DNA of 64,000 nucleotides from Branchiostoma lanceolatum (lineage: Eukaryota; Chordata; Leptocardii; Amphioxiformes; Branchiostomatidae): the NCBI RefSeq assembly GCF_035083965.1, contig NC_089737.1:16469529-16533528 (forward strand), given 5' to 3'. The position numbers and the translations under genes were made by a program. Below, one piece after another: positions 1 to 64,000 of the stretch. Each line of letters begins with the position of its first letter. Within the stretch, counting starts at the first letter, position 1. The notes under the pieces are model-generated. The model was not told where the DNA came from. It searched no databases and saw only the letters and a program-made list of their open reading frames with translations.

Positions 1-78
1 CCATTTGTGCAAACGGTTGATACGGAACACTTCGTTCTGGCATGGTGAGGTAGATGGATTGAAATATGCTGCATTTGC

Positions 79-3000
79 TCAAAAATGATTTATCCAAGGC
101 TTTTGCACCCCAGAAGCTTTCCTTGCCCCAGAAGGCCCCCGTGCCCCAGAAGCCCCCCGTGCCCCAGAAGCCCCCCGTGCCCCAGAAGCCCCCCGTGCCC
201 CAGAAGCCCCCCGTGCCCCAGAAGCCCCCCCTACCCCAGAAGCCCCCCGTGCCCCAGAAGCCCCCCGTGCCCCAGAAGCCCCCTGTACCCCAGAAGCCCC
301 CTGTGCCCCAGAAGCCCCCTGTGCCCCAGAAGCCCCCTGTACCCCAGAAGCCCCCTGTGCCCCAGAAGCCCCCTGTACCCCAGAAACTGGCTCTACCCCA
401 GAAGCCCCCCGTACCCCAGAAGCCCCCTGTGCCCCAGAAGCCCCCTGTGCCCCAGAAGCCCCCTGTACCCCAGAAGCCCCCCGTGCCCCAGAAGCCCCCT
501 GTTCCCCAGAAACTGGCTCTACCCCAGAAGCCCCCTGTGCCTCAGAAGCCCCCCATGCCCCAGAAGCCCCCCGTGCCCCAGAAGCCCCCTGTGCCCCAGA
601 AGCCCTCTGTTCCCCAGAAGCCCCCTGTGCCTCAGAAGCCCCCCGTGCCCCAGAAGCCCCCTGTTCCCCAGAAACTGGCTCTACCCCAGAAGCCCCCTGT
701 GCCCCAGAAGCCCCCCGTACCCCAGAAGCCCCCTGTGCCCCAGAAGCCCCCTGTGCCCCAGAAGCCCCCTGTACCCCAGAAGCCCCCCGTGCCCCAGAAG
801 CCCCCTGTACCCCAGAAGCCCCCCGTGCCCCAGAAGCCCCCTGTTCCCCAGAAACTGGCTCTACCCCAGAAGCCCCCTGTGCCCCAGAAGCCCCCCGTGC
901 CCCAGAAGCCCCCTGTTCCCCAGAAACTGGCTCTACCCCAGAAGCCCCCTGTGCCCCAGAAGCCCCCTGTGCCTCAGAAGCCCCCGGTGCCCCAGAAGCC
1001 CCCTGTGCCTCAGAAGCCCCCCATGCCCCAGAAGCCCCCTGTGCCCCAGAAGCCCCCTGTGCCTCAGAAGCCCCCGGTGCCCCAGAAGCCCCCGGTGCCC
1101 CAGAAGCCCCCCGTGCCCCAGAAGCCCCCTGTACCCCAGAAGCCCCCCGTGCCCCAGAAGCCCCCTGTTCCCCAGAAACTGGCTCTACCCCAGAAGCCCC
1201 CTGTGCCCCAGAAGCCCCCTGTACCCCAAAAGCCCCCTGTACCCCAGAAGCCCCCTGTACCCCAGAAGCCCCCCGTACCCCAGAAGCCCCCCGTACCCCA
1301 GAAGCCCCCCGTACCCCAGAAGCCCCCCGTACCCCAGAAGCCCCCGGTGCCCCAGAAGCCCCCCGTGCCCCAGAAGCCCCCCGTGCCCCAGAAGCCCCCC
1401 GTGCCCCAGAAGCCCCCCGTGCCCCAGAAGCCCCCCGTGCCCCAGAAGCCCCCTGTACCCCAGAAGCCCCCCGTGCCCCAGAAGCCCCCTGTTCCCCAGA
1501 AACTGGCTCTACCCCAGAAGCCCCCCGTGCCCCAGAAGCCCCCCGTGCCCCAGAAGCCCCCCGTGCCCCAGAAGCCCCATGTACCCCAGAAGCCCCCCGT
1601 GCCCCAGAAGCCCCCTGTTCCCCAGAAACTGGCTCTACCCCAGAAGCCCCCTGTGCCCCAGAAGCCCCCTGTACCCCAAAAGCCCCCTGTACCCCAGAAG
1701 CCCCCCGTACCCCAGAAGCCCCCCGTACCCCAGAAGCCCCCCGTACCCCAGAAGCCTCCCGTACCCCAGAAGCCCCCGGTGCCCCAGAAGCCCCCCGTGC
1801 CCCAGAAGCCCCCCGTGCCCCAGAAGCCCCCCGTGCCCCAGAAGCCCCCCGTGCCCCAGAAGCCCCCGGTGCCCCAGAAGCCCCCCGTGCCCCAGAAGCC
1901 CCCTGTGCCCCAGAAGCCCCCTGTGATGTTTGCAGCGACATCCCTGCTATCCTGTCCCTGCAGTTTTCTGCTGTGGGACGCTTTGCTGTGTTCCTCCTCA
2001 GACAGTCGTTGATGAGCTTCTGCCACTCAGGGAAAGGGGGCGCTCTTCCATTCCAAGATGGCAGCGGAAGCTCTTTGCCAACATTGAGCGGCACAGACTT
2101 GTCAAATAGTGTCTTGTAATCCGGATCATTCTGCAAAAAGATCAACAAGTTAAATCAACTTACCAAAAAGGAATGGAAGACAGTTAACTATGGTCAATCA
2201 TATCTCCATTGGAAATTATCAGATCATTGTTTCATTGAAAAATTTGCTTTATGATGATACATTACCATACTAAGTTATGATCATACCTTGGTAAGACAAA
2301 CACCAGGGCTGACTACATGTATGATAGTGGGTTACAAAAAAATAGTGCCAGGTACAATGTATATGAGTTTACACAATGAAATCAGTCATGATGCTGATTG
2401 CACAAACTTAATGATACACAAAGCTTGTCATTTTTGTGACCCACTCACAAATAGTCCCAGCGTTCATCTCACAATTCCATGATCATAACTGTGTTTAGAA
2501 TAGCTACCTAGTCATTGTATTTTACAGCCTCCGGAACACTGAAAGTTCCATTCAGATACAGTTATGTATTTGGAACATTAAAGACATTAAAGCAACACAC
2601 CAGTACAAATCTACAAAGCCCTTAGAACAACAAACTACCACCCTACATGCGCCAGATGTTTGTGTACTGCAGAGACCAAAGTACACGGACAACCAGACAA
2701 AGCACAAGCAGTCAGCTGGTTGTCCCCAAACCCAAGCGAGAGATCTTCAGAAGATCGGTAGCCTACTGTGGACCAAATGTCTGGAACAGCCTACCGCCAG
2801 ACACACGTACGGCTCCGAATCTGACTTCCTTTAAGAGACTCTTGAAGTAACGGAAATGAACAAAACAAACGGACACGGACCATGAACCAGCTTGAGCCCT
2901 ACTATATGTTATATGTTGTAGCAATTGTATATTGTTGTACCATAAATATGTAATGATATATGTTGATAAAGTTATTAGGACTCAAATGACTGTGTATCTC

Positions 3001-6000
3001 TGTTATATTGTATCTGACCCTCACCCCTTCCCTCATGACCTCAATGAAAAGCGGCATGCGTGCCGATTTGAGCTTATCATGAATTAACAAAGGTTCAAAC
3101 AAACAAACAAACATGCTGCAGATGATTTTGCTAGTCATAAGGCCTTTTGCTGTTCTATAGTTGAATTTATCAATGGTAAACCCAAAGATGGAAAAGTACA
3201 TACCGGTGCACGTGAGTATATGGTCCGTCCGTACCACATCTCCAGCAGGATGACACCCATGCTGTACATGTCTGCACTCCTGTCGTACTCCTTTTGTGCC
3301 AACACCTCCGGTGCTGTGTAGAATGGTGTCCCTTCATTTGTCCTTGCATAGGCCTTTTCTGACTTTGAGCTGCCCAGATCTGCGAGTTTGACCACTCCTT
3401 CTGATGACACCTGCATGAATCAATGCAATCAACTTCTACACTAAAAACTATTGAATCTCCTGTCTTTATAGAGGTAACTGATGATAGAAGTTGTGGCAAC
3501 ATCGTTCAATGAAGGAATCAGCACCATACAAATGGGTATGGGTCTAGGTAATTAATATGTACTTTGATGTCACTTATAATTAGACTCTACAATCTACATA
3601 CTATGTACTTGTAGAGTGTCATTATGTTATTGATAAGCTTTTAAGGGAAAGAGAACAAATTTGTCTAAATCCTTAATGTTTGGTGTTTTTCTTTGGCTGT
3701 GGACATTTCAATCTTGATAAACCTTTAAGTTAACAGATCTCACTGTGAGTGAGAAGAGGACTTACCAGAATGTTGCTGAGCTTGAGGTCCCGGTGCATAT
3801 ATCCAGCCTCATGGATGTGCTTGAGTCCCTCACACAGCTGAACTGCCAGGTTCTGGGTGTAGCTGAAGGCTGCTGCCTGCCTCTCTGGGGCATCACCCCA
3901 CCAGGCTGGGCTGTTTTCTCTGGGAAGTAGAATTGCAATCAGAAATGATTTTTAATCAGTACAATCATGTACTTTGAATTACTCCGTGAAGGAGTTTTGT
4001 AATCATTCTTGTCCATACGTTCACAAGATCAGATTTGTCTAAAATTTAGCATGTCAGTATCTAAATATAGTATCAAACACCTTAGCCACACCCCAAACAC
4101 CATAACTATTTTACGGACGATTGCGTCCTATGGACTCTTGTTTAGGTATATCCATAAGTAAGACAAATTGCACTGCTCAAGTCTATTATTGTCAAGGAAT
4201 GGCTTAACATCTTCAATCTTCTGTGATGGCACTTGATGCAAATTACTGAGGTGGCAAAGAAAAAGACTACCATGACCATGTAATACCTTTTCTCAAACAT
4301 CTCTGCATCCAGTGTTTTGGGGCAGTACTCCATCACCAAGCCCAGGCATTTTTTATCATCGGTTTCACCTCGGTATGTCCCAAAGTACTTCACGACATGT
4401 CGCCCCTTCAGCTTCCTGAAATATATAACATTGTGTATATATTGTACATGTATGTGTCAGAATCTTCAAAACTGCATCTTCCCATTGTCATGTTCAACAT
4501 TAATTTTATGAATCAAAGTTGAACTGTAATTGCCAACACAAAAATTGCACTTACCCAAATTTTTAACTCATCGACTCCATTCTTTGTCAAAGAATGAGCA
4601 AACACTTACTTCTGTGACGTCATGTTATGCAGATAGAAAACGTTGTGACTCAGTGAGCAGTGGATCATAATTAAAGTGGACTACTCATTCCTTGACAAAG
4701 ACTGGAGTCCACCAGTTGAAAATTTGGGTAAGTCTAATTTTTGTCTTCAAGTTGGAATTCAACTTTGATTCAGAATGACTTCTACCAACACAGATGAACT
4801 TTCAAGTGAATAGTACTATTTCGTCCACCAATTTAATATTTGTAGGTGCTTTTTATATTCATCTTAAGTGAGTGAAGTAAGTCAGGCTATGACGACACGT
4901 TATTGTTAGTAGTATCCGGTATTTTGATTTGTTGGCAGACCAAATCACTCATAAAGCCCACCTCTATAGATCTGCAAACTTCTTTGTGTACAACTGACAA
5001 CCTAATATAACCAACATAATATGCAGGCCTATTGAGTTGACCAAAAAAGCCTCATCACATTATCTGCTTACTACATGTAAATAACAATGTGTGAAGACAC
5101 AAACTTCTCTCTTCCAGAGTATACATGTTTGATGTGTTACAATGCTCATGTACCTGAGGTTTTCTGCCTCTCTGACAAAGTTGGCCATGGTCTCATCAGC
5201 AGGAAGCTGACGTGGGATCTTCACAGCTGCCGTGAACGTGCCTCCATCTTTGCTGATTTGAACGAGATAAACACGCCCTTGCCCCCCTTCCCTGTGAAGA
5301 TGCCAGTTGGATGGTTTCCCGATGGTGAGGTCAAACTCGTGTTGCTTGATGTCAGTAGCGTAGAAGCCACAAAGTTCCTCAGCCAGCTGGGTAATTGTGT
5401 CCAATTTTGATTCATAGATTCTTATTTGATCTTCAGGTCTTGTCTCTGTTTCAGCTTTGATGAGTTGTTCATCAACTTGTCGCAGCTTAGGAATAGCATC
5501 TTTGCACGCTTGGAGATACTGGATAGGTCTTTTCAGGTGTTCTTTCACAGCAGACCTGATTGCTGGTTCCTTTGTCATTGCACCAAACACCTGGTCGGTA
5601 AAGCTCCTGATGTATTCCTTCCTGTTGTCAGGGCGTAATATCATCTTTGTCACCTTCTTTGCTAAATCTACCGTGACCCGGATTGTATTGCCAGGGGTCG
5701 AGTGAAAAGTCCTGACCAGCTGATAGGGGACAGAGAAAGCACTTGCAATTTTGAAGAATGCTTGTTTGAAAAACATACCGAGTCGCTTGAATTTGGATGG
5801 AAGGTGTGGAATGTCTAGCATTTCTTCAATCACTTTGTTGTGCTCTTCCAACAAGCTGCCAAACTGAGTCTGGAACTCTTCCCTGAGTCGGATGTCCGCA
5901 TCGAGGACGCACTGGTTGAAGGCTGAGTTTGGGTTACTCTTCAACTGTGACTCAACCTCATCAGCAAAGGCTGTTATCAACCTTTCTAAGCCACTCTCAC

Positions 6001-9000
6001 TGTAATCCACCTCTGGGAAGTCGTTCAGTATCTTCTGGCAGACACTGTCCTTGATAGCCTCATCCGTAAGGAATGCCTCAAGGTGGCCCGCTGCTTCCCT
6101 CCTTGCATCTTTCAACATTTGGTCAAGACTCTGTAAGACCTCCTTTGCATGCTTCTTGAAGATTTTAAGGCGCCTCTGGGCCTCTTCCCTTGCCATCTTC
6201 CTTTCTTTCTGTGTTCCATATGCAATATGCAGTTTCAGCCTGATGTATTGGGATGCCTTTAGTAGTAGTAGGTGCATATAACTGTTAAACAAAGACAATG
6301 TCATCACTCTAGACACAATCTTTCTATGAGATTAGCTTTCTGAATTTTTCTTAAACTTTGTTTTCAGAAATTATTTACCAGTGCTGTTTATCATTCGAAA
6401 TAAGGAATCTCAGAGATTGTTTCTTAATTGGAAGGAATACCAACGTGTCCATTAGAATCTGAGCTAGCAACAGTACAAAATGAACTTATTGTGCATGTAT
6501 TTTCTTCAAGTACATGTTCAGTTGAGGAAGTGCACATCGATCTTGAATGCCAAGGAATAAAACGGATCTGATAATTTAAGTCTTGGATACTTTCTTTTAT
6601 TCAAATGCAACTTCACATATTCATGATTGCTGAGCTTTCTTGTAATCCAGCACTATTTATCTCCATGAAAAAAGACTTTTTTATGGGGATATTGTTTTGC
6701 ATGGCATTTGCATGTGTGTTATCCTGTGTGTATGTTTGTGTCACCAGACGCTTAAAATCAGCATAACTGAAGAATGTGTGGATGGATTGTAATGATATTT
6801 GGTATGTGGGTAGGTGCTGGGAGGAGAAAGGTCAAGGTCAATTTTGGGCCCCCTGGTATGTGTCACTGGAACTACAATGGCGTATTTGTAAAAATCTTCC
6901 AAGGAGAATAACTGAAGAAAGGAACGACAGATTTTCATGTTATTTGGTACGCATGTGGGTTGGACAGAGATGTACAAACTAAAGTGCTAATTATGCAAAT
7001 TTGGACTGAATTTGCATAAGTAATGAGGAATATTTACTTCTCTATTGTGGGTATGGGCTTTGAGGTCACACCTGTTGAATCCATTGGTCTCTTATCTAGG
7101 ACGAGTATTCCCCAATTCCCAACAGCTGGTGGTTCTTCTGCCCAAAACCAAGTAGATGTGGGGTGGTAGCTCTACTAATGGTATTGCAGAAAGTTATATG
7201 TACCTTATGTTTCATAGTACGGATGTTATATTTGAGATGTAGGTACCTTTAGAACAGGTAAATACACCTGACAATAAATCATGCTAATGATGACCTAATT
7301 TGCATAATCCATGCATGAACTTGTATTTCCCTAACCATCAACAATGGTTCCGTATCTGACATGTGGAGCTCCTTAAAGTCCCTGTTAGGAAAGCCAAACT
7401 CAGGTGATATAACTGGCATGAAGGATACGGAGGGAAACACAAAAACATCACCACTGGACATCGCCCATGTACTCAACAAATACTTCGGAACAGTCGCTGA
7501 AACGCAAGCCCAAAACATCAACAAAGGGTTGTCACATTTCAGTCCTCTACAGTTTGTCAGACACTACCAGCCCCGCTTTACCCTCAAACCTGTGACAGTG
7601 GACTTTGTGACCCAAGAACTCTTAGCTCTGAAGTCTGACAAAGCCACTGGACTTGACCAGCTCAACAACAGACTTTTAAAGTCAGTCGCCCAAGAAATAG
7701 CACCTTCCCTGACAACCATCATAAACGCGTCGATACAGACAAGTGAATTCCCAGAGGATTGGAAAAAGGCAAGGCCGTCACCCATACACAAGGCTGGGGA
7801 CAGAGACGCCCCCAACAACTACAGACCCATCAGCATCCTGCCTGCCGTCTCCAAAATCCTTGAAAGAGCCGTACACACACAACTCTACGACTACATGACA
7901 AACAACAACATTCTATCAGAAGTTCAATCTGGCTTCAGACCAGGACACTCAACACAAACAGCTGTACACTTACTAACTGAGAGATGGTACAAGGCCATGA
8001 ACGACGGCGAACTGACGGGAGCAGTGTTCATTGACCTGTCAAAGGCATTCGACACACTGGATCACACCATCCTCCTCCAAAAGATGTCCAGATACGGCAT
8101 ACAGGGACCCGCTTTTGACTGGTTCCAATCATACCTCACTGGAAGGAAACACTGCACATCCATCAACAGAGCAACCTCTGAGTTTCACCAAGTAAAATAC
8201 GGAGTACCCCAGGGATCCATACTAGGACCCCTGCTATTCATCATCTACGTCAACGATATGCCAGAATGCCTTCAGTCTTGTGACATTTCAATGTATGCAG
8301 ATGATACTGTTATCTACTACAGCAACAAGGACTTCACCAACATTGAGAACGTACTTCAAAACGACCTTCAACGGCTGTCGCAATGGTTTGCTGCGAACTC
8401 GTTATCAATGAATGGTGGTAAATGTAAAAGTATGCTCATTGGTACAAACAGAAGACTGGCAAGCTGCAACATTCCAAACTTGGCTGTCAACGGCGTCAAC
8501 CTAAAAACATGCGACAAATACACATACCTTGGTGTAGTTATCGATCGTCAGCTCAAGTGGAAAGACCAGGCAAAGGCTGTACTAGGAAAACTGCGGCGGT
8601 CATTATTCATGATGAAACACTTAAACCCTTTCATCTCAACCTCAGCACTCTGTACCCTGTATAATGCCATCTTCCTACCACACATCACATACGCTTGCAC
8701 AGCATGGGAAGCTGCCCCCGACCAGGATCTACAGAAAATTCAAAGTATGCAGAATCGGGCTGGAAAACTGATACTAAAGGCCCCACACAGAACACCATCA
8801 ACCGAAGTGCTCTCTCGGCTGAGCTGGAAAGACATTAAAGAAACACTCCAATACTACAATGCCGTACAAACCTACAAAGCCCTAAACAACAAACTGCCAC
8901 CCTACATGCGCCAGATGTTTGTGTAATGTAGAGACCAGAGTACTCGTACAACCAGACAAAGCACAAGCAGTCAGCTGGTTGTCCCCAAACCCAAGCGAGA

Positions 9001-12000
9001 GGACCTCATTTGCATAATTTATGCATAAATGGGTATTTCTCTTACTGTAAAGGCTACGGATGTCATATTTGAGATGTAGGTACCATTAGGAAAGGTCAGA
9101 AAACCTGGCCATACATTATGCTAATGAGGGCATCATTTGCATAATTTATGCATATCCCTTGCTGTAAAGGCTACAGATTTCATATTTCAGATGTAGGTAA
9201 TTTAAGGAAAGGAGAACACACCTGGCCATAGATTATGCTAATGAGGGCCTCAATTGCATAATTTATGCATAATCTTGTATTTTCCTTACTGTAAGAGCTA
9301 CGGATGTCATATTTCAGATGTAGGTACCTATATAGGGAAGGTGAATACACTTGTCCATGAAATATGCTAAATGCAGACCTCATTTGCATAATTTAGGTAT
9401 AACCTTGTATTTCCCTTACTGTAAAGGCTACGGATTTCATATTTGAGATGTAGGTACCTTTAGGAAAGGTCAGAAAAATTGGCAATAAATTATACTAATG
9501 GAGGGTTTATGCATAATTTATGCATTTCCCTTACCATAAAAGCTACGGATGACATATTTCAGATGTAGGTACCTTTAGGAAAGGTGAACACACCTGACCA
9601 TACATTATGCTAATGCAGACCTCGTTTGCATAATTTATGCAGAAACTTCAGAATTCCCTTACACTACAGTAAATGCTAAGGACGTCATGTTTGAGGTGTA
9701 GGTAATGGGAGGGGAATATTAATGCATTTTCCCGAAAATGTTGCCTTTCTAGTTTCTATTACGTGGATACCCTCTGGCACATATAACAAAACAACCAGCG
9801 GCAACAACAAATAACTTGGGCAAATAAAACACATCATATATAAAAACAAATTTCATGGAGATTTTGGGTCTTCGGACTCTTGTTACATATTGTTGTACTC
9901 ACTGGTACTGCAGTTCCAGTTTGTGCTGAAGACTCTGTGGAAGGAGAGAATCTAACCCGTCCAACAGCCTGGTGAACTCCGGGGACATTCGTCCAGCAGG
10001 ACCCACAGCCTGGGAACAAATATAGTGTACAGTCACATAATTCATATACATTGCAAAATGAAATCATCATGCATCATCACACAATTTTTTATCAAGGTAA
10101 AATGGCTTTGAGTATGTTTGAACAATTGTCGTTTTGTTGGCAGGCCATATCAATGTGGAAATACCTAATGGGTTTGTGAATCCTCTCACCCCTCAGTGTT
10201 CATTCGATTTGTCACTTGTGAAAGGAAACATTAAATCACAATACATACGCCTGACATAAGTTAGCAGGCTTACAGGTTGAGATTTTTCTTGTATTATGAT
10301 TATGTGGCAGTTCTGATTGTGCTCGGTGTCCAACAGAAACTACCCTTAAGGCTTCTAAAAGGAACGATTGGCACGTTGATGCACACTACCTCAATCGGCA
10401 ATGTTCTTTTCTTAAAAATGTAGAATATGTGGTACCTTGTCGCATGAAAGGAAGAACACTTGATCATCTCGCAGCTCTGGAAAGTGGCCCCTCAGTATCT
10501 TTAAGTAGTCTTTCTTCACCACTTCTCTCTCGTCTTGCTTGACACTGTCCCACTTGTTGCAGACAAACATGGTGGATTCGAGATTGAGCTGAGAGACATC
10601 AAACAATTCTCCCCATTTATGTTTCTTGCACCACTTAAGCAGACGGGAAAGCTGAAGATAGAAAGGGACGTAGAATAGGGAGAAATACATGTTTAGTGGA
10701 TACAATCAAAACTACATCTTACATGTAAGTGTCAGTGAGAGGAAAACATTTACCCCATCTGTATGCTCATCAGACCCCTCCCCATCTCTGCCGGAGCTTG
10801 GGGCTGGTTTCAGCGGGATGGCACTGTTGATCATGTAGATGAACGCACAGGTTGATGGCACCACACCAGCCAAAACCTCATCCATCTTTTTTGTTGCCAT
10901 AATCCCAGGGCCATCAACAAGACACAGTCCACCCTGAAAAACATGCCATATATAGACATGACTATCAAAGAATGGTTTGTAAGAGATATTACTGAATCAT
11001 TGCAGTTTAGCATTAGCATTACTATCATGGATAAATGTCAAAATCGTTACAAGCAACCACATGTGCGGTGATTATGGGAAAGCAGTCAAATTTCAGGCTG
11101 AGGACGAAGCATGAGGCAGTTTATGAGGTAGTTATACCTATAGGAACGACTATGCCTTATCACACCCTAAAGATCGAATGGAATCGGGTCATTAATGTTA
11201 TTATCACATAGCCATTGTCCATATAGTAGTTAGTAGTACTGTGCAATATTTGATTTTGTGCCATACCTGGGCCGCAAAAACATTCACTACGGGTTTTCCG
11301 CATCATACGGTGTTCTATAGAATGTTTAGAATACATTTTGAGCGTGCCGGTTGCACTGCTGCCAATACTGGGTTTATATGAAGATTACAGACCCGCAAAA
11401 GCAGGTTCATATGGGAAAAGAAGGATCCGTAAATGGAGCCTTTTGATCGGTCAACGACATTTAGCAATATATCATGATAATGTAGTCTGAAACACATATC
11501 AATGAGTCAGTCAAATATGAAAAGAATCAACAATTATAATCCAACAAATTGGCAGGCAATAGATAAGACAAACCTGAAGGAATTCAAGCGGCCACTCTAT
11601 GACCACCTTTTCTACCTCCTCTGCATCCTGTCTTCCCCATCTGTTCACGTAGGATGCAAGTTTCTCTTTCTCTGCTTCGTCCGCATTCTGGAGATCAATC
11701 GTGTGCTGTCTCGTGCCAGTTGTGGGGTTGCTTCCTTTCAGGTGGACCGTTCCTTTCTTCACTTCACCATACCTGATGAAGCACAGGGTAGAGGTACTTG
11801 GGCGATGCAATACCGGCAAGATATCCTCCCCCAGCAGCAAGTTAAGGAGACTGCTCTTACCTGCAGAAGTCTCTCCTACATCATCAAGACATCATCAGTT
11901 CCTTGAAAAGGGGCTAAAAATCTTTTAAAAAATTCATGTAACACCATCTTTAGGCTGGCTTAATTTCCCTCTTTGTCGAACAGATCGTGTTACTTGGCTT

Positions 12001-15000
12001 GAAACTACAGGTACCAGTCTTTAAGTGACGTTTTAGACTTAAACCAAAACCCAAACAAGAAAACTGTGTTAGATTAACTCACATTAAGGCAGTGGCTGTT
12101 TTACTTACCTACAACTAAGATGGGACAGTCGTCATTTTGCAGAAAAGACCTCACATCTGCTAAGACCATCTGGAGATCTTCACCAAAGAAATCGTTCATC
12201 TTTTGTTTGTCATCATCACCCATGGAGCCCACAAACTTCGAGATTGACTCGCAGATTTGGGTTAGGTCTTCTCGCTTCTCTTTGTTTTCAGACAAAGCTT
12301 GCCGCAACATGTCTGTAATCTGCCCAGGACATTGAAACTTGTTAGTAAGGATAGCTGGTACATACAGAATGTATAAGTCTTAGAATTACTGCAGTTAAGA
12401 TACCAAGGGCTAATAAGTGATAAACTAGAAAGGCAACATGTTCGAGAAAATGTAGAATTCCCCCCCCCCCACCATTAACAAAGAAAGTATGAAATATGTC
12501 TCTTCACTATGCAAAGTAGGTCCTCATTAGCATAACACACATTACATTGTATTCACCCTCCCTAAAGCTACTTATGTCTTGAATAAGAAATCCCTATCAT
12601 TGACCACAAAAGACATTTGACATTTCAGCATTTATCATGCAAATGAGGTAATAATTAGCACATTGTATCTACAGCTGTATTCAACTTTCCTAAAGGTACC
12701 TACACCTCCAACGTAACATCCTTAGCATGTACCATGTGGGAAATATATGTTTCTACATAAATTATGCAAATGAGGTCATCATTAGCATAACACACGTTCT
12801 GTTGTATCCACCTTTCCTAAAGCTACTTACACCTCCAATATGACATGATCACATTCTGTGACATGTACCATAAGGGAAATGAGAAGTTTCTGTATACATA
12901 ATGCAAATGAGGTCCTCATTAGCATTATGCACCTTCAGGTATATTGACCTTTCCTACAGGTACTTAAACCTCCAATATGGTATCCATGCATTTACCATAA
13001 GAGAATTATGAAGTTGCAGCATTACCAGTTAGAGCTACCATGAGGGAAATATATTTTTGCTGACGCATTCTTCTCTTTCTTCTTCTTTTAAAAAAATATT
13101 CTTCTGTAAAAAAAAATAAGTAGCTGCCTATATCTACCTGACTTTTTGACAGAATAAGAACATGCCAGCAAAAACGAATATTTCCCCATACCTATACAGG
13201 ATATAGGGAGGGAAATATAATTATTCCTTGTGATATAACCAGTGCAGAGGGCCTGCATGCCCTTTTTCGTAAGGCGTAATCAGTCCTTTTTAGTCTTCGT
13301 AATCGTAAAAGTGCCCGCGCCAACTTTGACATCGTATAACTGCCAAACGACGTATGGTAGGACAACCAAACTTGGTGACTTTTCCTAAAATTTAGTTGGC
13401 AACAATATTATGATAAAAGTATAAGTTTATCATTTTTCGTGTTGCCATGGCAACGGGTTTCTGAAGAGGCATTTTATGCAAATTTCATTAATTTCAATTT
13501 AAACATAGTTGTTTCCAATGTTTTATTGCTCAATCACACTAGTTTCCTACATCTATAACATCATATGTGATTTGATGTAACTGTCATGATTTAATATTCA
13601 TAAATTATGCTAATTTGATGACGTCATCGCTCAAAATCCAAGATGGCGGACAAGATCAACATTTTTGGTATAAACAGGCTTTTTTGCCTTTAAATTCATC
13701 ACAACCTGGAATTTTCTTAGCCAGAAACATTTAGATTAATGTTTTTAATCTATTTTGATTGTTATTTGGGGTCATACATGGAAAAAATGTATTTCAAAAA
13801 ATTTCAAAATGGCCGATCCAAGATGGCGGATCCCAGGGGGTCGCTAACAACACATGACGTCATTCTTCGACTTCAATTTGACGTCAACTTAGTCACCACT
13901 GACGTCAAATGTCTTTGCATACCTTTAAATCAACAATACGCACTATTTTGTCTAATACTTTTAGATATTATGGGAATTCCCTAGTAAGCCAATAAAATCA
14001 CATTGATGACGTCACAATAACGTCAGATTGCGTCATAACGTCACCAAAATTACAGGAATTATAAAACTTCACGTGAACATCACTCCCTGCAAATTTGGTG
14101 ATGATAGAGCATACCGTTCGGAAGTCGAAAGAGCCCCCCCCCCCCCCCCCTCCAAGAAGTCTCAAAAAAGCCCGGTCTATATACTGATAGGGTTAAACTA
14201 AAACCTTATTTCTGTATTTTTCAATCATAGATACCATGAAACATAGCAAATTTGACCCTCAAAATGCAGGAAATAGCCTTTCAGAGGGTAAAGATAATGA
14301 TTTCAAAATTTTCCTCGGTATGCATGAGCTCGGATTGACCTCCGATTGTTACACCTCCGGGGGGGAAAATTTCTCGGGGGGGGGGGGGGGGGGGGGGGGA
14401 AATCTATCTGAAACCCTTGAATGTGTACTATGAGCACAAAATTTGTCCCTCAAAATGCAAGAAATAGTGTTTGACTTTGAGCAGGTAGAAATAAGTATTC
14501 CCCAGACCCACCTACAATCACCAGGCTTTCGGCAAAATATATGTTGGGAGGATGTCGCGCCCCATGAAACCCTTGCACATTTTTTTCCGCTAATGGATAT
14601 GTCATCAAACATGATTTAACGTAATTCGTAATAAGCTCTCAGAACTTAACGTAAATTGTAATAGGTGGCAAAAACTTTGCATAATTCGCAATCACTATCC
14701 CCCATGCAGGCCCTCAGTGCAGCCACCATTGTGTACAAGCTAGGGTGGTGTTTTGCACTGAACAGTGGTGAGTCATGTGGCTTACCCTAAACATGACTGT
14801 CAATCAATCAATCTGACAAAAAACAGGTCGAACGACATGGGATATGTTTATACACACACACCTGAAAACACACCTTTTAGGCATAGGTAATGAGAAAATA
14901 CTATCCTTTTATCCCAGGACGTTCTAAGGGACGTTAACTTTGTTATTTGGTTGGAGAAGACTTATGCACATGATGACCTGATCTGAATATCTAATAACAG

Positions 15001-15933
15001 ATGTCTATTATTAATAAACAGTAAATGATGGGATTGTCATAATTGTGAAATATGTTTCTTATACTGAGGTTACATCATCACAGTTATGCAAATAAGGTCA
15101 TACATTATTACATTCCTCTATTGCTGACCAGGATGACTAATATTCACAAACGTATTAAGGTCATACATTGTTCTTCAAAGAATCAAACTTGTTGTAAGTC
15201 AGCCCTGATGCCAGGAGCAAGCAAATATTTTGCCTCAAACCTTCAGGAATTTATTACTTGACCACAAAGAAGTCACATGTTATTTTTGGCTCTGGTTTAC
15301 CAGATTGGGCAAAGTCCGCTATTTCTGACTGTTTTCTATTCGGTCAGTTCAAGCAATGGCACATACCTTTCCAGGCTGTCTCTGTGTTGCAATGGACTCA
15401 CGAACCTTCTGCAAAGTCTGCAGTAACAGCGTTTTTGCATCTTCTTTCTCCTCGATGTCGTCAGTGTTGATGCTAAGTTCTTTTAGTGTGCTAGTCATCT
15501 TCCCAAACGTCATCCCTTTCACCTCTTCATCTGTTGGCAGAGCAACTGCGCCCTCCATGGCTAGATCGACAGGGAAAAATGAGTTTACCAACTGCTCATA
15601 CATGTATATGAAACATATGATATCAATGTGAATCATGTAAAAGTTCATATGTCTGTTTATTTGGATTCACCAGTGCTACTTGTACATGCAAAACAAGCGG
15701 GTACAGCCTTTACAAAAAAGTGTTAATATCTAAAGCTACATGACTATTGTACTGCCAAATATTCCCCTTCTTTAACCATTTACTTATTGCATGTGCTCTC
15801 ACCAACATGATTCAATAATAATAATCTAGAAAAGCTATATCAAATTCATATACCTCTGGATCTAGATTTGTGCAAGGACTTGATTTGTATGAGCAAGTCC
15901 AGCAAAACGATATCCACTGTTTTACTGAGGTAT
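79..15933 (-). CDS. Dynamin-like GTPase fused to a protein kinase with a collagen-like tail (N-terminus incomplete)
   Basis: Exons, 5' to 3' on the minus strand: 15933-15854, 15560-15367, 12319-12109, 11875-11574, 10933-10754, 10651-10436, 10009-9903, 6281-5154, 4415-4287, 3919-3766, 3410-3204, 2130-79. Every junction has AG/GT and the phases agree, giving about 1,652 residues to a TGA at 79. Order: short helical N-terminus (1-150), dynamin-type GTPase (about 155-430), helical region (430-755), Ser/Thr kinase (about 757-1030), Gly-X-Y repeat tail (about 1036-1642). No signal peptide or membrane segment is visible in the part seen, so a cytosolic protein is likely. By family knowledge the GTPase half may remodel membranes or self-assemble, and the kinase half should phosphorylate Ser/Thr; the substrate is unknown. 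The start codon lies upstream of 15933 and was not found. Domain calls are firm; the exact first exons and the overall role are not. Confidence 0.85.
111..1928 (-). repeat. Coding minisatellite: 101 tandem 18-bp units read as Gly-X-Y
   Basis: The tract is exactly periodic: units start at 111 and every 18 bases to 1911 with no indel. On the minus strand, in frame with the kinase, each unit gives two triplets such as [12 protein letters not shown] or GAS-GAP. Gly at every third residue is the collagen signature. Eight units (starting at 381, 507, 669, 849, 921, 1173, 1497 and 1623) carry a variant that replaces one Gly with Pro (GVE-PVS), each at a multiple of 18 from the others. The unit has no stop in any of the six frames, which is why long Pro-rich and Trp-rich open frames also appear here. 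Confidence 0.95.
2597..3112 (+). mobile_element. 3' end of a CR1/L2-like LINE, 5'-truncated
   Basis: The open part (2647-2850) encodes the C-terminal ORF2 signature [20 protein letters not shown] followed by SFKRLLK, typical of CR1/L2/Jockey-group LINEs. It is followed by a non-coding 3' tail ending in CAAA repeats near 3112. About 120 bases overlap the 3' part of the longer LINE at 7340-9002 at high identity, so this is a second copy of the same family. It sits antisense in the last intron of the GTPase-kinase gene. Confidence 0.8.
4535..4805. repeat. Imperfect inverted repeat related to the Penelope-like ends
   Basis: An arm around 4553-4600 (CCCAAATTTTTAACTC...) is complemented around 4684-4735 (CTTGACAAAGACTGGAGTCC...). 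The block ends in a segment (4790-4805, CTACCAACACAGATGA) that also follows the Penelope-like arm at 34938-34953. A second member lies at about 29735-29850. It sits in an intron of the GTPase-kinase gene. Confidence 0.55.
5154..6281 (-). other. Large helical linker exon entering the kinase N-lobe
   Basis: This single 1,128-nt exon encodes about 376 residues. The first 320 or so are rich in Lys, Glu, Ala and Leu with long helical stretches and no motif I recognise; by position they could be the stalk or bundle that follows the GTPase in dynamin-like proteins. The last 50 residues start the kinase: the Gly-rich loop [11 protein letters not shown] has Arg in place of the usual first Gly, and the ATP-anchoring Lys lies in AAVKIP. 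The exon ends in a split Arg codon that joins exon 4415-4287 in phase. Confidence 0.7.
6740..6990 (+). repeat. Dispersed repeat (GGATTGTAATGATATTTGG family)
   Basis: This stretch carries GGATTGTAATGATATTTGG, then TAGGTGCTGGGAGG, AGGTCAAGGTCAATTTTGGG and CCCCTGGTATGTG. The same ordered words recur at about 51340-51430, 51930-52075 and 58390-58545 on the plus strand and at about 50215-50345 on the minus strand. I see no coding capacity. It is an interspersed non-coding element of unknown class. Confidence 0.7.
7190..7335. repeat. Left part of an ATTTGCAT-rich satellite, cut by the LINE
   Basis: One unit of the satellite: GATGTAGGTACCTTTAG, then an aggtaaatacacctgac-like segment, then ATGCTAATGATGACC, ATTTGCATAAT and CATGCATGAACTTGTATTTCCCT. 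The same order recurs several times at 9000-9710 beyond the LINE, which shows that the LINE separates pieces of one array. Confidence 0.8.
7340..9002 (+). mobile_element. CR1/L2-like LINE fragment with reverse transcriptase
   Basis: The open frame 7361-8926 (521 residues) is a reverse transcriptase: [75 protein letters not shown] and the catalytic YADD ([10 protein letters not shown]). The N-terminal endonuclease is missing, so the copy is 5'-truncated. The frame stops early (TAA in place of a Tyr codon found in the related copy at 2597-3112). The element ends abruptly at about 9002, before its own 3' UTR, and runs straight into satellite. It lies antisense in the intron between exons 10009-9903 and 6281-5154. 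A dead copy. Confidence 0.9.
9003..9715. repeat. Tandem satellite, unit about 115-145 bp, with ATTTGCAT octamers
   Basis: Five to six decayed units run head to tail. Each has a TACGGATGTCATATTTGAGA-like segment, GATGTAGGTACC, an AGGAAAGGT-like segment, CATTATGCTAATG, then ATTTGCATAATTTATGCAT and a CTTGTATTTCCCTTAC-like segment. The octamer ATTTGCAT is present in nearly every unit. No coding potential. Confidence 0.85.
9903..12319 (-). other. GTPase domain exons (dynamin-like, G1-G4 motifs)
   Basis: Five exons carry the nucleotide-binding motifs in order. G1 (GETSAGKS) is split by the intron between 12109 and 11875, with one base of the Gly codon in the upstream exon. A Thr in the stretch PSTST soon after is a candidate switch I residue. 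G3 is DGPG at the start of the exon beginning at 10933, where classical dynamins have DLPG. G4 is NKWD in exon 10651-10436. The spacing and the G-E-T-S-A-G-K-S P-loop fit the dynamin/bacterial dynamin-like group better than Ras-like or IRG proteins. The following exon (10009-9903) leads into the helical region. Family membership is clear; the subfamily is not. Confidence 0.85.
12450..13060. repeat. Same octamer satellite in inverse orientation
   Basis: Four to five units with the reverse-complement words (ATGCAAATGAGGTC, CATTAGCAT, CCTTTCCTAAAGCTAC, TACACCTCCAATATGACATG) lie in the intron between exons 15560-15367 and 12319-12109. This array is inverted relative to 9003-9715, 3 kb away, so the two could pair in RNA or DNA. 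A short C run (12461-12471) precedes it. Confidence 0.8.
13250..14065. repeat. Non-coding repeat with clustered TGACGTCA words
   Basis: No gene is seen here. The stretch carries repeated AAGATGGCGG words and TGACGTCA or close variants near 13619, 13856, 13880, 13902, 14006, 14019 and 14035. It looks like the body of an old interspersed element in an intron of the GTPase-kinase gene. Confidence 0.5.
14137..14610. repeat. Old transposon piece with poly-C and poly-G runs
   Basis: A run of C near 14137-14150 and a run of G near 14379-14399 flank text (CCTCAAAATGCAGGAAATAG, then TTTCAGAGGG) that reappears in inverse form inside the hAT-like element at 38590-38660. I read it as a degraded relative of that element. 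The homopolymer runs are likely assembly-error and slippage sites. Confidence 0.5.
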
Positions 15934-18483
15934 CTAGGGGTTGAACAACAATGAATTGGATAACACTCCTGTAGTCACATACTTCAATTTGTAATATTCT
16001 CAATTTCATGATTTCAAAGGAAAGTTAATCTGTGGCAGCCATGGACATAATAAATATCATTCCTTACACAAGGTACTTAATATGCACTTACCAGCAGTTT
16101 CAATGAGTCCTTTGATCACTCTCAAGTTGAAATGAGGAAGGGTCAGTAAATAATGAATGATATCAGCATTGTTCTAAGTCTACAACAGGAAGGGACATGC
16201 CTCAAAGTCTGAGTTTAACTGTTCCTGCAACTCTGGAAGACTCAAAATGAAGCAGAAAAAGTTTAGAAATGAAAGTGTGAGTCATCAAAAAAACCCAGGT
16301 CAAAAATAGCCCCCTCGTCACATGCCTCAGTTCTATCATTTGAAGTATTGTATAATTATTAAACTCGCTACATCATGACCAATGACTGGGTTCACACTTA
16401 TCAGGTGTTTACACACAGACTGACAGAGGTGCCCTAGCAGTATAAGAACGCTATAAACATGTATCTGTAGTGATGTCCTTTTTAGGTGTGAATACCTTCA
16501 TCTGCCACATGTGTAAACTACAGATTAGTATACTGTTGGTTTTCTGAAAGTTGTGTAATCATATGATTAAAATCATTTCTCTCTTTACACCTGAATGAAT
16601 CTTTGTTTGTCAGGGTATTTCCACAGTCTGAACTTTGGTCCAACATAATCAATAAAGAGTTAAAGCTTGGCCTCTATCAAAACCCATCTGAACCTCTAAG
16701 AACAGTGTGAAATCTTTATGCCATTTTGATAGCAAACCTTACCCCCCTATTTTTCCAAAGTGATTTCTTCGGAAAACAAATGACTGGACTACAGGAGAAA
16801 CTAATGAAAAATAAATACACACACTTGGGTTTTCCAGCTGTATTTATTCTGACTTATTCAAATACATCGATGACGTCAAATTTACTCAAATAAGACTTCT
16901 CAATAATAACAAAGTACACAAGAACATTTCATAATTAACCTGCCTCAAGCAGTACATAATCTAACGTAAATTTCACAGAAAATTATCAATAATAGTCATA
17001 TTAAGTTTCCTTGGGTATCTAAATACCAAAAACGCTGATTCTTTACTCACTGTTCTATTCTTCCATCGTCATGGAAACATCCGACCACTCCCCCAAATAG
17101 TTAGCAGCCATGTTGGATTCACAAAGCATGCTGGGTACCTAACAGGTGGCCACCATATTGGAAAGTTCAGAAGGTCAAGTGCAAGCAAAGGTCAAGTAAC
17201 AGTAAAAGTTTTCAGTACTTTTTTTTTACAAAGAATGTTTTTAACCTGAAATTTCAGCACGTTAAGCTTAATATAAACTAAAAAATGTAGATTTGGTGAA
17301 CTTTACAAAATGGCCCCAGTCCTTTAGCATTGACAACGTCACAGATAATCATCATCATATGATCCCAGGGGTTCATCTAAATCAGTCAAGAGGGGCGCTG
17401 CGCCCTCTTGTTTCAGCCCAGCGCCCCCTTGTCAAATTCAGATTTCAGCTTAATATCCAGCATACAGCCTTCATTCAGCAATGGATTCTTCCATAAATAC
17501 ATAGAATTCCCCCCCTTGCCTGTGTGTGTTCCCACTTTGATATTCAATTTTTGTAGAAAAACCCCTGTGATCCTCCACTTTCCCATCTTGGTTTGGTCCA
17601 AGCAGATGTAACATCACATGTAGCTTCTTCCTGTATCATGTTGTAACCTTGTATCTTTGTGTATGCTTAAACTCCTTTAGGAGTAAGAAATATGACAATG
17701 ATAAACAGATGTTGCAACCACTCCCAATACCAATCCTGTGACATCAGCTCTGAGCCAGTTCTACTCATTTTTCCATCTTGTTCTTCCCTGAAGACATAGT
17801 TTTCAAAAAGTTATCAACATGTAGCGATGTCAAGTCTCGTAATACCACTGGTATCTAAGACCCACATGTTATGATAAAAGTATGAATCTAAAACACATCT
17901 TGGTCACATTATCATAAACAAAGAGGATTCTTATCTTAGTGATAATTTTTAGTCTTTAGAACAACAAAGGAGGAAAATATCCGAACAAGAAACAAGTCTT
18001 AAGACGTTAACTGTTACATGGCGCGAGTGCCTTACAGAAAAGACTTTGAAAGAACTGGCCAACCACCGTGCTCAAAGATCATCAACAAAATCTTCCAATG
18101 AAATAAATAATCACATTGCAGACATAACGTTACATCCAGCAAACTACAAATATTTGTTTCAGCGCTCTAGCAAACAGAGTTACGTGGAAAATTATTGGCA
18201 AACATCAAATATGACATTGGCAGCAACCTTGCTGGGAAACTGGCAAAACAATTCCAGCATGTGGCCGAAGAAGACAGTTAGCAATGCCTGCATTAGTAGC
18301 TATGCCATAGTTTTTTCAGTTACAATGGTGATCATACAGTAGTAACATGACACGCAAGTTTGCATTATTGTCAACACAGACAACAGGCACTGTCTTTTGC
18401 TGAAGCAGCCACCTCAGAGGGGCCTTCATGTCTCAGGCAGGGATAGAACACAAGGGTCAAGGAAGGTCAGAGGAATTTTGGGA

Positions 18484-18688
18484 TACTGTAAATGCAGATT
18501 TAATTTTGCGGTAGGGAGAAAATGGAGTGTTCCCGGTGGCTTTGAGTTTGCGTTTGAAACAGTAGTACCGCTACAGCTGAACAATGAAACAGCTTTTCGC
18601 GGTGGTTTTAAGTTCTCGGTTAAGATTTCACCGAGAAAACCACAAACATAAAACCACTGCGAACATTTCTGCATTTAATGTTACAGTA
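18484..18688. mobile_element. MITE-like element, ends TACTGTAAATGCAG
   Basis: The left end TACTGTAAATGCAGATTT is complemented at the right by TCTGCATTT...ACAGTA. The interior holds GGGAGAAAATGGAGTGTT, GCGGTGGTTTTAAGTT and a matching inverted AAAACCACTGCGAAC, so most of the element can fold back. Further copies lie at about 26449-26665, 28460-28598 and 30816-32340. Confidence 0.7.
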
Positions 18689-19679
18689 TCTTGTGCTTTC
18701 TGCGGCAGGGAGTACCTTAGGAAAAGAAGCAAGCTTGCAGAGAGCACCCTAACATTACTTTAAACAAAAATTATTTCCAAAAGGCACTAAGCAACAGCCA
18801 GAAGCAGCAAGCGTCGGAAAGGCACCTATTCTAAAACTCCCTCCTTCTCCTGGTGAAATTGTAGAATACAGGACATGCACTGCTTAGTTAGACACAAGCT
18901 CCCCCTAGCAGACAGAGTCAGAACTTCAGCTTGTAAAGCCAGCAATGTTGCAGCAATTTGATTGGTCACACATGGTCACATGACTTGAATACCACATCAC
19001 ATCTCGCAAGCAAAAAAAACACAACTTTTGGCCTTCAAAAGAGAACATGATTGTCAAGAAACTTAAGTTTTCTGTTGAAAAATTACCTGAAACTTGTAGA
19101 TTTAGTCACAAAACAATACCTCTAATGTTGACATAACTTTGCCTCTTTTAGTTCGCAATACTCCATGACACCTGCATGCTGCAAAACCCCATACATACCC
19201 TCCCGTCACGTGATAAAACAGCTTAAAACAAAACAAAAAGACATCTTTACAATTATGGCAGACGAGGAAACGATACGTTTAGGGCACTTAACTGTCTTGT
19301 CTTCTTTCTTCTCCACAAAAGTCACATGAAACAACGAACAAAACATCCACAGAAATATCACAAATATTCTCTCTAAACTTCAACTACTCACAAATAGGCC
19401 AGCTGGAGTCAGTCTGGACTGGGAGGTTTTGATCGTTGTTTTCAACAACTACTTTTTTATTTGTTGCCTTTAAAACAGCTATTTCAAAGGTATCCAATCA
19501 TCATTTTGTGTAGCAAATGTTTTGATCCCTGAATTAGGTTGATTTTAGGTGAGTGATGATAATTATTGCTCTCCATACAAACTGATCCTGAAGTTTATTC
19601 TGATCCAGTCCCATGAAGCTCATTGTTCCGCTTTGACTGCCCTGAAACTCCTGACCTTGAACCTGCATGTTTATTACAA

Positions 19680-19862
19680 ACTACAGCAAGTCAAGGTCGT
19701 ATCAACAACACCACAGCTAGTCAAGGTCGTACCGACATCACAATAGCGAATCAAGTTCGTACCAACATCTGAGTCAAGGTCGAATCAACATCATCACAGA
19801 GAGTCATGGTCAAATCAACATCATCACAGCGAGTCAAGGTCAAATCAACATCGCCACAGCTA
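19680..19862. repeat. Short tandem repeat, unit about 30 bp
   Basis: About six diverged units built on AGTCAAGGTCGTATCAACAT with ATCACAGC spacers. No coding sense. Confidence 0.75.
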
Positions 19863-20818
19863 AATTGTACCTTTTGGCGGCGGAAAAAAGCAGCCATTTA
19901 CGTAGCTGATCTTGTCAATGATTAGCAGAGTTCATCATTTATCAACGGCAGCTTTCCTGAGTTTTCCTGACAGAAATTCCATCAATCGTGGAATTTACAG
20001 GCAGAGCAAATTCACAGCCTTTTCAGACAGTAATGATATGAAAAGAATCGGTTTGAGGTCAGAGTTAAATTTTTTATCAGAATTTTGAAAAAATTTTGCC
20101 AGAAATTCACATCACTTTTCAAGCACACAGGAACAAGTAAGAATATTCTGCTGTAGATTCTCACCAGAAATAGATCAAAGTTCATAATTCTTACGACCTT
20201 CATCAACAGTGTGTGACCTTGTCTTCCTTTGACCTTCAATCACAGCATGAATGACCTTGAAGAAGACTTTGACATTTTGTTTCCCTCCCAACCCAGACTG
20301 ACTTGTTCACATGTAGAAATAGGAAAATACTTGTCTTATGATATGATGTTTCTCAGCCTCTTGTCGCGTCCTAGAATCTTAAGAACGATCAAAACCTGGG
20401 TGGAACGTATTCCTATAAACATCCTGACCACCCCCATTTCACTTCTGCATTGGGTCATTCCCCATTACAATCATACAGGTTCTGGGCACAACCATTTCTC
20501 AAAAGGGATGGCCAATATTAATACAACTCTTGGAGCCTCTAGCCTAAAATCTTTTGTCATTTTTTCTAAAACTTGACAGTTACGTTATTTACTGTTTCTC
20601 TCCAACACCCTGTTCCTTGTAAACTCCCTTCCTGTCAATCAAACTCTTCTCAGCCTCTGATTGGACACAGATGACCTTTGACCCTTCACACATCAAAACT
20701 CCAAAGGCAAAAATCTTGAGAATTTTCTATGGATGACAAGTAAATTTTTCAAATGAATTGCTTGCCATCTTCAGCCTTGCCTGACCTGTCATGAGTCAAG
20801 TGCGGCAAGTCAAGGGTC

Positions 20819-20851
20819 AGGTCATAGGTCAGTTTTAGAGGTCACAGGTCA
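20819..20851. promoter_or_regulatory. Two perfect AGGTCA direct repeats with one-base spacing (DR1)
   Basis: AGGTCATAGGTCA at 20819-20831 and AGGTCACAGGTCA at 20839-20851. DR1 is the consensus for RXR, HNF4 and PPAR-type nuclear receptors. The site lies 0.8 kb past the BAK stop codon. AGGTCA-like words are common in this window, so chance or repeat origin is possible. Confidence 0.4.
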
Positions 20852-21647
20852 CCTAGTCCAAACTAGACACTGAAAAATGGCTCGTTATATGTACAATACA
20901 GGGCTGTCAACTGAAGTTTGCAGAGAAAACCATTTCATAAACTTTCCTTTTCAGTCCCAAAGCGATTCAAACCTGTTCCTCAGTGCCAATTAACTTACAT
21001 TTTATCAATGAGAACATTTACAATAGCCATCAAAATAGCCTGGAATACTTTCCAAAAATAGAAACCTTCCAATTTTGGGTCAGAATTTAACAGTCAAACT
21101 AAAGGAGGCCACTTATACATAGGGACCGCCTGGCCATGGTGACCAGTTTTTGGTGGATCCTCAAATTATTTTTCCAATGACACCAGCATTAAGAAAAGTG
21201 ACCACCTGTCCACATAGAGCAGATTTTATCGGTCCCCTGAGTGGTCTTCTTGGGCAGGTTTGACTGTGGTGGTCTTCTTGGGCAGGTTTGAAAGTTTTTC
21301 TGCTGAACCCACAGCTGCCAGCCCGGCAATGTCTCCCACTCCCAGCACCATCAGGACACCCCTCCCTCCACAATAGCACAACCCAGAAACTTGGTCCATA
21401 AAATACCAGCAGCTGTGTCCCCTCCTTCACCCAATGGTATCATCCAAACCTCACAACGCCCACCTAAACGTGGAACCTACCACTTCAGTTTTGGGGTGAA
21501 TCACAAATCGATCAATATGGTACAGGGAATACATGTAGCTATCCTGACATCCCCACAACTGAAGTGGTACCATCGGATGAATGACCAGTCTGATCAAATT
21601 TCAGACTGAACCATTCCTGGCACGGGGAGGGGCACCTGCTGGTGGTT

Positions 21648-22397
21648 CTATGACCGTCTGAAGAGCCACACGGCGGCGATGACGGTAACTGCAGCGACCA
21701 CGAAGACTGTGCCGAGCGCCTGGAACCCCTCGTTTAGCGTGTAGCTCAGGACACCTCTCTGGGGGGGGAACACAAAATAAAATGGTGAGAAATGTTGTCA
21801 AAACTTTCAAAATCTGTTAACACATGACGTTTAATTAGCAGATAGCAATCCTTATTGAGAATGTGCTACGGTCTTCTTAAAATCCACGACTCTAAAGTAT
21901 TCATAGGAGGTAAAATCAAAAATCTATGTATTTTAATACCCCTGAGTATCAAGTGGATTAGTCTAAAATCAGACAACTGACAGAATTCTGACAGAACTCG
22001 GAAGAGTCCATTATCAGAACAGGGGTGTGATTTAGACTCACCCAACCGCCGTGCTCAGCAATCCATCTGGCTATCCGCTCCAAGGTGAAATTAAAATCTA
22101 TGTATATCATCACCCCTGAGTTTCAAGTGGATGAGTCTAAAATCAGACTACACTGACAGAATTCTGACAGAACTCAGAAGAGCCTATTAAAAAAACAGGG
22201 GTGTAGACTCACCCATCCGCCGTGCTCTGCGATCCACCTGGCTATCCGCTCGGAGATGATGAACTGCACGACGTACTTGATGATCTGCCGCACGAAGTCC
22301 GGGATCCCGCGCTCCAGCACGTCCACCGCCATGCGGTACCCGAAGCACAGCAGCGCAGCTATTCTGCCCCAGTTGATGCCGTCACGGAATAACCTGT

Positions 22398-22428
<31 letters not shown>

Positions 22429-25036
22429 TAAATAACCTGCAAACTGGAGAGGGTATTAGCTAGCAGGGCGTCTTCTGGACGTCTTACACTATAAAAACAA
22501 ACACAGCAGCGCCGCTATTCTGCCCCAGTTGATGCCGTCACGGAATAACCTGTCAATCAACCAAAGAATAAATAACCTGCAAAAGGTTCTTATAGCTAGA
22601 GGGTTATCCTTCATTCCTTTACTCAACTTTGTTTTGGCTCAGAAGTATGTATTTCAAATAAGAGATGGCTGCTAGACTTGAGGGTGTCTAACCTTGAATT
22701 GAGACCCAAAATAAACTGGGGTGTCCCCCACAAGAGATTTGAAAATAACCATAGCAACCACATGACCTCCTACAATGTCATTTGTCCACTGACCTTGGGC
22801 AGGTTTGACTGTATCAACAAAACACCAGATAAATTCGAAAGTAACCATGGCAACCACAAGGCATGCGACCTCCACTGACCTTCGAGCGACGCCAGCGAAG
22901 GCTTCATACGCCGTGGACGGGGTGACCCGCAGCGTCTTGATCATGGCCTTGAACTCTGACTCGTAGCGGTTCTCGATCTCGTCCCCGATCATCGCCAGCT
23001 TCCGCCCGACCTCGCTCTCGCGGCTGGGGGCAAGGTATCATGGGACATGTTGATGAAGGTTAGACATCAAGGTAGATACGCCAAAAATAGTTACTCAAGC
23101 AACTGGATAGAATTTAAAATTCTATCCAGTTGCTTGAGTAATTATTTTTGGTGCATGATGGGATGTTACACACGTAGACTAAGCTGCTTTTCAGCTTTGT
23201 GAAAATCGCTTCTTGTTAGTTATGGAACATTCTTATTGTAAGAAGTTTTTCCAATAAAACCATTGCATTGACGCAAAGTACAACACAAAAGACACAACAA
23301 ATTTGGTTTGTTTGATGAAGTATTGAAGTCGAATATCTGTAAAAATGTGTAATCATCACACCATTGAGGAATGAGTCCACTCACTTTATACTATACACCA
23401 TAACATAAACAGAGACAAAAATGCTGTCTGAATAACATAATGCTGTGAAACTTACGATACCACCAGAACCACAAGTTCGAATATAAATCTAACTGGTCTG
23501 ATTGCAGGGCTTGAAATAGTGGGTCATGTGCACCCAAAACTGGAGCTGTGCATCTGATTTTTGATTGCGGGTGCACCAGTGCAACTAGGTATTTTTGTAG
23601 GCTATATTTAGGTAAAGGTACAAGGTACTATTGTACACTTAGTATTCAGAATATTCTTGAAATAACCCTTTGTTGTACTTTATTTGATATATTACTTGTT
23701 TTGAAATTTGCGACAGATTGAAGTTCTTAAGAGAGGAAGTAATTCCTTTTGTTGACATTTAACTTTATTTTGTATGTGGTATCGGCTAATTTTTTTGGTT
23801 GGGTGCACCAGTGCACCTGTTTCTAAAAATGAATGTCAAGCCCTGGATTGGGACTTGATCTGTGGAATGCAGTGTTACTGTCCTTACCTGAGGGGGTTGA
23901 GGTCGGGCGTGAGTTCGGGCATGGAGGGCGTGCACTCCCCGACCTGGGATTCCCGCGCCTGCTCGCGCTGGTGTCTCTGGAACAGGAAGTCACGAACCAC
24001 GCTCTCTGTCTGCGCCGCTACCTAGCAACAAACAAAACAACAAACAACACTTCTGTAAATAATGCTACCTATAACAATAAAGAACACAGCATTCGCGAAT
24101 TCTTTGGAACGTTCTTCTGTGAATACTTCTGTAACAGTCTCCGTAAATTCCAGACACCTACATTTTCCTCTGTCTCTTGTGGCGAGCGCACAAGTGGCTC
24201 TTCCGCCTGCTGCTGCTCCTCCCCTGGAGAGGCTGCTGCCGGCTGTTGTGTCTGTTGCTCCTCCTCCCTCTGTGGTTCGGCCTCGTCTCCCCCCAGTCCC
24301 GGGATATCTGTCAGGATGTTTTGGCCTGAACCTATGGAAAAAATTTCACTGAATTTTAAACAATCTTTCTATGGTGGAATTGGTCTCTTCATAGGGCAAG
24401 CTGTGTACTTCTATTAAATGCACTCAATTCTTAGTAGTGGTCTTTGTGTATCACTAATAAGTTGATCATTTTTCTGACAACTTTCTGCCAATTAACATCT
24501 TTCTTTAAGTTTTTCTTTCCTTTAAAGATAATTTTCAAGTTTATGGGGCACACTCAAGACTTAGTTACTTAAATGAAGGTGATTAAAACATTCTAGCTTC
24601 ATTTTATCCATTCTATCATAACAGATCAAAAGATGAAACACATCCAATTGTTTTGTTCTTGGACGAGAGAAATACTGACCATATAAGGAAATACTGACCA
24701 TATAAGGAAATACTGACCATATAAGGAAATACTGACCATATAAGGAAATACTGATCATATAAGGAAATACTGACCATATAAGAAGTGCCCAGGCGCAGAT
24801 GACCCATGCCCGTTGCCATGGTGATCAATGTTGCCATGGTGATCCAGGTTGCCATGGTGATCTATGATGCCATGGTGGTCGGTGTTGCCGTGCGTGTAGC
24901 CGTGGTGGGCGGGGGCGTGGTGGTCGGCGGGCGTGGCCACGTGGTGACCGGGCGGCGGCACGATGTGGTGTCCGGTTACGGCGCCGGGCTCGCTCGCCGG
25001 GGGGTCCTTCTTCTCCTCGGACTGCACCTCAGACAT
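21648..25036 (-). CDS. BAK1: BAK/BAX-like BCL2-family apoptosis effector
   Basis: Six exons in phase: 25036-24775, 24325-24162, 24021-23888, 23023-22880, 22393-22213, 21758-21648; 331 residues. BAK-type proteins oligomerise in the outer mitochondrial membrane and release cytochrome c. Exon 3 carries a helix-1-like segment (VVRDFLFQRHQ), exon 4 the BH3 core LAMIGDEI (about 196-203), exon 5 the BH1 core DGINWGR (239-245) and BH2 WIAEHGGW (288-295), and exon 6 a hydrophobic tail anchor ending in basic residues (296-331). BH3 and BH1 resemble BAK more than BAX. The length is well above the roughly 200 residues usual for BAK because of a His/Gly-rich repeat (DHHGN units, from 15-bp DNA repeats) in exon 1 and a Gln/Glu-rich exon 2. 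ATG at 25036 opens the frame; a CAG 15 bases upstream suggests a 5' UTR intron. Confidence 0.93.
21940..22085 (-). pseudogene. Partial tandem copy of the 3' edge of BAK exon 5 and its intron
   Basis: Positions 22035-22081 match the last part of exon 5 with its donor (real copy 22207-22255), with several substitutions. The neighbouring intron text (CCCCTGAGTATCAAGTGG to the AGGGGTGTG word) is duplicated with it, at an offset of about 172 bases. The fragment has a donor but no exon start, so it should not be used as an exon. Confidence 0.85.
22501..22563 (-). pseudogene. Partial tandem copy of the 5' edge of BAK exon 5
   Basis: About 60 bases match the start of exon 5 with its acceptor (real copy about 22346-22404), with a single substitution in the exon part (GCGCCGCT for GCGCAGCT) and the same CGGAATAACCTGTCAATCAA junction. 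It stops inside the exon and has no donor. Confidence 0.85.
23081..23151. repeat. Near-perfect inverted repeat, 35-bp arms
   Basis: Arms 23081-23115 and 23117-23151 are complementary at 34 of 35 positions around a one-base centre. The arm contains ATCCAGTTGCTTGAGTAA. The left flank carries TTGATGAAGGTTAGACATC, a word also at 40393 and, inverted, at 47092. It lies in BAK intron 3. Confidence 0.85.
24669..24782 (-). repeat. Six-copy 19-bp repeat spanning the BAK exon 1 donor
   Basis: On the minus strand each unit reads TATATGGTCAGTATTTCCT. The exon 1 donor is the first one (GT at 24774-24773). GTCAGT recurs at 19-base steps; the second unit has ATCAGT and has lost the GT. See the finding for the effect on the reading frame. 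Confidence 0.9.
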
Positions 25037-25447
25037 GGCTCAAGACGTCTGCAGGGGAGATAAGAAACTGCAGTTAAGAAACTGTAGAAAAGTAAATGAA
25101 GAAACTGGCCATGGAGTCTCAAGATCGTTCTGCATGAAGGAGAAGCCGGTGAATAAGGAGGATAAAAACATTAAACTATTAATATCACCGTGAATAGTTT
25201 CATCAGGTTGGTAAGTTAGAATAAAAAGACTCTTTTTTACACAACCAAGAGATTCATTTCAGTTTCCCAGAAGGTATTTCACGAACCCTTTCTAGACTTA
25301 GATTCTAAGTCTAGTTAGAAGACTCCAACAGAGACACCTGCATGTAAGGTGGTTAACACCGGGTCTATCCCAGAAAAAACTATCAAAATTTCAATATTCC
25401 CGATGTAAACGCTGTGACATAAATTGTATTCACAAACCAGCTGAAGT

Positions 25448-25645
25448 GCTGGTGTGTTACGCCGAACGGCGGTTATACCGGCTATACAGATACAGAAGCT
25501 GGTGTGTTTCGCCGAAGGGCGGGTATACCGGCTATACAGATACAGAAGCTGGTGTGTTTCGCCGAAGGGGGGTTATACCAGCTATACAGAAGCTGGTGTG
25601 TTTCGCTGAACGGCGGTTATACCGGCAATATAGATACAGAAGTCC
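25448..25645. repeat. Four-copy tandem repeat, unit about 50 bp
   Basis: Units start at 25448, 25498, 25548 and 25592 with GCTGGTGTGTTTCGCCGAA, then a GGCGGTTATACCGGCTATAC-like half. A GGGTTCAAATC word, like a tRNA B box, follows the last unit (25646-25656), so a tRNA-derived origin is possible. Confidence 0.75.
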
Positions 25646-26448
25646 GGGTTCAAATCAGCAGAGCATCACTGATAAACCATATGTTGCCGGCCGGAACTTT
25701 GTTTGTATCTACAATATTGTCATATTCTGAGATATATCTTCACTGCTGTGGACGTGTAAGATACAAGAGATCCATTTCATGTTCTGAAGTTCAAGTTCGC
25801 CCAGGTGTGCAGGTCTCACCTTCAGGTTCAGGTAAATCCATTACCACCTTTATCCGCCCAGTGAGCGCGCTCAGTACGCATGACTCACACAATTACTGAG
25901 GGATCAGGTTACAGACAGGGTGGGGACAGGTGCGGAGGTTCTGCAGCATTTGCAACCAAAATTTCATTTTGACTAATTTATAAAATTCAAGCATCAATCA
26001 GAAAACAAGATATGTGTGAAAAAATGCTTAAACTTTAAAGTAAATAAAACAGAATATATTTCAGAAGACAGAGTATTTTATTTTCTACATTCCTTAATTA
26101 AATCCAGTCATTTAAACCAGAAAGAGAGTATATCCATAGGGACAGAGCTTCATTTGGGACCAAAATTTAATTTTGTATCATATGAATCAAAGAACAAGAA
26201 ATGTGAGCAAAAAAAGCCAAACTTTTACCTTTTAGCCGAATGATATCTAAAAAAGTATTTTCTTTTCCATATTCCTAAATTCCTGTCAGACAAACCAATT
26301 AGCCGAAACATCCCAATTTTGAATAGATCCAGGAAAAGTCATCAAGGTGGGGCTTTCCTGGAAATCAGTCATAACAAAACCTCATCTCTGCAGATGACAG
26401 ATGACAAAGGGAGACAGAATAAATTTGTTGCATACTAAAAATAATGTA

Positions 26449-26665
26449 AATGCATTTACTAGTAAGTTTGCGTGGTTTCAATTTTGCAATAGGGAGAAAA
26501 TGGAGTATTTGCAGTGATTTTGAGTTCACATTTTTGAGACAATAGTAGACAAGGGGGAAGGAGGGAAAAAACTGTGGTTTTAAGTTGCGGCGAAGAGCTA
26601 CCGCGAAAACCGTGAACGTACAAACCATGCAAACATTTCTGCGTAACTTTTCTTTACAGTACTGT
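26449..26665. mobile_element. MITE-like element, second copy of the TACTGTAAATGCAG family
   Basis: Shares GGGAGAAAATGGAGTATTTG, a TGTGGTTTTAAGTT word, ACCGCGAAAACCGTGAAC and the ACATTTCTGC end with the 18484 copy. More diverged. Confidence 0.55.
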
Positions 26666-27339
26666 ACAAATGATTTTAAAAAAAGGTTTGCATTCCCTCC
26701 AGTGTCAGCATCCTTGAGAAGCACCGAAATGATGACATTAATTTTTGAATTAGACGTAACGACAATAAAGTCACCTTGGGTGCAACGAACCTGCATCAAC
26801 TCGACTCTGAGACGACTGTAAGACACAAATAGCTTCTTCCAAGAAACCTCACATATGTAAACAAACATATCTGTGGTCCTGGGACAATTGTCTATCTGGA
26901 GTGGCAAATGTATGTACAGCTTAGGCCATGTTGATTTGACTATATGGATGACATACGCGCGCGCATATATCAATTTTTGTCCGTTGTCAAAAAAAAAGAA
27001 AAGGTTTTGGCCATTCTGTAAATCGTACAAAGCAGCTGCAACATGAGAAAATATATGCTGTAAATTGCAAAAAAAAAAATATTTCAGAAAACGGATACTT
27101 ATGTCGTAGAATGCTAAAGTCAATTCCAAGGTCAAAGAATATTCAAGGAAGTTTTGAAAGTACAAAAATCAAGAATCTATCAGAATTATTGGTAAGCTAA
27201 CCATGGAAGTTTATATAAGTTTGAAAATTTAAACTGTTTGCTAGCTAAAAAGAAATTCACCGGAATTTTCATCTAAAATGCTGATCATGAGTCCTCTTCA
27301 GCTATCAGATAAATTTAGACCAAGTATTTACAGTTAACA

Positions 27340-28111
27340 GTACAGACGAAGCCACTTAATTGCACCTCGGATAAACGCACCTTCCATTTAATTGCACCGA
27401 ATCCCAATATCCAAAACCGGTTCCCATTCACTGCATTGTTAGTGACTCCGCATATCTGCACCGCGCATGGTCACCAATGCCAGATAACTGCACCAATTTT
27501 TTTCAAAAATCCTCGACAAGTTAACTGAAAAGGTGCGCTAAAATTGGCAAATGCGGTACAAATTAGCCGATACCTGCCGGTGTAAAGGCGCAATACCGCC
27601 AATATGTTTAAAACTGTTTTGAGTAACAAAAGAAGGCGGTCTCCATTGACGGTTACGTTGATAGGAATCGTATGGGAGGTCCCGGGCTGGTCACCCGTAA
27701 TCAGTAACCAAGTTTTAGTTTCAATTCCTTAGTTTCATGGCGGTACATGATTTACGTAAATCGACAACTGCACTCTACGTAATGCAACACAGAAACTGTT
27801 ATCACATGAGTGGCATGACGATGTTTCCCCTGTTACATTACGTGTGTTGTAATGCGGTAGATCGCATGGAAAAATGAAAGAATGCAAAATCAAAACAGGT
27901 TCGTTGTCATTTCTTTATTTTCAGCAAAGGGTCAATAGATAAAGTTAATAATTTAGTCTGTTTTCTTTGTGCTAGTGTTTCTGACTAACAATACACCCCC
28001 TCGCCCATGGTGGTGCGGTCCAGCTGGGCATTTCGCATAATTGCACCAGCCGGATAATTGCACCAAAAACGCTGACAAATGGGTGGTGCAGTTAAGCGGA
28101 TTCTAATGTAC
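27340..28111. mobile_element. Non-autonomous DNA transposon, pogo/Tigger-like ends
   Basis: Left end TACAGACGAAGCCACTTAAT and right end, read inversely, TACATTAGAATCCGCTTAAC share CTTAAYTGCACC about 16-27 bases in, and both begin with TA. GCACC words recur inside. No transposase frame. The class is a guess from end sequence. Confidence 0.5.
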
Positions 28112-28459
28112 ATAAAAAATCCATAACAAGATAATTTGAGACTAAGTATTTTCAGTATGTATATAAAAAAATCTATACCTCAAATTTATGATGAGAACCG
28201 CTGACTGCACTGCCCCTGCCCCTGCTTGTGTGGGAGGATAGAAATCCGACCCCTGACCTTTTACAGATCCTAAAGTTCAGCTGGCTTTTAACGGATAAGT
28301 CAGAGATATGTACGCCTGACAGGTGGAACCTACATGTAACGTCGCTGTTACAGGGATCCAAATTCAGTTTTGCGACTAGGTGCACTGGTGCACCTAGCCT
28401 AAACATTTAGGTACACAGAAAGAATTTTGGGTGCACAAATTAAAGGTGCACAGTGTTCA

Positions 28460-28598
28460 ACTGTAAATGCATTTGCATGCGTGGCTCTTATTTCGTGCTA
28501 AGGCGAAAATGGAGTGTTTGCGGTGGTTTTAAGTTTGCGGCAGCGCTATAGTCACATACTGCTATAGTATTGTGGACATTTCTGTATTTACAGTACGC
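28460..28598. mobile_element. MITE-like element, third copy of the TACTGTAAATGCAG family
   Basis: Ends ACTGTAAATGC and TGTATTTACAGTA, with GCGAAAATGGAGTGTTTGCG and GGTGGTTTTAAG in between. Shortened interior. Confidence 0.55.
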
Positions 28599-28631
28599 TG
28601 CAGTACAGCCTGACAGGTAAAACCTAACAAC

Positions 28632-29571
28632 CAGTGTTTCCGCCAGAGGGGCGTCTTCCCGTCAAATGACGGCCTTATGTCGCTTTGGACGGCCTGAACT
28701 CAGACATAGGCCGTCCTTTAAAAAAAAAAAAAAGACAAACTAAATGCCGAGAAATCGGGAAAAAAATACGAGAGGTCGGCATAATTTCAAATTGTTTTTC
28801 TTTGTTACTGCGGGCGTGGGGACGCTCTATATCGTTGGACATTCACACTCTTTTGTTTGTTGCTATTGTTAAGCTTGCGAAGAATCGATGTCGGTGCCTT
28901 TGGCATACGGTGATCTCATTAAAAACCCGTTTTTCAAGACTCAATCGAAGAAAGTCATCGAAGAAAACAAGGAAAAACGTTAACAAACCAAGAATTTCGC
29001 CCGTGCATTTCAGCCTCTACGTCGTGATTTGCCGCGATTCGCCGTGATTCGCCATCATTTCTGACCGTATTCGACACAATATATATTCCTTTGAATGTTT
29101 TTCCGTTAAAATTCTCCAAATGTACCGTAGATAAATTGTTTTTTTCGCTATGAATTCACGTAAGTCGAGTCGCAACCTGCCCCGTCCCGGGCCGTCCGCC
29201 ATGTTTTTAAGCTCATTGATATGCAAGGTTCTAAGCGCTGATTGGTCCGCGTCATTAAATCTGTGCTCTGATTGGTTGACGGCAAGATGTCACGTGACCA
29301 CAGTGCGGGAAAACCCCTCTACACTTCAGGCGTTTCTGGTCAATATAGATCGCATTTTGTGACGATTGAAGCAGTATTATAGCGACCTTCGTATCAAATT
29401 GATTTTGAAAAATTAACAAAGTTTTTTCTGATCACAACATTCAGTTACTTTTCCTGGTCAATTAATGTTCGCGGTATGGTCAATTAATTTTCGCGGTACG
29501 GTCAATTAATTTTCGCGGTACGGCCCTCCCCAAGTGGACGGCCTCTCAGTCGCGGTCTGGCGGAAACACTG
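28632..29571. mobile_element. Non-autonomous hAT-like transposon with 8-bp target duplication
   Basis: Inverted ends CAGTGTTTCCGCCAGA and TCTGGCGGAAACACTG. Flanks CTAACAAC (28624-28631) and TTAACAAC (29572-29579) match at 7 of 8. CAGTG ends and 8-bp duplications are typical of hAT. Inside, ACGGCC words and a triplicated GGTCAATTAATTTTCGCGGT segment (29457-29523) lie near the right end. No transposase is visible. Confidence 0.8.
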
Positions 29572-29724
29572 TTAACAACACTGTTCTAAACACTTCAACA
29601 TACAACATACCCTTGGTTTGGCTCCGGCTGTCTCAGTTTTAGTATGAATATTTCTGTGGGTGATTGTACACTATAATACACATGTACAAGGATTTGCTCC
29701 GGCTGCAGCTAACTCGGTTTTATT

Positions 29725-29850
29725 CTTAAACGAGTATAAACTGTAATTTCCAACACAAAAATTGGACTTACACAAATTTTCGACTGTACGACATCGGTCT
29801 TTGTCAAGGAGTGATCCATCCATCGCTGGGGTGACGTCACGTTATGCAGA
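29725..29850. repeat. Fragment of the Penelope-like/inverted-repeat family
   Basis: AACTGTAATTTCCAACACAA, then CACAAATTTTCGACTG, TCTTTGTCAAGGAGTG and GTGACGTCACGTTATGCAGA match the block at 4526-4640 in order. Confidence 0.6.
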
Positions 29851-30296
29851 TAGCACACGTTACTACAGCCACAAACCTCTATGATTTCTATAATTTCTTT
29901 CACTTCCAAAAACAAAACTGAAAGCAAAAATGAATCTACTGCACACGTACGGGAAGAACAGGGTTCAAAAAGGTGTCTCAAACTTCACAAGAACATAACA
30001 GACCTATCTTGTTATAAAAATATAATTCTAACTGGTGTGTGATTGAATCACCCTGATCATTCTACATGTACATAACTATTAGCATGTTAATCGAATGACA
30101 GAATGAATGAAATGTTTTCTCTGTAAAAAATGTAATTATGTAAATCTTGAATTCTAGTGATGCAGGAGCTCCATTTGAGTCACATAAACAAACGATCGCG
30201 TCTGTGAGTCAACACACGTTGTTTACATAAACAATGACGTCACCAGGAACAGGGCTCTGACTCAAAACACTCCCGACTGGAACTATTGCCTTAACC

Positions 30297-30400
30297 GTGT
30301 TGTACAGCCTGCATATTCCAGTGGTAAGCACACCAAGGGCTCGAGGTTTGGAGGTCGAATCCCGACTACTTGTCGCCCACCTGACATGCAAGCTAGTGGA
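30297..30400 (+). mobile_element. tRNA-derived SINE-like fragment
   Basis: A CCAGTGGTAAGCAC word followed about 25 bases later by AGGTCGAATCCCGAC resembles the A and B boxes of a tRNA promoter. The flanks do not form a convincing cloverleaf, so this is not a tRNA gene. Confidence 0.45.
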
Positions 30401-30815
30401 AAGGGTCGCAGTCTTTAGGATGGGACATAAAGCCGTGGTCCAATTCTGCAAGGTGTCTTCACGGCTAAAAACAAACTCTGATCCAATCCGGACATGACAG
30501 TTCTGACCGGTCAGCTGAGGTTGCATCATCAATAACAAACCTTGAGAGTTCACTGACCTCTGACTCTTGACCCCTATAGTATGACATCGTCTCAGAGACA
30601 TGCAGACACTGAAGTCATCCAGTAAAAATTCCACTTTTTTATGTTTACAACTGAAGCGGTCTAAACTAACAATAAAGTCAACATTACGGTACTTCGATTA
30701 GGGTTAGACAGAACAAAACACTCATTCAATTTCTCAGTCACTGATGAAAGATAGTGGATGCTGTCAGTCAGTGTCTGAAATGTCTGACTGTTTAGAGAAA
30801 TCATCTAGCTTTATA

Positions 30816-32340
30816 TACTGTAAATGTAGAAATGTTAATGGGGATTTAATTTTGTGGTAGGGAGAAAATGGATACTCTCCAAGCAGAGCTAGGGTTTCGG
30901 CTGGTTTTTAACGTGTTTTTAGGCGTTTTTGTCATGCCTTCTACTTTGTCATCGTTTTTGTTGTGTCGCAAACCCAAGCTCTGCCGGCAGACGGAAGCTT
31001 CAATGCCTAATAAACCTAATCACTCCAACACATTACAAGCGTTTCACAAGAAAGTGCGAAGCGTGCCCGGCCAGGCACGGGATTCCCTCCCCACGCGCCA
31101 CAGAACTTCCGGCCCAGTCTCACCATGGACATAATCCTCGGTCTATCGGTCGTGGCCATGTTTTCATGCCATGTTCTTACGCTTCCCCTACTCCTTGGCT
31201 AACTGCAATTACTTTCGTATGAAAACAATAGCTCAACGTGCAACCAAAGACATCTGGAGTTTACAAAGTCTCCACGATACTCAACTACGATCCAGGCCAT
31301 TTGGGCCGTCGTACCAGAAGACGATGTACAGCCCGAAATAGCCATAGATTCTCTCATTTTTAATCCCTACTGCGGAAATGCCATGCTGTAGTGGGAGGAT
31401 ATCGTTGGATCTCAAAAAGTCTCTAAACTACTACCCACAAATAACGTTATATACAAAACCGAATCAGGACGCCATGTTGGAAAGTCGCCTCATGTCCGTC
31501 AGCAAATGACTTGCCTATCGTGACCGCACTTCATTTACACCATCCAAAAACCATCAAAGAACAAAGCACACAAAAATGTGTACAATCCTCTGGTGTCGTG
31601 GGGATTTTTTAGTCTCTGTTGGTAGCGCTCCGTCGCCAATTTCGCTGGTGTTGTTGAAAAGTTCCGTCCAATCTGAACACAGCGAGCGGCGGCATTGGTA
31701 ACCGCATGTAACGTAAACAAAGCACGTGTTCCCGTTCATAATCCATTTAACGATGCCTGAGATAATGATAATAATAATTACTAGTAATGTAGTTCAAGTT
31801 AATACGTAATACATATTTATTTTATATGTCTTGTTCATGCATCATTGTGTTTTTCTTGTGAGGTTTCCAATGGAAATGTACGTTATGATGCTATCAATGA
31901 TCATGCCGGCGTGGGATCGTGGACACCAGCCTGTCGCATGAATAGGGCAGTCAGCGGGGGCCCGGCACAGTCTGGTGAATGCCGCTACGCTTGCCGGATG
32001 TGTGATAATCCGGGGCAGTAAAACTGTTACCACTAATGATTATCTAATGGTTCTCGGGGAGGAGTACTGTCACCTTTTTTCAATGGAAGTAAATAGGTTT
32101 GCCCCGCCCCGAGGTCAGTGCCGGCAGAGCTTGGGTTTGCGACACAACAAAAACGATGACAAAGTAGAAGGCATGACAAAAACGCCTAAAAACACGTTAA
32201 AAACCAGCCGAAACCCTAGCTCTGCTTGGAGAGTAGAAAATGGAGTGTTCGCAGTGGTTTTAAGTTCGCGGTAAAGAGTTCACTGCGAAAAACGCTAACA
32301 TAAAACCACCGTGAACACTTCTAGATCTGCATTTACAGTA
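30816..32340. mobile_element. MITE-like element, fourth copy, split by a Mutator-like insertion
   Basis: The left part (30816-30872) has TACTGTAAATG and GGTAGGGAGAAAATGGA. The right part (32236-32340) resumes with GAAAATGGAGTGTTCGCAGT and ends ATTTACAGTA. Removing 30873-32235 and one copy of the 9-bp duplication restores the same order as at 18484-18688. Confidence 0.8.
30873..32235. mobile_element. Non-autonomous element with perfect 117-bp inverted repeats and 9-bp target duplication
   Basis: Ends 30873-30989 and 32119-32235 are perfect inverted repeats beginning TACTCTCCAAGCAGAGCTAG. The flanks GAAAATGGA at 30864-30872 and 32236-32244 are identical. Long perfect ends with a 9-bp duplication fit the Mutator superfamily. 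The 1,363-bp interior has no recognisable transposase. Perfect ends point to recent activity. Confidence 0.88.
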
Positions 32341-33782
32341 TTTTGTATTACGTAGTCAACATAAACCTTCTAATGTTCAGACCCATGTACGGTATGATTA
32401 ATGAACAGGAATGAGCGACTCACGAGTTAAGACTGGAGTCGTGACCATTCGACAGAAGCTGACCTTATCAGAAATCATATTACTTATAACTTCCGCTGAC
32501 CTTAATACTAATATCAGAAATGATATTACTCATAACAAACAGATACATTCGTCACAGTAGACAGGAAACAGTCCAATCTACATATCGCTGTTACACAAAG
32601 ACCTGTTTCTGCTTGACAGTGAACAGTGCTGAACCACGCCAGGGCTAGGAATACTACATTTCTGTTTTCTACAAGCTGCGATCGATTCATGGTACATGTA
32701 TCAAGATCGAAATACCTTTTTTTTCTGCCATCTAAACAATTTTTCTACGAGTGCTAAACCTTCAACCTTAAGAACAGTCGTGCACCCCGCGAGAAAACCT
32801 TAACCTTAAGGACAGACATGATCCCAGCATGACATGATGCTGATGATGAAGTGATGAACTAATAACTTATAAATTCCAATATTCCAATAAGTTCCAATAT
32901 ACTATTATATAGGGTTTTTTACCAGAAAGTAAGCAAGATATTTTCGAAACTAGTTAATCTGCCGAATGGCAAGACCGGTATGAAATTTCACAGGACGGAT
33001 ATCTCAGATAATCATTATAATCCTCATTTCATTTTCACAAGTAAGAGTATCGTTAAACCTGCTTTAGATTTTCTTTAATCCTTTAACGATGATATCCTTT
33101 TCTCCTAACGATCATCCTATAATTAAATCGTTAAGCTGGACAGATTTACTTATAACCCCTTAGGCCTAGGGATGGACACAGGTTTTTTTATCTAACAGCT
33201 GAAAATCTGCAGATGTAATATTATCACTTGTTGAGGGTCAGGAATGCCTGAATGTTATCCAGGATTATCACAAACAAGTCAAGTCTAGACCTGCCCACAA
33301 TAATAACAAACAACGCTGTCGTCCCAAAATCTACTTTTCTACAGGTTTTTCATGGTATGGAAAGCAAACAAGACAGCATTTGGTTCGTTCACAAAATGAA
33401 AATGAAATTTTGCCGTCTCTATCATGACGTTGGCGTCGTCATAAAATCACTTACATAAGCAACTACATGTTTTTCTCAACATGTTATCAACAAAAATCAA
33501 CCTTATTCTTTTGATAAAATTGTGGAATTGACATTTTCCCAAGTAAATGAAGAAGAAATCAAATATCTATCACCTATAAGTTTGTAAAAAAAACGATTTT
33601 CCCGCATTCTAACGACCCGTCCTGAATCTAGGGCGGCGTTTTTCAGCTTCATGCAAGGTTTGCTGTTTTGCTACACAAAAAATCCAGCGGCAAAAAAGTT
33701 GATTTCGGAACCGAACCCGACTTCAAATCGCACCTTAGATAACCACACAGGTACCTGGCAGTACGGGACAGGTGTGCACTTA

Positions 33783-33960
33783 CCTGAGTTTCTGAAGTTT
33801 GCCAGGAAAACGGAGATTTTCGGCAGAATTTGCGGCGCGACCGGCGACAAGAACGTCGTCAGACAGACTCTGTTTGCAATATGGCGGAAATATGACGTCA
33901 TTCATCCGCGAACTGCGGCGCAGCGTCACCTGGCGGGGAGAGGGTGAACTGCAGATATGA
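33783..33960 (-). promoter_or_regulatory. Candidate minus-strand first exon and promoter (possibly BAK 5' UTR)
   Basis: On the minus strand a GC-rich stretch ends in ACTCAG|GTAAGT at 33783/33782, a strong donor. Upstream lie TGACGTCA (33893-33900) and a GCCATATTGC word close to it. No start codon with a plausible frame follows before the donor. It would fit a non-coding first exon for BAK, 8.7 kb from its ATG, but no link can be shown from sequence. Confidence 0.35.
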
Positions 33961-34207
33961 TCCATCACGATCTCCAAGCAGATGTGGAGAGGCGAAATCT
34001 TAACGTTTCTCAAGCTTTCTTTTTTCAGCGGGCCCTCCATTGTCCAATGCATTATGCCAAGGATAAAAATACATGTTACTCTTCGGGAACGGGAGGTTGA
34101 AAAATAATACAATCGTACAGATGTACAATGTGATCTAGAAAATCCAACTGAACATCAAACAAAATTGCTGGCTCATAGATTTCGATGAAATTTAGATACT
34201 GTATATA

Positions 34208-34451
34208 TAATACAATGCTAAACTTTTTTTTCGAACACTAAGGTATTCACGGATCGAATTTTCGACGACCACTGTCGCCTTCTTCAGGATCAATAATGAC
34301 CAATCACTGCCGAACGTAAACTCGCGAGAGTTACGGACATGTGACTTTATTGACACGTGTCATTGCGGATACGTGACGTCAGCAATTGGTCAAACGTGCC
34401 AGGAAGTTTGTAACGCCCACTGTCTCTGTTGAGTGACGGCTGGAGTGCCCT
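34208..34451 (-). mobile_element. Penelope-like element, 3' part, minus-strand copy (first arm)
   Basis: Together with 34452-34655 this is a 5'-truncated Penelope-like element read on the minus strand. Its 3' 244 bases are inverted against 34686-34931 at near identity. It carries the end of the coding frame and the 3' non-coding region. Confidence 0.85.
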
Positions 34452-34655
34452 GATGTATATGGCCTCCTTTATACCTCTCATAAAGTAGTCCTGCTCAGTG
34501 TCCAGTATTCTGACTTTGTCCAGCGAGACGGTATGGCCCGGAGATTCAATGTGGATGTGTTGAGAGACTTCAGACGAATGCGAGCTGGGGCGTTTGTGTT
34601 CAAGGAATCTGGTTCTCAACGAGCGTTCTGTCTCACCGATGTAGAGGCACTTCTG
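34362..34655 (-). pseudogene. GIY-YIG endonuclease end of a Penelope-like polyprotein
   Basis: The minus-strand frame has CLYIGETERSLRTRFLEHKR, the GIY-YIG core as found in Penelope-like elements, then EQDYFMRGIKEAIYIRALQP and LNRDSGRYKLPGTFDQLL, the usual C-terminus of that family. The reverse transcriptase is absent, so the copy is a dead remnant. The apparent start Met lies in unrelated filler sequence upstream of 34655. Confidence 0.88.
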
Positions 34656-34685
34656 TATTTCCGCCATATTGCAAACAGAGTCTGT

Positions 34686-34931
34686 AGGGCACTCCAGCCG
34701 TCACTCAACAGAGACAGTGGGCGTTACAAACTTCCTGGCACGTTTGACCAATTGCTGACGTCACGTATCCGCAATGACACGTGTCAATAAAGTCACGTGT
34801 CCGTAACTCTCGCGAGTTTACGTTCGGCAGTGATTGGTCATTATTGATCCTGAAGAAGGCGACAGTGGTCGTCGAAAATTCGATCCGTGAATACCTTAGT
34901 GTTGGAAAAAAAAGTTTAGCATTGTATTATG
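34686..34931 (+). mobile_element. Penelope-like element, 3' part, plus-strand copy (second arm)
   Basis: Inverted copy of 34208-34451 starting AGGGCACTCCAGCCG and ending AGTTTAGCATTGTATTA. The arms face each other with their 5' truncated ends, separated by 34452-34685. Confidence 0.88.
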
Positions 34932-35969
34932 ATTACTACCAACACAGATGAGCTTTCATTATAATCTAGATATTGTATGTTATGATAGGTGTCATCCCCC
35001 GACACCAGAGAATGGTATGTCCCAGAACTCAGGGAGTATAGAGCATTGAGCTGAGAGAGATCGGTATCAGTTACAGAGAGTTGACTGGAGAGATGGGCCC
35101 GAGAAGGGTGCCAGTCCTGCCAAGTGGAATAAAACATAGTTTGCAGAGATCTTTGGGTATCGCCTGATGTTTGAAAGAACCTTCGATTCGTAAGAATCCT
35201 CACACTGTTTATCACGTTGATAGCGGCAGGAAAATATAGCGGTTAGGGGAACATGGAGTGGGTCACGGCACTTAGTTTTAACAGTGGGAACAAACATCAC
35301 TGTCTCAAATATCAATTAATGATCAAATATTTGCGATGATGAAATTTTAGCTGTTATTCATAAATAAATTAAGTTATCAACAAGGAGGCGGCAGAGGCAG
35401 GACGATCTTCACAAGTCTCGGCCTAGTCTCGTGTTCTCGCGAGACTAGGTCACTCCGAGAACAAGACGTACAGTAGACGTCGAAAATTTGGAGGTTCGTA
35501 TCTCGTTACCTTTTCTAAGTCAATGATCGATGAATATTCTTGTAACTAAATTAAGTTACAGTTAACAAATCAAGAATTTTTAGTACAGTAACTACACCTT
35601 AGACTAGTAAGAGAAACAAATTTTTTTTCTTTAAGATTTTATGTTTTTTTGTCATCATAGAAATCTACCACGGTATTATAGCTGTAGTTTATCATCGACC
35701 CCGTTTTAGTGGCGTCGCCAAAAATAACATGAGGAGAGCGTGAAAGAAAGCAGCGAAACAAAATACATACGGTTGTTGAAGACCCTCGTTCAAACCAAAA
35801 GTAGATTAAAACCGAACAGAGAGACATTGATCCCTCGTTGTATAAAATTCCACAGTACAAGAAATGGAATGAAATTATGTTTTTCAGCTAAACGATGCTG
35901 TTCAGCGAGTTTTAGCGAATTCTGAGGCAAAACTTTAGCGTTGCATTTAGCTGCCGTGGAAAACATGAG
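34932..35969. other. No recognised gene upstream of YEATS2
   Basis: No supported exon. CTACCAACACAGATGAGCTTTCA at 34938-34960 matches the end of the repeat at 4790-4812. A CTCGCGAGACTAGG word, an imperfect palindrome with GTCTCG, sits near 35424-35450. Confidence 0.4.
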
Positions 35970-36026
35970 AGGTCATAGGTCACCGTCAGCGCAGGAACCC
36001 AAATCCGCCCGAAAACAGACGACAAG
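35970..36026 (+). promoter_or_regulatory. Candidate YEATS2 first (non-coding) exon with a DR1 site
   Basis: A perfect AGGTCATAGGTCA lies at 35970-35982, followed by CGTCAGCGCAGGAACC and a donor GACAAG|GTGAGA (exon end 36026). The next good acceptor in the right direction is at 37201-37202, directly before the coding start at 37243. The start of this exon cannot be fixed. Confidence 0.45.
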
Positions 36027-36455
36027 GTGAGAAATTTTACCCCGTTTCTGCCGTAATTCAGTAATTGTAATCATATAAGCCACCGCTTTAGTTCAGCAAA
36101 AACATATTTGTGGGATCTAGACCACAGGAGCGGTTTTCCAGACGTTAGAATGTCTGATTTCTAAGCGCTAAAGTGACGATATACGGTACGGAAATATGAG
36201 AGTTTTCAAACGTGTGTTGTTACATGTGGGTTAGGGTGGGGACTGTGGTACTCAGACGAGCTTCTATACTTTGGTACAGAAATTACTACGTCTGTTTTAA
36301 ACAGTGTAAATGGTTCAGTGTAAGAAGAAGTTACGGTAAGGTTTGCTGTGGTGAATTTGTAGGTGTGTGTTTGTGTTGTGGTGTGCATTTGTCAGTGTAA
36401 AGCTGAAGGGTAGAGGGGGTGTGGCATGGATGTGGACCGTTCCATTATGTATAAA

Positions 36456-36612
36456 ATTCGCGGTTCCGACTACACATGTGCAGTGTCAACGGTGAAGGCC
36501 ACTGAGAAGTAAACAAACCCGTTTGGGCATTGTTATGCAAATGTAGACAAATTGTTTACAAGTCAGGGGCCTTCGCCTTTGACACTGCACATGCGTAGTC
36601 GGAACTGCGAAT
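36456..36612. mobile_element. Foldback MITE with about 45-bp inverted ends
   Basis: Left ATTCGCGGTTCCGACTACAC and right, read inversely, ATTCGCAGTTCCGACTACGC; the complementarity continues through GTGCAGTGTCAA and GAAGGCC. The spacer is about 65 bases. A more diverged relative may be the inverted repeat at 62163-62337. Confidence 0.75.
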
Positions 36613-37242
36613 GGGCTTATGATAATACTGTATCTGTGAAATGTGTTGTACAGCTGGTGTGACCAAACCCCTACCTAAGTTTCTCACCATCTTATGATTA
36701 ATGAACACCAATAACATCAAATGATTGACCTGTCACACTTAGCATTTAAGACCTTAACACATTGAAGTCCAAGTGATCTTCAAAACTATCCATGGAATAC
36801 AAACCAGTAACAATACACAGCTTGTTCCATGTGACTGTGAACTAGCTATAGGATACAGATTTTTGGTTTATTTCTTTGTCCGACATAATCATAAATGGGA
36901 AAACACATAGCACAGCAGTTTTGTACAGTAAGTACTGCGTAAGACAGGACTAGGTTTTGAACCACTCACACCAGGAAGGACCCCTACTTGTATCCATAAG
37001 TGTGGTGGGTTCTTTAACGTGCCTGACGTGTGGCTCTCCTTCAAGTCAAACATGGGGCCTCAAGATCACAATACTTCAAACACGTTTTAGGCTACAAGTT
37101 AGGTAAGAGAAAGCTGGCTGTGGAATCTACACTTGTACTGGTGCGCACATGTAGCTAACAGAGTCAATAATGAGCCCTCCCCTGGTGTGTTTTCCATAAC
37201 AGAGCTTCTCTGCTGAGGTCGTGACCGGCTGACCCTGCCGCC

Positions 37243-40200
37243 ATGTCGGGGAAACGCCCTTCAGACGACCTTGACCCTGACTACCAGGACGTCGTCCAGC
37301 CCAACAAGCGGCTCAGGTCCATGCAGCAGGATGGTGAGTTGTCATGGTCTCACTCTGCTGTTTTTTTTGTAACATTGGGGCTGTAGTTATCACATGTGTT
37401 TTTCCAATCAGGAATCAATGCTGATGGAGATTGTTAGGTCTCACACTGCAGTTTTTCCTGTGACATTAATTTTGTAGGTCTCACATGTGTGTTTCTCCCC
37501 TCAGCCAAGGACGCGAAGGTGCATAAGATCATAAGGTCTCACTCCGAAGTTTTTCCCGTGGCATTGGTGTTGTAGTCTCACATGTGTGTTTGTCATTTTA
37601 GCCAAGGACGCGACGGTGCGTAAGATCGTGACGATCATCAAGGACCAGTTCTCGCAGGAGATCCGGAACAAGGAGAGGGAGATCGAGGTCATCGACGAGG
37701 TAACGACCTTTCACCTTTGACATGAGAAATATTGTAACTTTATCATGGTTGTTTGTAGGTAACACTGCGTAGGCCTATAATCCTGTTGGCATTCTGAATA
37801 ATTCTTGAAGACAACAGTCGTGTTGGACTTGGGAGAGTTGGGGTACAGCTGGGAGGAAGCGAGACACAGACACTGGACAGGAGCTCGAGGGAGTGGGAAG
37901 CTGTAGTGCATCGGCACCAGTGGAACTTGCAGGGCTACCTTAGTCTGCTTGCATAGTGATCCTGTTGGCATTTGGAATGGATGAAATGAAGTAGGATAAA
38001 GTGCTATCATGGAGGAATCTCTCTGGATTGGTTCGAGCGGGAGCTCTAACTAATTAAGTAAGTAAGTAAGAAATGAAGTGAAAATCGTTTGTTTATTTGT
38101 TTTTGTTGTTATTTTCAACCATATCCACCAGGTGCGAGGCATGCTGGACAAAAGTGAAAGTTGTTTATTTGTTTATGTCTCCCCAGCGAATCCACCAGGC
38201 GCGAGGCATGCTGGACCGTCTCCGAGCCTGCATCATCGCCAGTTACTACGGAGGAGTCGGGCAGAAACCCAGCGAGGTGAGACAAAAGACAACGGATGCT
38301 GTCTGAAACGTCTAACTGTTTTAAACTATTGATATTGTGAATGAGTAACTGTCAGTTCGCATTCTGTAATTCTTGTTTCTTTCACTGTAACTTTATGTTC
38401 ACTGTTTTCACGGTCACGTCTGTAGTGTGAACTTATCATTACCGTGAAAATACCTGTTGTAAGCAGTGTTCTCGCCAGCCTGAAATTTTTACCCGTCCTT
38501 TCAATCTTGCTTGAGGGAAGAACATATCGAGCGCCGAAGGCGCGAGGCGTCGCGCCGGAGGCGTGACCATCCTAGGGGGGTCCGGGGGTATTCTCCCCCG
38601 GAAAATTTTGGAATCTAGACCCTCTGAAACGCTATTTCCTGCATTTTGAGGGGCAAATTTCCTGGTAGAATAAGCATAGTTTAATGACATCTCTTTCGGT
38701 GAAAAATTACACAAGGGTTTCAGGCTTAATTTTGGGGGGAGGCGTGCCGTCATCGCGGTAACATCGAATGTTCACAAACAAGCTACATTTCTATGTTGTA
38801 TACAATCGGCAAAGAAAAGAAAATCAAGCACAACAAAACTTTATTACGTATCTACGTCCTACAAAAAATACACACAGAATAAGTCGGCAAAAACAAAATT
38901 TTTCAACACTTGTCCCGTATGCTCCCTGTAATGTCCTTGTGTAATCATTGAACATAATGAGGAATTTGACACCCTACTTTGAGAAAGAACGCCATAAAGA
39001 CGTCCATTTTCCCCCCCATGTTTTCCACGGTTAATTTCTCCGGTAACTGCACTGAATGTCTTCAAAAGTTGTCGATTCAAGTCTTCCAACAGCCGCTTCG
39101 TCGTGCGATCCTTGCGATCCCCGCCATTCCCCTAACATCTCGCAAATTCACGCTTAGCTGAAATCACGCGAGTAGCGAGACTCGCATGTCATTGGTCGGT
39201 TTTTCTTGACGCGACGGAGACAAGCACTGTGATTGGTGAAATAGAATATCTGACGCCTGTTTACCATTTCTTACGGGAAGAAAGCACATGCAACTCAGCC
39301 GCCGCGGCTTGAAACTTTAATAAAGTTTTACAGATTACAGAAAGCCTGATAGCTATACGAATATTTCTGAATTTTTAGGCTTCCTTGATAACAATAACTG
39401 ACCGTGAACCGAGAGCGACAAAACAGAAATAAACGTCAGCCCGATGCGACCAGCCAAAACTGTGGGGAGGGCGGCGCATGACGCCGAGTTTTCGGCGGCC
39501 ACCAAATATCCACCACGGCGCTCTTTGTGTGTGGCTGGGGTTGTCGCCGGCGGGCATTAGAAATGATCTAGATCGCCATCGTCGCGAACTTCCGGTGATT
39601 CTCTGGAGTTTTTACAAAATTCTAAACTCTGTCTAAATATTTTTACATACCGATTTTTGTCCATTAAAAATGACGGGTTGGGCAAAAATTTTGTCCGTCA
39701 TGAGCGACAAAAACCCGTCAAATGACGGGAGGACGGGCGCTGGCGAGAACACTGGTTGTAAGTATTATGATTCCTTCACACATCTCTAAATCACTTGCCG
39801 CCACCGTGAAGTTAAAGTTCAGTAAAAATGTCTATTTTCCTTACACCGTGAAATTTTGCTCTGATGAAGATAAAGTGAAGTGCTGTATCTTATTACCTAC
39901 ATGTCTAACCTTCATCAATGTACATTTATTCTAAACTTGCTGATTTTGTTTCTGTCCAGCCTCCTGACCCGAACACTGCCAACCACCCTGCCATCAAGAA
40001 GCTGACTGATAGGCCCAAGGCTGCTGCATCGACCAATCAGAATGAGGAATCTGAAAGCTCCAACCAATCAGCAGAGGCCTCTCAGGAGGAGCTGCCGGAG
40101 GAAAGCGATGCCGGGCTGCCCAGTCTGGAGGAGATCTGTGATTCTGTCGATAAGGTAAAAAAGTTTCTGCAAATATTCGGTGAAAAATGATTTCTGTAAA

Positions 40201-43200
40201 AATCAGATTAGTAACAGCATATCAAGATGAGAAGAAATCTAACCAAAATAGCAACTTTTCCTCGAGCACCCCCCAGTTTAATTCCAGAGATCCAGTTTAA
40301 TTCCAGATGCAGAGTGACCTCCCATACATGTATCTCCGCAACCTTACACCCAGATGGGCTAATATTGTAAGACAAAAGTCACGTACTAGGTACGTTGATG
40401 AAGGTTAGACATCCAGGTAATAAGATACACAATTGTTAATCTTGAGTTTTGAAAAAGATAAAAGTATCTTCTCCTTGTGGTCTGTGATTGGGATACTGTC
40501 TTGATGTTTGACCTTTTGCAAATCACTTGAGTGACTTTTCTTTGAACTTATTTCTGTCCCCACAGGCTGACCCCGCCCCTGCCCCGCCCACCCAGGACTC
40601 GACCAATGACAGCGGGTTTGACTTTGCGGAGGTTCTGGGGAGGAAGAGCGGAGGGCCGAGTCGGTTCTGCGTCAAGAAACGCATCATCGTGGGAAACGTC
40701 TCCAAGTAAGTCGCCTGGGGCAGAGATGTCTGGAAGGAAGGATAGCTAATCTTGTTCATGGGTTTATTGTGATTCAACATCTAAATGAAAGTGTTGATCT
40801 TATTTCTTACAAAGTGTGATTTATCTATCTACTTGTCTATCTTGAATTGTGCGGGAAATTCCTCTAGCCAGCTTTGACCAGTTTCCAAGGGACCCCCATG
40901 TCAGGGAAACAGAATGCAAACTTTTGAGAGAAAGTCTGAAATTTTATGATCTGTAACAGTTCTTGACGCCTTTTGTGCTGTATTTCATTAACTTTGAAAC
41001 ATACGGTATGTCAGATGAAGCTTGATCTTTTCAGAAACAAATATTAGGAGCCGAATTCTAACTAGAATTGTTTTGATTGATTTGATTGAGTGGTTTACTG
41101 ATTGATTGATTGATTGGTGTTTTGTCCAGGTACATAACGGCAGACAAGCGAGAAGAGAACGACCAGTCGACCCACAAGTGGATGGTTTACGTTCGCGGCC
41201 CGAGAGAGGTCAGGGGTCATAGTTCATGTTCGTGTCATAGTTCGTGTTGAAAGCTACATATAGAGGTCAGAGTAAGGGGCAGGTTGATATAATATGGTAA
41301 TTTATGATTTTATTTTTGAGTCCACAGCAGCGTGGCTGTGCTATCAGTGGAATAAATATTATAGTGTGTAGAGGTCTTTGTGTGTTCGACTGATGCTTTG
41401 GAAAGGACCTGGTTACACAGACAATGTCATCATCCACAATATTGTACATTCTAGTTTTAGTATTGGTCTAAATGACTTTTGGTACCAAAGCATGCTCAGA
41501 TTTTCTGTCTTTAGAAAGTTTCTGTGTTGTGTTGATTTGCAGGCGCCCAGAATCGACCACTTTGTGAAGAAGGTGTGGTTCTACCTGCACCCCAGCTACC
41601 GGCCCAACGACCTGGTGGAGATCAGGTAAAACACCCCTGCTGAACAATGGGATCTTCCTTGTTTTGTCTTAGTTCGACCACTCCTGCTTGAACTCAGGAC
41701 CAAACCACTTCAAAACGACCACTAAGTTGTTGCAGTTGTTATAACTTATATATACTGTGCCAAATAGAGAACACATTATAGAATACTAGTATCAAGTAAT
41801 GTCAAAACAAGCAGAAAACGTTCAATCACTTGCATGAAAATACTCCTCTTTAAGTTTAACAATGAAGACTGTATTTATTAATTTATTTCGGTTTTATCTA
41901 GCCAGGGTGGCCCATCTCAGTGTAGTAAAACACTGCATTACCAGACTATTCTGCTTGAACAGATAGTACATCTAAACTATGTGAACCATTTTAGAGGCAA
42001 TCGTGGCATACATGTATGTGTGGTAGACACAAAAGAAATAATAATGAAACTGAAGCCAAAACCGAGTTGCTTTCAGTGTGTCAACTGTTCATTTGTGCTG
42101 TGACTGCCACAATATATGTCGGCTAATGCTACCCTTCCTCATCTCACTGCCCCCCTCCCACACAAACATCTCACTGTCCCTTCCTGTTCCAGCGAGCCCC
42201 CCTTCCACCTGACGCGGCGCGGCTGGGGGGAGTTTCCCGTCCGCGTGCAGCTGCACTTCGTCGACCCCCGGCACAAGAAGGTCGACATCATCCACCAGCT
42301 CAAGGTCAGTCAGGGGGAACAAGGACAAACTGTAATGGGAGACCAACAGTGCCTATAAACTTTGGTAGGAGACCAGCAGGGCCTATAAACTTTGGTACAC
42401 TACTAAAAATGATTTGTCTTGTTTTTTCTAGTTTTCTTGTTTTTACTTAATTCGTGGACAAATTTTCTTGAATGAAGAACTTCCTTGAAAATGATAAGAA
42501 TAAATAAGAAAAGCACAACAGACCATTCCAAGAATCTTGTCTTGTAAATTCTCACAACAAGAAACATTTTCTTATTTTTCTTAAATAAAGAAATAATTTC
42601 TATAAAGGATTTTCTCTCATAAGAATTTTCTAGAAATTAAAGTTAAAAGTTCTTGTTTTTCTTGAATGGAGAATCTATTTCTTGCCATGTATAAGAAAAT
42701 ACAAGAATTTTTCTCTCCCCTATCTTCTTTTTCTGGTAGTAAGAAAAAACAAGAATTCAAAATTATGAAAACAAGTAACAACTAGAATTTTGTTCTTGAG
42801 TGGTCTTGATTTTTGTATCAAGAAACCTTAAGAAAGAAATTCTTGTTTTTCTTGGGATGTTTAAGAAAATAGAAGAATTTTCTTCTTGCCTTTCTTGAGG
42901 TATCCTGCTTAGAAAAACGAGAATTTTTAAGATATTTAAACTAGAAGACAAAGCTCGAGTCATAACTAGAATAATAATCTTGAATGTTATTGATTTTTGT
43001 ATCCAGAAACTTTGAGAAAGAAATTCTTGTTTTTCTTGGGATGTTTAAGAAAATAGAAGAATTTTCTTCTTGCCTTTCTTGAGGTATCCTGCTTAGAAAA
43101 TCAAGAATTTTCAAGATATTTAAACTTGAAGACAAAGTTCGAGTCATAACTAGAATTATATTCTTGAATTTTCTTATTTTTCATATCAAGAAACTTTGAG

Positions 43201-46200
43201 CAAGGCAATTCTTGTTTTTCTTGATAATAATACTTGAAGAAATACAAGAAATACTTTGAAATTCTTATTTTAACTCGTATAATATAATGGTTGTTTCCTG
43301 GCTAAGATGAGGCTATTGCAAGAAAAAGAAGCCAAGTTAAATTTTCTTTAAAAATCTTGATTGTTCTAGCAAATATCTGCATAAAATTTTGACCAATGGC
43401 AACACTTGCCATGTGATCTTTTCCTAACTCCTGATTGGTGGAATCGAATCCCACTGGCAGTTGACAGTAGGGCCAAAGCTGTGAGAAGTTCATGCCTTCA
43501 AGTGCTGTTCACTTCTAGTTCTATTTGTATTAATTGAAGACTCAAGTCAGTTTCAAAGTCAAAACCCAGGTACAAGAGAACATATACAAGATGGGGATCA
43601 TGGTCTGAGGCTGCAGCAGATGCCAAATTTTGCACGGAAAGACTGGATAGCAGTATGGAAAAGGTAAGTGCCCCCCTCCCCACCCGACTATATGAAAATC
43701 AGTTCAACTTTATTTATCATATGAAAAAAACTAAGTTAAAGGGCCCCTGGATGGTTTAATCATCAAAAGCATCAAGCATTAGAGATAATGATAAGTAAAG
43801 CCTCTTTGGGTCCAACTCAAAACATCTTTTTGGCCGAAGAATTAATAGATTTTAATCAAAAAGCGATCCGCACACATAGGAAGATTACATTCCACCGCTG
43901 AGGGGTGGACTATTTTAATTGTATTGTTTCTGGAAACATATATAAGGATAGGTTAAAGAATGATAAAACATATGATTTGCTTTGTGAAGAAATCATTTCA
44001 ATTGGAACTTTCAGTTCTAGAAGCTGGAAGTTAGTTAGCTCAACTCAAAAAGTAAAAATTAATGACATAGTCTTCATTTTTTCCCCCAGATGTTGGAAGA
44101 TCATTTGAATGCCAATGGGAATGCCAAGTCAACAGAAATGGGCTTCAACAAGTTGAAGGGTTTGGTTTCCGTAGTCGAAGATCATCATCCAAGTCAGATG
44201 AGGCTGCTCTATACCACCTTCCAAGACGATAAAGGATTATATATTATGAAATATATCATATGTAATAAATCATATAGCATGTTAATTACATAGCAGTTTG
44301 TAATCTTTATGTTCTTTCAGTTTCAGAATGCTTTGTATCAAAATTAGTTTTGGTATTTGTACAACAATACATGTATTGTATAATTATATATTATTATTAT
44401 ACCTATTATTTTTGAAAAAATACACTGTAAAGCTTTGCCAATGTCATTTTTTTACCATAGTCCACAATTTACAGAAATATTAAGCCATCAACATGTCATT
44501 TTAACTGTAACTCTTGGAGTGAGATTCTTCTTGTAAGAACATCAGTCTTATAATTATATTATAAGAGTAAGAAAACATTTCTAGGTAGCAAGAATTGTGT
44601 TCTTGAAGTAAGAAAAGTATTCTTGTTGTAAGAAGATTAATCTTAGAAGTCAGCTAACATTTCTTGACAGCAAGAATTGTGCTCTTGGTGTAAGAAAAGT
44701 ATTCTTGGTGTAAGAATATTAATCTTAAAAGTAACAAAAAAATTCTTGGCAGCAAGAATTGTGCTCTTGATTTAAGAAAAGTATTCTTATTGTAAGAAGA
44801 TTAATCTTAGAAGTAAGAAAAAAATTCTTGGCAGCAAGAATTGTGCTCTTGGTATAAGAAAAGTATTCTTGTTGTAAGAAGATTAATCTTAGAAGTAAGC
44901 AAACATTTCTTGACAGCAAGAATTGTGCTCTTGATGTAAGAAAAGTATCCTTGGTATAAGAATATTAATCTTAGAAGTAAGAAAAAAATTCTTGGCAGCA
45001 AGAATTGTGCTCTTGATATAAGAAAAGTATTCTTGTTGTAAGAAGATTAATCTTAGAAGTAAGCAAACATTTCTTGACAGCAAGAATTCTGCTCTTGATG
45101 TAAGAAAAATATTCTTGGTGTAAGAATATTAATCTTAGAAGTAAGCAAACATTTCTTTGTAGCAAAAATTGTGCTCTTGATGTAAGAATATTAATCTTAG
45201 AAGTAAGAAAACATTTCTTGGCAATAAACAATCTTTGCTCTTGATGTAAGAAAAGTGTGCTTATTTTAAGAAGATCAATCTTAGAAGTAAGAAAGCATTT
45301 TCTAGGCAGCAAGAATCATGTTCTTGAGGTGAGAAAAATATTCTTTGTTTAAGAAGATCAGCTCTAGAAGTAAGAAAGTATTTCTAGGCGATAACAATTT
45401 TTGCCCCTGAAGCGAGAAAAGGATTCTTGATGTAAGAAGATAAATCTTGATGTAAGAAAACATTTCTCAGCAATAAGCATGTTTGGTCTTGAAGTGAGGA
45501 AAATATTCTTAGTGTAAGAACCTACATCTTGAAAATAAGAAAAAGCAGTTCTAGGTCTTGAGAAGAGAAATGCATTCTTGTTATAAGAACATAAAGCTTA
45601 AAGGGAAGAAAACCTTTCTTCGCAGTAAGAATTTTGGTCTTGAGATAAGAAAAAAAGTCTTGGTGTAAGAACCTAAATCTTAGAAATAAGAAAGTAGTTC
45701 TTGCTATCAAGAATTTTGGTCTTAAGAAGAGAAATGCATTCTTAGTATAAGAACCTCAGATCCAGGTGTCTGAATCAAGAATATACATAGAAGAAAAATC
45801 TTACTGCAAGAATTACTTTCCGGCAGTAACCAAGGTCATTTTTATAAGAAAGATTATCTTACTACAAGAAAAAGTTCAGTAAGTAAAAAATTGCTTAATT
45901 CGTGGACAAAACCTTTTTCTTGAATACAGAAAAATTTGCTTGCATGAAGTAATATTTTTCTGTATGGAAGAAAAAACTAGAATACAAGAAATTGTATTTT
46001 TGGCAGTGTAGGAGACCAGCAGTGCCAATAAACTTTGGTAAGAGACCAGCAGCATCTGTAAACTTTGGTAGGAGACCAGCAGCATCTGTAAACTTTGGTA
46101 GGAGACCAACAGCACCTATAAACTTTGTTTGGGGACCAACAGTGTGAGAAAACACTAGTGGGAGACCATGCTACTGTTAAGAAATGTTGACAAAATTCAG

Positions 46201-49200
46201 ATTAGAAAAACAAAAGAAAAATGTTTTGCTGTATTGTACATGTATGTAACGCAATGTTTTTTATTTTATTTTTTATTTTATTTTTTTTTAAATTTCTTTT
46301 ATTCATTTTCCATCCAACAACATAAACAACACAGTCAGTAATTCAGTAACATAAATAAGTGTCATATACAAATTGACGTCAGTAATAACTTGTCATATAG
46401 AAACAGTGTCATATAAAGCAAAACTTTCTCCGTCCAGTAACAAGTGTCATATACAAAAGAAAACTTTATCCATTCAATAACATAATTTCAATCAAAACAT
46501 AGATAATATTGTCATTTGAAATACTGAAACACAACTGAAAATAACTTATTGTAAACATAAAGTCCCCCATTTCCCCCTGTGTTTTTCCAGTTTTCCCCTT
46601 CTTGCTGCAATCAAATATTCTGCTTGTTGAAAAAAGTTAACATATTTGGTAAAGGAGTTTAAACTTAAAATTTTGTTTAAAATTAGCCAGACATTTGCTT
46701 TAGTGATCCAGTATCATTGCTCTTTGATGAAGAGTTGAAACTGTGATGATGTTTCCCCTGTAAGTAGTATTTTTGTGTCTCCCCAGTTGGACCGAACCTA
46801 CACTGGGCTGCAGACACTCGGAGCTGAGACGGTGAGACAAACACACTTACTCCGGATTCTTAGAACATAAACTAGAGGGCCTCAAGAGATGAACATTAAG
46901 TAATAGGAAGAAAAATGGCCATTCTGTTAATGTTTCTATTAAATTTTAAAAGGTTAAAAACCTGCTTTTTGACAAATCTTGCTCAGTGTCACTGATAAAA
47001 GGTAGTGGATGCTACCCGAAACGTCTGACCGTTTCCAAAGTCCATCCAGTTGCTTGACTACTGTTTTTTTTGGCATATCTTATTACCTGGATGCCTATCC
47101 TTCATCAATGTTTTTATCAAATTGGTTGAGGGAATTTTTTAGTGACTGTAACAGATATATAGAATACAACACGGGGTTGTATTTTATTAATGTCATACCT
47201 TGGTCATACCCACCCGAGAAAACACACATTTCAATGCGGAATGCACCAGAAGTTGAGGGAGTTTTGTGTCCTCGAACAAGAAACTGTAGCAACATTGATT
47301 CTAACCTCCGAATCCGGTATTCGAATTTCCGAAGGCGGCGCAATCGGCACGCTCGAAATGCATTCGAAATATTCCATGGAAGCCTGTGTGATAACACTCC
47401 CGAACCCTATGTGATCCGGATAGTTATCACACGGTCCGGAACACCCTTAAGGGAGCACACCCCAGTTTATTTGGGGTTTCAATTGGAGGCTGCGCACCCT
47501 CCAGTCTAGGTACCGTCTCTTCCAGGGAAGTATTCCGAAGTAAATCAACTGTGTATGGGATGAAAGCCTATCCCTTCCGCTACAGGACCAGCTGAGTTCT
47601 GTTTCTTCTACCTCTCTGATTTTGGTAAATCAGGAGACAAAAACATAATTTTCACGTCAAAAATGATGGTCAAATTTTGGCACTTTTGAGTACAGTCGAG
47701 CCAATTATAAAGAAAATTCTAGTACTTAGATTTCTTTAATCATCCATGGCGCGAGGCATGTCAGCATGACCCACAGAACGCAACAAAGGTCAATCCCGGG
47801 CCAAGGGACATTTCACCATCAACGCGGATGGATATCCGGAAGCAAGGCTCAGATCGAAACGAAATTTTCACCCAAAACACACCAATTCATACGCTTTTCA
47901 GCCATGCTAGTATCTAATATCAGTTCGAAGCACATTATGAGAAATCTAAACTCAAACCCAGCCCCTCGAAACCCTTTCGTCACTTTTTTGTCGGGCACTT
48001 CCGTGGACCCCGGTCTCGGAAGAACTGGGGTGTGCACCGTTATCACGCCCAGGTATGACATAATCAGATTACATCAGATATATACATCAGTGTTTCTCCC
48101 CCTCCCCAGATCGTGGATGTGGAGCTGGATCGTCACCTGTTTGACGAGACGGGAACTCCGCTCTTCCCCGACCTGTCTGTGCTGTCATCGGGACTGCAGG
48201 CCAAGCCAGCGGCTCCCTCTAGCAGCTCCGGCGCAGAACTGCAGCCTGACCTGTCCGTGCTGCTCTCAGGACTGCCTACCACGCTAGCTGCTCCCTCTAG
48301 CAGCTTCGGCGCAGAACTGCAGACTGCTAGCTCTCCAGTGAAACCTACCAGCACAACTACTCCCTCTAGCAGCTCAAGTACAGAACTGCAGGTCGGCAGT
48401 TCACCAGTGAAACCCAACAGTAGCACAGCAGCTCCCTCTAGCAGTACTGGTGCAGAACTGCAGGCCACTGGTTCTAAAGTCAAAGCCAGCACCAGTGTAT
48501 CTAAGCCCTCTAGCAGTTCCCATTTGGAACTGCAGGCCACAGTGAAACCCAGCACCGGTGGAGCAGCGCCCTCTAGCAGCTGTAGTAGAGAAGTGCAGGC
48601 CACATCCTCCACTGCGAAAGCCAGCACCAGTACAACAGCGCCATCTGGCAGTTCTCGTGCAGAAGTGCAGGCTGGGAAAGAGAAGGCAGAAGAGGAACCG
48701 AAACCTGGACCTTCCCTTGTAAGGAGGTCGCCTCGAGCGAAGTTCAGGCAAGACACCAGGAAACTTTCTCTCTCAGCTGAAGAAAGTGGAGCCAAGAAAC
48801 CTCGCAAGATCAGCGAGGGAGACAGCCAGGCCGAGGAAAAAGTGAAAGTTGAAGAAAAGAAAGACACAAGCCTTAAAGAAAAAGGAGATGGAAGACTCTT
48901 CGCTGGTGAGGGGTCTCAGCAGAAACCGGTCGTCGTGACAACAGCAATCCCATCATCCTCTGGCACAAACTTAGACGCTTTCAAACATAAACCTGTTACC
49001 ATGGTAACTAGCACAACCGTGCCGATCCCTGCTGTCACTATAGCAACCAGCGCGAGTAGAGCTGTCTCCAAGAGCACGGGTTCGTCCAAGACGTCGCTGG
49101 GGGACCAAAAGGAGGGGCAGACCGTCATGTTCCCAGTGAAAGTGAAAGCGGAGCCGCTGTCCCCGCCGAGAGTCGCCCCGGCAACGGTACCATCGTCACG

Positions 49201-52200
49201 GGATCCGATAACGTTTTCCCGCACAGTCGACACAAAAGCGCTGGTCCTGCCCAGCCAGGCGAGGGCGGCGGTCAGCGCAGCAAAGGTGGTGAGACCTTCT
49301 TTTCTTTTTTCATCTTTCTTCTTATTGATTTTCAAAATAACGCCCCAAAAGGCTATCAATGGCACACATAGAGAACAAGAGTTCCACGACCTCATATCTC
49401 CATGAACAATTCTATTCATGCAAATGACTTACACATTTGCATGATATATGCTTGGTCATAAACACCTTTATTTAACTTACACATGTTGCAATATTGACAT
49501 TCCTATAATTTTCCAATTAGACGAATTATGGTGTTTTTCCATTAATTATGCAAATTAGGAATTCATTTGCATAATTGGTATCTGTTGATGCTCCACTTTC
49601 CATAAACTACATACTAGTATGTTACATGTATTTGAGTCTGATAATGAAAAAGACTGCAAATATAGATTTTTCTCATTAGCTATGCAAATTAAGTCACAAT
49701 TAGCATAATTTGCACTTCATCATGTATATCTCTATCTAAGCTACCTGCATACTAAGTATCATATTGATAGTCCTATAATTTTCCAATTAGATGAGATATG
49801 GTGTTGTGCATTAATCATGCAAATTATAATAAGGAATTTATTTGCATAATTGGTATCTGTTGATAATCCACTTTCCATAAACTACATAAATTACATGTAT
49901 TTGAGTCTGATAATGGCAAACACTGCAAATATAGATTTTCCTCATTAGTTATGCAAATTAAGTTCTAATTAACATAATTTACACTTCATTATGTACATCT
50001 CTGTCTAAGCTACCTGTATACTAAATATCCTGGAAATCCATCGTTCCTTTGCTGAGTTATTCTCCTTAGAAGATTTTCAAGATAACGCCCCTGCAGTTCT
50101 AGAGCAAGCTGCTAGGGGGCCCAAACCCACACCACGTCTTTATTACACCACAAGCTATCTGCCACCAAAAAATAAAGACCATAGCATGTCCAGGTCAAGA
50201 GATACAAAAATGGAACTTCTGCTGCAGTACCAAGGTCACATACCAGGAGGCCCAAAATCGACCTTGAATTTCGGCTTCACAACACCTGCCCACATACCAA
50301 ATATCATCGTAATCCATCAAGAGGTTCTTGAGTTATGCTGACTGGAGTGGTGCGGAAACACAAACAAACAGACAGACAGACACACAGACACACCCAAAAC
50401 AATATCTCCATTTTTCATGGAGATAATAAATGACACACATACCCAACAACAAACCGATTTATAAAACCAGGTTAACAATAAATTGAATGTATGATCACAA
50501 AAAGTAATGAGAATTGCCCCACTTCCCAATGTGTCTCTGGATCTTACTTTTACTAAGTTTTAGCAATAATATATTCCTTAAGTACGAAGTTATTGACTTA
50601 GGCCACACCAATTTATTTTCTTGGTTAACGGACTTTTATTTTCAAAAAAAAAAAATTTTTAGAAAAAAAAAATTCATGAAAACATGTTTTCATGATTTTT
50701 TTTGTTCTAAATTTTTTTTTTTTGAAAATAAAAATCCGTTAACCAAGAAATGAAATTTGTGTGGCCTTATCAGGTTTTTTTTCTTATGTCTCTTATGTTG
50801 ACAAAAGGCGATGAAACCGGGCACAGTTGCCGGGACAACCATGGTCGGCACGCCGCCACAGGGCATCGTTATCACCAAGATCGTCCCGACGACCTCCAAA
50901 CCCGTCACCACCGTCCAGCAGACACTGACCTTGAAACCGCAGGGCCTCACCTCCAAGGGTGTAACCACGGCGACCCAGCAGAACATCACCATCATCAAGC
51001 AGGTATTGTAGCATTGTGTTATTTATGATAGAAATTTTGAGCATAGTAAATGTAAGTCTTAGTCATAAGTGAACGTCAAACATGTATGTTACATAGCACC
51101 CGATATCAGCAATGCTGCCTGGGCTGACCATTGTATTGCCTAATGTTGCAATTTTGACACATAAAAAAGATAAATAGATAAATGAATAAAGCAGGTGACG
51201 ATGAATGGTTTATTCAGAATACCGGATTTACAAGCAAACAACAGACTCGTGGATAAATGTTTCATATTTTTTTTAAACCTGATGTTTGACAGATAAATTA
51301 TGTAGATAGAAGACCAGCACAAAACTCCTGTTTGGCTTGTATTGCTATTTGGTATGTGGGTAGGTCTTGATAAGACCTGGAAATGATTAGATTTTGGGCC
51401 CTCTAGCGGCTTTTGTATATATTAAAATGGTCAATTGTCAGTTCGTCATATTGGTCAATAAAAAAATGGTGATGTAACTACTTTAACAAGAAATTGTTCT
51501 TATTCCGCAGGTAAAGCAGGAGACAGGGCTAAACGTTTCCATGGCAACGCAGCCGAACGTGGTCGTGAGCGCGGGAACTGGGCCCAAGGCGGTCCTGACC
51601 TCGCCGCAGAAGGGCGTCCCCATGGCGACGCAGAAGGGCACGATCCTCAAACTGTCGGGGCTGCCGGGTCAGAGTTCGGCCTCCGCGGTCGGCTCGGGAG
51701 GTCACATGATCGTGATGAGTTCGCAGCAGCCAATCAGCAGCCCCATCCAGGCTGTGCCGAGAGTCGTCACTTCCCCTCACCAGGGCAAGGCTCTTCTGCT
51801 CAGCGGCGTCACCCCCCAGGTGGCACAGATGCCTGTGAAGGTAGGAAATTTTGAATCTTGTTTTTTTTTTTTAATTTGTTGAAACATTGTTCTGTCTGTG
51901 TGTTTGTGTTTCTGGATTTGTTAGCATAACTTAAGAACCGGCGGATGGGTTGTAACGATATTTAGTATATGGTTAGGCATTGGGAAGGTCAAGGTCAATT
52001 TTGGTCACCCTGGTGTGTGACCTTAGTACTGCAGCAGAGCTTCTGGTTTTTGTATCTTGTGACCTGAACATGCTGATAGTATGGGCTTGTTGTGTTTTGT
52101 TTGTGCAGGTGGAGAAGATGGCGGAAGCAAAGGTTCCCGTGACTCCGACCAAGATCGGCAGCGCCTCGCCGACGGTCCCCCCCGGCACGCCCCCGCAGGT

Positions 52201-55200
52201 TCGGACCATCTCGGGCGCTGTGATTGGTGGGCTGAGTCCCGTGTCCAAGCCTCACGCGGGCGCCGCCGGGAATGTGGTCCAGGTTTGTATTTTTGATGAT
52301 GTTTTATAGGACATACAGTAGATTGGAATAGATTTGATAACTCTTGAAATGAAAAGTTCTGACATTACATGATTTTGTCCTCTATCGGTCCTGTTACACC
52401 AGCTATGGCTATATCACCTCCCTGTGTGGGACCCTTTGCTGGGCTGAGAACAGATTACATCATGTGCAAAAGATACCAGATTGCAGTAAATGTCTCTCCC
52501 CCTGTCCAGGTGGGCCCGCAGTCCTTGGTTCAGCCCCAGGCCGTGCCCGGCGGCGCCCTGATGTCGCCCAACGTGATGAACCTCCCTCTGGTGAATGTGG
52601 CGCCGGGGGCGAAGGTCTTCCTCGCCGCCAAGTCCACCGACCCTGCCATGAAGGGGAAGGTCATCCTGATCCCGCAGACCGCCATCGTCAAGGGCATCCC
52701 CCTCCAGCAGGGTCATGGGTCGGGGGTCACCGTGCTGCAGGGGTCGCCAGTGGTCCCGGGGGTCAACATGCCAGGTCAGGTCGTGACCCCCCAGGGGGGG
52801 AACATCGTGCACGTGGTGCAGGGGGGCGGGTTAGCCACTCAGGGGGCCAGCCCGACCTCAGCACTGACCCCACAGGTCACAGGTCAGGGTGCACGGGGTG
52901 AGAGGTCATCGCCGGGCGTGGCGCAGACGGTGAAGGCGGGGTCGACCATCACCCTGCCGCTCCAGCCGGGGACGTCGTACATCCTGATGCAGCAGCAGCC
53001 CCCGGGGGGTGCCGCCGCCAGCGGGAACGGCCCCGGCTCTTCCCCCAGCCGCCCCTCCACCCTCATGGTGCAGCAGGTGCCTCAGGAGCAGCCCGGGAAG
53101 CCGCAGGTACGGACGGGCGTTTGCTTGTTTGCTTTACTCTCATTATCAATGGCTAACAGTAACACCAGGAGCACGCATCCAGAATCAGGGATCTCCCCAG
53201 AAATATAGAGCAGGATGGGGAGGGTGCCGGGCACAGGATACGTGTCGCGAGGGGGGAGGTCTGGAGGGGGCGCACAACTTACAAAAAGAGAGCGGATGTT
53301 GCCTTTTTCAGACATAATGGAAGTTATTTTCTGCAACTTCAGCTTTACACCTGAAATTTCTAGTTTTGAGCAAAATTACAGGCTTTGCTGGGTAAAAATT
53401 GGAAAAAAATCCCCCACCTTTGAAAATCAACAGGATGGAGCTGGGATTAGAACAGGATGGAGGAGTGCCACTGTTCCATTCTTTAGGGACATCCCTGAGA
53501 ATGTAACGCACATAGGGTACTAGTATATGGCCAGCCATACAAAACCATCACACACATAGCTGCTGAGTCTCCATTGCTTAAGATACCTCTATGGACACAT
53601 CTATATGAGTCCCAGTTATGGGGTCAATGAAAGAGCCTAATAGTTAACTGGAAGGTACTGTTTTGGGCCTGTTTGTGTTTTCACAGTCAGTGTTATAACT
53701 TACACATTTTGGTGTGTCCTGCTTGTCCTCAGGTGCAGGTTGTCCCCCAGCAGCAGACAGTGGCACAGTCCGGCGCCAAACCCATGCAGTCATTCCGGAT
53801 CGTCCCATCGCCCCAGGCGGGGGGGCAGTCCCCCACAGCGGAGGCCGGCGCTAAAGCGGGGCCGAGCGTCGCCACGGCGGGCGGCCACACGTTCATCGCG
53901 CTCACGCCCCAGCAGCTCAGCCAGATCGGCAAGCCTGGTACTTTTATTAACCTTCTCCCAGCTACTTTTCTCTATTTAGTGGGTTCTTAAACATGCTTAA
54001 AGATTTTCTTTTCATTTTTTTTTCCAAACTTTATTTACATACATAATAATACATAAAGATACATGGAAACTCCTAACTAATTGTAGTGTTGATTGAAATT
54101 GCAATGATGGTTGTAAGTATTGTAATTGCTTATCTATTTCTTTGATGTTCTTAAGTCGGTTTCTAAAGAGGGTAAAATTTGGTTTGACATTTTGAACAAA
54201 ACATATACTTAGCAATAAGAATGCAATGTGCAAGTGTGGTAACAGGGTGATAACCTTCAATTATACCATATATGATCATCTTAAAGGTTTTCATTTAGGA
54301 CCAGGTCCTGTTTGGTGCAACGTTAAACATGGTTAAAGATGGGGCTCTCCTCAAGCTTTATGTCCTGTCCAAGATAAACTCCCTTGCCAGAGCTAGGTAC
54401 TCATTTATTAAGTGAGGAAAAAGGTGTAAAGTTTCATTGCCAAAGCACAACAATGGGGCCCACCAGAGATTCCAACCTAGAACCTTTGGATTAAGATTAT
54501 AATTATAAGTCAATTTTTTTCCTCATCCAATGCTTAAGATTTGAGTTCTTGTAATTGTTGGTTGTGTACGAAGAGTCCGTGAATGAATGAATGAATGAAT
54601 GACTGACTTTGGAACTTACTACTAGTATTGAAACTATTCCCAGGCTCCCAGCAGATCGGTGCGGGGCAGACGCTGCTGGTTCCCGTGCAGAACGTGCAGA
54701 TGGCGAGTTCCGGCGCGCAGGCGGCCCAGCTGGTAACCATGGCGACGTCCGGCGCAAACGCGGCACAGCTCGTAACCATGGCAACGTCGGGCGGGCAGGC
54801 GGCCCAGCTGGTCACCAAGTCCGCCAGCACGCCGACGGTCCTCACCCCCTCCCCCGCGCACAAGGGCGTGACCCCCCGGGAAACCCCCTCCACACCCTCC
54901 AAGGTCACCTCCAGCCTGCAGAAGAGCATCCTGCAGATGAAGCTTGGGCTGGGGTCACAGGTCACGGGGTCAAGGGTCACAGGAACATCACCCACCCCGA
55001 CCTTTGACATTATTGAGCTGGTGGCAAGGAAAGTCTGGTGAGTTTGTGTTTCATAAAATGGTAAATATTGGGAAGCATTTTTGTGTTGCCCTGATACTAT
55101 AGTGTTTGTGGGAGGAAATTCCAAATTCCATTGTTATTTCGCACTAAGTAGTTCTTATCAATGTAGGGGGTTTTGTGTACAACCTTATAATATTATGTAT

Positions 55201-58200
55201 TTGTGCACAGTACTAGTATCAGTTATGATGCATATGGAGATATTTGACTTTGCGGACTTGTTTGAGATTCCACATTTTGTGCCAATGAAATCTAGTCTGT
55301 AAATTCCAGAGCTGTGTTGTGTTGCCATGGTATCATGCCCTAAGCTTTACCCACAATCCTCTGCAGCGTGTCGGGCATCCAGACGAAGGAACAGCTGATC
55401 GGTGCCGTGGTGCGGCACGTTCCACTCGTGGACCCAAACAGGGGTGAGCAGCTTCCCTAGAAACATTTAGCAAAAGTTCATCTTCTTAGAAGATTTTGGT
55501 ATCTTGTTCTTGTTTTAAACAGTGCAGGCAATGTCCTAGGTGCTGAAAGGTAGGTTATGCTGAACCTCGGTCACGACCAGTGGAAGTATAGCTCTTCAGT
55601 GAGCTAAACTGGTCCAAGATCACTTTTTACTTTATTTTATTGTTCCCCAAGTGTTTGCCAGCACCCGTACTGCGCCCAGACACCACAGCAGTTCTTATAA
55701 TGGTCCCTGAAGGGATCCTTGTGGAACACCTTCAGTTTTTAAGTTGTGTTTGTGTTTAACATGTCCTGTTCCCCCAGTGCTGAGCCAGCACCCATACTGT
55801 GCTCAGACCCCACAGCAGTTCTTATAGTGGACCCAGAACTGTTCCTTCTGGAACCCCTTATAATTTATATATTTCACAGTAGAGATTGGAATCCAGTAGA
55901 GTCCGGAACTCTACTAGTAGAGATTGGAATTCCAATCTCTACTAGTAGAGTTCCGGACTGTACTGGATTCCAATCTCTACTGTGACATATGTATAAGAAG
56001 TGTGTTTAACATGTCCTGCCCCCCCAGTGCTGAGTTAGCAGCAGTACTAAGCACAGACACGACAGCAGTTCTTGTAATGGGCCCAGAAATATTCCTTGAG
56101 GAACCCTCTTTTTGGTTCTAAACTGTGTTAGTGTTTAACAATGTTGTCCTTTTCCCCCAGTGCTCGTCAACATCTGTATTGCGCCTAAATACGACAGCTG
56201 TTCTTATAATGGTCCCAGAAGTGATCCTTGTGGAACCCCTTATGTTTAACATGTCCCTTTTCTCCAGTGCTGAGCCAGCATCCGTACTGCGCCCAAACAC
56301 GACAGCAGTTCTTCGGCTGGAACATCGGGAAGCAGCGGGCGGCGGAGTGGCAGCGCGCCGTCGCCGTCAGGAAGGTCATCGAGAAGGTCAAATCCTCCAC
56401 CAAAAAACTCACCCTGCCCACCCCCACAACTCGGGACATCATGGACTGGTCCAGGACCCATGGCTACACCCCTTCTGCTTACAGTAAGGAAAATTTCTTT
56501 ACTTTCTGCTGTATTTATGAAGAAAAATGTGACCTTTAAAAAGAGAGAAGTGGATCAGGGGCAAGAGTCTTGTGCCAAGTTTCTTTCAAGACTGCAGATG
56601 ATAAGGTCTTATGTGATATCTGATGTTGAAACCTATGTTCACTACAAGTCACAATGTATCTGTGTGTGTGGACATGTATGACTGCAGCTAAAGTTAGATA
56701 AATAAAACAAGGAAGCACAATTTTCAATGTAGATGGAAAACTTTACTTTAATGTTCATTTTAGAGCATTATTGTCTCTTGTATTAATAGATGCACTGAAG
56801 AAGGATGAGAACTACTGCAAGCTGTGATAGAAGCCGAGTTAGCTGTTCTAATATTTTTGTTGTTGTTGTTTAGGGTTAGGGTTTGTTGTTCTAACTAAGA
56901 TCGTTGTTGTGTTTTTAGATGTGCTGAAGGAGGATGAGAACTACTGTGAGCTCTGTGGACAGAAGCTCCGGGCGAAACTGCGGACGGCTCACGAGGACTG
57001 CCTCAAGTTCTGGGCTGCAAACGGTGAGTCCTTCAGAATCACATCACGGTGTAGCAGCTTCAATAGTTTTATAGAATGTTATCTACTATGTGCAAGTCGA
57101 TGCCATACTTTTACCTTATACAATTGTTGTGCAATAAAGTTATATCTTGTTCTTGGAAGACTTAATTCAATTTAGCATGATTTGAACCTTGTAAAATCTA
57201 ATGTAACATTGTAAGGACCTGGAAAAATATGAGAGTTTAATCACAGATGATAACTTGTACTTAAGATAAATGTGTTTCTTCTTGCCAGGCCCCCCCTCCA
57301 GCTGCAGTGGTTCGGCCGACCTGTGTCAGATGTTAGAGGACAGCAAGCCTTACCAGCATTCCGATGACAATGACCTGGAAGTGGATGTCATCTCGCTGGG
57401 TCAGGAGACAAAGGTCAGGGGTTATGGTCAAAGGTCGCACCGTTGTTGTGTGGTGCAAGTAGTTGGATTTTCAGCCATGGTGACTTTGAAAATATCATAA
57501 TGTCAATACTGACTGATGATAGACTACAAACCAACCAGTAACTTCTCAGTCGTACCACATATGAACTGACCAATCAGAAAGCTTCTTACAAATATGCCAC
57601 ATTTGAACTGACTAATGAGCACACTTCTCACAATCATACCACATTTGAACTGACCAATGAGCACCCTTGTTCCTGGCAGGTTTTGGTGAAGCAGGAGCCA
57701 ATGGAAGAAGAGGACGACCACCCGCGGTATTTCCTGCCGATGACGCCGGCGGTCGAGTTTGTGCACGACACCGCGCAGAAGGTCAGAGTTCATGAATCTG
57801 CGCCACTTTCTTGTTATTTTCCTGTCGTGGTCCTACTGAAACTTTGGAAATACTGCAAATCCAAATGTTACTAATCAACTATTTTCGATCATGACAATTA
57901 AGTGGTTGACTAGTGACCGTTAAAGTAGCTTAAATAAGTAACCGTTAACCAAAAGGTACAGTTTTGTAGTTCCAAGAAGCAAGTGTTGAAGTATCAAATA
58001 CATCAAGTCCCACTGACAGCCCAGCTGCCGAGCTTTAACTCTCTTTTCTTATTCTTCAGCTGGGAGTGAAGCTGGAACCTGTGGAGACGACTAAAGACAT
58101 GTTCTCACCTGTCCTGGAGGAGATGGTTCTTAAGGTAAGACATGTTCTCACCTGTACTTAAAGAGATGGTTCTTAAGGTACATTTCCTAACTCTTAAGAC

Positions 58201-59833
58201 TTCAGTGCTGTAAGATGTGAAAGAGGTCTCATCCTTTGTTGTGAAAATGGCAGATGGCAGGGTTGCTAAGCAACTTGTTTTGATTTTGAATCTAAGTCAA
58301 GGCTATGTCAATGCTTGTCTGGGAGTTAGGCCAAAGCCTTTGTCTATAGTAGTGATGTATTAAAAAGCAAATTCCCCAACCCCCCAACTCAAGAACCTTT
58401 AAATGGATTGTAATGATATTAGGTATGTAGGGAAGACAAAGGTCATGGTCGATTTTGGACCCCCTGGTATGTGACCTTGGTACTGCAGCAGAACTTCTGT
58501 TTTTGTATGTTTTGACCTGGACGTGCATGGTATGGTCTTGATTTTTGTTTGTTTTGGAGTAAGCTGGAGCTTTTATTCAGTAGGAAATAGATCTTTGGGA
58601 GCTGATTTCATCCACGTGTTCTTTTTTGTAACCTGATCTCTCCCCCCCCCCCAGGCGTCGCTGCTCTTCACCAATGACGTGCTCCGCGGGGCGCTGGCGA
58701 ACGCGTACAAACAGAGCGGACTGAGCATGCTCAGGTAGGCTCGCTGAAATCAGTTTCCGTTCTGTACTTGAGTTGGGAAGTACAAGCTATATGATATGAT
58801 TTGATATATAATTTTTTTATATACAACCAATTACTATTCTGTTAGTATTTTGTTAGTATTATTATTGTCTGATTTGTTATTGTTATTAGTTACTACTATA
58901 ATTATATTATGAATTGTTAGATTTATGTTATTTTTGTTAATTTAAATGGGGGAAGACCTTGTATAAGCCACTATGGCTTTTTTTCTTCCCCCAGCACATG
59001 TTTTTGTTTTGTTCTATTATGTAAAATTGATTTTGATATGTGCGAATAAACCAAACCAAACCAAACCAAGCTACGGGTGATTGACTGATAGCTTTGACCA
59101 GGGCCTGCCACTACTCTGTCCTTAAAAGTTCCTCAATGTGCTCAAGTTGAGGGGAGACTTGCACTGACAGCTTAGTGGCCCTTCCTGACTTATGGGATCC
59201 ACAATTAGCTGACAATATGAATGTAGCTATTGTTCCTGTGGTCCATGTAGGCCTTCCAGTCCAGTAGCATGCAGGTTCAGGTTCAGCCTCTACACACTGG
59301 TGCCTTAGGCCACACCAATTTCATTTCTTGGTTAACGGATTTTTATTTTCAAAAAAAAAAAGAAAATTTGGAAAAAAAAATCATGAAAAAAGAAGGCTGG
59401 CCCTGCCTTCTGTTTTCATGAATATTTTTTTTCTAACATTTTTTTTTTCAAAATAAAAATCCGTTAACCAAGAAAATAAATTGGTGTGGCCTTAGGGTGG
59501 GATTTGAACCCCCAACCTCTTGGTTCATAATCCGGAAGAAGTGTTAGAAAGCCTCCAACAATTATGCCTTGTTTTGTGGTGTTGCTCACTTTTACTTATT
59601 TATCAATTCTGTTTGGCGTTGTTATGTAATGTTGTTTTTTGTTTAGTTGTTGTTTATTTTTCTTTGCTGTTGTTGTTTACTGTTGTTATTTACTGCATTC
59701 CAGACACGCCCCTCCCATCATCCTGCCCAGCCACATCCACCAATCAGTGAGCTCCAACCCGTCATGTGACTTCCTCTCCAACACCCACATGGGCGTGGTC
59801 GCCATGGAGAAGGAAGAGCCAACCACATCGTGA
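37243..59833 (+). CDS. YEATS2: YEATS domain-containing protein 2 (ATAC complex subunit)
   Basis: Twenty-four exons in phase: 37243-37333, 37602-37699, 38187-38276, 39960-40154, 40566-40705, 41130-41208, 41543-41625, 42193-42304, 46787-46831, 48110-49288, 50808-51002, 51511-51840, 52109-52282, 52510-53106, 53733-53937, 54644-55037, 55367-55443, 56268-56483, 56919-57023, 57289-57413, 57680-57781, 58060-58134, 58655-58734, 59704-59833; 1,638 residues. YEATS2 reads acylated histone H3 in the nuclear ATAC acetyltransferase complex. A basic acidic-mixed N-terminus and helical segment (1-93) precede the YEATS fold (about 190-315). A Ser-rich exon (312-704), Gln/Val/Pro-rich exons (705-1204) and a conserved C-terminal block follow. 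Exon 10 may end at 49285 or 49288. The ATG at 37243 has CCGCC before it (Kozak-like). Longer than the roughly 1,400 residues of vertebrate YEATS2. Confidence 0.93.
37345..37600 (+). pseudogene. Tandem copies of the intron-exon 2 junction of YEATS2
   Basis: The unit 'ggtctcac ... tttttcctgtgacatt ... gtaggtctcacatgtgtgttt' occurs three times (about 37345-37412, 37433-37500, 37531-37601). The middle one ends in CTCAG followed by 29 bases matching the start of exon 2 (37503-37531, with a few substitutions). It has an acceptor but no donor. Confidence 0.8.
38097..38186 (+). pseudogene. Partial copy of the start of YEATS2 exon 3
   Basis: ATCCACCAGGTGCGAGGCAT at 38123-38142 continuing to 38149 repeats the first part of exon 3 (one substitution), 66 bases before the real exon. 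The intron text GTTTATTTGTTTTTG is duplicated with it. The copy has lost its acceptor AG. Confidence 0.85.
38464..39754. mobile_element. Non-autonomous hAT-like transposon with perfect 8-bp target duplication
   Basis: Inverted ends CAGTGTTCTCGCCAGC and GCTGGCGAGAACACTG, flanked by identical GTTGTAAG at 38456-38463 and 39755-39762. Length 1,291 bp. Subterminal AATGACGGG and ACCCGTCA words recur near the right end. The end sequence is close to the element at 28632-29571, so both belong to one family. No transposase is seen. Inserted in YEATS2 intron 3. Confidence 0.9.
42330..42397. repeat. 34-bp tandem repeat, left of the large element
   Basis: Two units of a GGAGACCAGCAGGGCCTATA-type repeat continuing AACTTTGGTA. 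The array resumes at 46009 after the 3.6-kb element. Confidence 0.8.
42398..46008. mobile_element. 3.6-kb TA-flanked element made mostly of AAGAA/TTCTT arrays
   Basis: Ends CACTACTAAAAATGATTTGT and, read inversely, CACTGCCAAAAATACAATTT; TA flanks at 42396-42397 and 46009-46010. ATTCGTGGACAAA is shared near both ends. The left half has a directly duplicated unit of about 178 bp (42785-42962 and 42963-43140); the right half has about 82-bp units from 44520 to 45250. TA duplication and CACT ends fit a Tc1/mariner-like non-autonomous element. No transposase frame is seen in the 43260-44290 middle. Confidence 0.7.
44520..45250. repeat. 82-bp tandem repeats inside the large element
   Basis: Units repeat at exact 82-base steps around 44725, 44807, 44889 and 44971, each with GTAAGAAAACATTTCTTG-like, GCAAGAATTGTGCTCTTG, GTAAGAAAAGTATTCTTG and GAAGATTAATCTTAGAAG. 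Each unit is internally self-complementary. Confidence 0.9.
46009..46165. repeat. 34-bp tandem repeat, right of the large element
   Basis: Four to five units of GGTAGGAGACCAGCAGCATC-type text continuing TGTAAACTTT, the continuation of 42330-42397. Confidence 0.85.
46980..48070. repeat. Composite interspersed repeat in YEATS2 intron 9
   Basis: Left: CACTGATAAAAGGTAGTGGA, then CGAAACGTCTGACCGTTTCC, AGTTGCTTGACTACTG and a TTATTACCTGGATGCC word, shared with 30745 and, inverted, with 23051 and 40393. From 47164 to about 48070 another block begins and ends with near-inverted GTCATACCTTGG and CCCAGGTATGAC. The 166-residue open frame inside has no recognisable domain. Confidence 0.55.
48110..49288 (+). 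other. YEATS2 exon 10, Ser-rich repeat exon
   Basis: About 393 residues, the largest exon. After DELDRH-like text and two copies of PDLSVL, seven loose repeats of about 26 residues share [11 protein letters not shown] or variants ([18 protein letters not shown]). Then comes a charged segment ([20 protein letters not shown], a possible nuclear localisation region) and a [11 protein letters not shown] word like a sumoylation site. Probably disordered. A 244-residue open frame on the opposite strand is only a shadow. Confidence 0.75.
49405..50090. repeat. Octamer-rich satellite in YEATS2 intron 10
   Basis: Two to three units of about 250 bp with ATGCAAATTA, ATTTGCATAATTGGTATCTG, GATAATCCACTTTCCATAAA and TTGAGTCTGATAATG. 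The ATTTGCAT/ATGCAAAT words and layout resemble the arrays at 9003 and 12450, though the rest differs. Confidence 0.75.
50210..50430 (-). repeat. Dispersed repeat (GGATTGTAATGATATTTGG family), minus-strand copy
   Basis: Read inversely it has the GGATTACGATGATATTTGG word, the AAGGTCGATTTTGGGCCTCC word and a tail of CAGACAGACAGACACACAG. Same family as 6740-6990. Confidence 0.65.
50601..50766. mobile_element. Harbinger-like foldback MITE
   Basis: Ends GGCCACACCAATTTATTTTC and, inverted, GGCCACACAAATTTCATTTC, flanked by TTA on both sides (50598-50600, 50767-50769). Three-base TTA duplications and GG-starting ends fit PIF/Harbinger. It ends 41 bases before exon 11, inside the acceptor region of intron 10. 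Confidence 0.85.
51340..51435 (+). repeat. Dispersed repeat copy in YEATS2 intron 11
   Basis: GCTATTTGGTATGTGGGTAG and GATTTTGGGCCCTCTAGCGG match the family at 6740-6990. Further copies lie at 51930-52075 and 58390-58545. Confidence 0.6.
54280..54500 (-). mobile_element. tRNA-derived SINE-like repeat
   Basis: Read inversely, GGTTCTAGGTTGGAATCTCT resembles a tRNA B box. No intact cloverleaf. Lies in YEATS2 intron 15. Confidence 0.35.
55640..56261 (+). pseudogene. Four decayed copies of the YEATS2 intron-exon 18 junction
   Basis: Copies start near 55643, 55773, 56022 and 56153; the functional exon starts at 56268. Three have a C-rich tract and CCCCCAGTGCT (55643 has CCCCAAGTGTT). Each matches about 45 bases of exon 18 up to CAGCAGTTCTT, then shares non-exon text (ATAATGGTCCC). 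Two have a stop in or near the exon-like part. None has a donor. Confidence 0.88.
55874..55985. repeat. 112-bp near-perfect palindrome
   Basis: Arms 55874-55929 and 55930-55985 are complementary with one mismatched pair and no spacer (centre GGAATTCC). It sits between the second and third exon 18 pseudo-copies. Confidence 0.92.
56786..56830 (+). pseudogene. Partial copy of YEATS2 exon 19
   Basis: TTAATAG followed by ATGCACTGAAGAAGGATGAG and ACTACTGCAAGCTGTGA repeats the first 38 bases of exon 19 (real copy from 56919) with substitutions, and ends in an in-frame TGA. Confidence 0.85.
58138..58182 (+). pseudogene. Partial copy of the 3' edge of YEATS2 exon 22
   Basis: ACATGTTCTCACCTGTACTT and AAGAGATGGTTCTTAAGGTA directly after the real donor repeat the last 40 bases of exon 22 with its donor GT. 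Confidence 0.85.
58780..59075 (+). mobile_element. LINE-like 3' tail
   Basis: A hairpin GGGGGAAGACC...TTCTTCCCCC, then GTGCGAATAAACCAAACCAA as a short simple-repeat tail, is typical of the 3' end of L2/CR1-type LINEs. No coding part is left. In YEATS2 intron 23. Confidence 0.5.
59240..59560 (-). mobile_element. tRNA-derived SINE-like repeat, host of a MITE
   Basis: Read inversely, AACCAAGAGGTTGGGGGTTC continuing AAATCCCACCC matches a tRNA B box. The Harbinger-like MITE at 59308-59491 is inserted in it. Confidence 0.45.
59308..59491. mobile_element. Harbinger-like foldback MITE, second copy
   Basis: Ends GGCCACACCAATTTCATTTC and, inverted, GGCCACACCAATTTATTTTC, flanked by TTA (59305-59307, 59492-59494). 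The arms continue through TTGGTTAACGGATTTTTATT. Same family as 50601-50766. Confidence 0.87.
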
Positions 59834-61290
59834 GCTGGTAACCGTGGAGACGGTTACCATGGAGATGGCCACCGTGGAAACAGAACTACCTGGATATGTG
59901 GATAGAACACTGGATAGGACATCGGAGAAAAGTTTATATATATTATTATTGAATTTCTACAGTACAATGCATTTTCTTGGGAGTTTCCTTACCTTTGCGA
60001 GTTTTAGCTATCTGGATGGAGGATTCTTTGCTTTTCATACAATTGTACGGTATGACAGTAAATGTCATAGTCATACAATGTAGTTCCAACTGCCAACTTT
60101 ACAGGGTGCAGTAATGTCTTTCACTGCTAGGTGGAGCACCTAGTTTAGCTTGTAAAGTGTCCAAAAAATACATTTCCTCTTTACAACAAAACTTCTCTGG
60201 CCTGAAAGCTTAAGCAAGGAGAAAGCGAGTTGTCTCAACCATGCTGCTTCTTCTTATGGTAACATCTTATCAGAGCTCCTTATTTGCTAGTCTAATCCAG
60301 ACTAACTATGCTGGCTGGAAAATAGTAATAATTCAGCCGTGGTGACCATAGCTTATCATTTGCACGTTAACTAGCCGACTGCTGCCCACCCGTGTGTCAG
60401 GGAACCCCAGCAGTATAATCAAATACTGGATACAACTACTGCTACTTCTAAATACTGCTGGTGCACTCTCTGGGCGATTTGCTAACCTTACTTTGCCAAA
60501 TTCTACTATCCCTAACCCCTTTAGAATATCCTTGTGGAGGCTTATTTTTGCAGAAAACTACAATGAGTGACACACACACACTGAAATTTCTCTCTGTGAC
60601 GGTCTTTTTATTTCCAAAGACAAAACACATACAAAATTGGCATTATCAATACTCTAATCAATAAATAAGTAATAATCGATCGATAGACATCACGCTTTGT
60701 GGTGAGAAAACCATTCACAGTCGAAGTTGTAATAAGTTACTAGGAAATCCGTCTTGTTTAAGAATATTTGGTCTTAAAAATGTCTTACACACACTAAGGG
60801 ACTTGCAAAGCTTGTCTGCTAAAGCAACTGTGACACCCCCATTTTTTAAGTGTAATATTCCAAGTGCTGTCTTTAACAGGTGTTGGACAGTACCACTTAA
60901 GTAATATAGGGGTGTGCAGGCTGCAGTGAAAAGAAGCAGAAATAATTGGCAGTAGTGCAGACCAAGCTTAGCGAAGCAGGAATAGATGCAAAGGATCCCT
61001 TTTATTTTTTTTTTGCCAGTGCAAAATTTGTAAGTTGTTAATATAATTGTTGTTGTGAAATGTGATTGTAAAGAGGCTTATTTGTAAAAACTAGCATCGA
61101 CTAACAGTATTAAAATCCAGCTGGTTCCATAGAAATTTCCTGTGACATTAAATGCACAATATTCACAAAATTCCAGTCACAAATTATAGATAATAATATC
61201 ATTGCTCACATAAATTACTATTATATTTGTCCAATAAATTACCATATTGTCAACACTTCCTGATGATTGTGCAATTTCTCCCTACCTCGG
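59834..61290 (+). other. Probable YEATS2 3' UTR and downstream sequence
   Basis: No further exon is supported. AATAAA words at about 60660 and 61232 are candidate polyadenylation signals; neither can be chosen from sequence alone. Confidence 0.4.
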
Positions 61291-61425
61291 CTGTTCCCTT
61301 CTAGCACCTCCCTCCCTCTGGAAAAGGGATCCTGGTTGGAAAAACGTTCAATTGCATTGATGTGTTGCAAACATTGAGTGTTTGTAGATGTGAGGGAGGG
61401 AGCCGTTAGAAGGGACAGCCGGCGC
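61288..61425. repeat. Imperfect inverted repeat, arms about 30 bp
   Basis: CGGCTGTTCCCTTCTAGCAC...CCTCCCTC (61288-61318) is complemented by GAGGGAGGGAGCCGTTAGAA...CAGCCG (61391-61421), with a spacer of about 72 bases. Confidence 0.75.
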
Positions 61426-64000
61426 TACTCTACCATACCCGAGCTGTTCAACGATTCACTTCCGACAGTCGGCACCTCTCATCTACGATACACGCACAAT
61501 AATGTCACCCGTTTATACTGCCATCTCGGGTTTCTCACTCGACCTCTGCACTTTGACCTACCCAGAATCCCGAGAACTACATCGTTCTATCACCAGCTGA
61601 CCTTCAACAGGGATGTTTTTGTTAAGATCTGAAGTATTGTTTGACTTTCAAGTGTAAACTAAGTGCATTGTGGCAATTTACATGTAGGTCAAGGTTCAAG
61701 GTCAAAGCACGAAACCTAGATGGCAGTGAAACTTGACACCAGTACCCAAAATTCACCTCACTATTATATGACCTTCATTCAACCTTTTCATTTGACCTTG
61801 CACAGGCTGAGTTCTACGACCTTTGGTTATCCAAGATAGCTTTTTTCACATTTTCAACCAAGAAAGTCATATCAAAACAATCTGGCAGTTTTCGTCTGAC
61901 CAAACAGAAGACAGCAGTGTTGTGGTCTGTTGTACTCCATACAAGGAATGCACACCTAAAAGGCCCCGCTCTCGAGGTGGTGCCAAAAACGTCCAGGATA
62001 ACCAAAGCTTTGGAACTGGGCAGTTCTCCATAAGATCAGCTCCGCTTGAGAAGCGACCTTGAGAATAACCGCCTCACTCAGACCCTCCCTCTACCCTGTC
62101 CTGCCATCGACGCACACGACCTGACATCACCTCATCTCTATCACAATGTCGCTGAGTCGGCAATAAGCTAGATCACGGTTTGACGTGCTCATGCGCAGTG
62201 TGATGCACTGTGGGTAATATGATGTCAAAGTTGAAGGCTCATGGCCATTCTTATGAATTGCCAGAGGTCTTCAACTTTGACATATGACCCAGAATGTATC
62301 ACTGCACATGCTCACTTCAAATCATGAACTAGCCTATTGTAGCACCTACTAAGTGCTTAAGATTCAAGCCAGTTTAGGTAACCATGGTTACGGCTTAGTT
62401 GTTTCTCAACGATGGTAGGAAACTTTGTGACGGAGACACGACCTTGTCAGGTTCTACCACTAATCTCCAAGCAGATGTAATAAGTAAAGATCAAAACATC
62501 TTGTGACCGCACCATTTTATGATACACAATTCCCTCCCAGAAAAGCTAGGCAGTCAGGAAAATGTTTCGCTCTTCCCCCCAACATCTGCTTGGAGACGAC
62601 GACACCCACATTCACAAACCCTCCTCACTTTTCTCGACTGTCAGAAGCCGGACATCTACAAAGAACCGAAACTCAACGTCGTAGCAGACATTATCGGCTT
62701 AACAACACATACCAGCATACAGAACAGATTCCTACGTGTAACAGAAGCAAAGTGTCACCAAAATGGTTGAAGTTTCTAAGTAGTTTCTATCTGCTAACAA
62801 GAGAACTATCCTACATACGGTCACTGTGGGCTTCTGGCCAGTTCAAAGTTCAAGGGTGAAAAAATGATGTCAGATTTTCTCCACTTCTTTTGCTCCTCAA
62901 TTTGGTGCCGGAAATCCTCAAAAGATGGTCTCCAATTTTGTCATTTTTGGGCAATAAAATTCTGCCGCAATTTTCCAGGTTTTGGGTAATTTCATTGAAA
63001 ATCGCGGAACTCCAGAGAATATGATTTGTTAGTTCCAATGCAATCACTTCAAATTTAGTACAGAATCGATAGATTCTCAACAAATGGCACCAGAAGTTGT
63101 TTCCATCCGATGACATTATGACCTTGAAATTGCCTTCATCCCCAGTGACAGCCTGTAGTGTTTGCCTAACCTCTGACCTACAGCCTGAGGCGACCTATGA
63201 CCTGTGGAAAGGATGTGAGTTCTGTATGTTTTCCACTGGACATTTCTGTGCACGCTGCATCTGCGGAGGGGGTCGTCTCACAAGCTCATGCGCCATTTCT
63301 AAACAAAGTCTTTTTTCTAGGGGATGAGATTTATGTTTCTGTACAACTGTGTTTTTGTTCACCAAAGTCAATGTCAAGTTAACTTTCATTTGGAGTAAGG
63401 AAAGGGGACCAGGGTTAACCAAAGTATCAAAACCACTTCCCATCATACAGCACTTCTCTAGCATGAAGGGGAAAAAATGGCAGCGCCCATGGACGCACAC
63501 CTATCCAATACATATCGCAAACCTGTAATTAGCTTCATTTAGAAACAGCGTGAACTTGTGAGACTGCCCCCAGTATACGTCTCCCCCTAGGAATCGGACA
63601 GGAAAGGTCGATCACCGTTACAAGGTCGTTTCAGCTTGTTTAGACATGATTTTGATGCTTCAGTTTCTATTTGTCAGTTTTGATGCAGCACTTGAACTTT
63701 CAAGGTCACTCCCCTCCCCCAACTTGAGTAAACCTTTTTGTCAACATTTTGGAACTGATGCTGAAAACAACATCGTTAATAAAGATCTTTTAGAAAGGCA
63801 CTGGCCCGGCCAGAGAACCCAGACTTCCCTCAAAACAACTTGAATTTGCAGAAACCCTGAGTGACTTTACGTTTTTCTAGGCGCCCCCCTCCCCCTTTCA
63901 GAACTCGACCTCTACCAATCGACAATTGAAAGTGAATTGACAACAAGTCTCGTAATATCTAGTAATGATTGAAATGTCAAGTTTCCCCTCTACTTATGCG
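61426..64000. other. No recognised gene at the right end
   Basis: Open frames here are short and carry no known motif. An imperfect inverted repeat (62163-62337, GTGCTCATGCGCAGTG against CACTGCACATGCTCAC, with TTCAACTTTGACAT inside) and two inverted TCTCCAAGCAGATGT words (62466-62480 and 62582-62596) are visible; the latter word also occurs at 33970. Confidence 0.5.

Follow-up and report, generated by a model that had tools for sequence, protein, structure and literature searches.

The 64,000-nucleotide stretch of Branchiostoma lanceolatum DNA analysed here (hereafter the window) raises the question of whether a dynamin-type GTPase and a protein kinase are joined in the product of a single animal gene, and of which known proteins such a product would resemble. 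The preferred reading is of one gene for a probably cytosolic enzyme, in which a GTPase of the BDLP/mitofusin type is followed by a trunk, probably helical, and by a kinase at the C-terminus, on the body plan of the kinase DSTYK, assembly on endolysosomal membranes is coupled to kinase activity, and the tail stems from a minisatellite. Taken as a whole, this reading is given about an even chance of being correct.

Eleven coding exons on the minus strand, running from 15558 to 79, join into an in-frame sequence of 1,625 amino acids whose stop codon ends at 79. The acceptors are AG in 11 of 11 cases and the donors GT in 10 of 10; all 11 exons are free of stops in the frame used (the last being counted only to 1926, before the repeat array), and both other frames contain stops in 8 of them. 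The G+C content per codon position is 0.54/0.37/0.55 in the coding sequence, whereas 10.6 kb of intron sequence give an even 0.38/0.38/0.39. Upstream on the same strand, a putative 5' non-coding exon 1 at 15854..15933 is a guess from splice consensus only, while exon 2 (15367..15558, residues 1-64) opens with a start codon in good context, and exon 3 (12109..12319, residues 65-134) would run up to where the first GTPase strand starts. The splice sites, the in-frame 1,625 residues and the domain matches bear out the coordinates and motifs given in the first-pass annotation, and its proposal that one frame holds both a dynamin-type GTPase and an active-looking kinase agrees with the Dynamin_N and Pkinase matches described below, in which the motifs are intact. 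A search for a paralogue in the window, by tblastn of residues 1-1015, returned the exons of the gene itself, besides two matches attributable to chance (E > 7); the window contained no tRNA, and no Rfam family reached its gathering score.

The GTPase occupies the next four exons, all on the minus strand: exon 4 (11574..11875, residues 135-235) encodes the G1 motif GETSAGKS at 135 and the conserved Thr162, exon 5 (10754..10933, residues 236-295) the G3 motif DGPG at 242, exon 6 (10436..10651, residues 296-367) the G4 motif NKWD at 327, and exon 7 (9903..10009, residues 368-402) the end of the GTPase half. The Pfam family Dynamin_N matches residues 131-272, over two splice junctions, with 71.4 bits (cut-off 27; E 1.2e-19), and this domain, with its G1, G3 and G4 motifs, is that of a dynamin-superfamily GTPase of the BDLP/mitofusin type. 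The closest PDB match of residues 1-720 is Nostoc BDLP (2j68; E 6.3e-18 over 77-275), a profile built from 33 bacterial dynamin-like proteins scores 103.6 bits over residues 118-276 (E 4.9e-34 in a one-sequence search), and HHalign extends the match of this profile over 118-369, reaching the start of exon 7, at a probability of 99.5. BDLP and its cyanobacterial relatives share the G1 and G3 motifs with the window protein, which differs from them in about 28 additional residues between G3 and G4 and in its kinase, for which no match turned up among the ORFs (150 aa or longer) of the loci searched; unlike BDLP, it also has no recognisable membrane paddle.

The kinase is spread over the five remaining exons of the minus strand. 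Exon 8 (5154..6281, residues 403-778) encodes the trunk together with the kinase N-lobe, exon 9 (4287..4415) continues the kinase, exon 10 (3766..3919) contributes HRDLK, exon 11 (3204..3410) contributes DLG and APE, and exon 12 (79..2130) completes the domain before running into a 613-residue Gly-Ala-Ser/Arg tail and the stop. Pfam Pkinase matches residues 734-999 across four splice junctions with 156.2 bits (cut-off 31.7). The catalytic domain is complete by the standard of eukaryotic-type protein kinases (Lys757, Glu774, HRD Asp866, Asn871, DLG Asp884 and APE at 906), and the kinase looks active as judged from its residues. A bacterial-defence origin of the kinase, considered on account of a match to the PADLOC model mad6 (188.3 bits), was rejected: a provisional DSTYK sequence scores 187.6 on the same model, which is therefore a general kinase profile.

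Between the two enzymes lies a trunk of about 320 residues, which has no Pfam match above threshold and, when 87 collected loci were searched with phmmer, no match to any ORF of 150 aa or more. The description of this part as a long helical region is plausible from its content of Gly and Pro (19 of 317 residues). Outside the GTPase, the bacterial dynamin profile scores 10.5 bits over residues 10-109 and 3.0 bits over residues 319-525, and comparison of the trunk with 33 bacterial C-terminal halves produced z values of up to 4.1, the second highest being 3.3, where controls reached no more than 3.0; the trunk cannot be reliably aligned with those of BDLP and the cyanobacterial relatives. Hydropathy windows over residues 1-1012 revealed no transmembrane-like stretch, and the most hydrophobic window in the trunk (570-588) is weak, with a mean hydropathy of 0.99. 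A membrane insertion segment is absent from many dynamins; the window protein may assemble on membranes.

The first-pass annotation knew of no named family in which the parts stand in this order. That there is none is doubtful because DSTYK has the same plan, with weak GTPase-like similarity at the right place (by a provisional sequence; profile comparisons are contrary), and LRRK1/2 are GTPase-kinases of another class. In the literature, DSTYK (Dusty kinase), which some authors name RIPK5 and others dispute as such (PMC9573974, PMC10492769), has a C-terminal kinase after a long N-terminal region (PMC11507063, PMC8636471), the N-terminal half being given as of unknown function (PMC11507063); the window protein shares this layout. 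All DSTYK alignments used a single sequence, its letters provisional. It has a P-loop-like stretch at the same place, from which the GKS residues are missing, and its C-terminal kinase carries a DLG motif. Over 55 aa, the P-loop stretch of the window protein is 40% identical to this sequence (E 2.4e-4 to 8.3e-5 in a one-sequence comparison), with a local z of 6.6 that 0 of 500 shuffles equalled. The whole non-kinase part gives a BLOSUM45 global z of 5.15 (2/500), with repeats at 4.2-4.9, where reversed DSTYK reached 1.4 and none of 23 unrelated ORFs exceeded 3.3, and a BLOSUM62 local z of 3.5 (4/500). Taken separately, the GTPase part reaches a BLOSUM45 global z of 2.3 (12/500), and the trunk a local z of 1.7, below the reversed control (2.6), and a global z of 2.9 (8/500), with repeats at 2.7-2.8 against a control maximum of 3.0.

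These comparisons bear on two accounts of the gene's ancestry. It is possible, at somewhat under an even chance, that the gene truly belongs with DSTYK in one family, the vertebrate protein having derived from a dynamin-like GTPase-kinase with loss of the P-loop residues, and the window gene representing the ancestral active form. The module order is identical, the similarity is centred on the P-loop, and the spacing from the P-loop to the kinase Lys is 622 residues, and 563 in the provisional DSTYK sequence. When 158 queries, consisting of the window protein and 157 bacterial ORFs matching the GTPase, the latter mostly related to one another, were aligned with residues 1-640 of the provisional DSTYK sequence, the best local match crossed residues 125-130 for 149 (BLOSUM45) or 146 (BLOSUM62) of them; the window protein ranked first (31.7 bits) or third, and the highest score among 233 other ORFs was 23.3 bits. 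Alignment of the provisional DSTYK sequence with the window protein (z 4.2-4.9) is also better than its alignment with all but one of the 33 bacterial relatives (32 at no more than 3.25); the remaining one, at z 4.5, does as well. Against kinship stand the single, provisional DSTYK sequence, the interrelatedness of the bacterial queries, and the kinase domains, which are not specifically close: the window kinase reaches 54.8 bits with provisional DSTYK and 80.2 bits with STK4, so that it is not nearer to DSTYK than to other kinases, and the best PDB kinases of provisional DSTYK (CTR1, BMX and PKC theta) differ from its own. A 522-residue piece of the provisional N-terminus found no PDB match at E up to 10 and, in Pfam, only one chance family (E 0.055), and HHalign gave the bacterial dynamin profile a probability of 2.2 against provisional DSTYK. 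The alternative, an independent fusion in this lineage of a dynamin-like GTPase with an ordinary kinase unrelated to DSTYK, is likewise credible without reaching even probability. It accords with the rank of the kinase, which is at the level of generic STE/NEK kinases, with the trunk similarity, which falls inside the control range, and with HHalign of the whole proteins, which detects the kinase alone; it leaves unexplained the P-loop and whole non-kinase similarities (z 6.6 and 4.2-5.2), which exceed both shuffles and unrelated controls. DSTYK also differs from the window protein in having no Gly-X-Y tail.

The integrity of the gene depends on the junction between its two halves, for the trunk and the start of the kinase share exon 8, so that the GTPase would be linked to the trunk by one splice, from exon 7 to exon 8, over intron 7 (6282..9902, minus strand). 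This 3.6-kb intron contains AT-rich tandem repeats and, on the plus strand at 7361..8926, a retrotransposon reverse transcriptase ORF (Pfam RVT_1, E 1.2e-40). The fusion would be an artefact of reading through the intron if a GTPase gene ended just after exon 7 and a separate kinase gene started at the ATG of exon 8. The length and retrotransposon content of the intron suit this account, as do the immediate stop that an unspliced exon 7 would meet after LELQYQ (an in-frame TGA in the donor region), the strong context of the exon 8 ATG at 6196 (A at -3, G at +4) and an AATAAA at 6601, between the GTPase and kinase halves. It is nevertheless unlikely: exon 7 ends in a GTGAGT donor, which the exon 8 acceptor matches in phase, the nearest AATAAA or ATTAAA downstream of exon 7 is 3.3 kb off, and the non-kinase part, which spans the junction, aligns with provisional DSTYK above controls by one scoring. 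A GTPase that stopped at residue 402 would moreover be left without the trunk that dynamin-type proteins need. The single gene of the preferred reading also ends in a tail that had been described as collagen-like. Its Gly-X-Y pattern is real, with 186 of 204 triplets starting with Gly and a Pfam Collagen match (E 1.1e-76, 9 stretches), features it shares with collagen-like repeat proteins, but imperfect, and the tail is an expanded minisatellite rather than a working collagen: TRF finds an 18-bp unit in 101 copies at 108..1925 on the minus strand, with 88% matches and 0% indels. That a genuine collagen tail should make the protein function as a trimer is highly improbable, even though the frame is held over all the copies and is the sole open one among the three on its strand. 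The opposite strand of the array is open in all three frames too. Trimerisation by the tail is unlikely because Pro makes up only 16 of its 613 residues (2.6%) and the Gly-X-Y run has 16 breaks inside it, the longest stretch being 35 triplets; of the 186 Gly triplets, just 7 have Pro at X or Y, where a collagen has long, uninterrupted and proline-rich Gly-X-Y. The top hydropathy windows of residues 1-1012, in contrast to what collagen-like repeat proteins would present, include neither a hydrophobic N-terminus nor a membrane segment, and a route to prolyl hydroxylation is therefore not evident.

The earlier suggestion that the protein is a sensor-transducer, its kinase coupled to assembly, is plausible as a conditional mechanism. 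GTP loading would pair the GTPase domains, and the trunks would then assemble on, or tether, an endolysosomal membrane; crowding there would allow the attached kinases to meet, activate one another in trans and so report engagement of the membrane, and GTP hydrolysis would reset the assembly. The likely mechanism, by inference, is thus a GTP-driven assembly on endolysosomal membrane through which kinases come together, of the kind that has been proposed for LRRK2. LRRK1 and LRRK2 (Roco) also combine a GTPase and a kinase within one protein. Their Roc GTPase is Ras-like and is accompanied by COR, LRR, ANK and WD40 parts. Pfam finds no Roc, COR, LRR, ANK or WD40 in residues 1-1012 of the window protein, and no Roc-COR tandem before the kinase in residues 1-720 at E up to 1. 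LRRK2 has an endolysosomal role and tubulates membranes in a guanine-nucleotide-dependent manner (PMC10614619), a remodelling which would have its likeness in the window protein; overexpressed DSTYK causes late endosomes and lysosomes to fuse and enlarge (PMC6981171), and kinase-dead DSTYK keeps its localisation there (PMC11933320).

Four papers (PMC11507063, PMC8636471, PMC11933320, PMC10492769) link DSTYK to spastic paraplegia (SPG23; also PMC6981171), to malformation of the urinary tract and, at late endosomes, to STING signalling, and describe its N-terminal half as noncatalytic and little conserved, or as of unknown function; one of them reports binding of beta-catenin by residues 1-500. 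An animal protein with the DSTYK layout and an intact dynamin-type GTPase provides a testable idea of the nature of this half, which may also account for the fusion and enlargement of lysosomes by DSTYK; the gene layout hints that there may be a worn-down dynamin-like motor inside vertebrate DSTYK. We propose, tentatively, that the two proteins form one animal dynamin-kinase family, in which the N-terminal half of DSTYK would be a decayed dynamin-like GTPase that binds and joins endolysosomal membranes, and the window gene would keep the ancestral working GTPase and couple membrane assembly to kinase signalling, as a dynamin-class counterpart of LRRK2. It would add, beside LRRK2, a second evolutionary wiring of GTPase to kinase on membranes. 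Among open-licence papers, a search of titles found none tying DSTYK to dynamin, and the paper examined on Dynamin_N with Pkinase was irrelevant.

Relatives were also sought in sequence collections. In genome contigs, the GTPase alone as query gave 41 stretches and no relatives, while an alignment as query gave at least 467 relatives among 588 candidates; 77 of the best 80, which were kept, are labelled cyanobacterial, the query alignment itself already having 3 cyanobacterial rows among its 4 bacterial ones. In the 87 loci collected, no ORF of 150 aa or more matched the kinase. Viral contigs yielded 3 pattern stretches with residues 1-1012 and 2 with the kinase, none of them relatives, and with the alignment query 3 relatives out of 65 candidates, all of which were rejected as MnmE tRNA GTPases from the ORF reading. 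With the non-kinase part as query, ten plasmid records came up at E up to 1e-5, and each of these matches lies within residues 73-355. The kinase is matched by 82 plasmid records at E up to 1e-10 (27-33% identity among the 25 matches listed) and by 40 phage records at E up to 1e-5, which were taken for ordinary kinases.

The minus strand from 15558 to 79 contains eleven coding exons (exons 2-12), which join in a single frame to give a predicted product of 1,625 residues with its stop at 79. Of the twelve joined exons proposed in the first-pass annotation, these eleven stand, with AG acceptors in 11 of 11 cases and GT donors in 10 of 10, while the remaining putative non-coding exon (15933-15854, minus strand) is a guess from consensus only. 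The used frame is open in all eleven coding exons (the last being counted only up to its tandem array), stops are present in both alternative frames for eight of the eleven, and the G+C content by codon position displays a coding pattern in the coding sequence which is absent from the introns. The Pfam matches to Dynamin_N (residues 131-272, E 1.2e-19) and Pkinase (residues 734-999, E 1.4e-45) span two and four splice junctions respectively, and they therefore provide independent support for those junctions.

Exon 8 (6281-5154) holds, in one unbroken frame, both the trunk and the beginning of the kinase, and the link between these two is therefore a genomic fact; the link between the GTPase and the trunk depends on the splice from exon 7 (10009-9903) to exon 8, over 3.6 kb that carry a reverse transcriptase. 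The alternative is a pair of genes, a GTPase gene ending after exon 7 and a separate kinase gene beginning in exon 8, which would make use of the TGA into which exon 7 immediately runs if it is not spliced, of an AATAAA at 6601 and of a strong-context ATG in exon 8, at 6196. Exons 7 and 8 are among those joined in frame with complete splice sites, and a single gene for GTPase, trunk and kinase is the very probable reading. The reverse transcriptase ORF in intron 7 (7361-8926, plus strand) matches the entire RVT_1 profile (E 1.2e-40), and a piece of an element similar to this retrotransposon, as judged by eye, lies in intron 11 near 2600-2800.

The presence of a GTPase domain was confirmed, as the Dynamin_N match is accompanied by intact motifs G1 (GETSAGKS), G3 (DGPG) and G4 (NKWD). 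Among solved structures it is most similar to the bacterial dynamin-like protein (BDLP) of Nostoc (E 6.3e-18). A profile built from 33 bacterial proteins scores 103.6 bits over residues 118-276, a match which HHalign carries on to residue 369; taken together, these similarities assign the GTPase, at the level of sequence, to the BDLP/mitofusin class, from which it differs in having about 28 additional residues in the G3-G4 interval. When genomes were scanned with a small alignment, at least 467 of 588 candidate stretches proved to be relatives, and 77 of the best 80 of these are cyanobacterial by title; the scan was tilted that way by the query alignment, in which three of the four bacterial rows were cyanobacterial. 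The six 19-residue windows of highest hydrophobicity in residues 1-1012 all fall at 252-276, inside the GTPase, with means of at most 1.54, so that no transmembrane-like segment is found in residues 1-1012 by this measure. The long helical region described earlier is retained in part: the trunk is low in glycine and proline (19 of 317 residues) and is probably helical, and no Pfam family exceeds the cut-off in residues 404-720. The union of a GTPase and a kinase in a single protein is of a kind already known (LRRK); an intact-motif dynamin-class GTPase fused to a kinase was not found among the open-licence papers listed.

The vertebrate Dusty kinase (DSTYK) has the same module order as the window protein, which qualifies the earlier claim that no named family has this order. 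The human DSTYK sequence used here is provisional, its length of 929 and its Lys681, Asp777 and Met296 matching papers; the comparisons with this one sequence are a lead, backed by those checks, and count for less than a database test. Around the P-loop, 55 residues of the window protein align with the provisional DSTYK sequence at 40% (one-sequence search, E between 2.4e-4 and 8.3e-5), and the local score lies at z 6.6 relative to shuffles, with 0 of 500 as high. In BLOSUM45 global alignment the entire non-kinase parts reach z 5.15 (2 of 500 shuffles; repeats 4.2-4.9), against z 1.4 for reversed DSTYK and no more than 3.3 for any of 23 unrelated ORFs. Of 33 bacterial dynamin-like proteins aligned with DSTYK, 32 stay at or below 3.25, and the other one, at z 4.5, equals the window protein. 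The best local match lies across DSTYK residues 125-130 for 149 of 158 queries with BLOSUM45 and 146 of 158 with BLOSUM62, these queries being the window protein, which ranks first or third, and 157 bacterial GTPase-matching ORFs, mutually related and non-independent. The local match of the window protein gives 31.7 bits, compared to 23.3 for the best of 233 other ORFs.

Contrary alignments must be set against these. The GTPase part alone gives z 2.3 (BLOSUM45 global, 12 of 500 shuffles), the entire non-kinase part z 3.5 in BLOSUM62 local alignment (4 of 500), and the trunk z 1.7 by the latter method, below the reversed control (2.6), or z 2.7-2.9 globally, where the control maximum is 3.0. 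HHalign of the complete window protein against the provisional DSTYK matches the kinase only and nothing N-terminal, the bacterial profile attains with DSTYK an HHalign probability of 2.2 and 5.7 bits in hmmsearch, and a PDB search (E up to 10) with 522 residues of the provisional N-terminus finds no match; the single Pfam family matched by those residues was taken as chance. The DSTYK kinase is no closer to the window kinase than STK4 is (54.8 bits for the provisional DSTYK, 80 bits for STK4), and because of this and the contrary alignments the window protein was not filed as DSTYK. The DSTYK plan is common to both proteins, which may also share ancestry; that DSTYK conceals a dynamin module is a tentative idea, somewhat more doubtful than not.

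The kinase retains the full set of catalytic residues, which together with the Pkinase match upholds its description as apparently active. Its closest solved relatives, STK4/STK3, NEK7 and STK24, score 70.8-80.2 bits (21 distinct sequences, E up to 1e-18), a level at which the subfamily cannot be told. A bacterial-defence origin of the kinase, to which a score of 188 bits with the PADLOC model mad6 pointed, was rejected because that score is non-specific, the provisional DSTYK reaching 187.6.

Dynamin-type GTPases assemble on membranes through GTPase pairing and trunk contacts, as is established for the superfamily. By analogy with DSTYK and the Roco GTPase-kinase LRRK2, on which we base the inference at each step, the GTPase and trunk would bring the window protein to an endolysosomal membrane and cluster it there, an event that the attached kinase would then report. 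In studies of DSTYK, overexpression causes late endosomes and lysosomes to fuse and enlarge (PMC6981171), and the kinase-dead protein is still located at late endosomes and lysosomes (PMC11933320), so that in DSTYK location is separable from kinase activity. One paper calls the N-terminal half of DSTYK unconserved, with an unknown function (PMC11507063), and another calls it noncatalytic and reports binding to beta-catenin through residues 1-500 (PMC8636471). Tubulation of membranes by LRRK2 is reported to need guanine nucleotide and not ATP, and its authors propose signalling at sites of membrane remodelling (PMC10614619).

The tail is encoded by an 18-bp tandem array (101 copies, 88% matches, 0% indels) that reads Gly-Ala-Ser/Gly-Ala-Arg. 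Of the three minus-strand frames only the one in use is open, which suggests that the array is translated; all three frames are open on the plus strand too, where a proline-rich ORF of 648 aa covers the minisatellite at 66-2012, open frames being doubtful evidence here. The Gly-X-Y character noted earlier holds, with 186 of 204 triplets Gly-first and a match to the Pfam Collagen model (E 1.1e-76), but a collagen helix does not follow from it: proline makes up 16 of 613 residues and occurs in 7 of the 186 Gly triplets, the run has 16 internal breaks and its longest stretch is 35 triplets. This chemistry and the absence of a hydrophobic N-terminus argue against such a helix, and a disordered tail, variable in length, appears more likely.

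Elsewhere in the window, several long plus-strand ORFs rich in Ser, Pro and Gln at 48059-55041 may belong, as exons, to a single large gene; Pfam scans of five of them gave no match with E up to 0.01. An exon-like ORF at 22672-23037 (minus strand) matches the Bcl-2 family in Pfam (E 7.3e-6; 26.9 bits, below the 31.4 cut-off) and contains, by reading, a stretch resembling the BH3 motif. Large tandem-repeat arrays with units of 82, 184 and 246 bp occupy 42780-45756.
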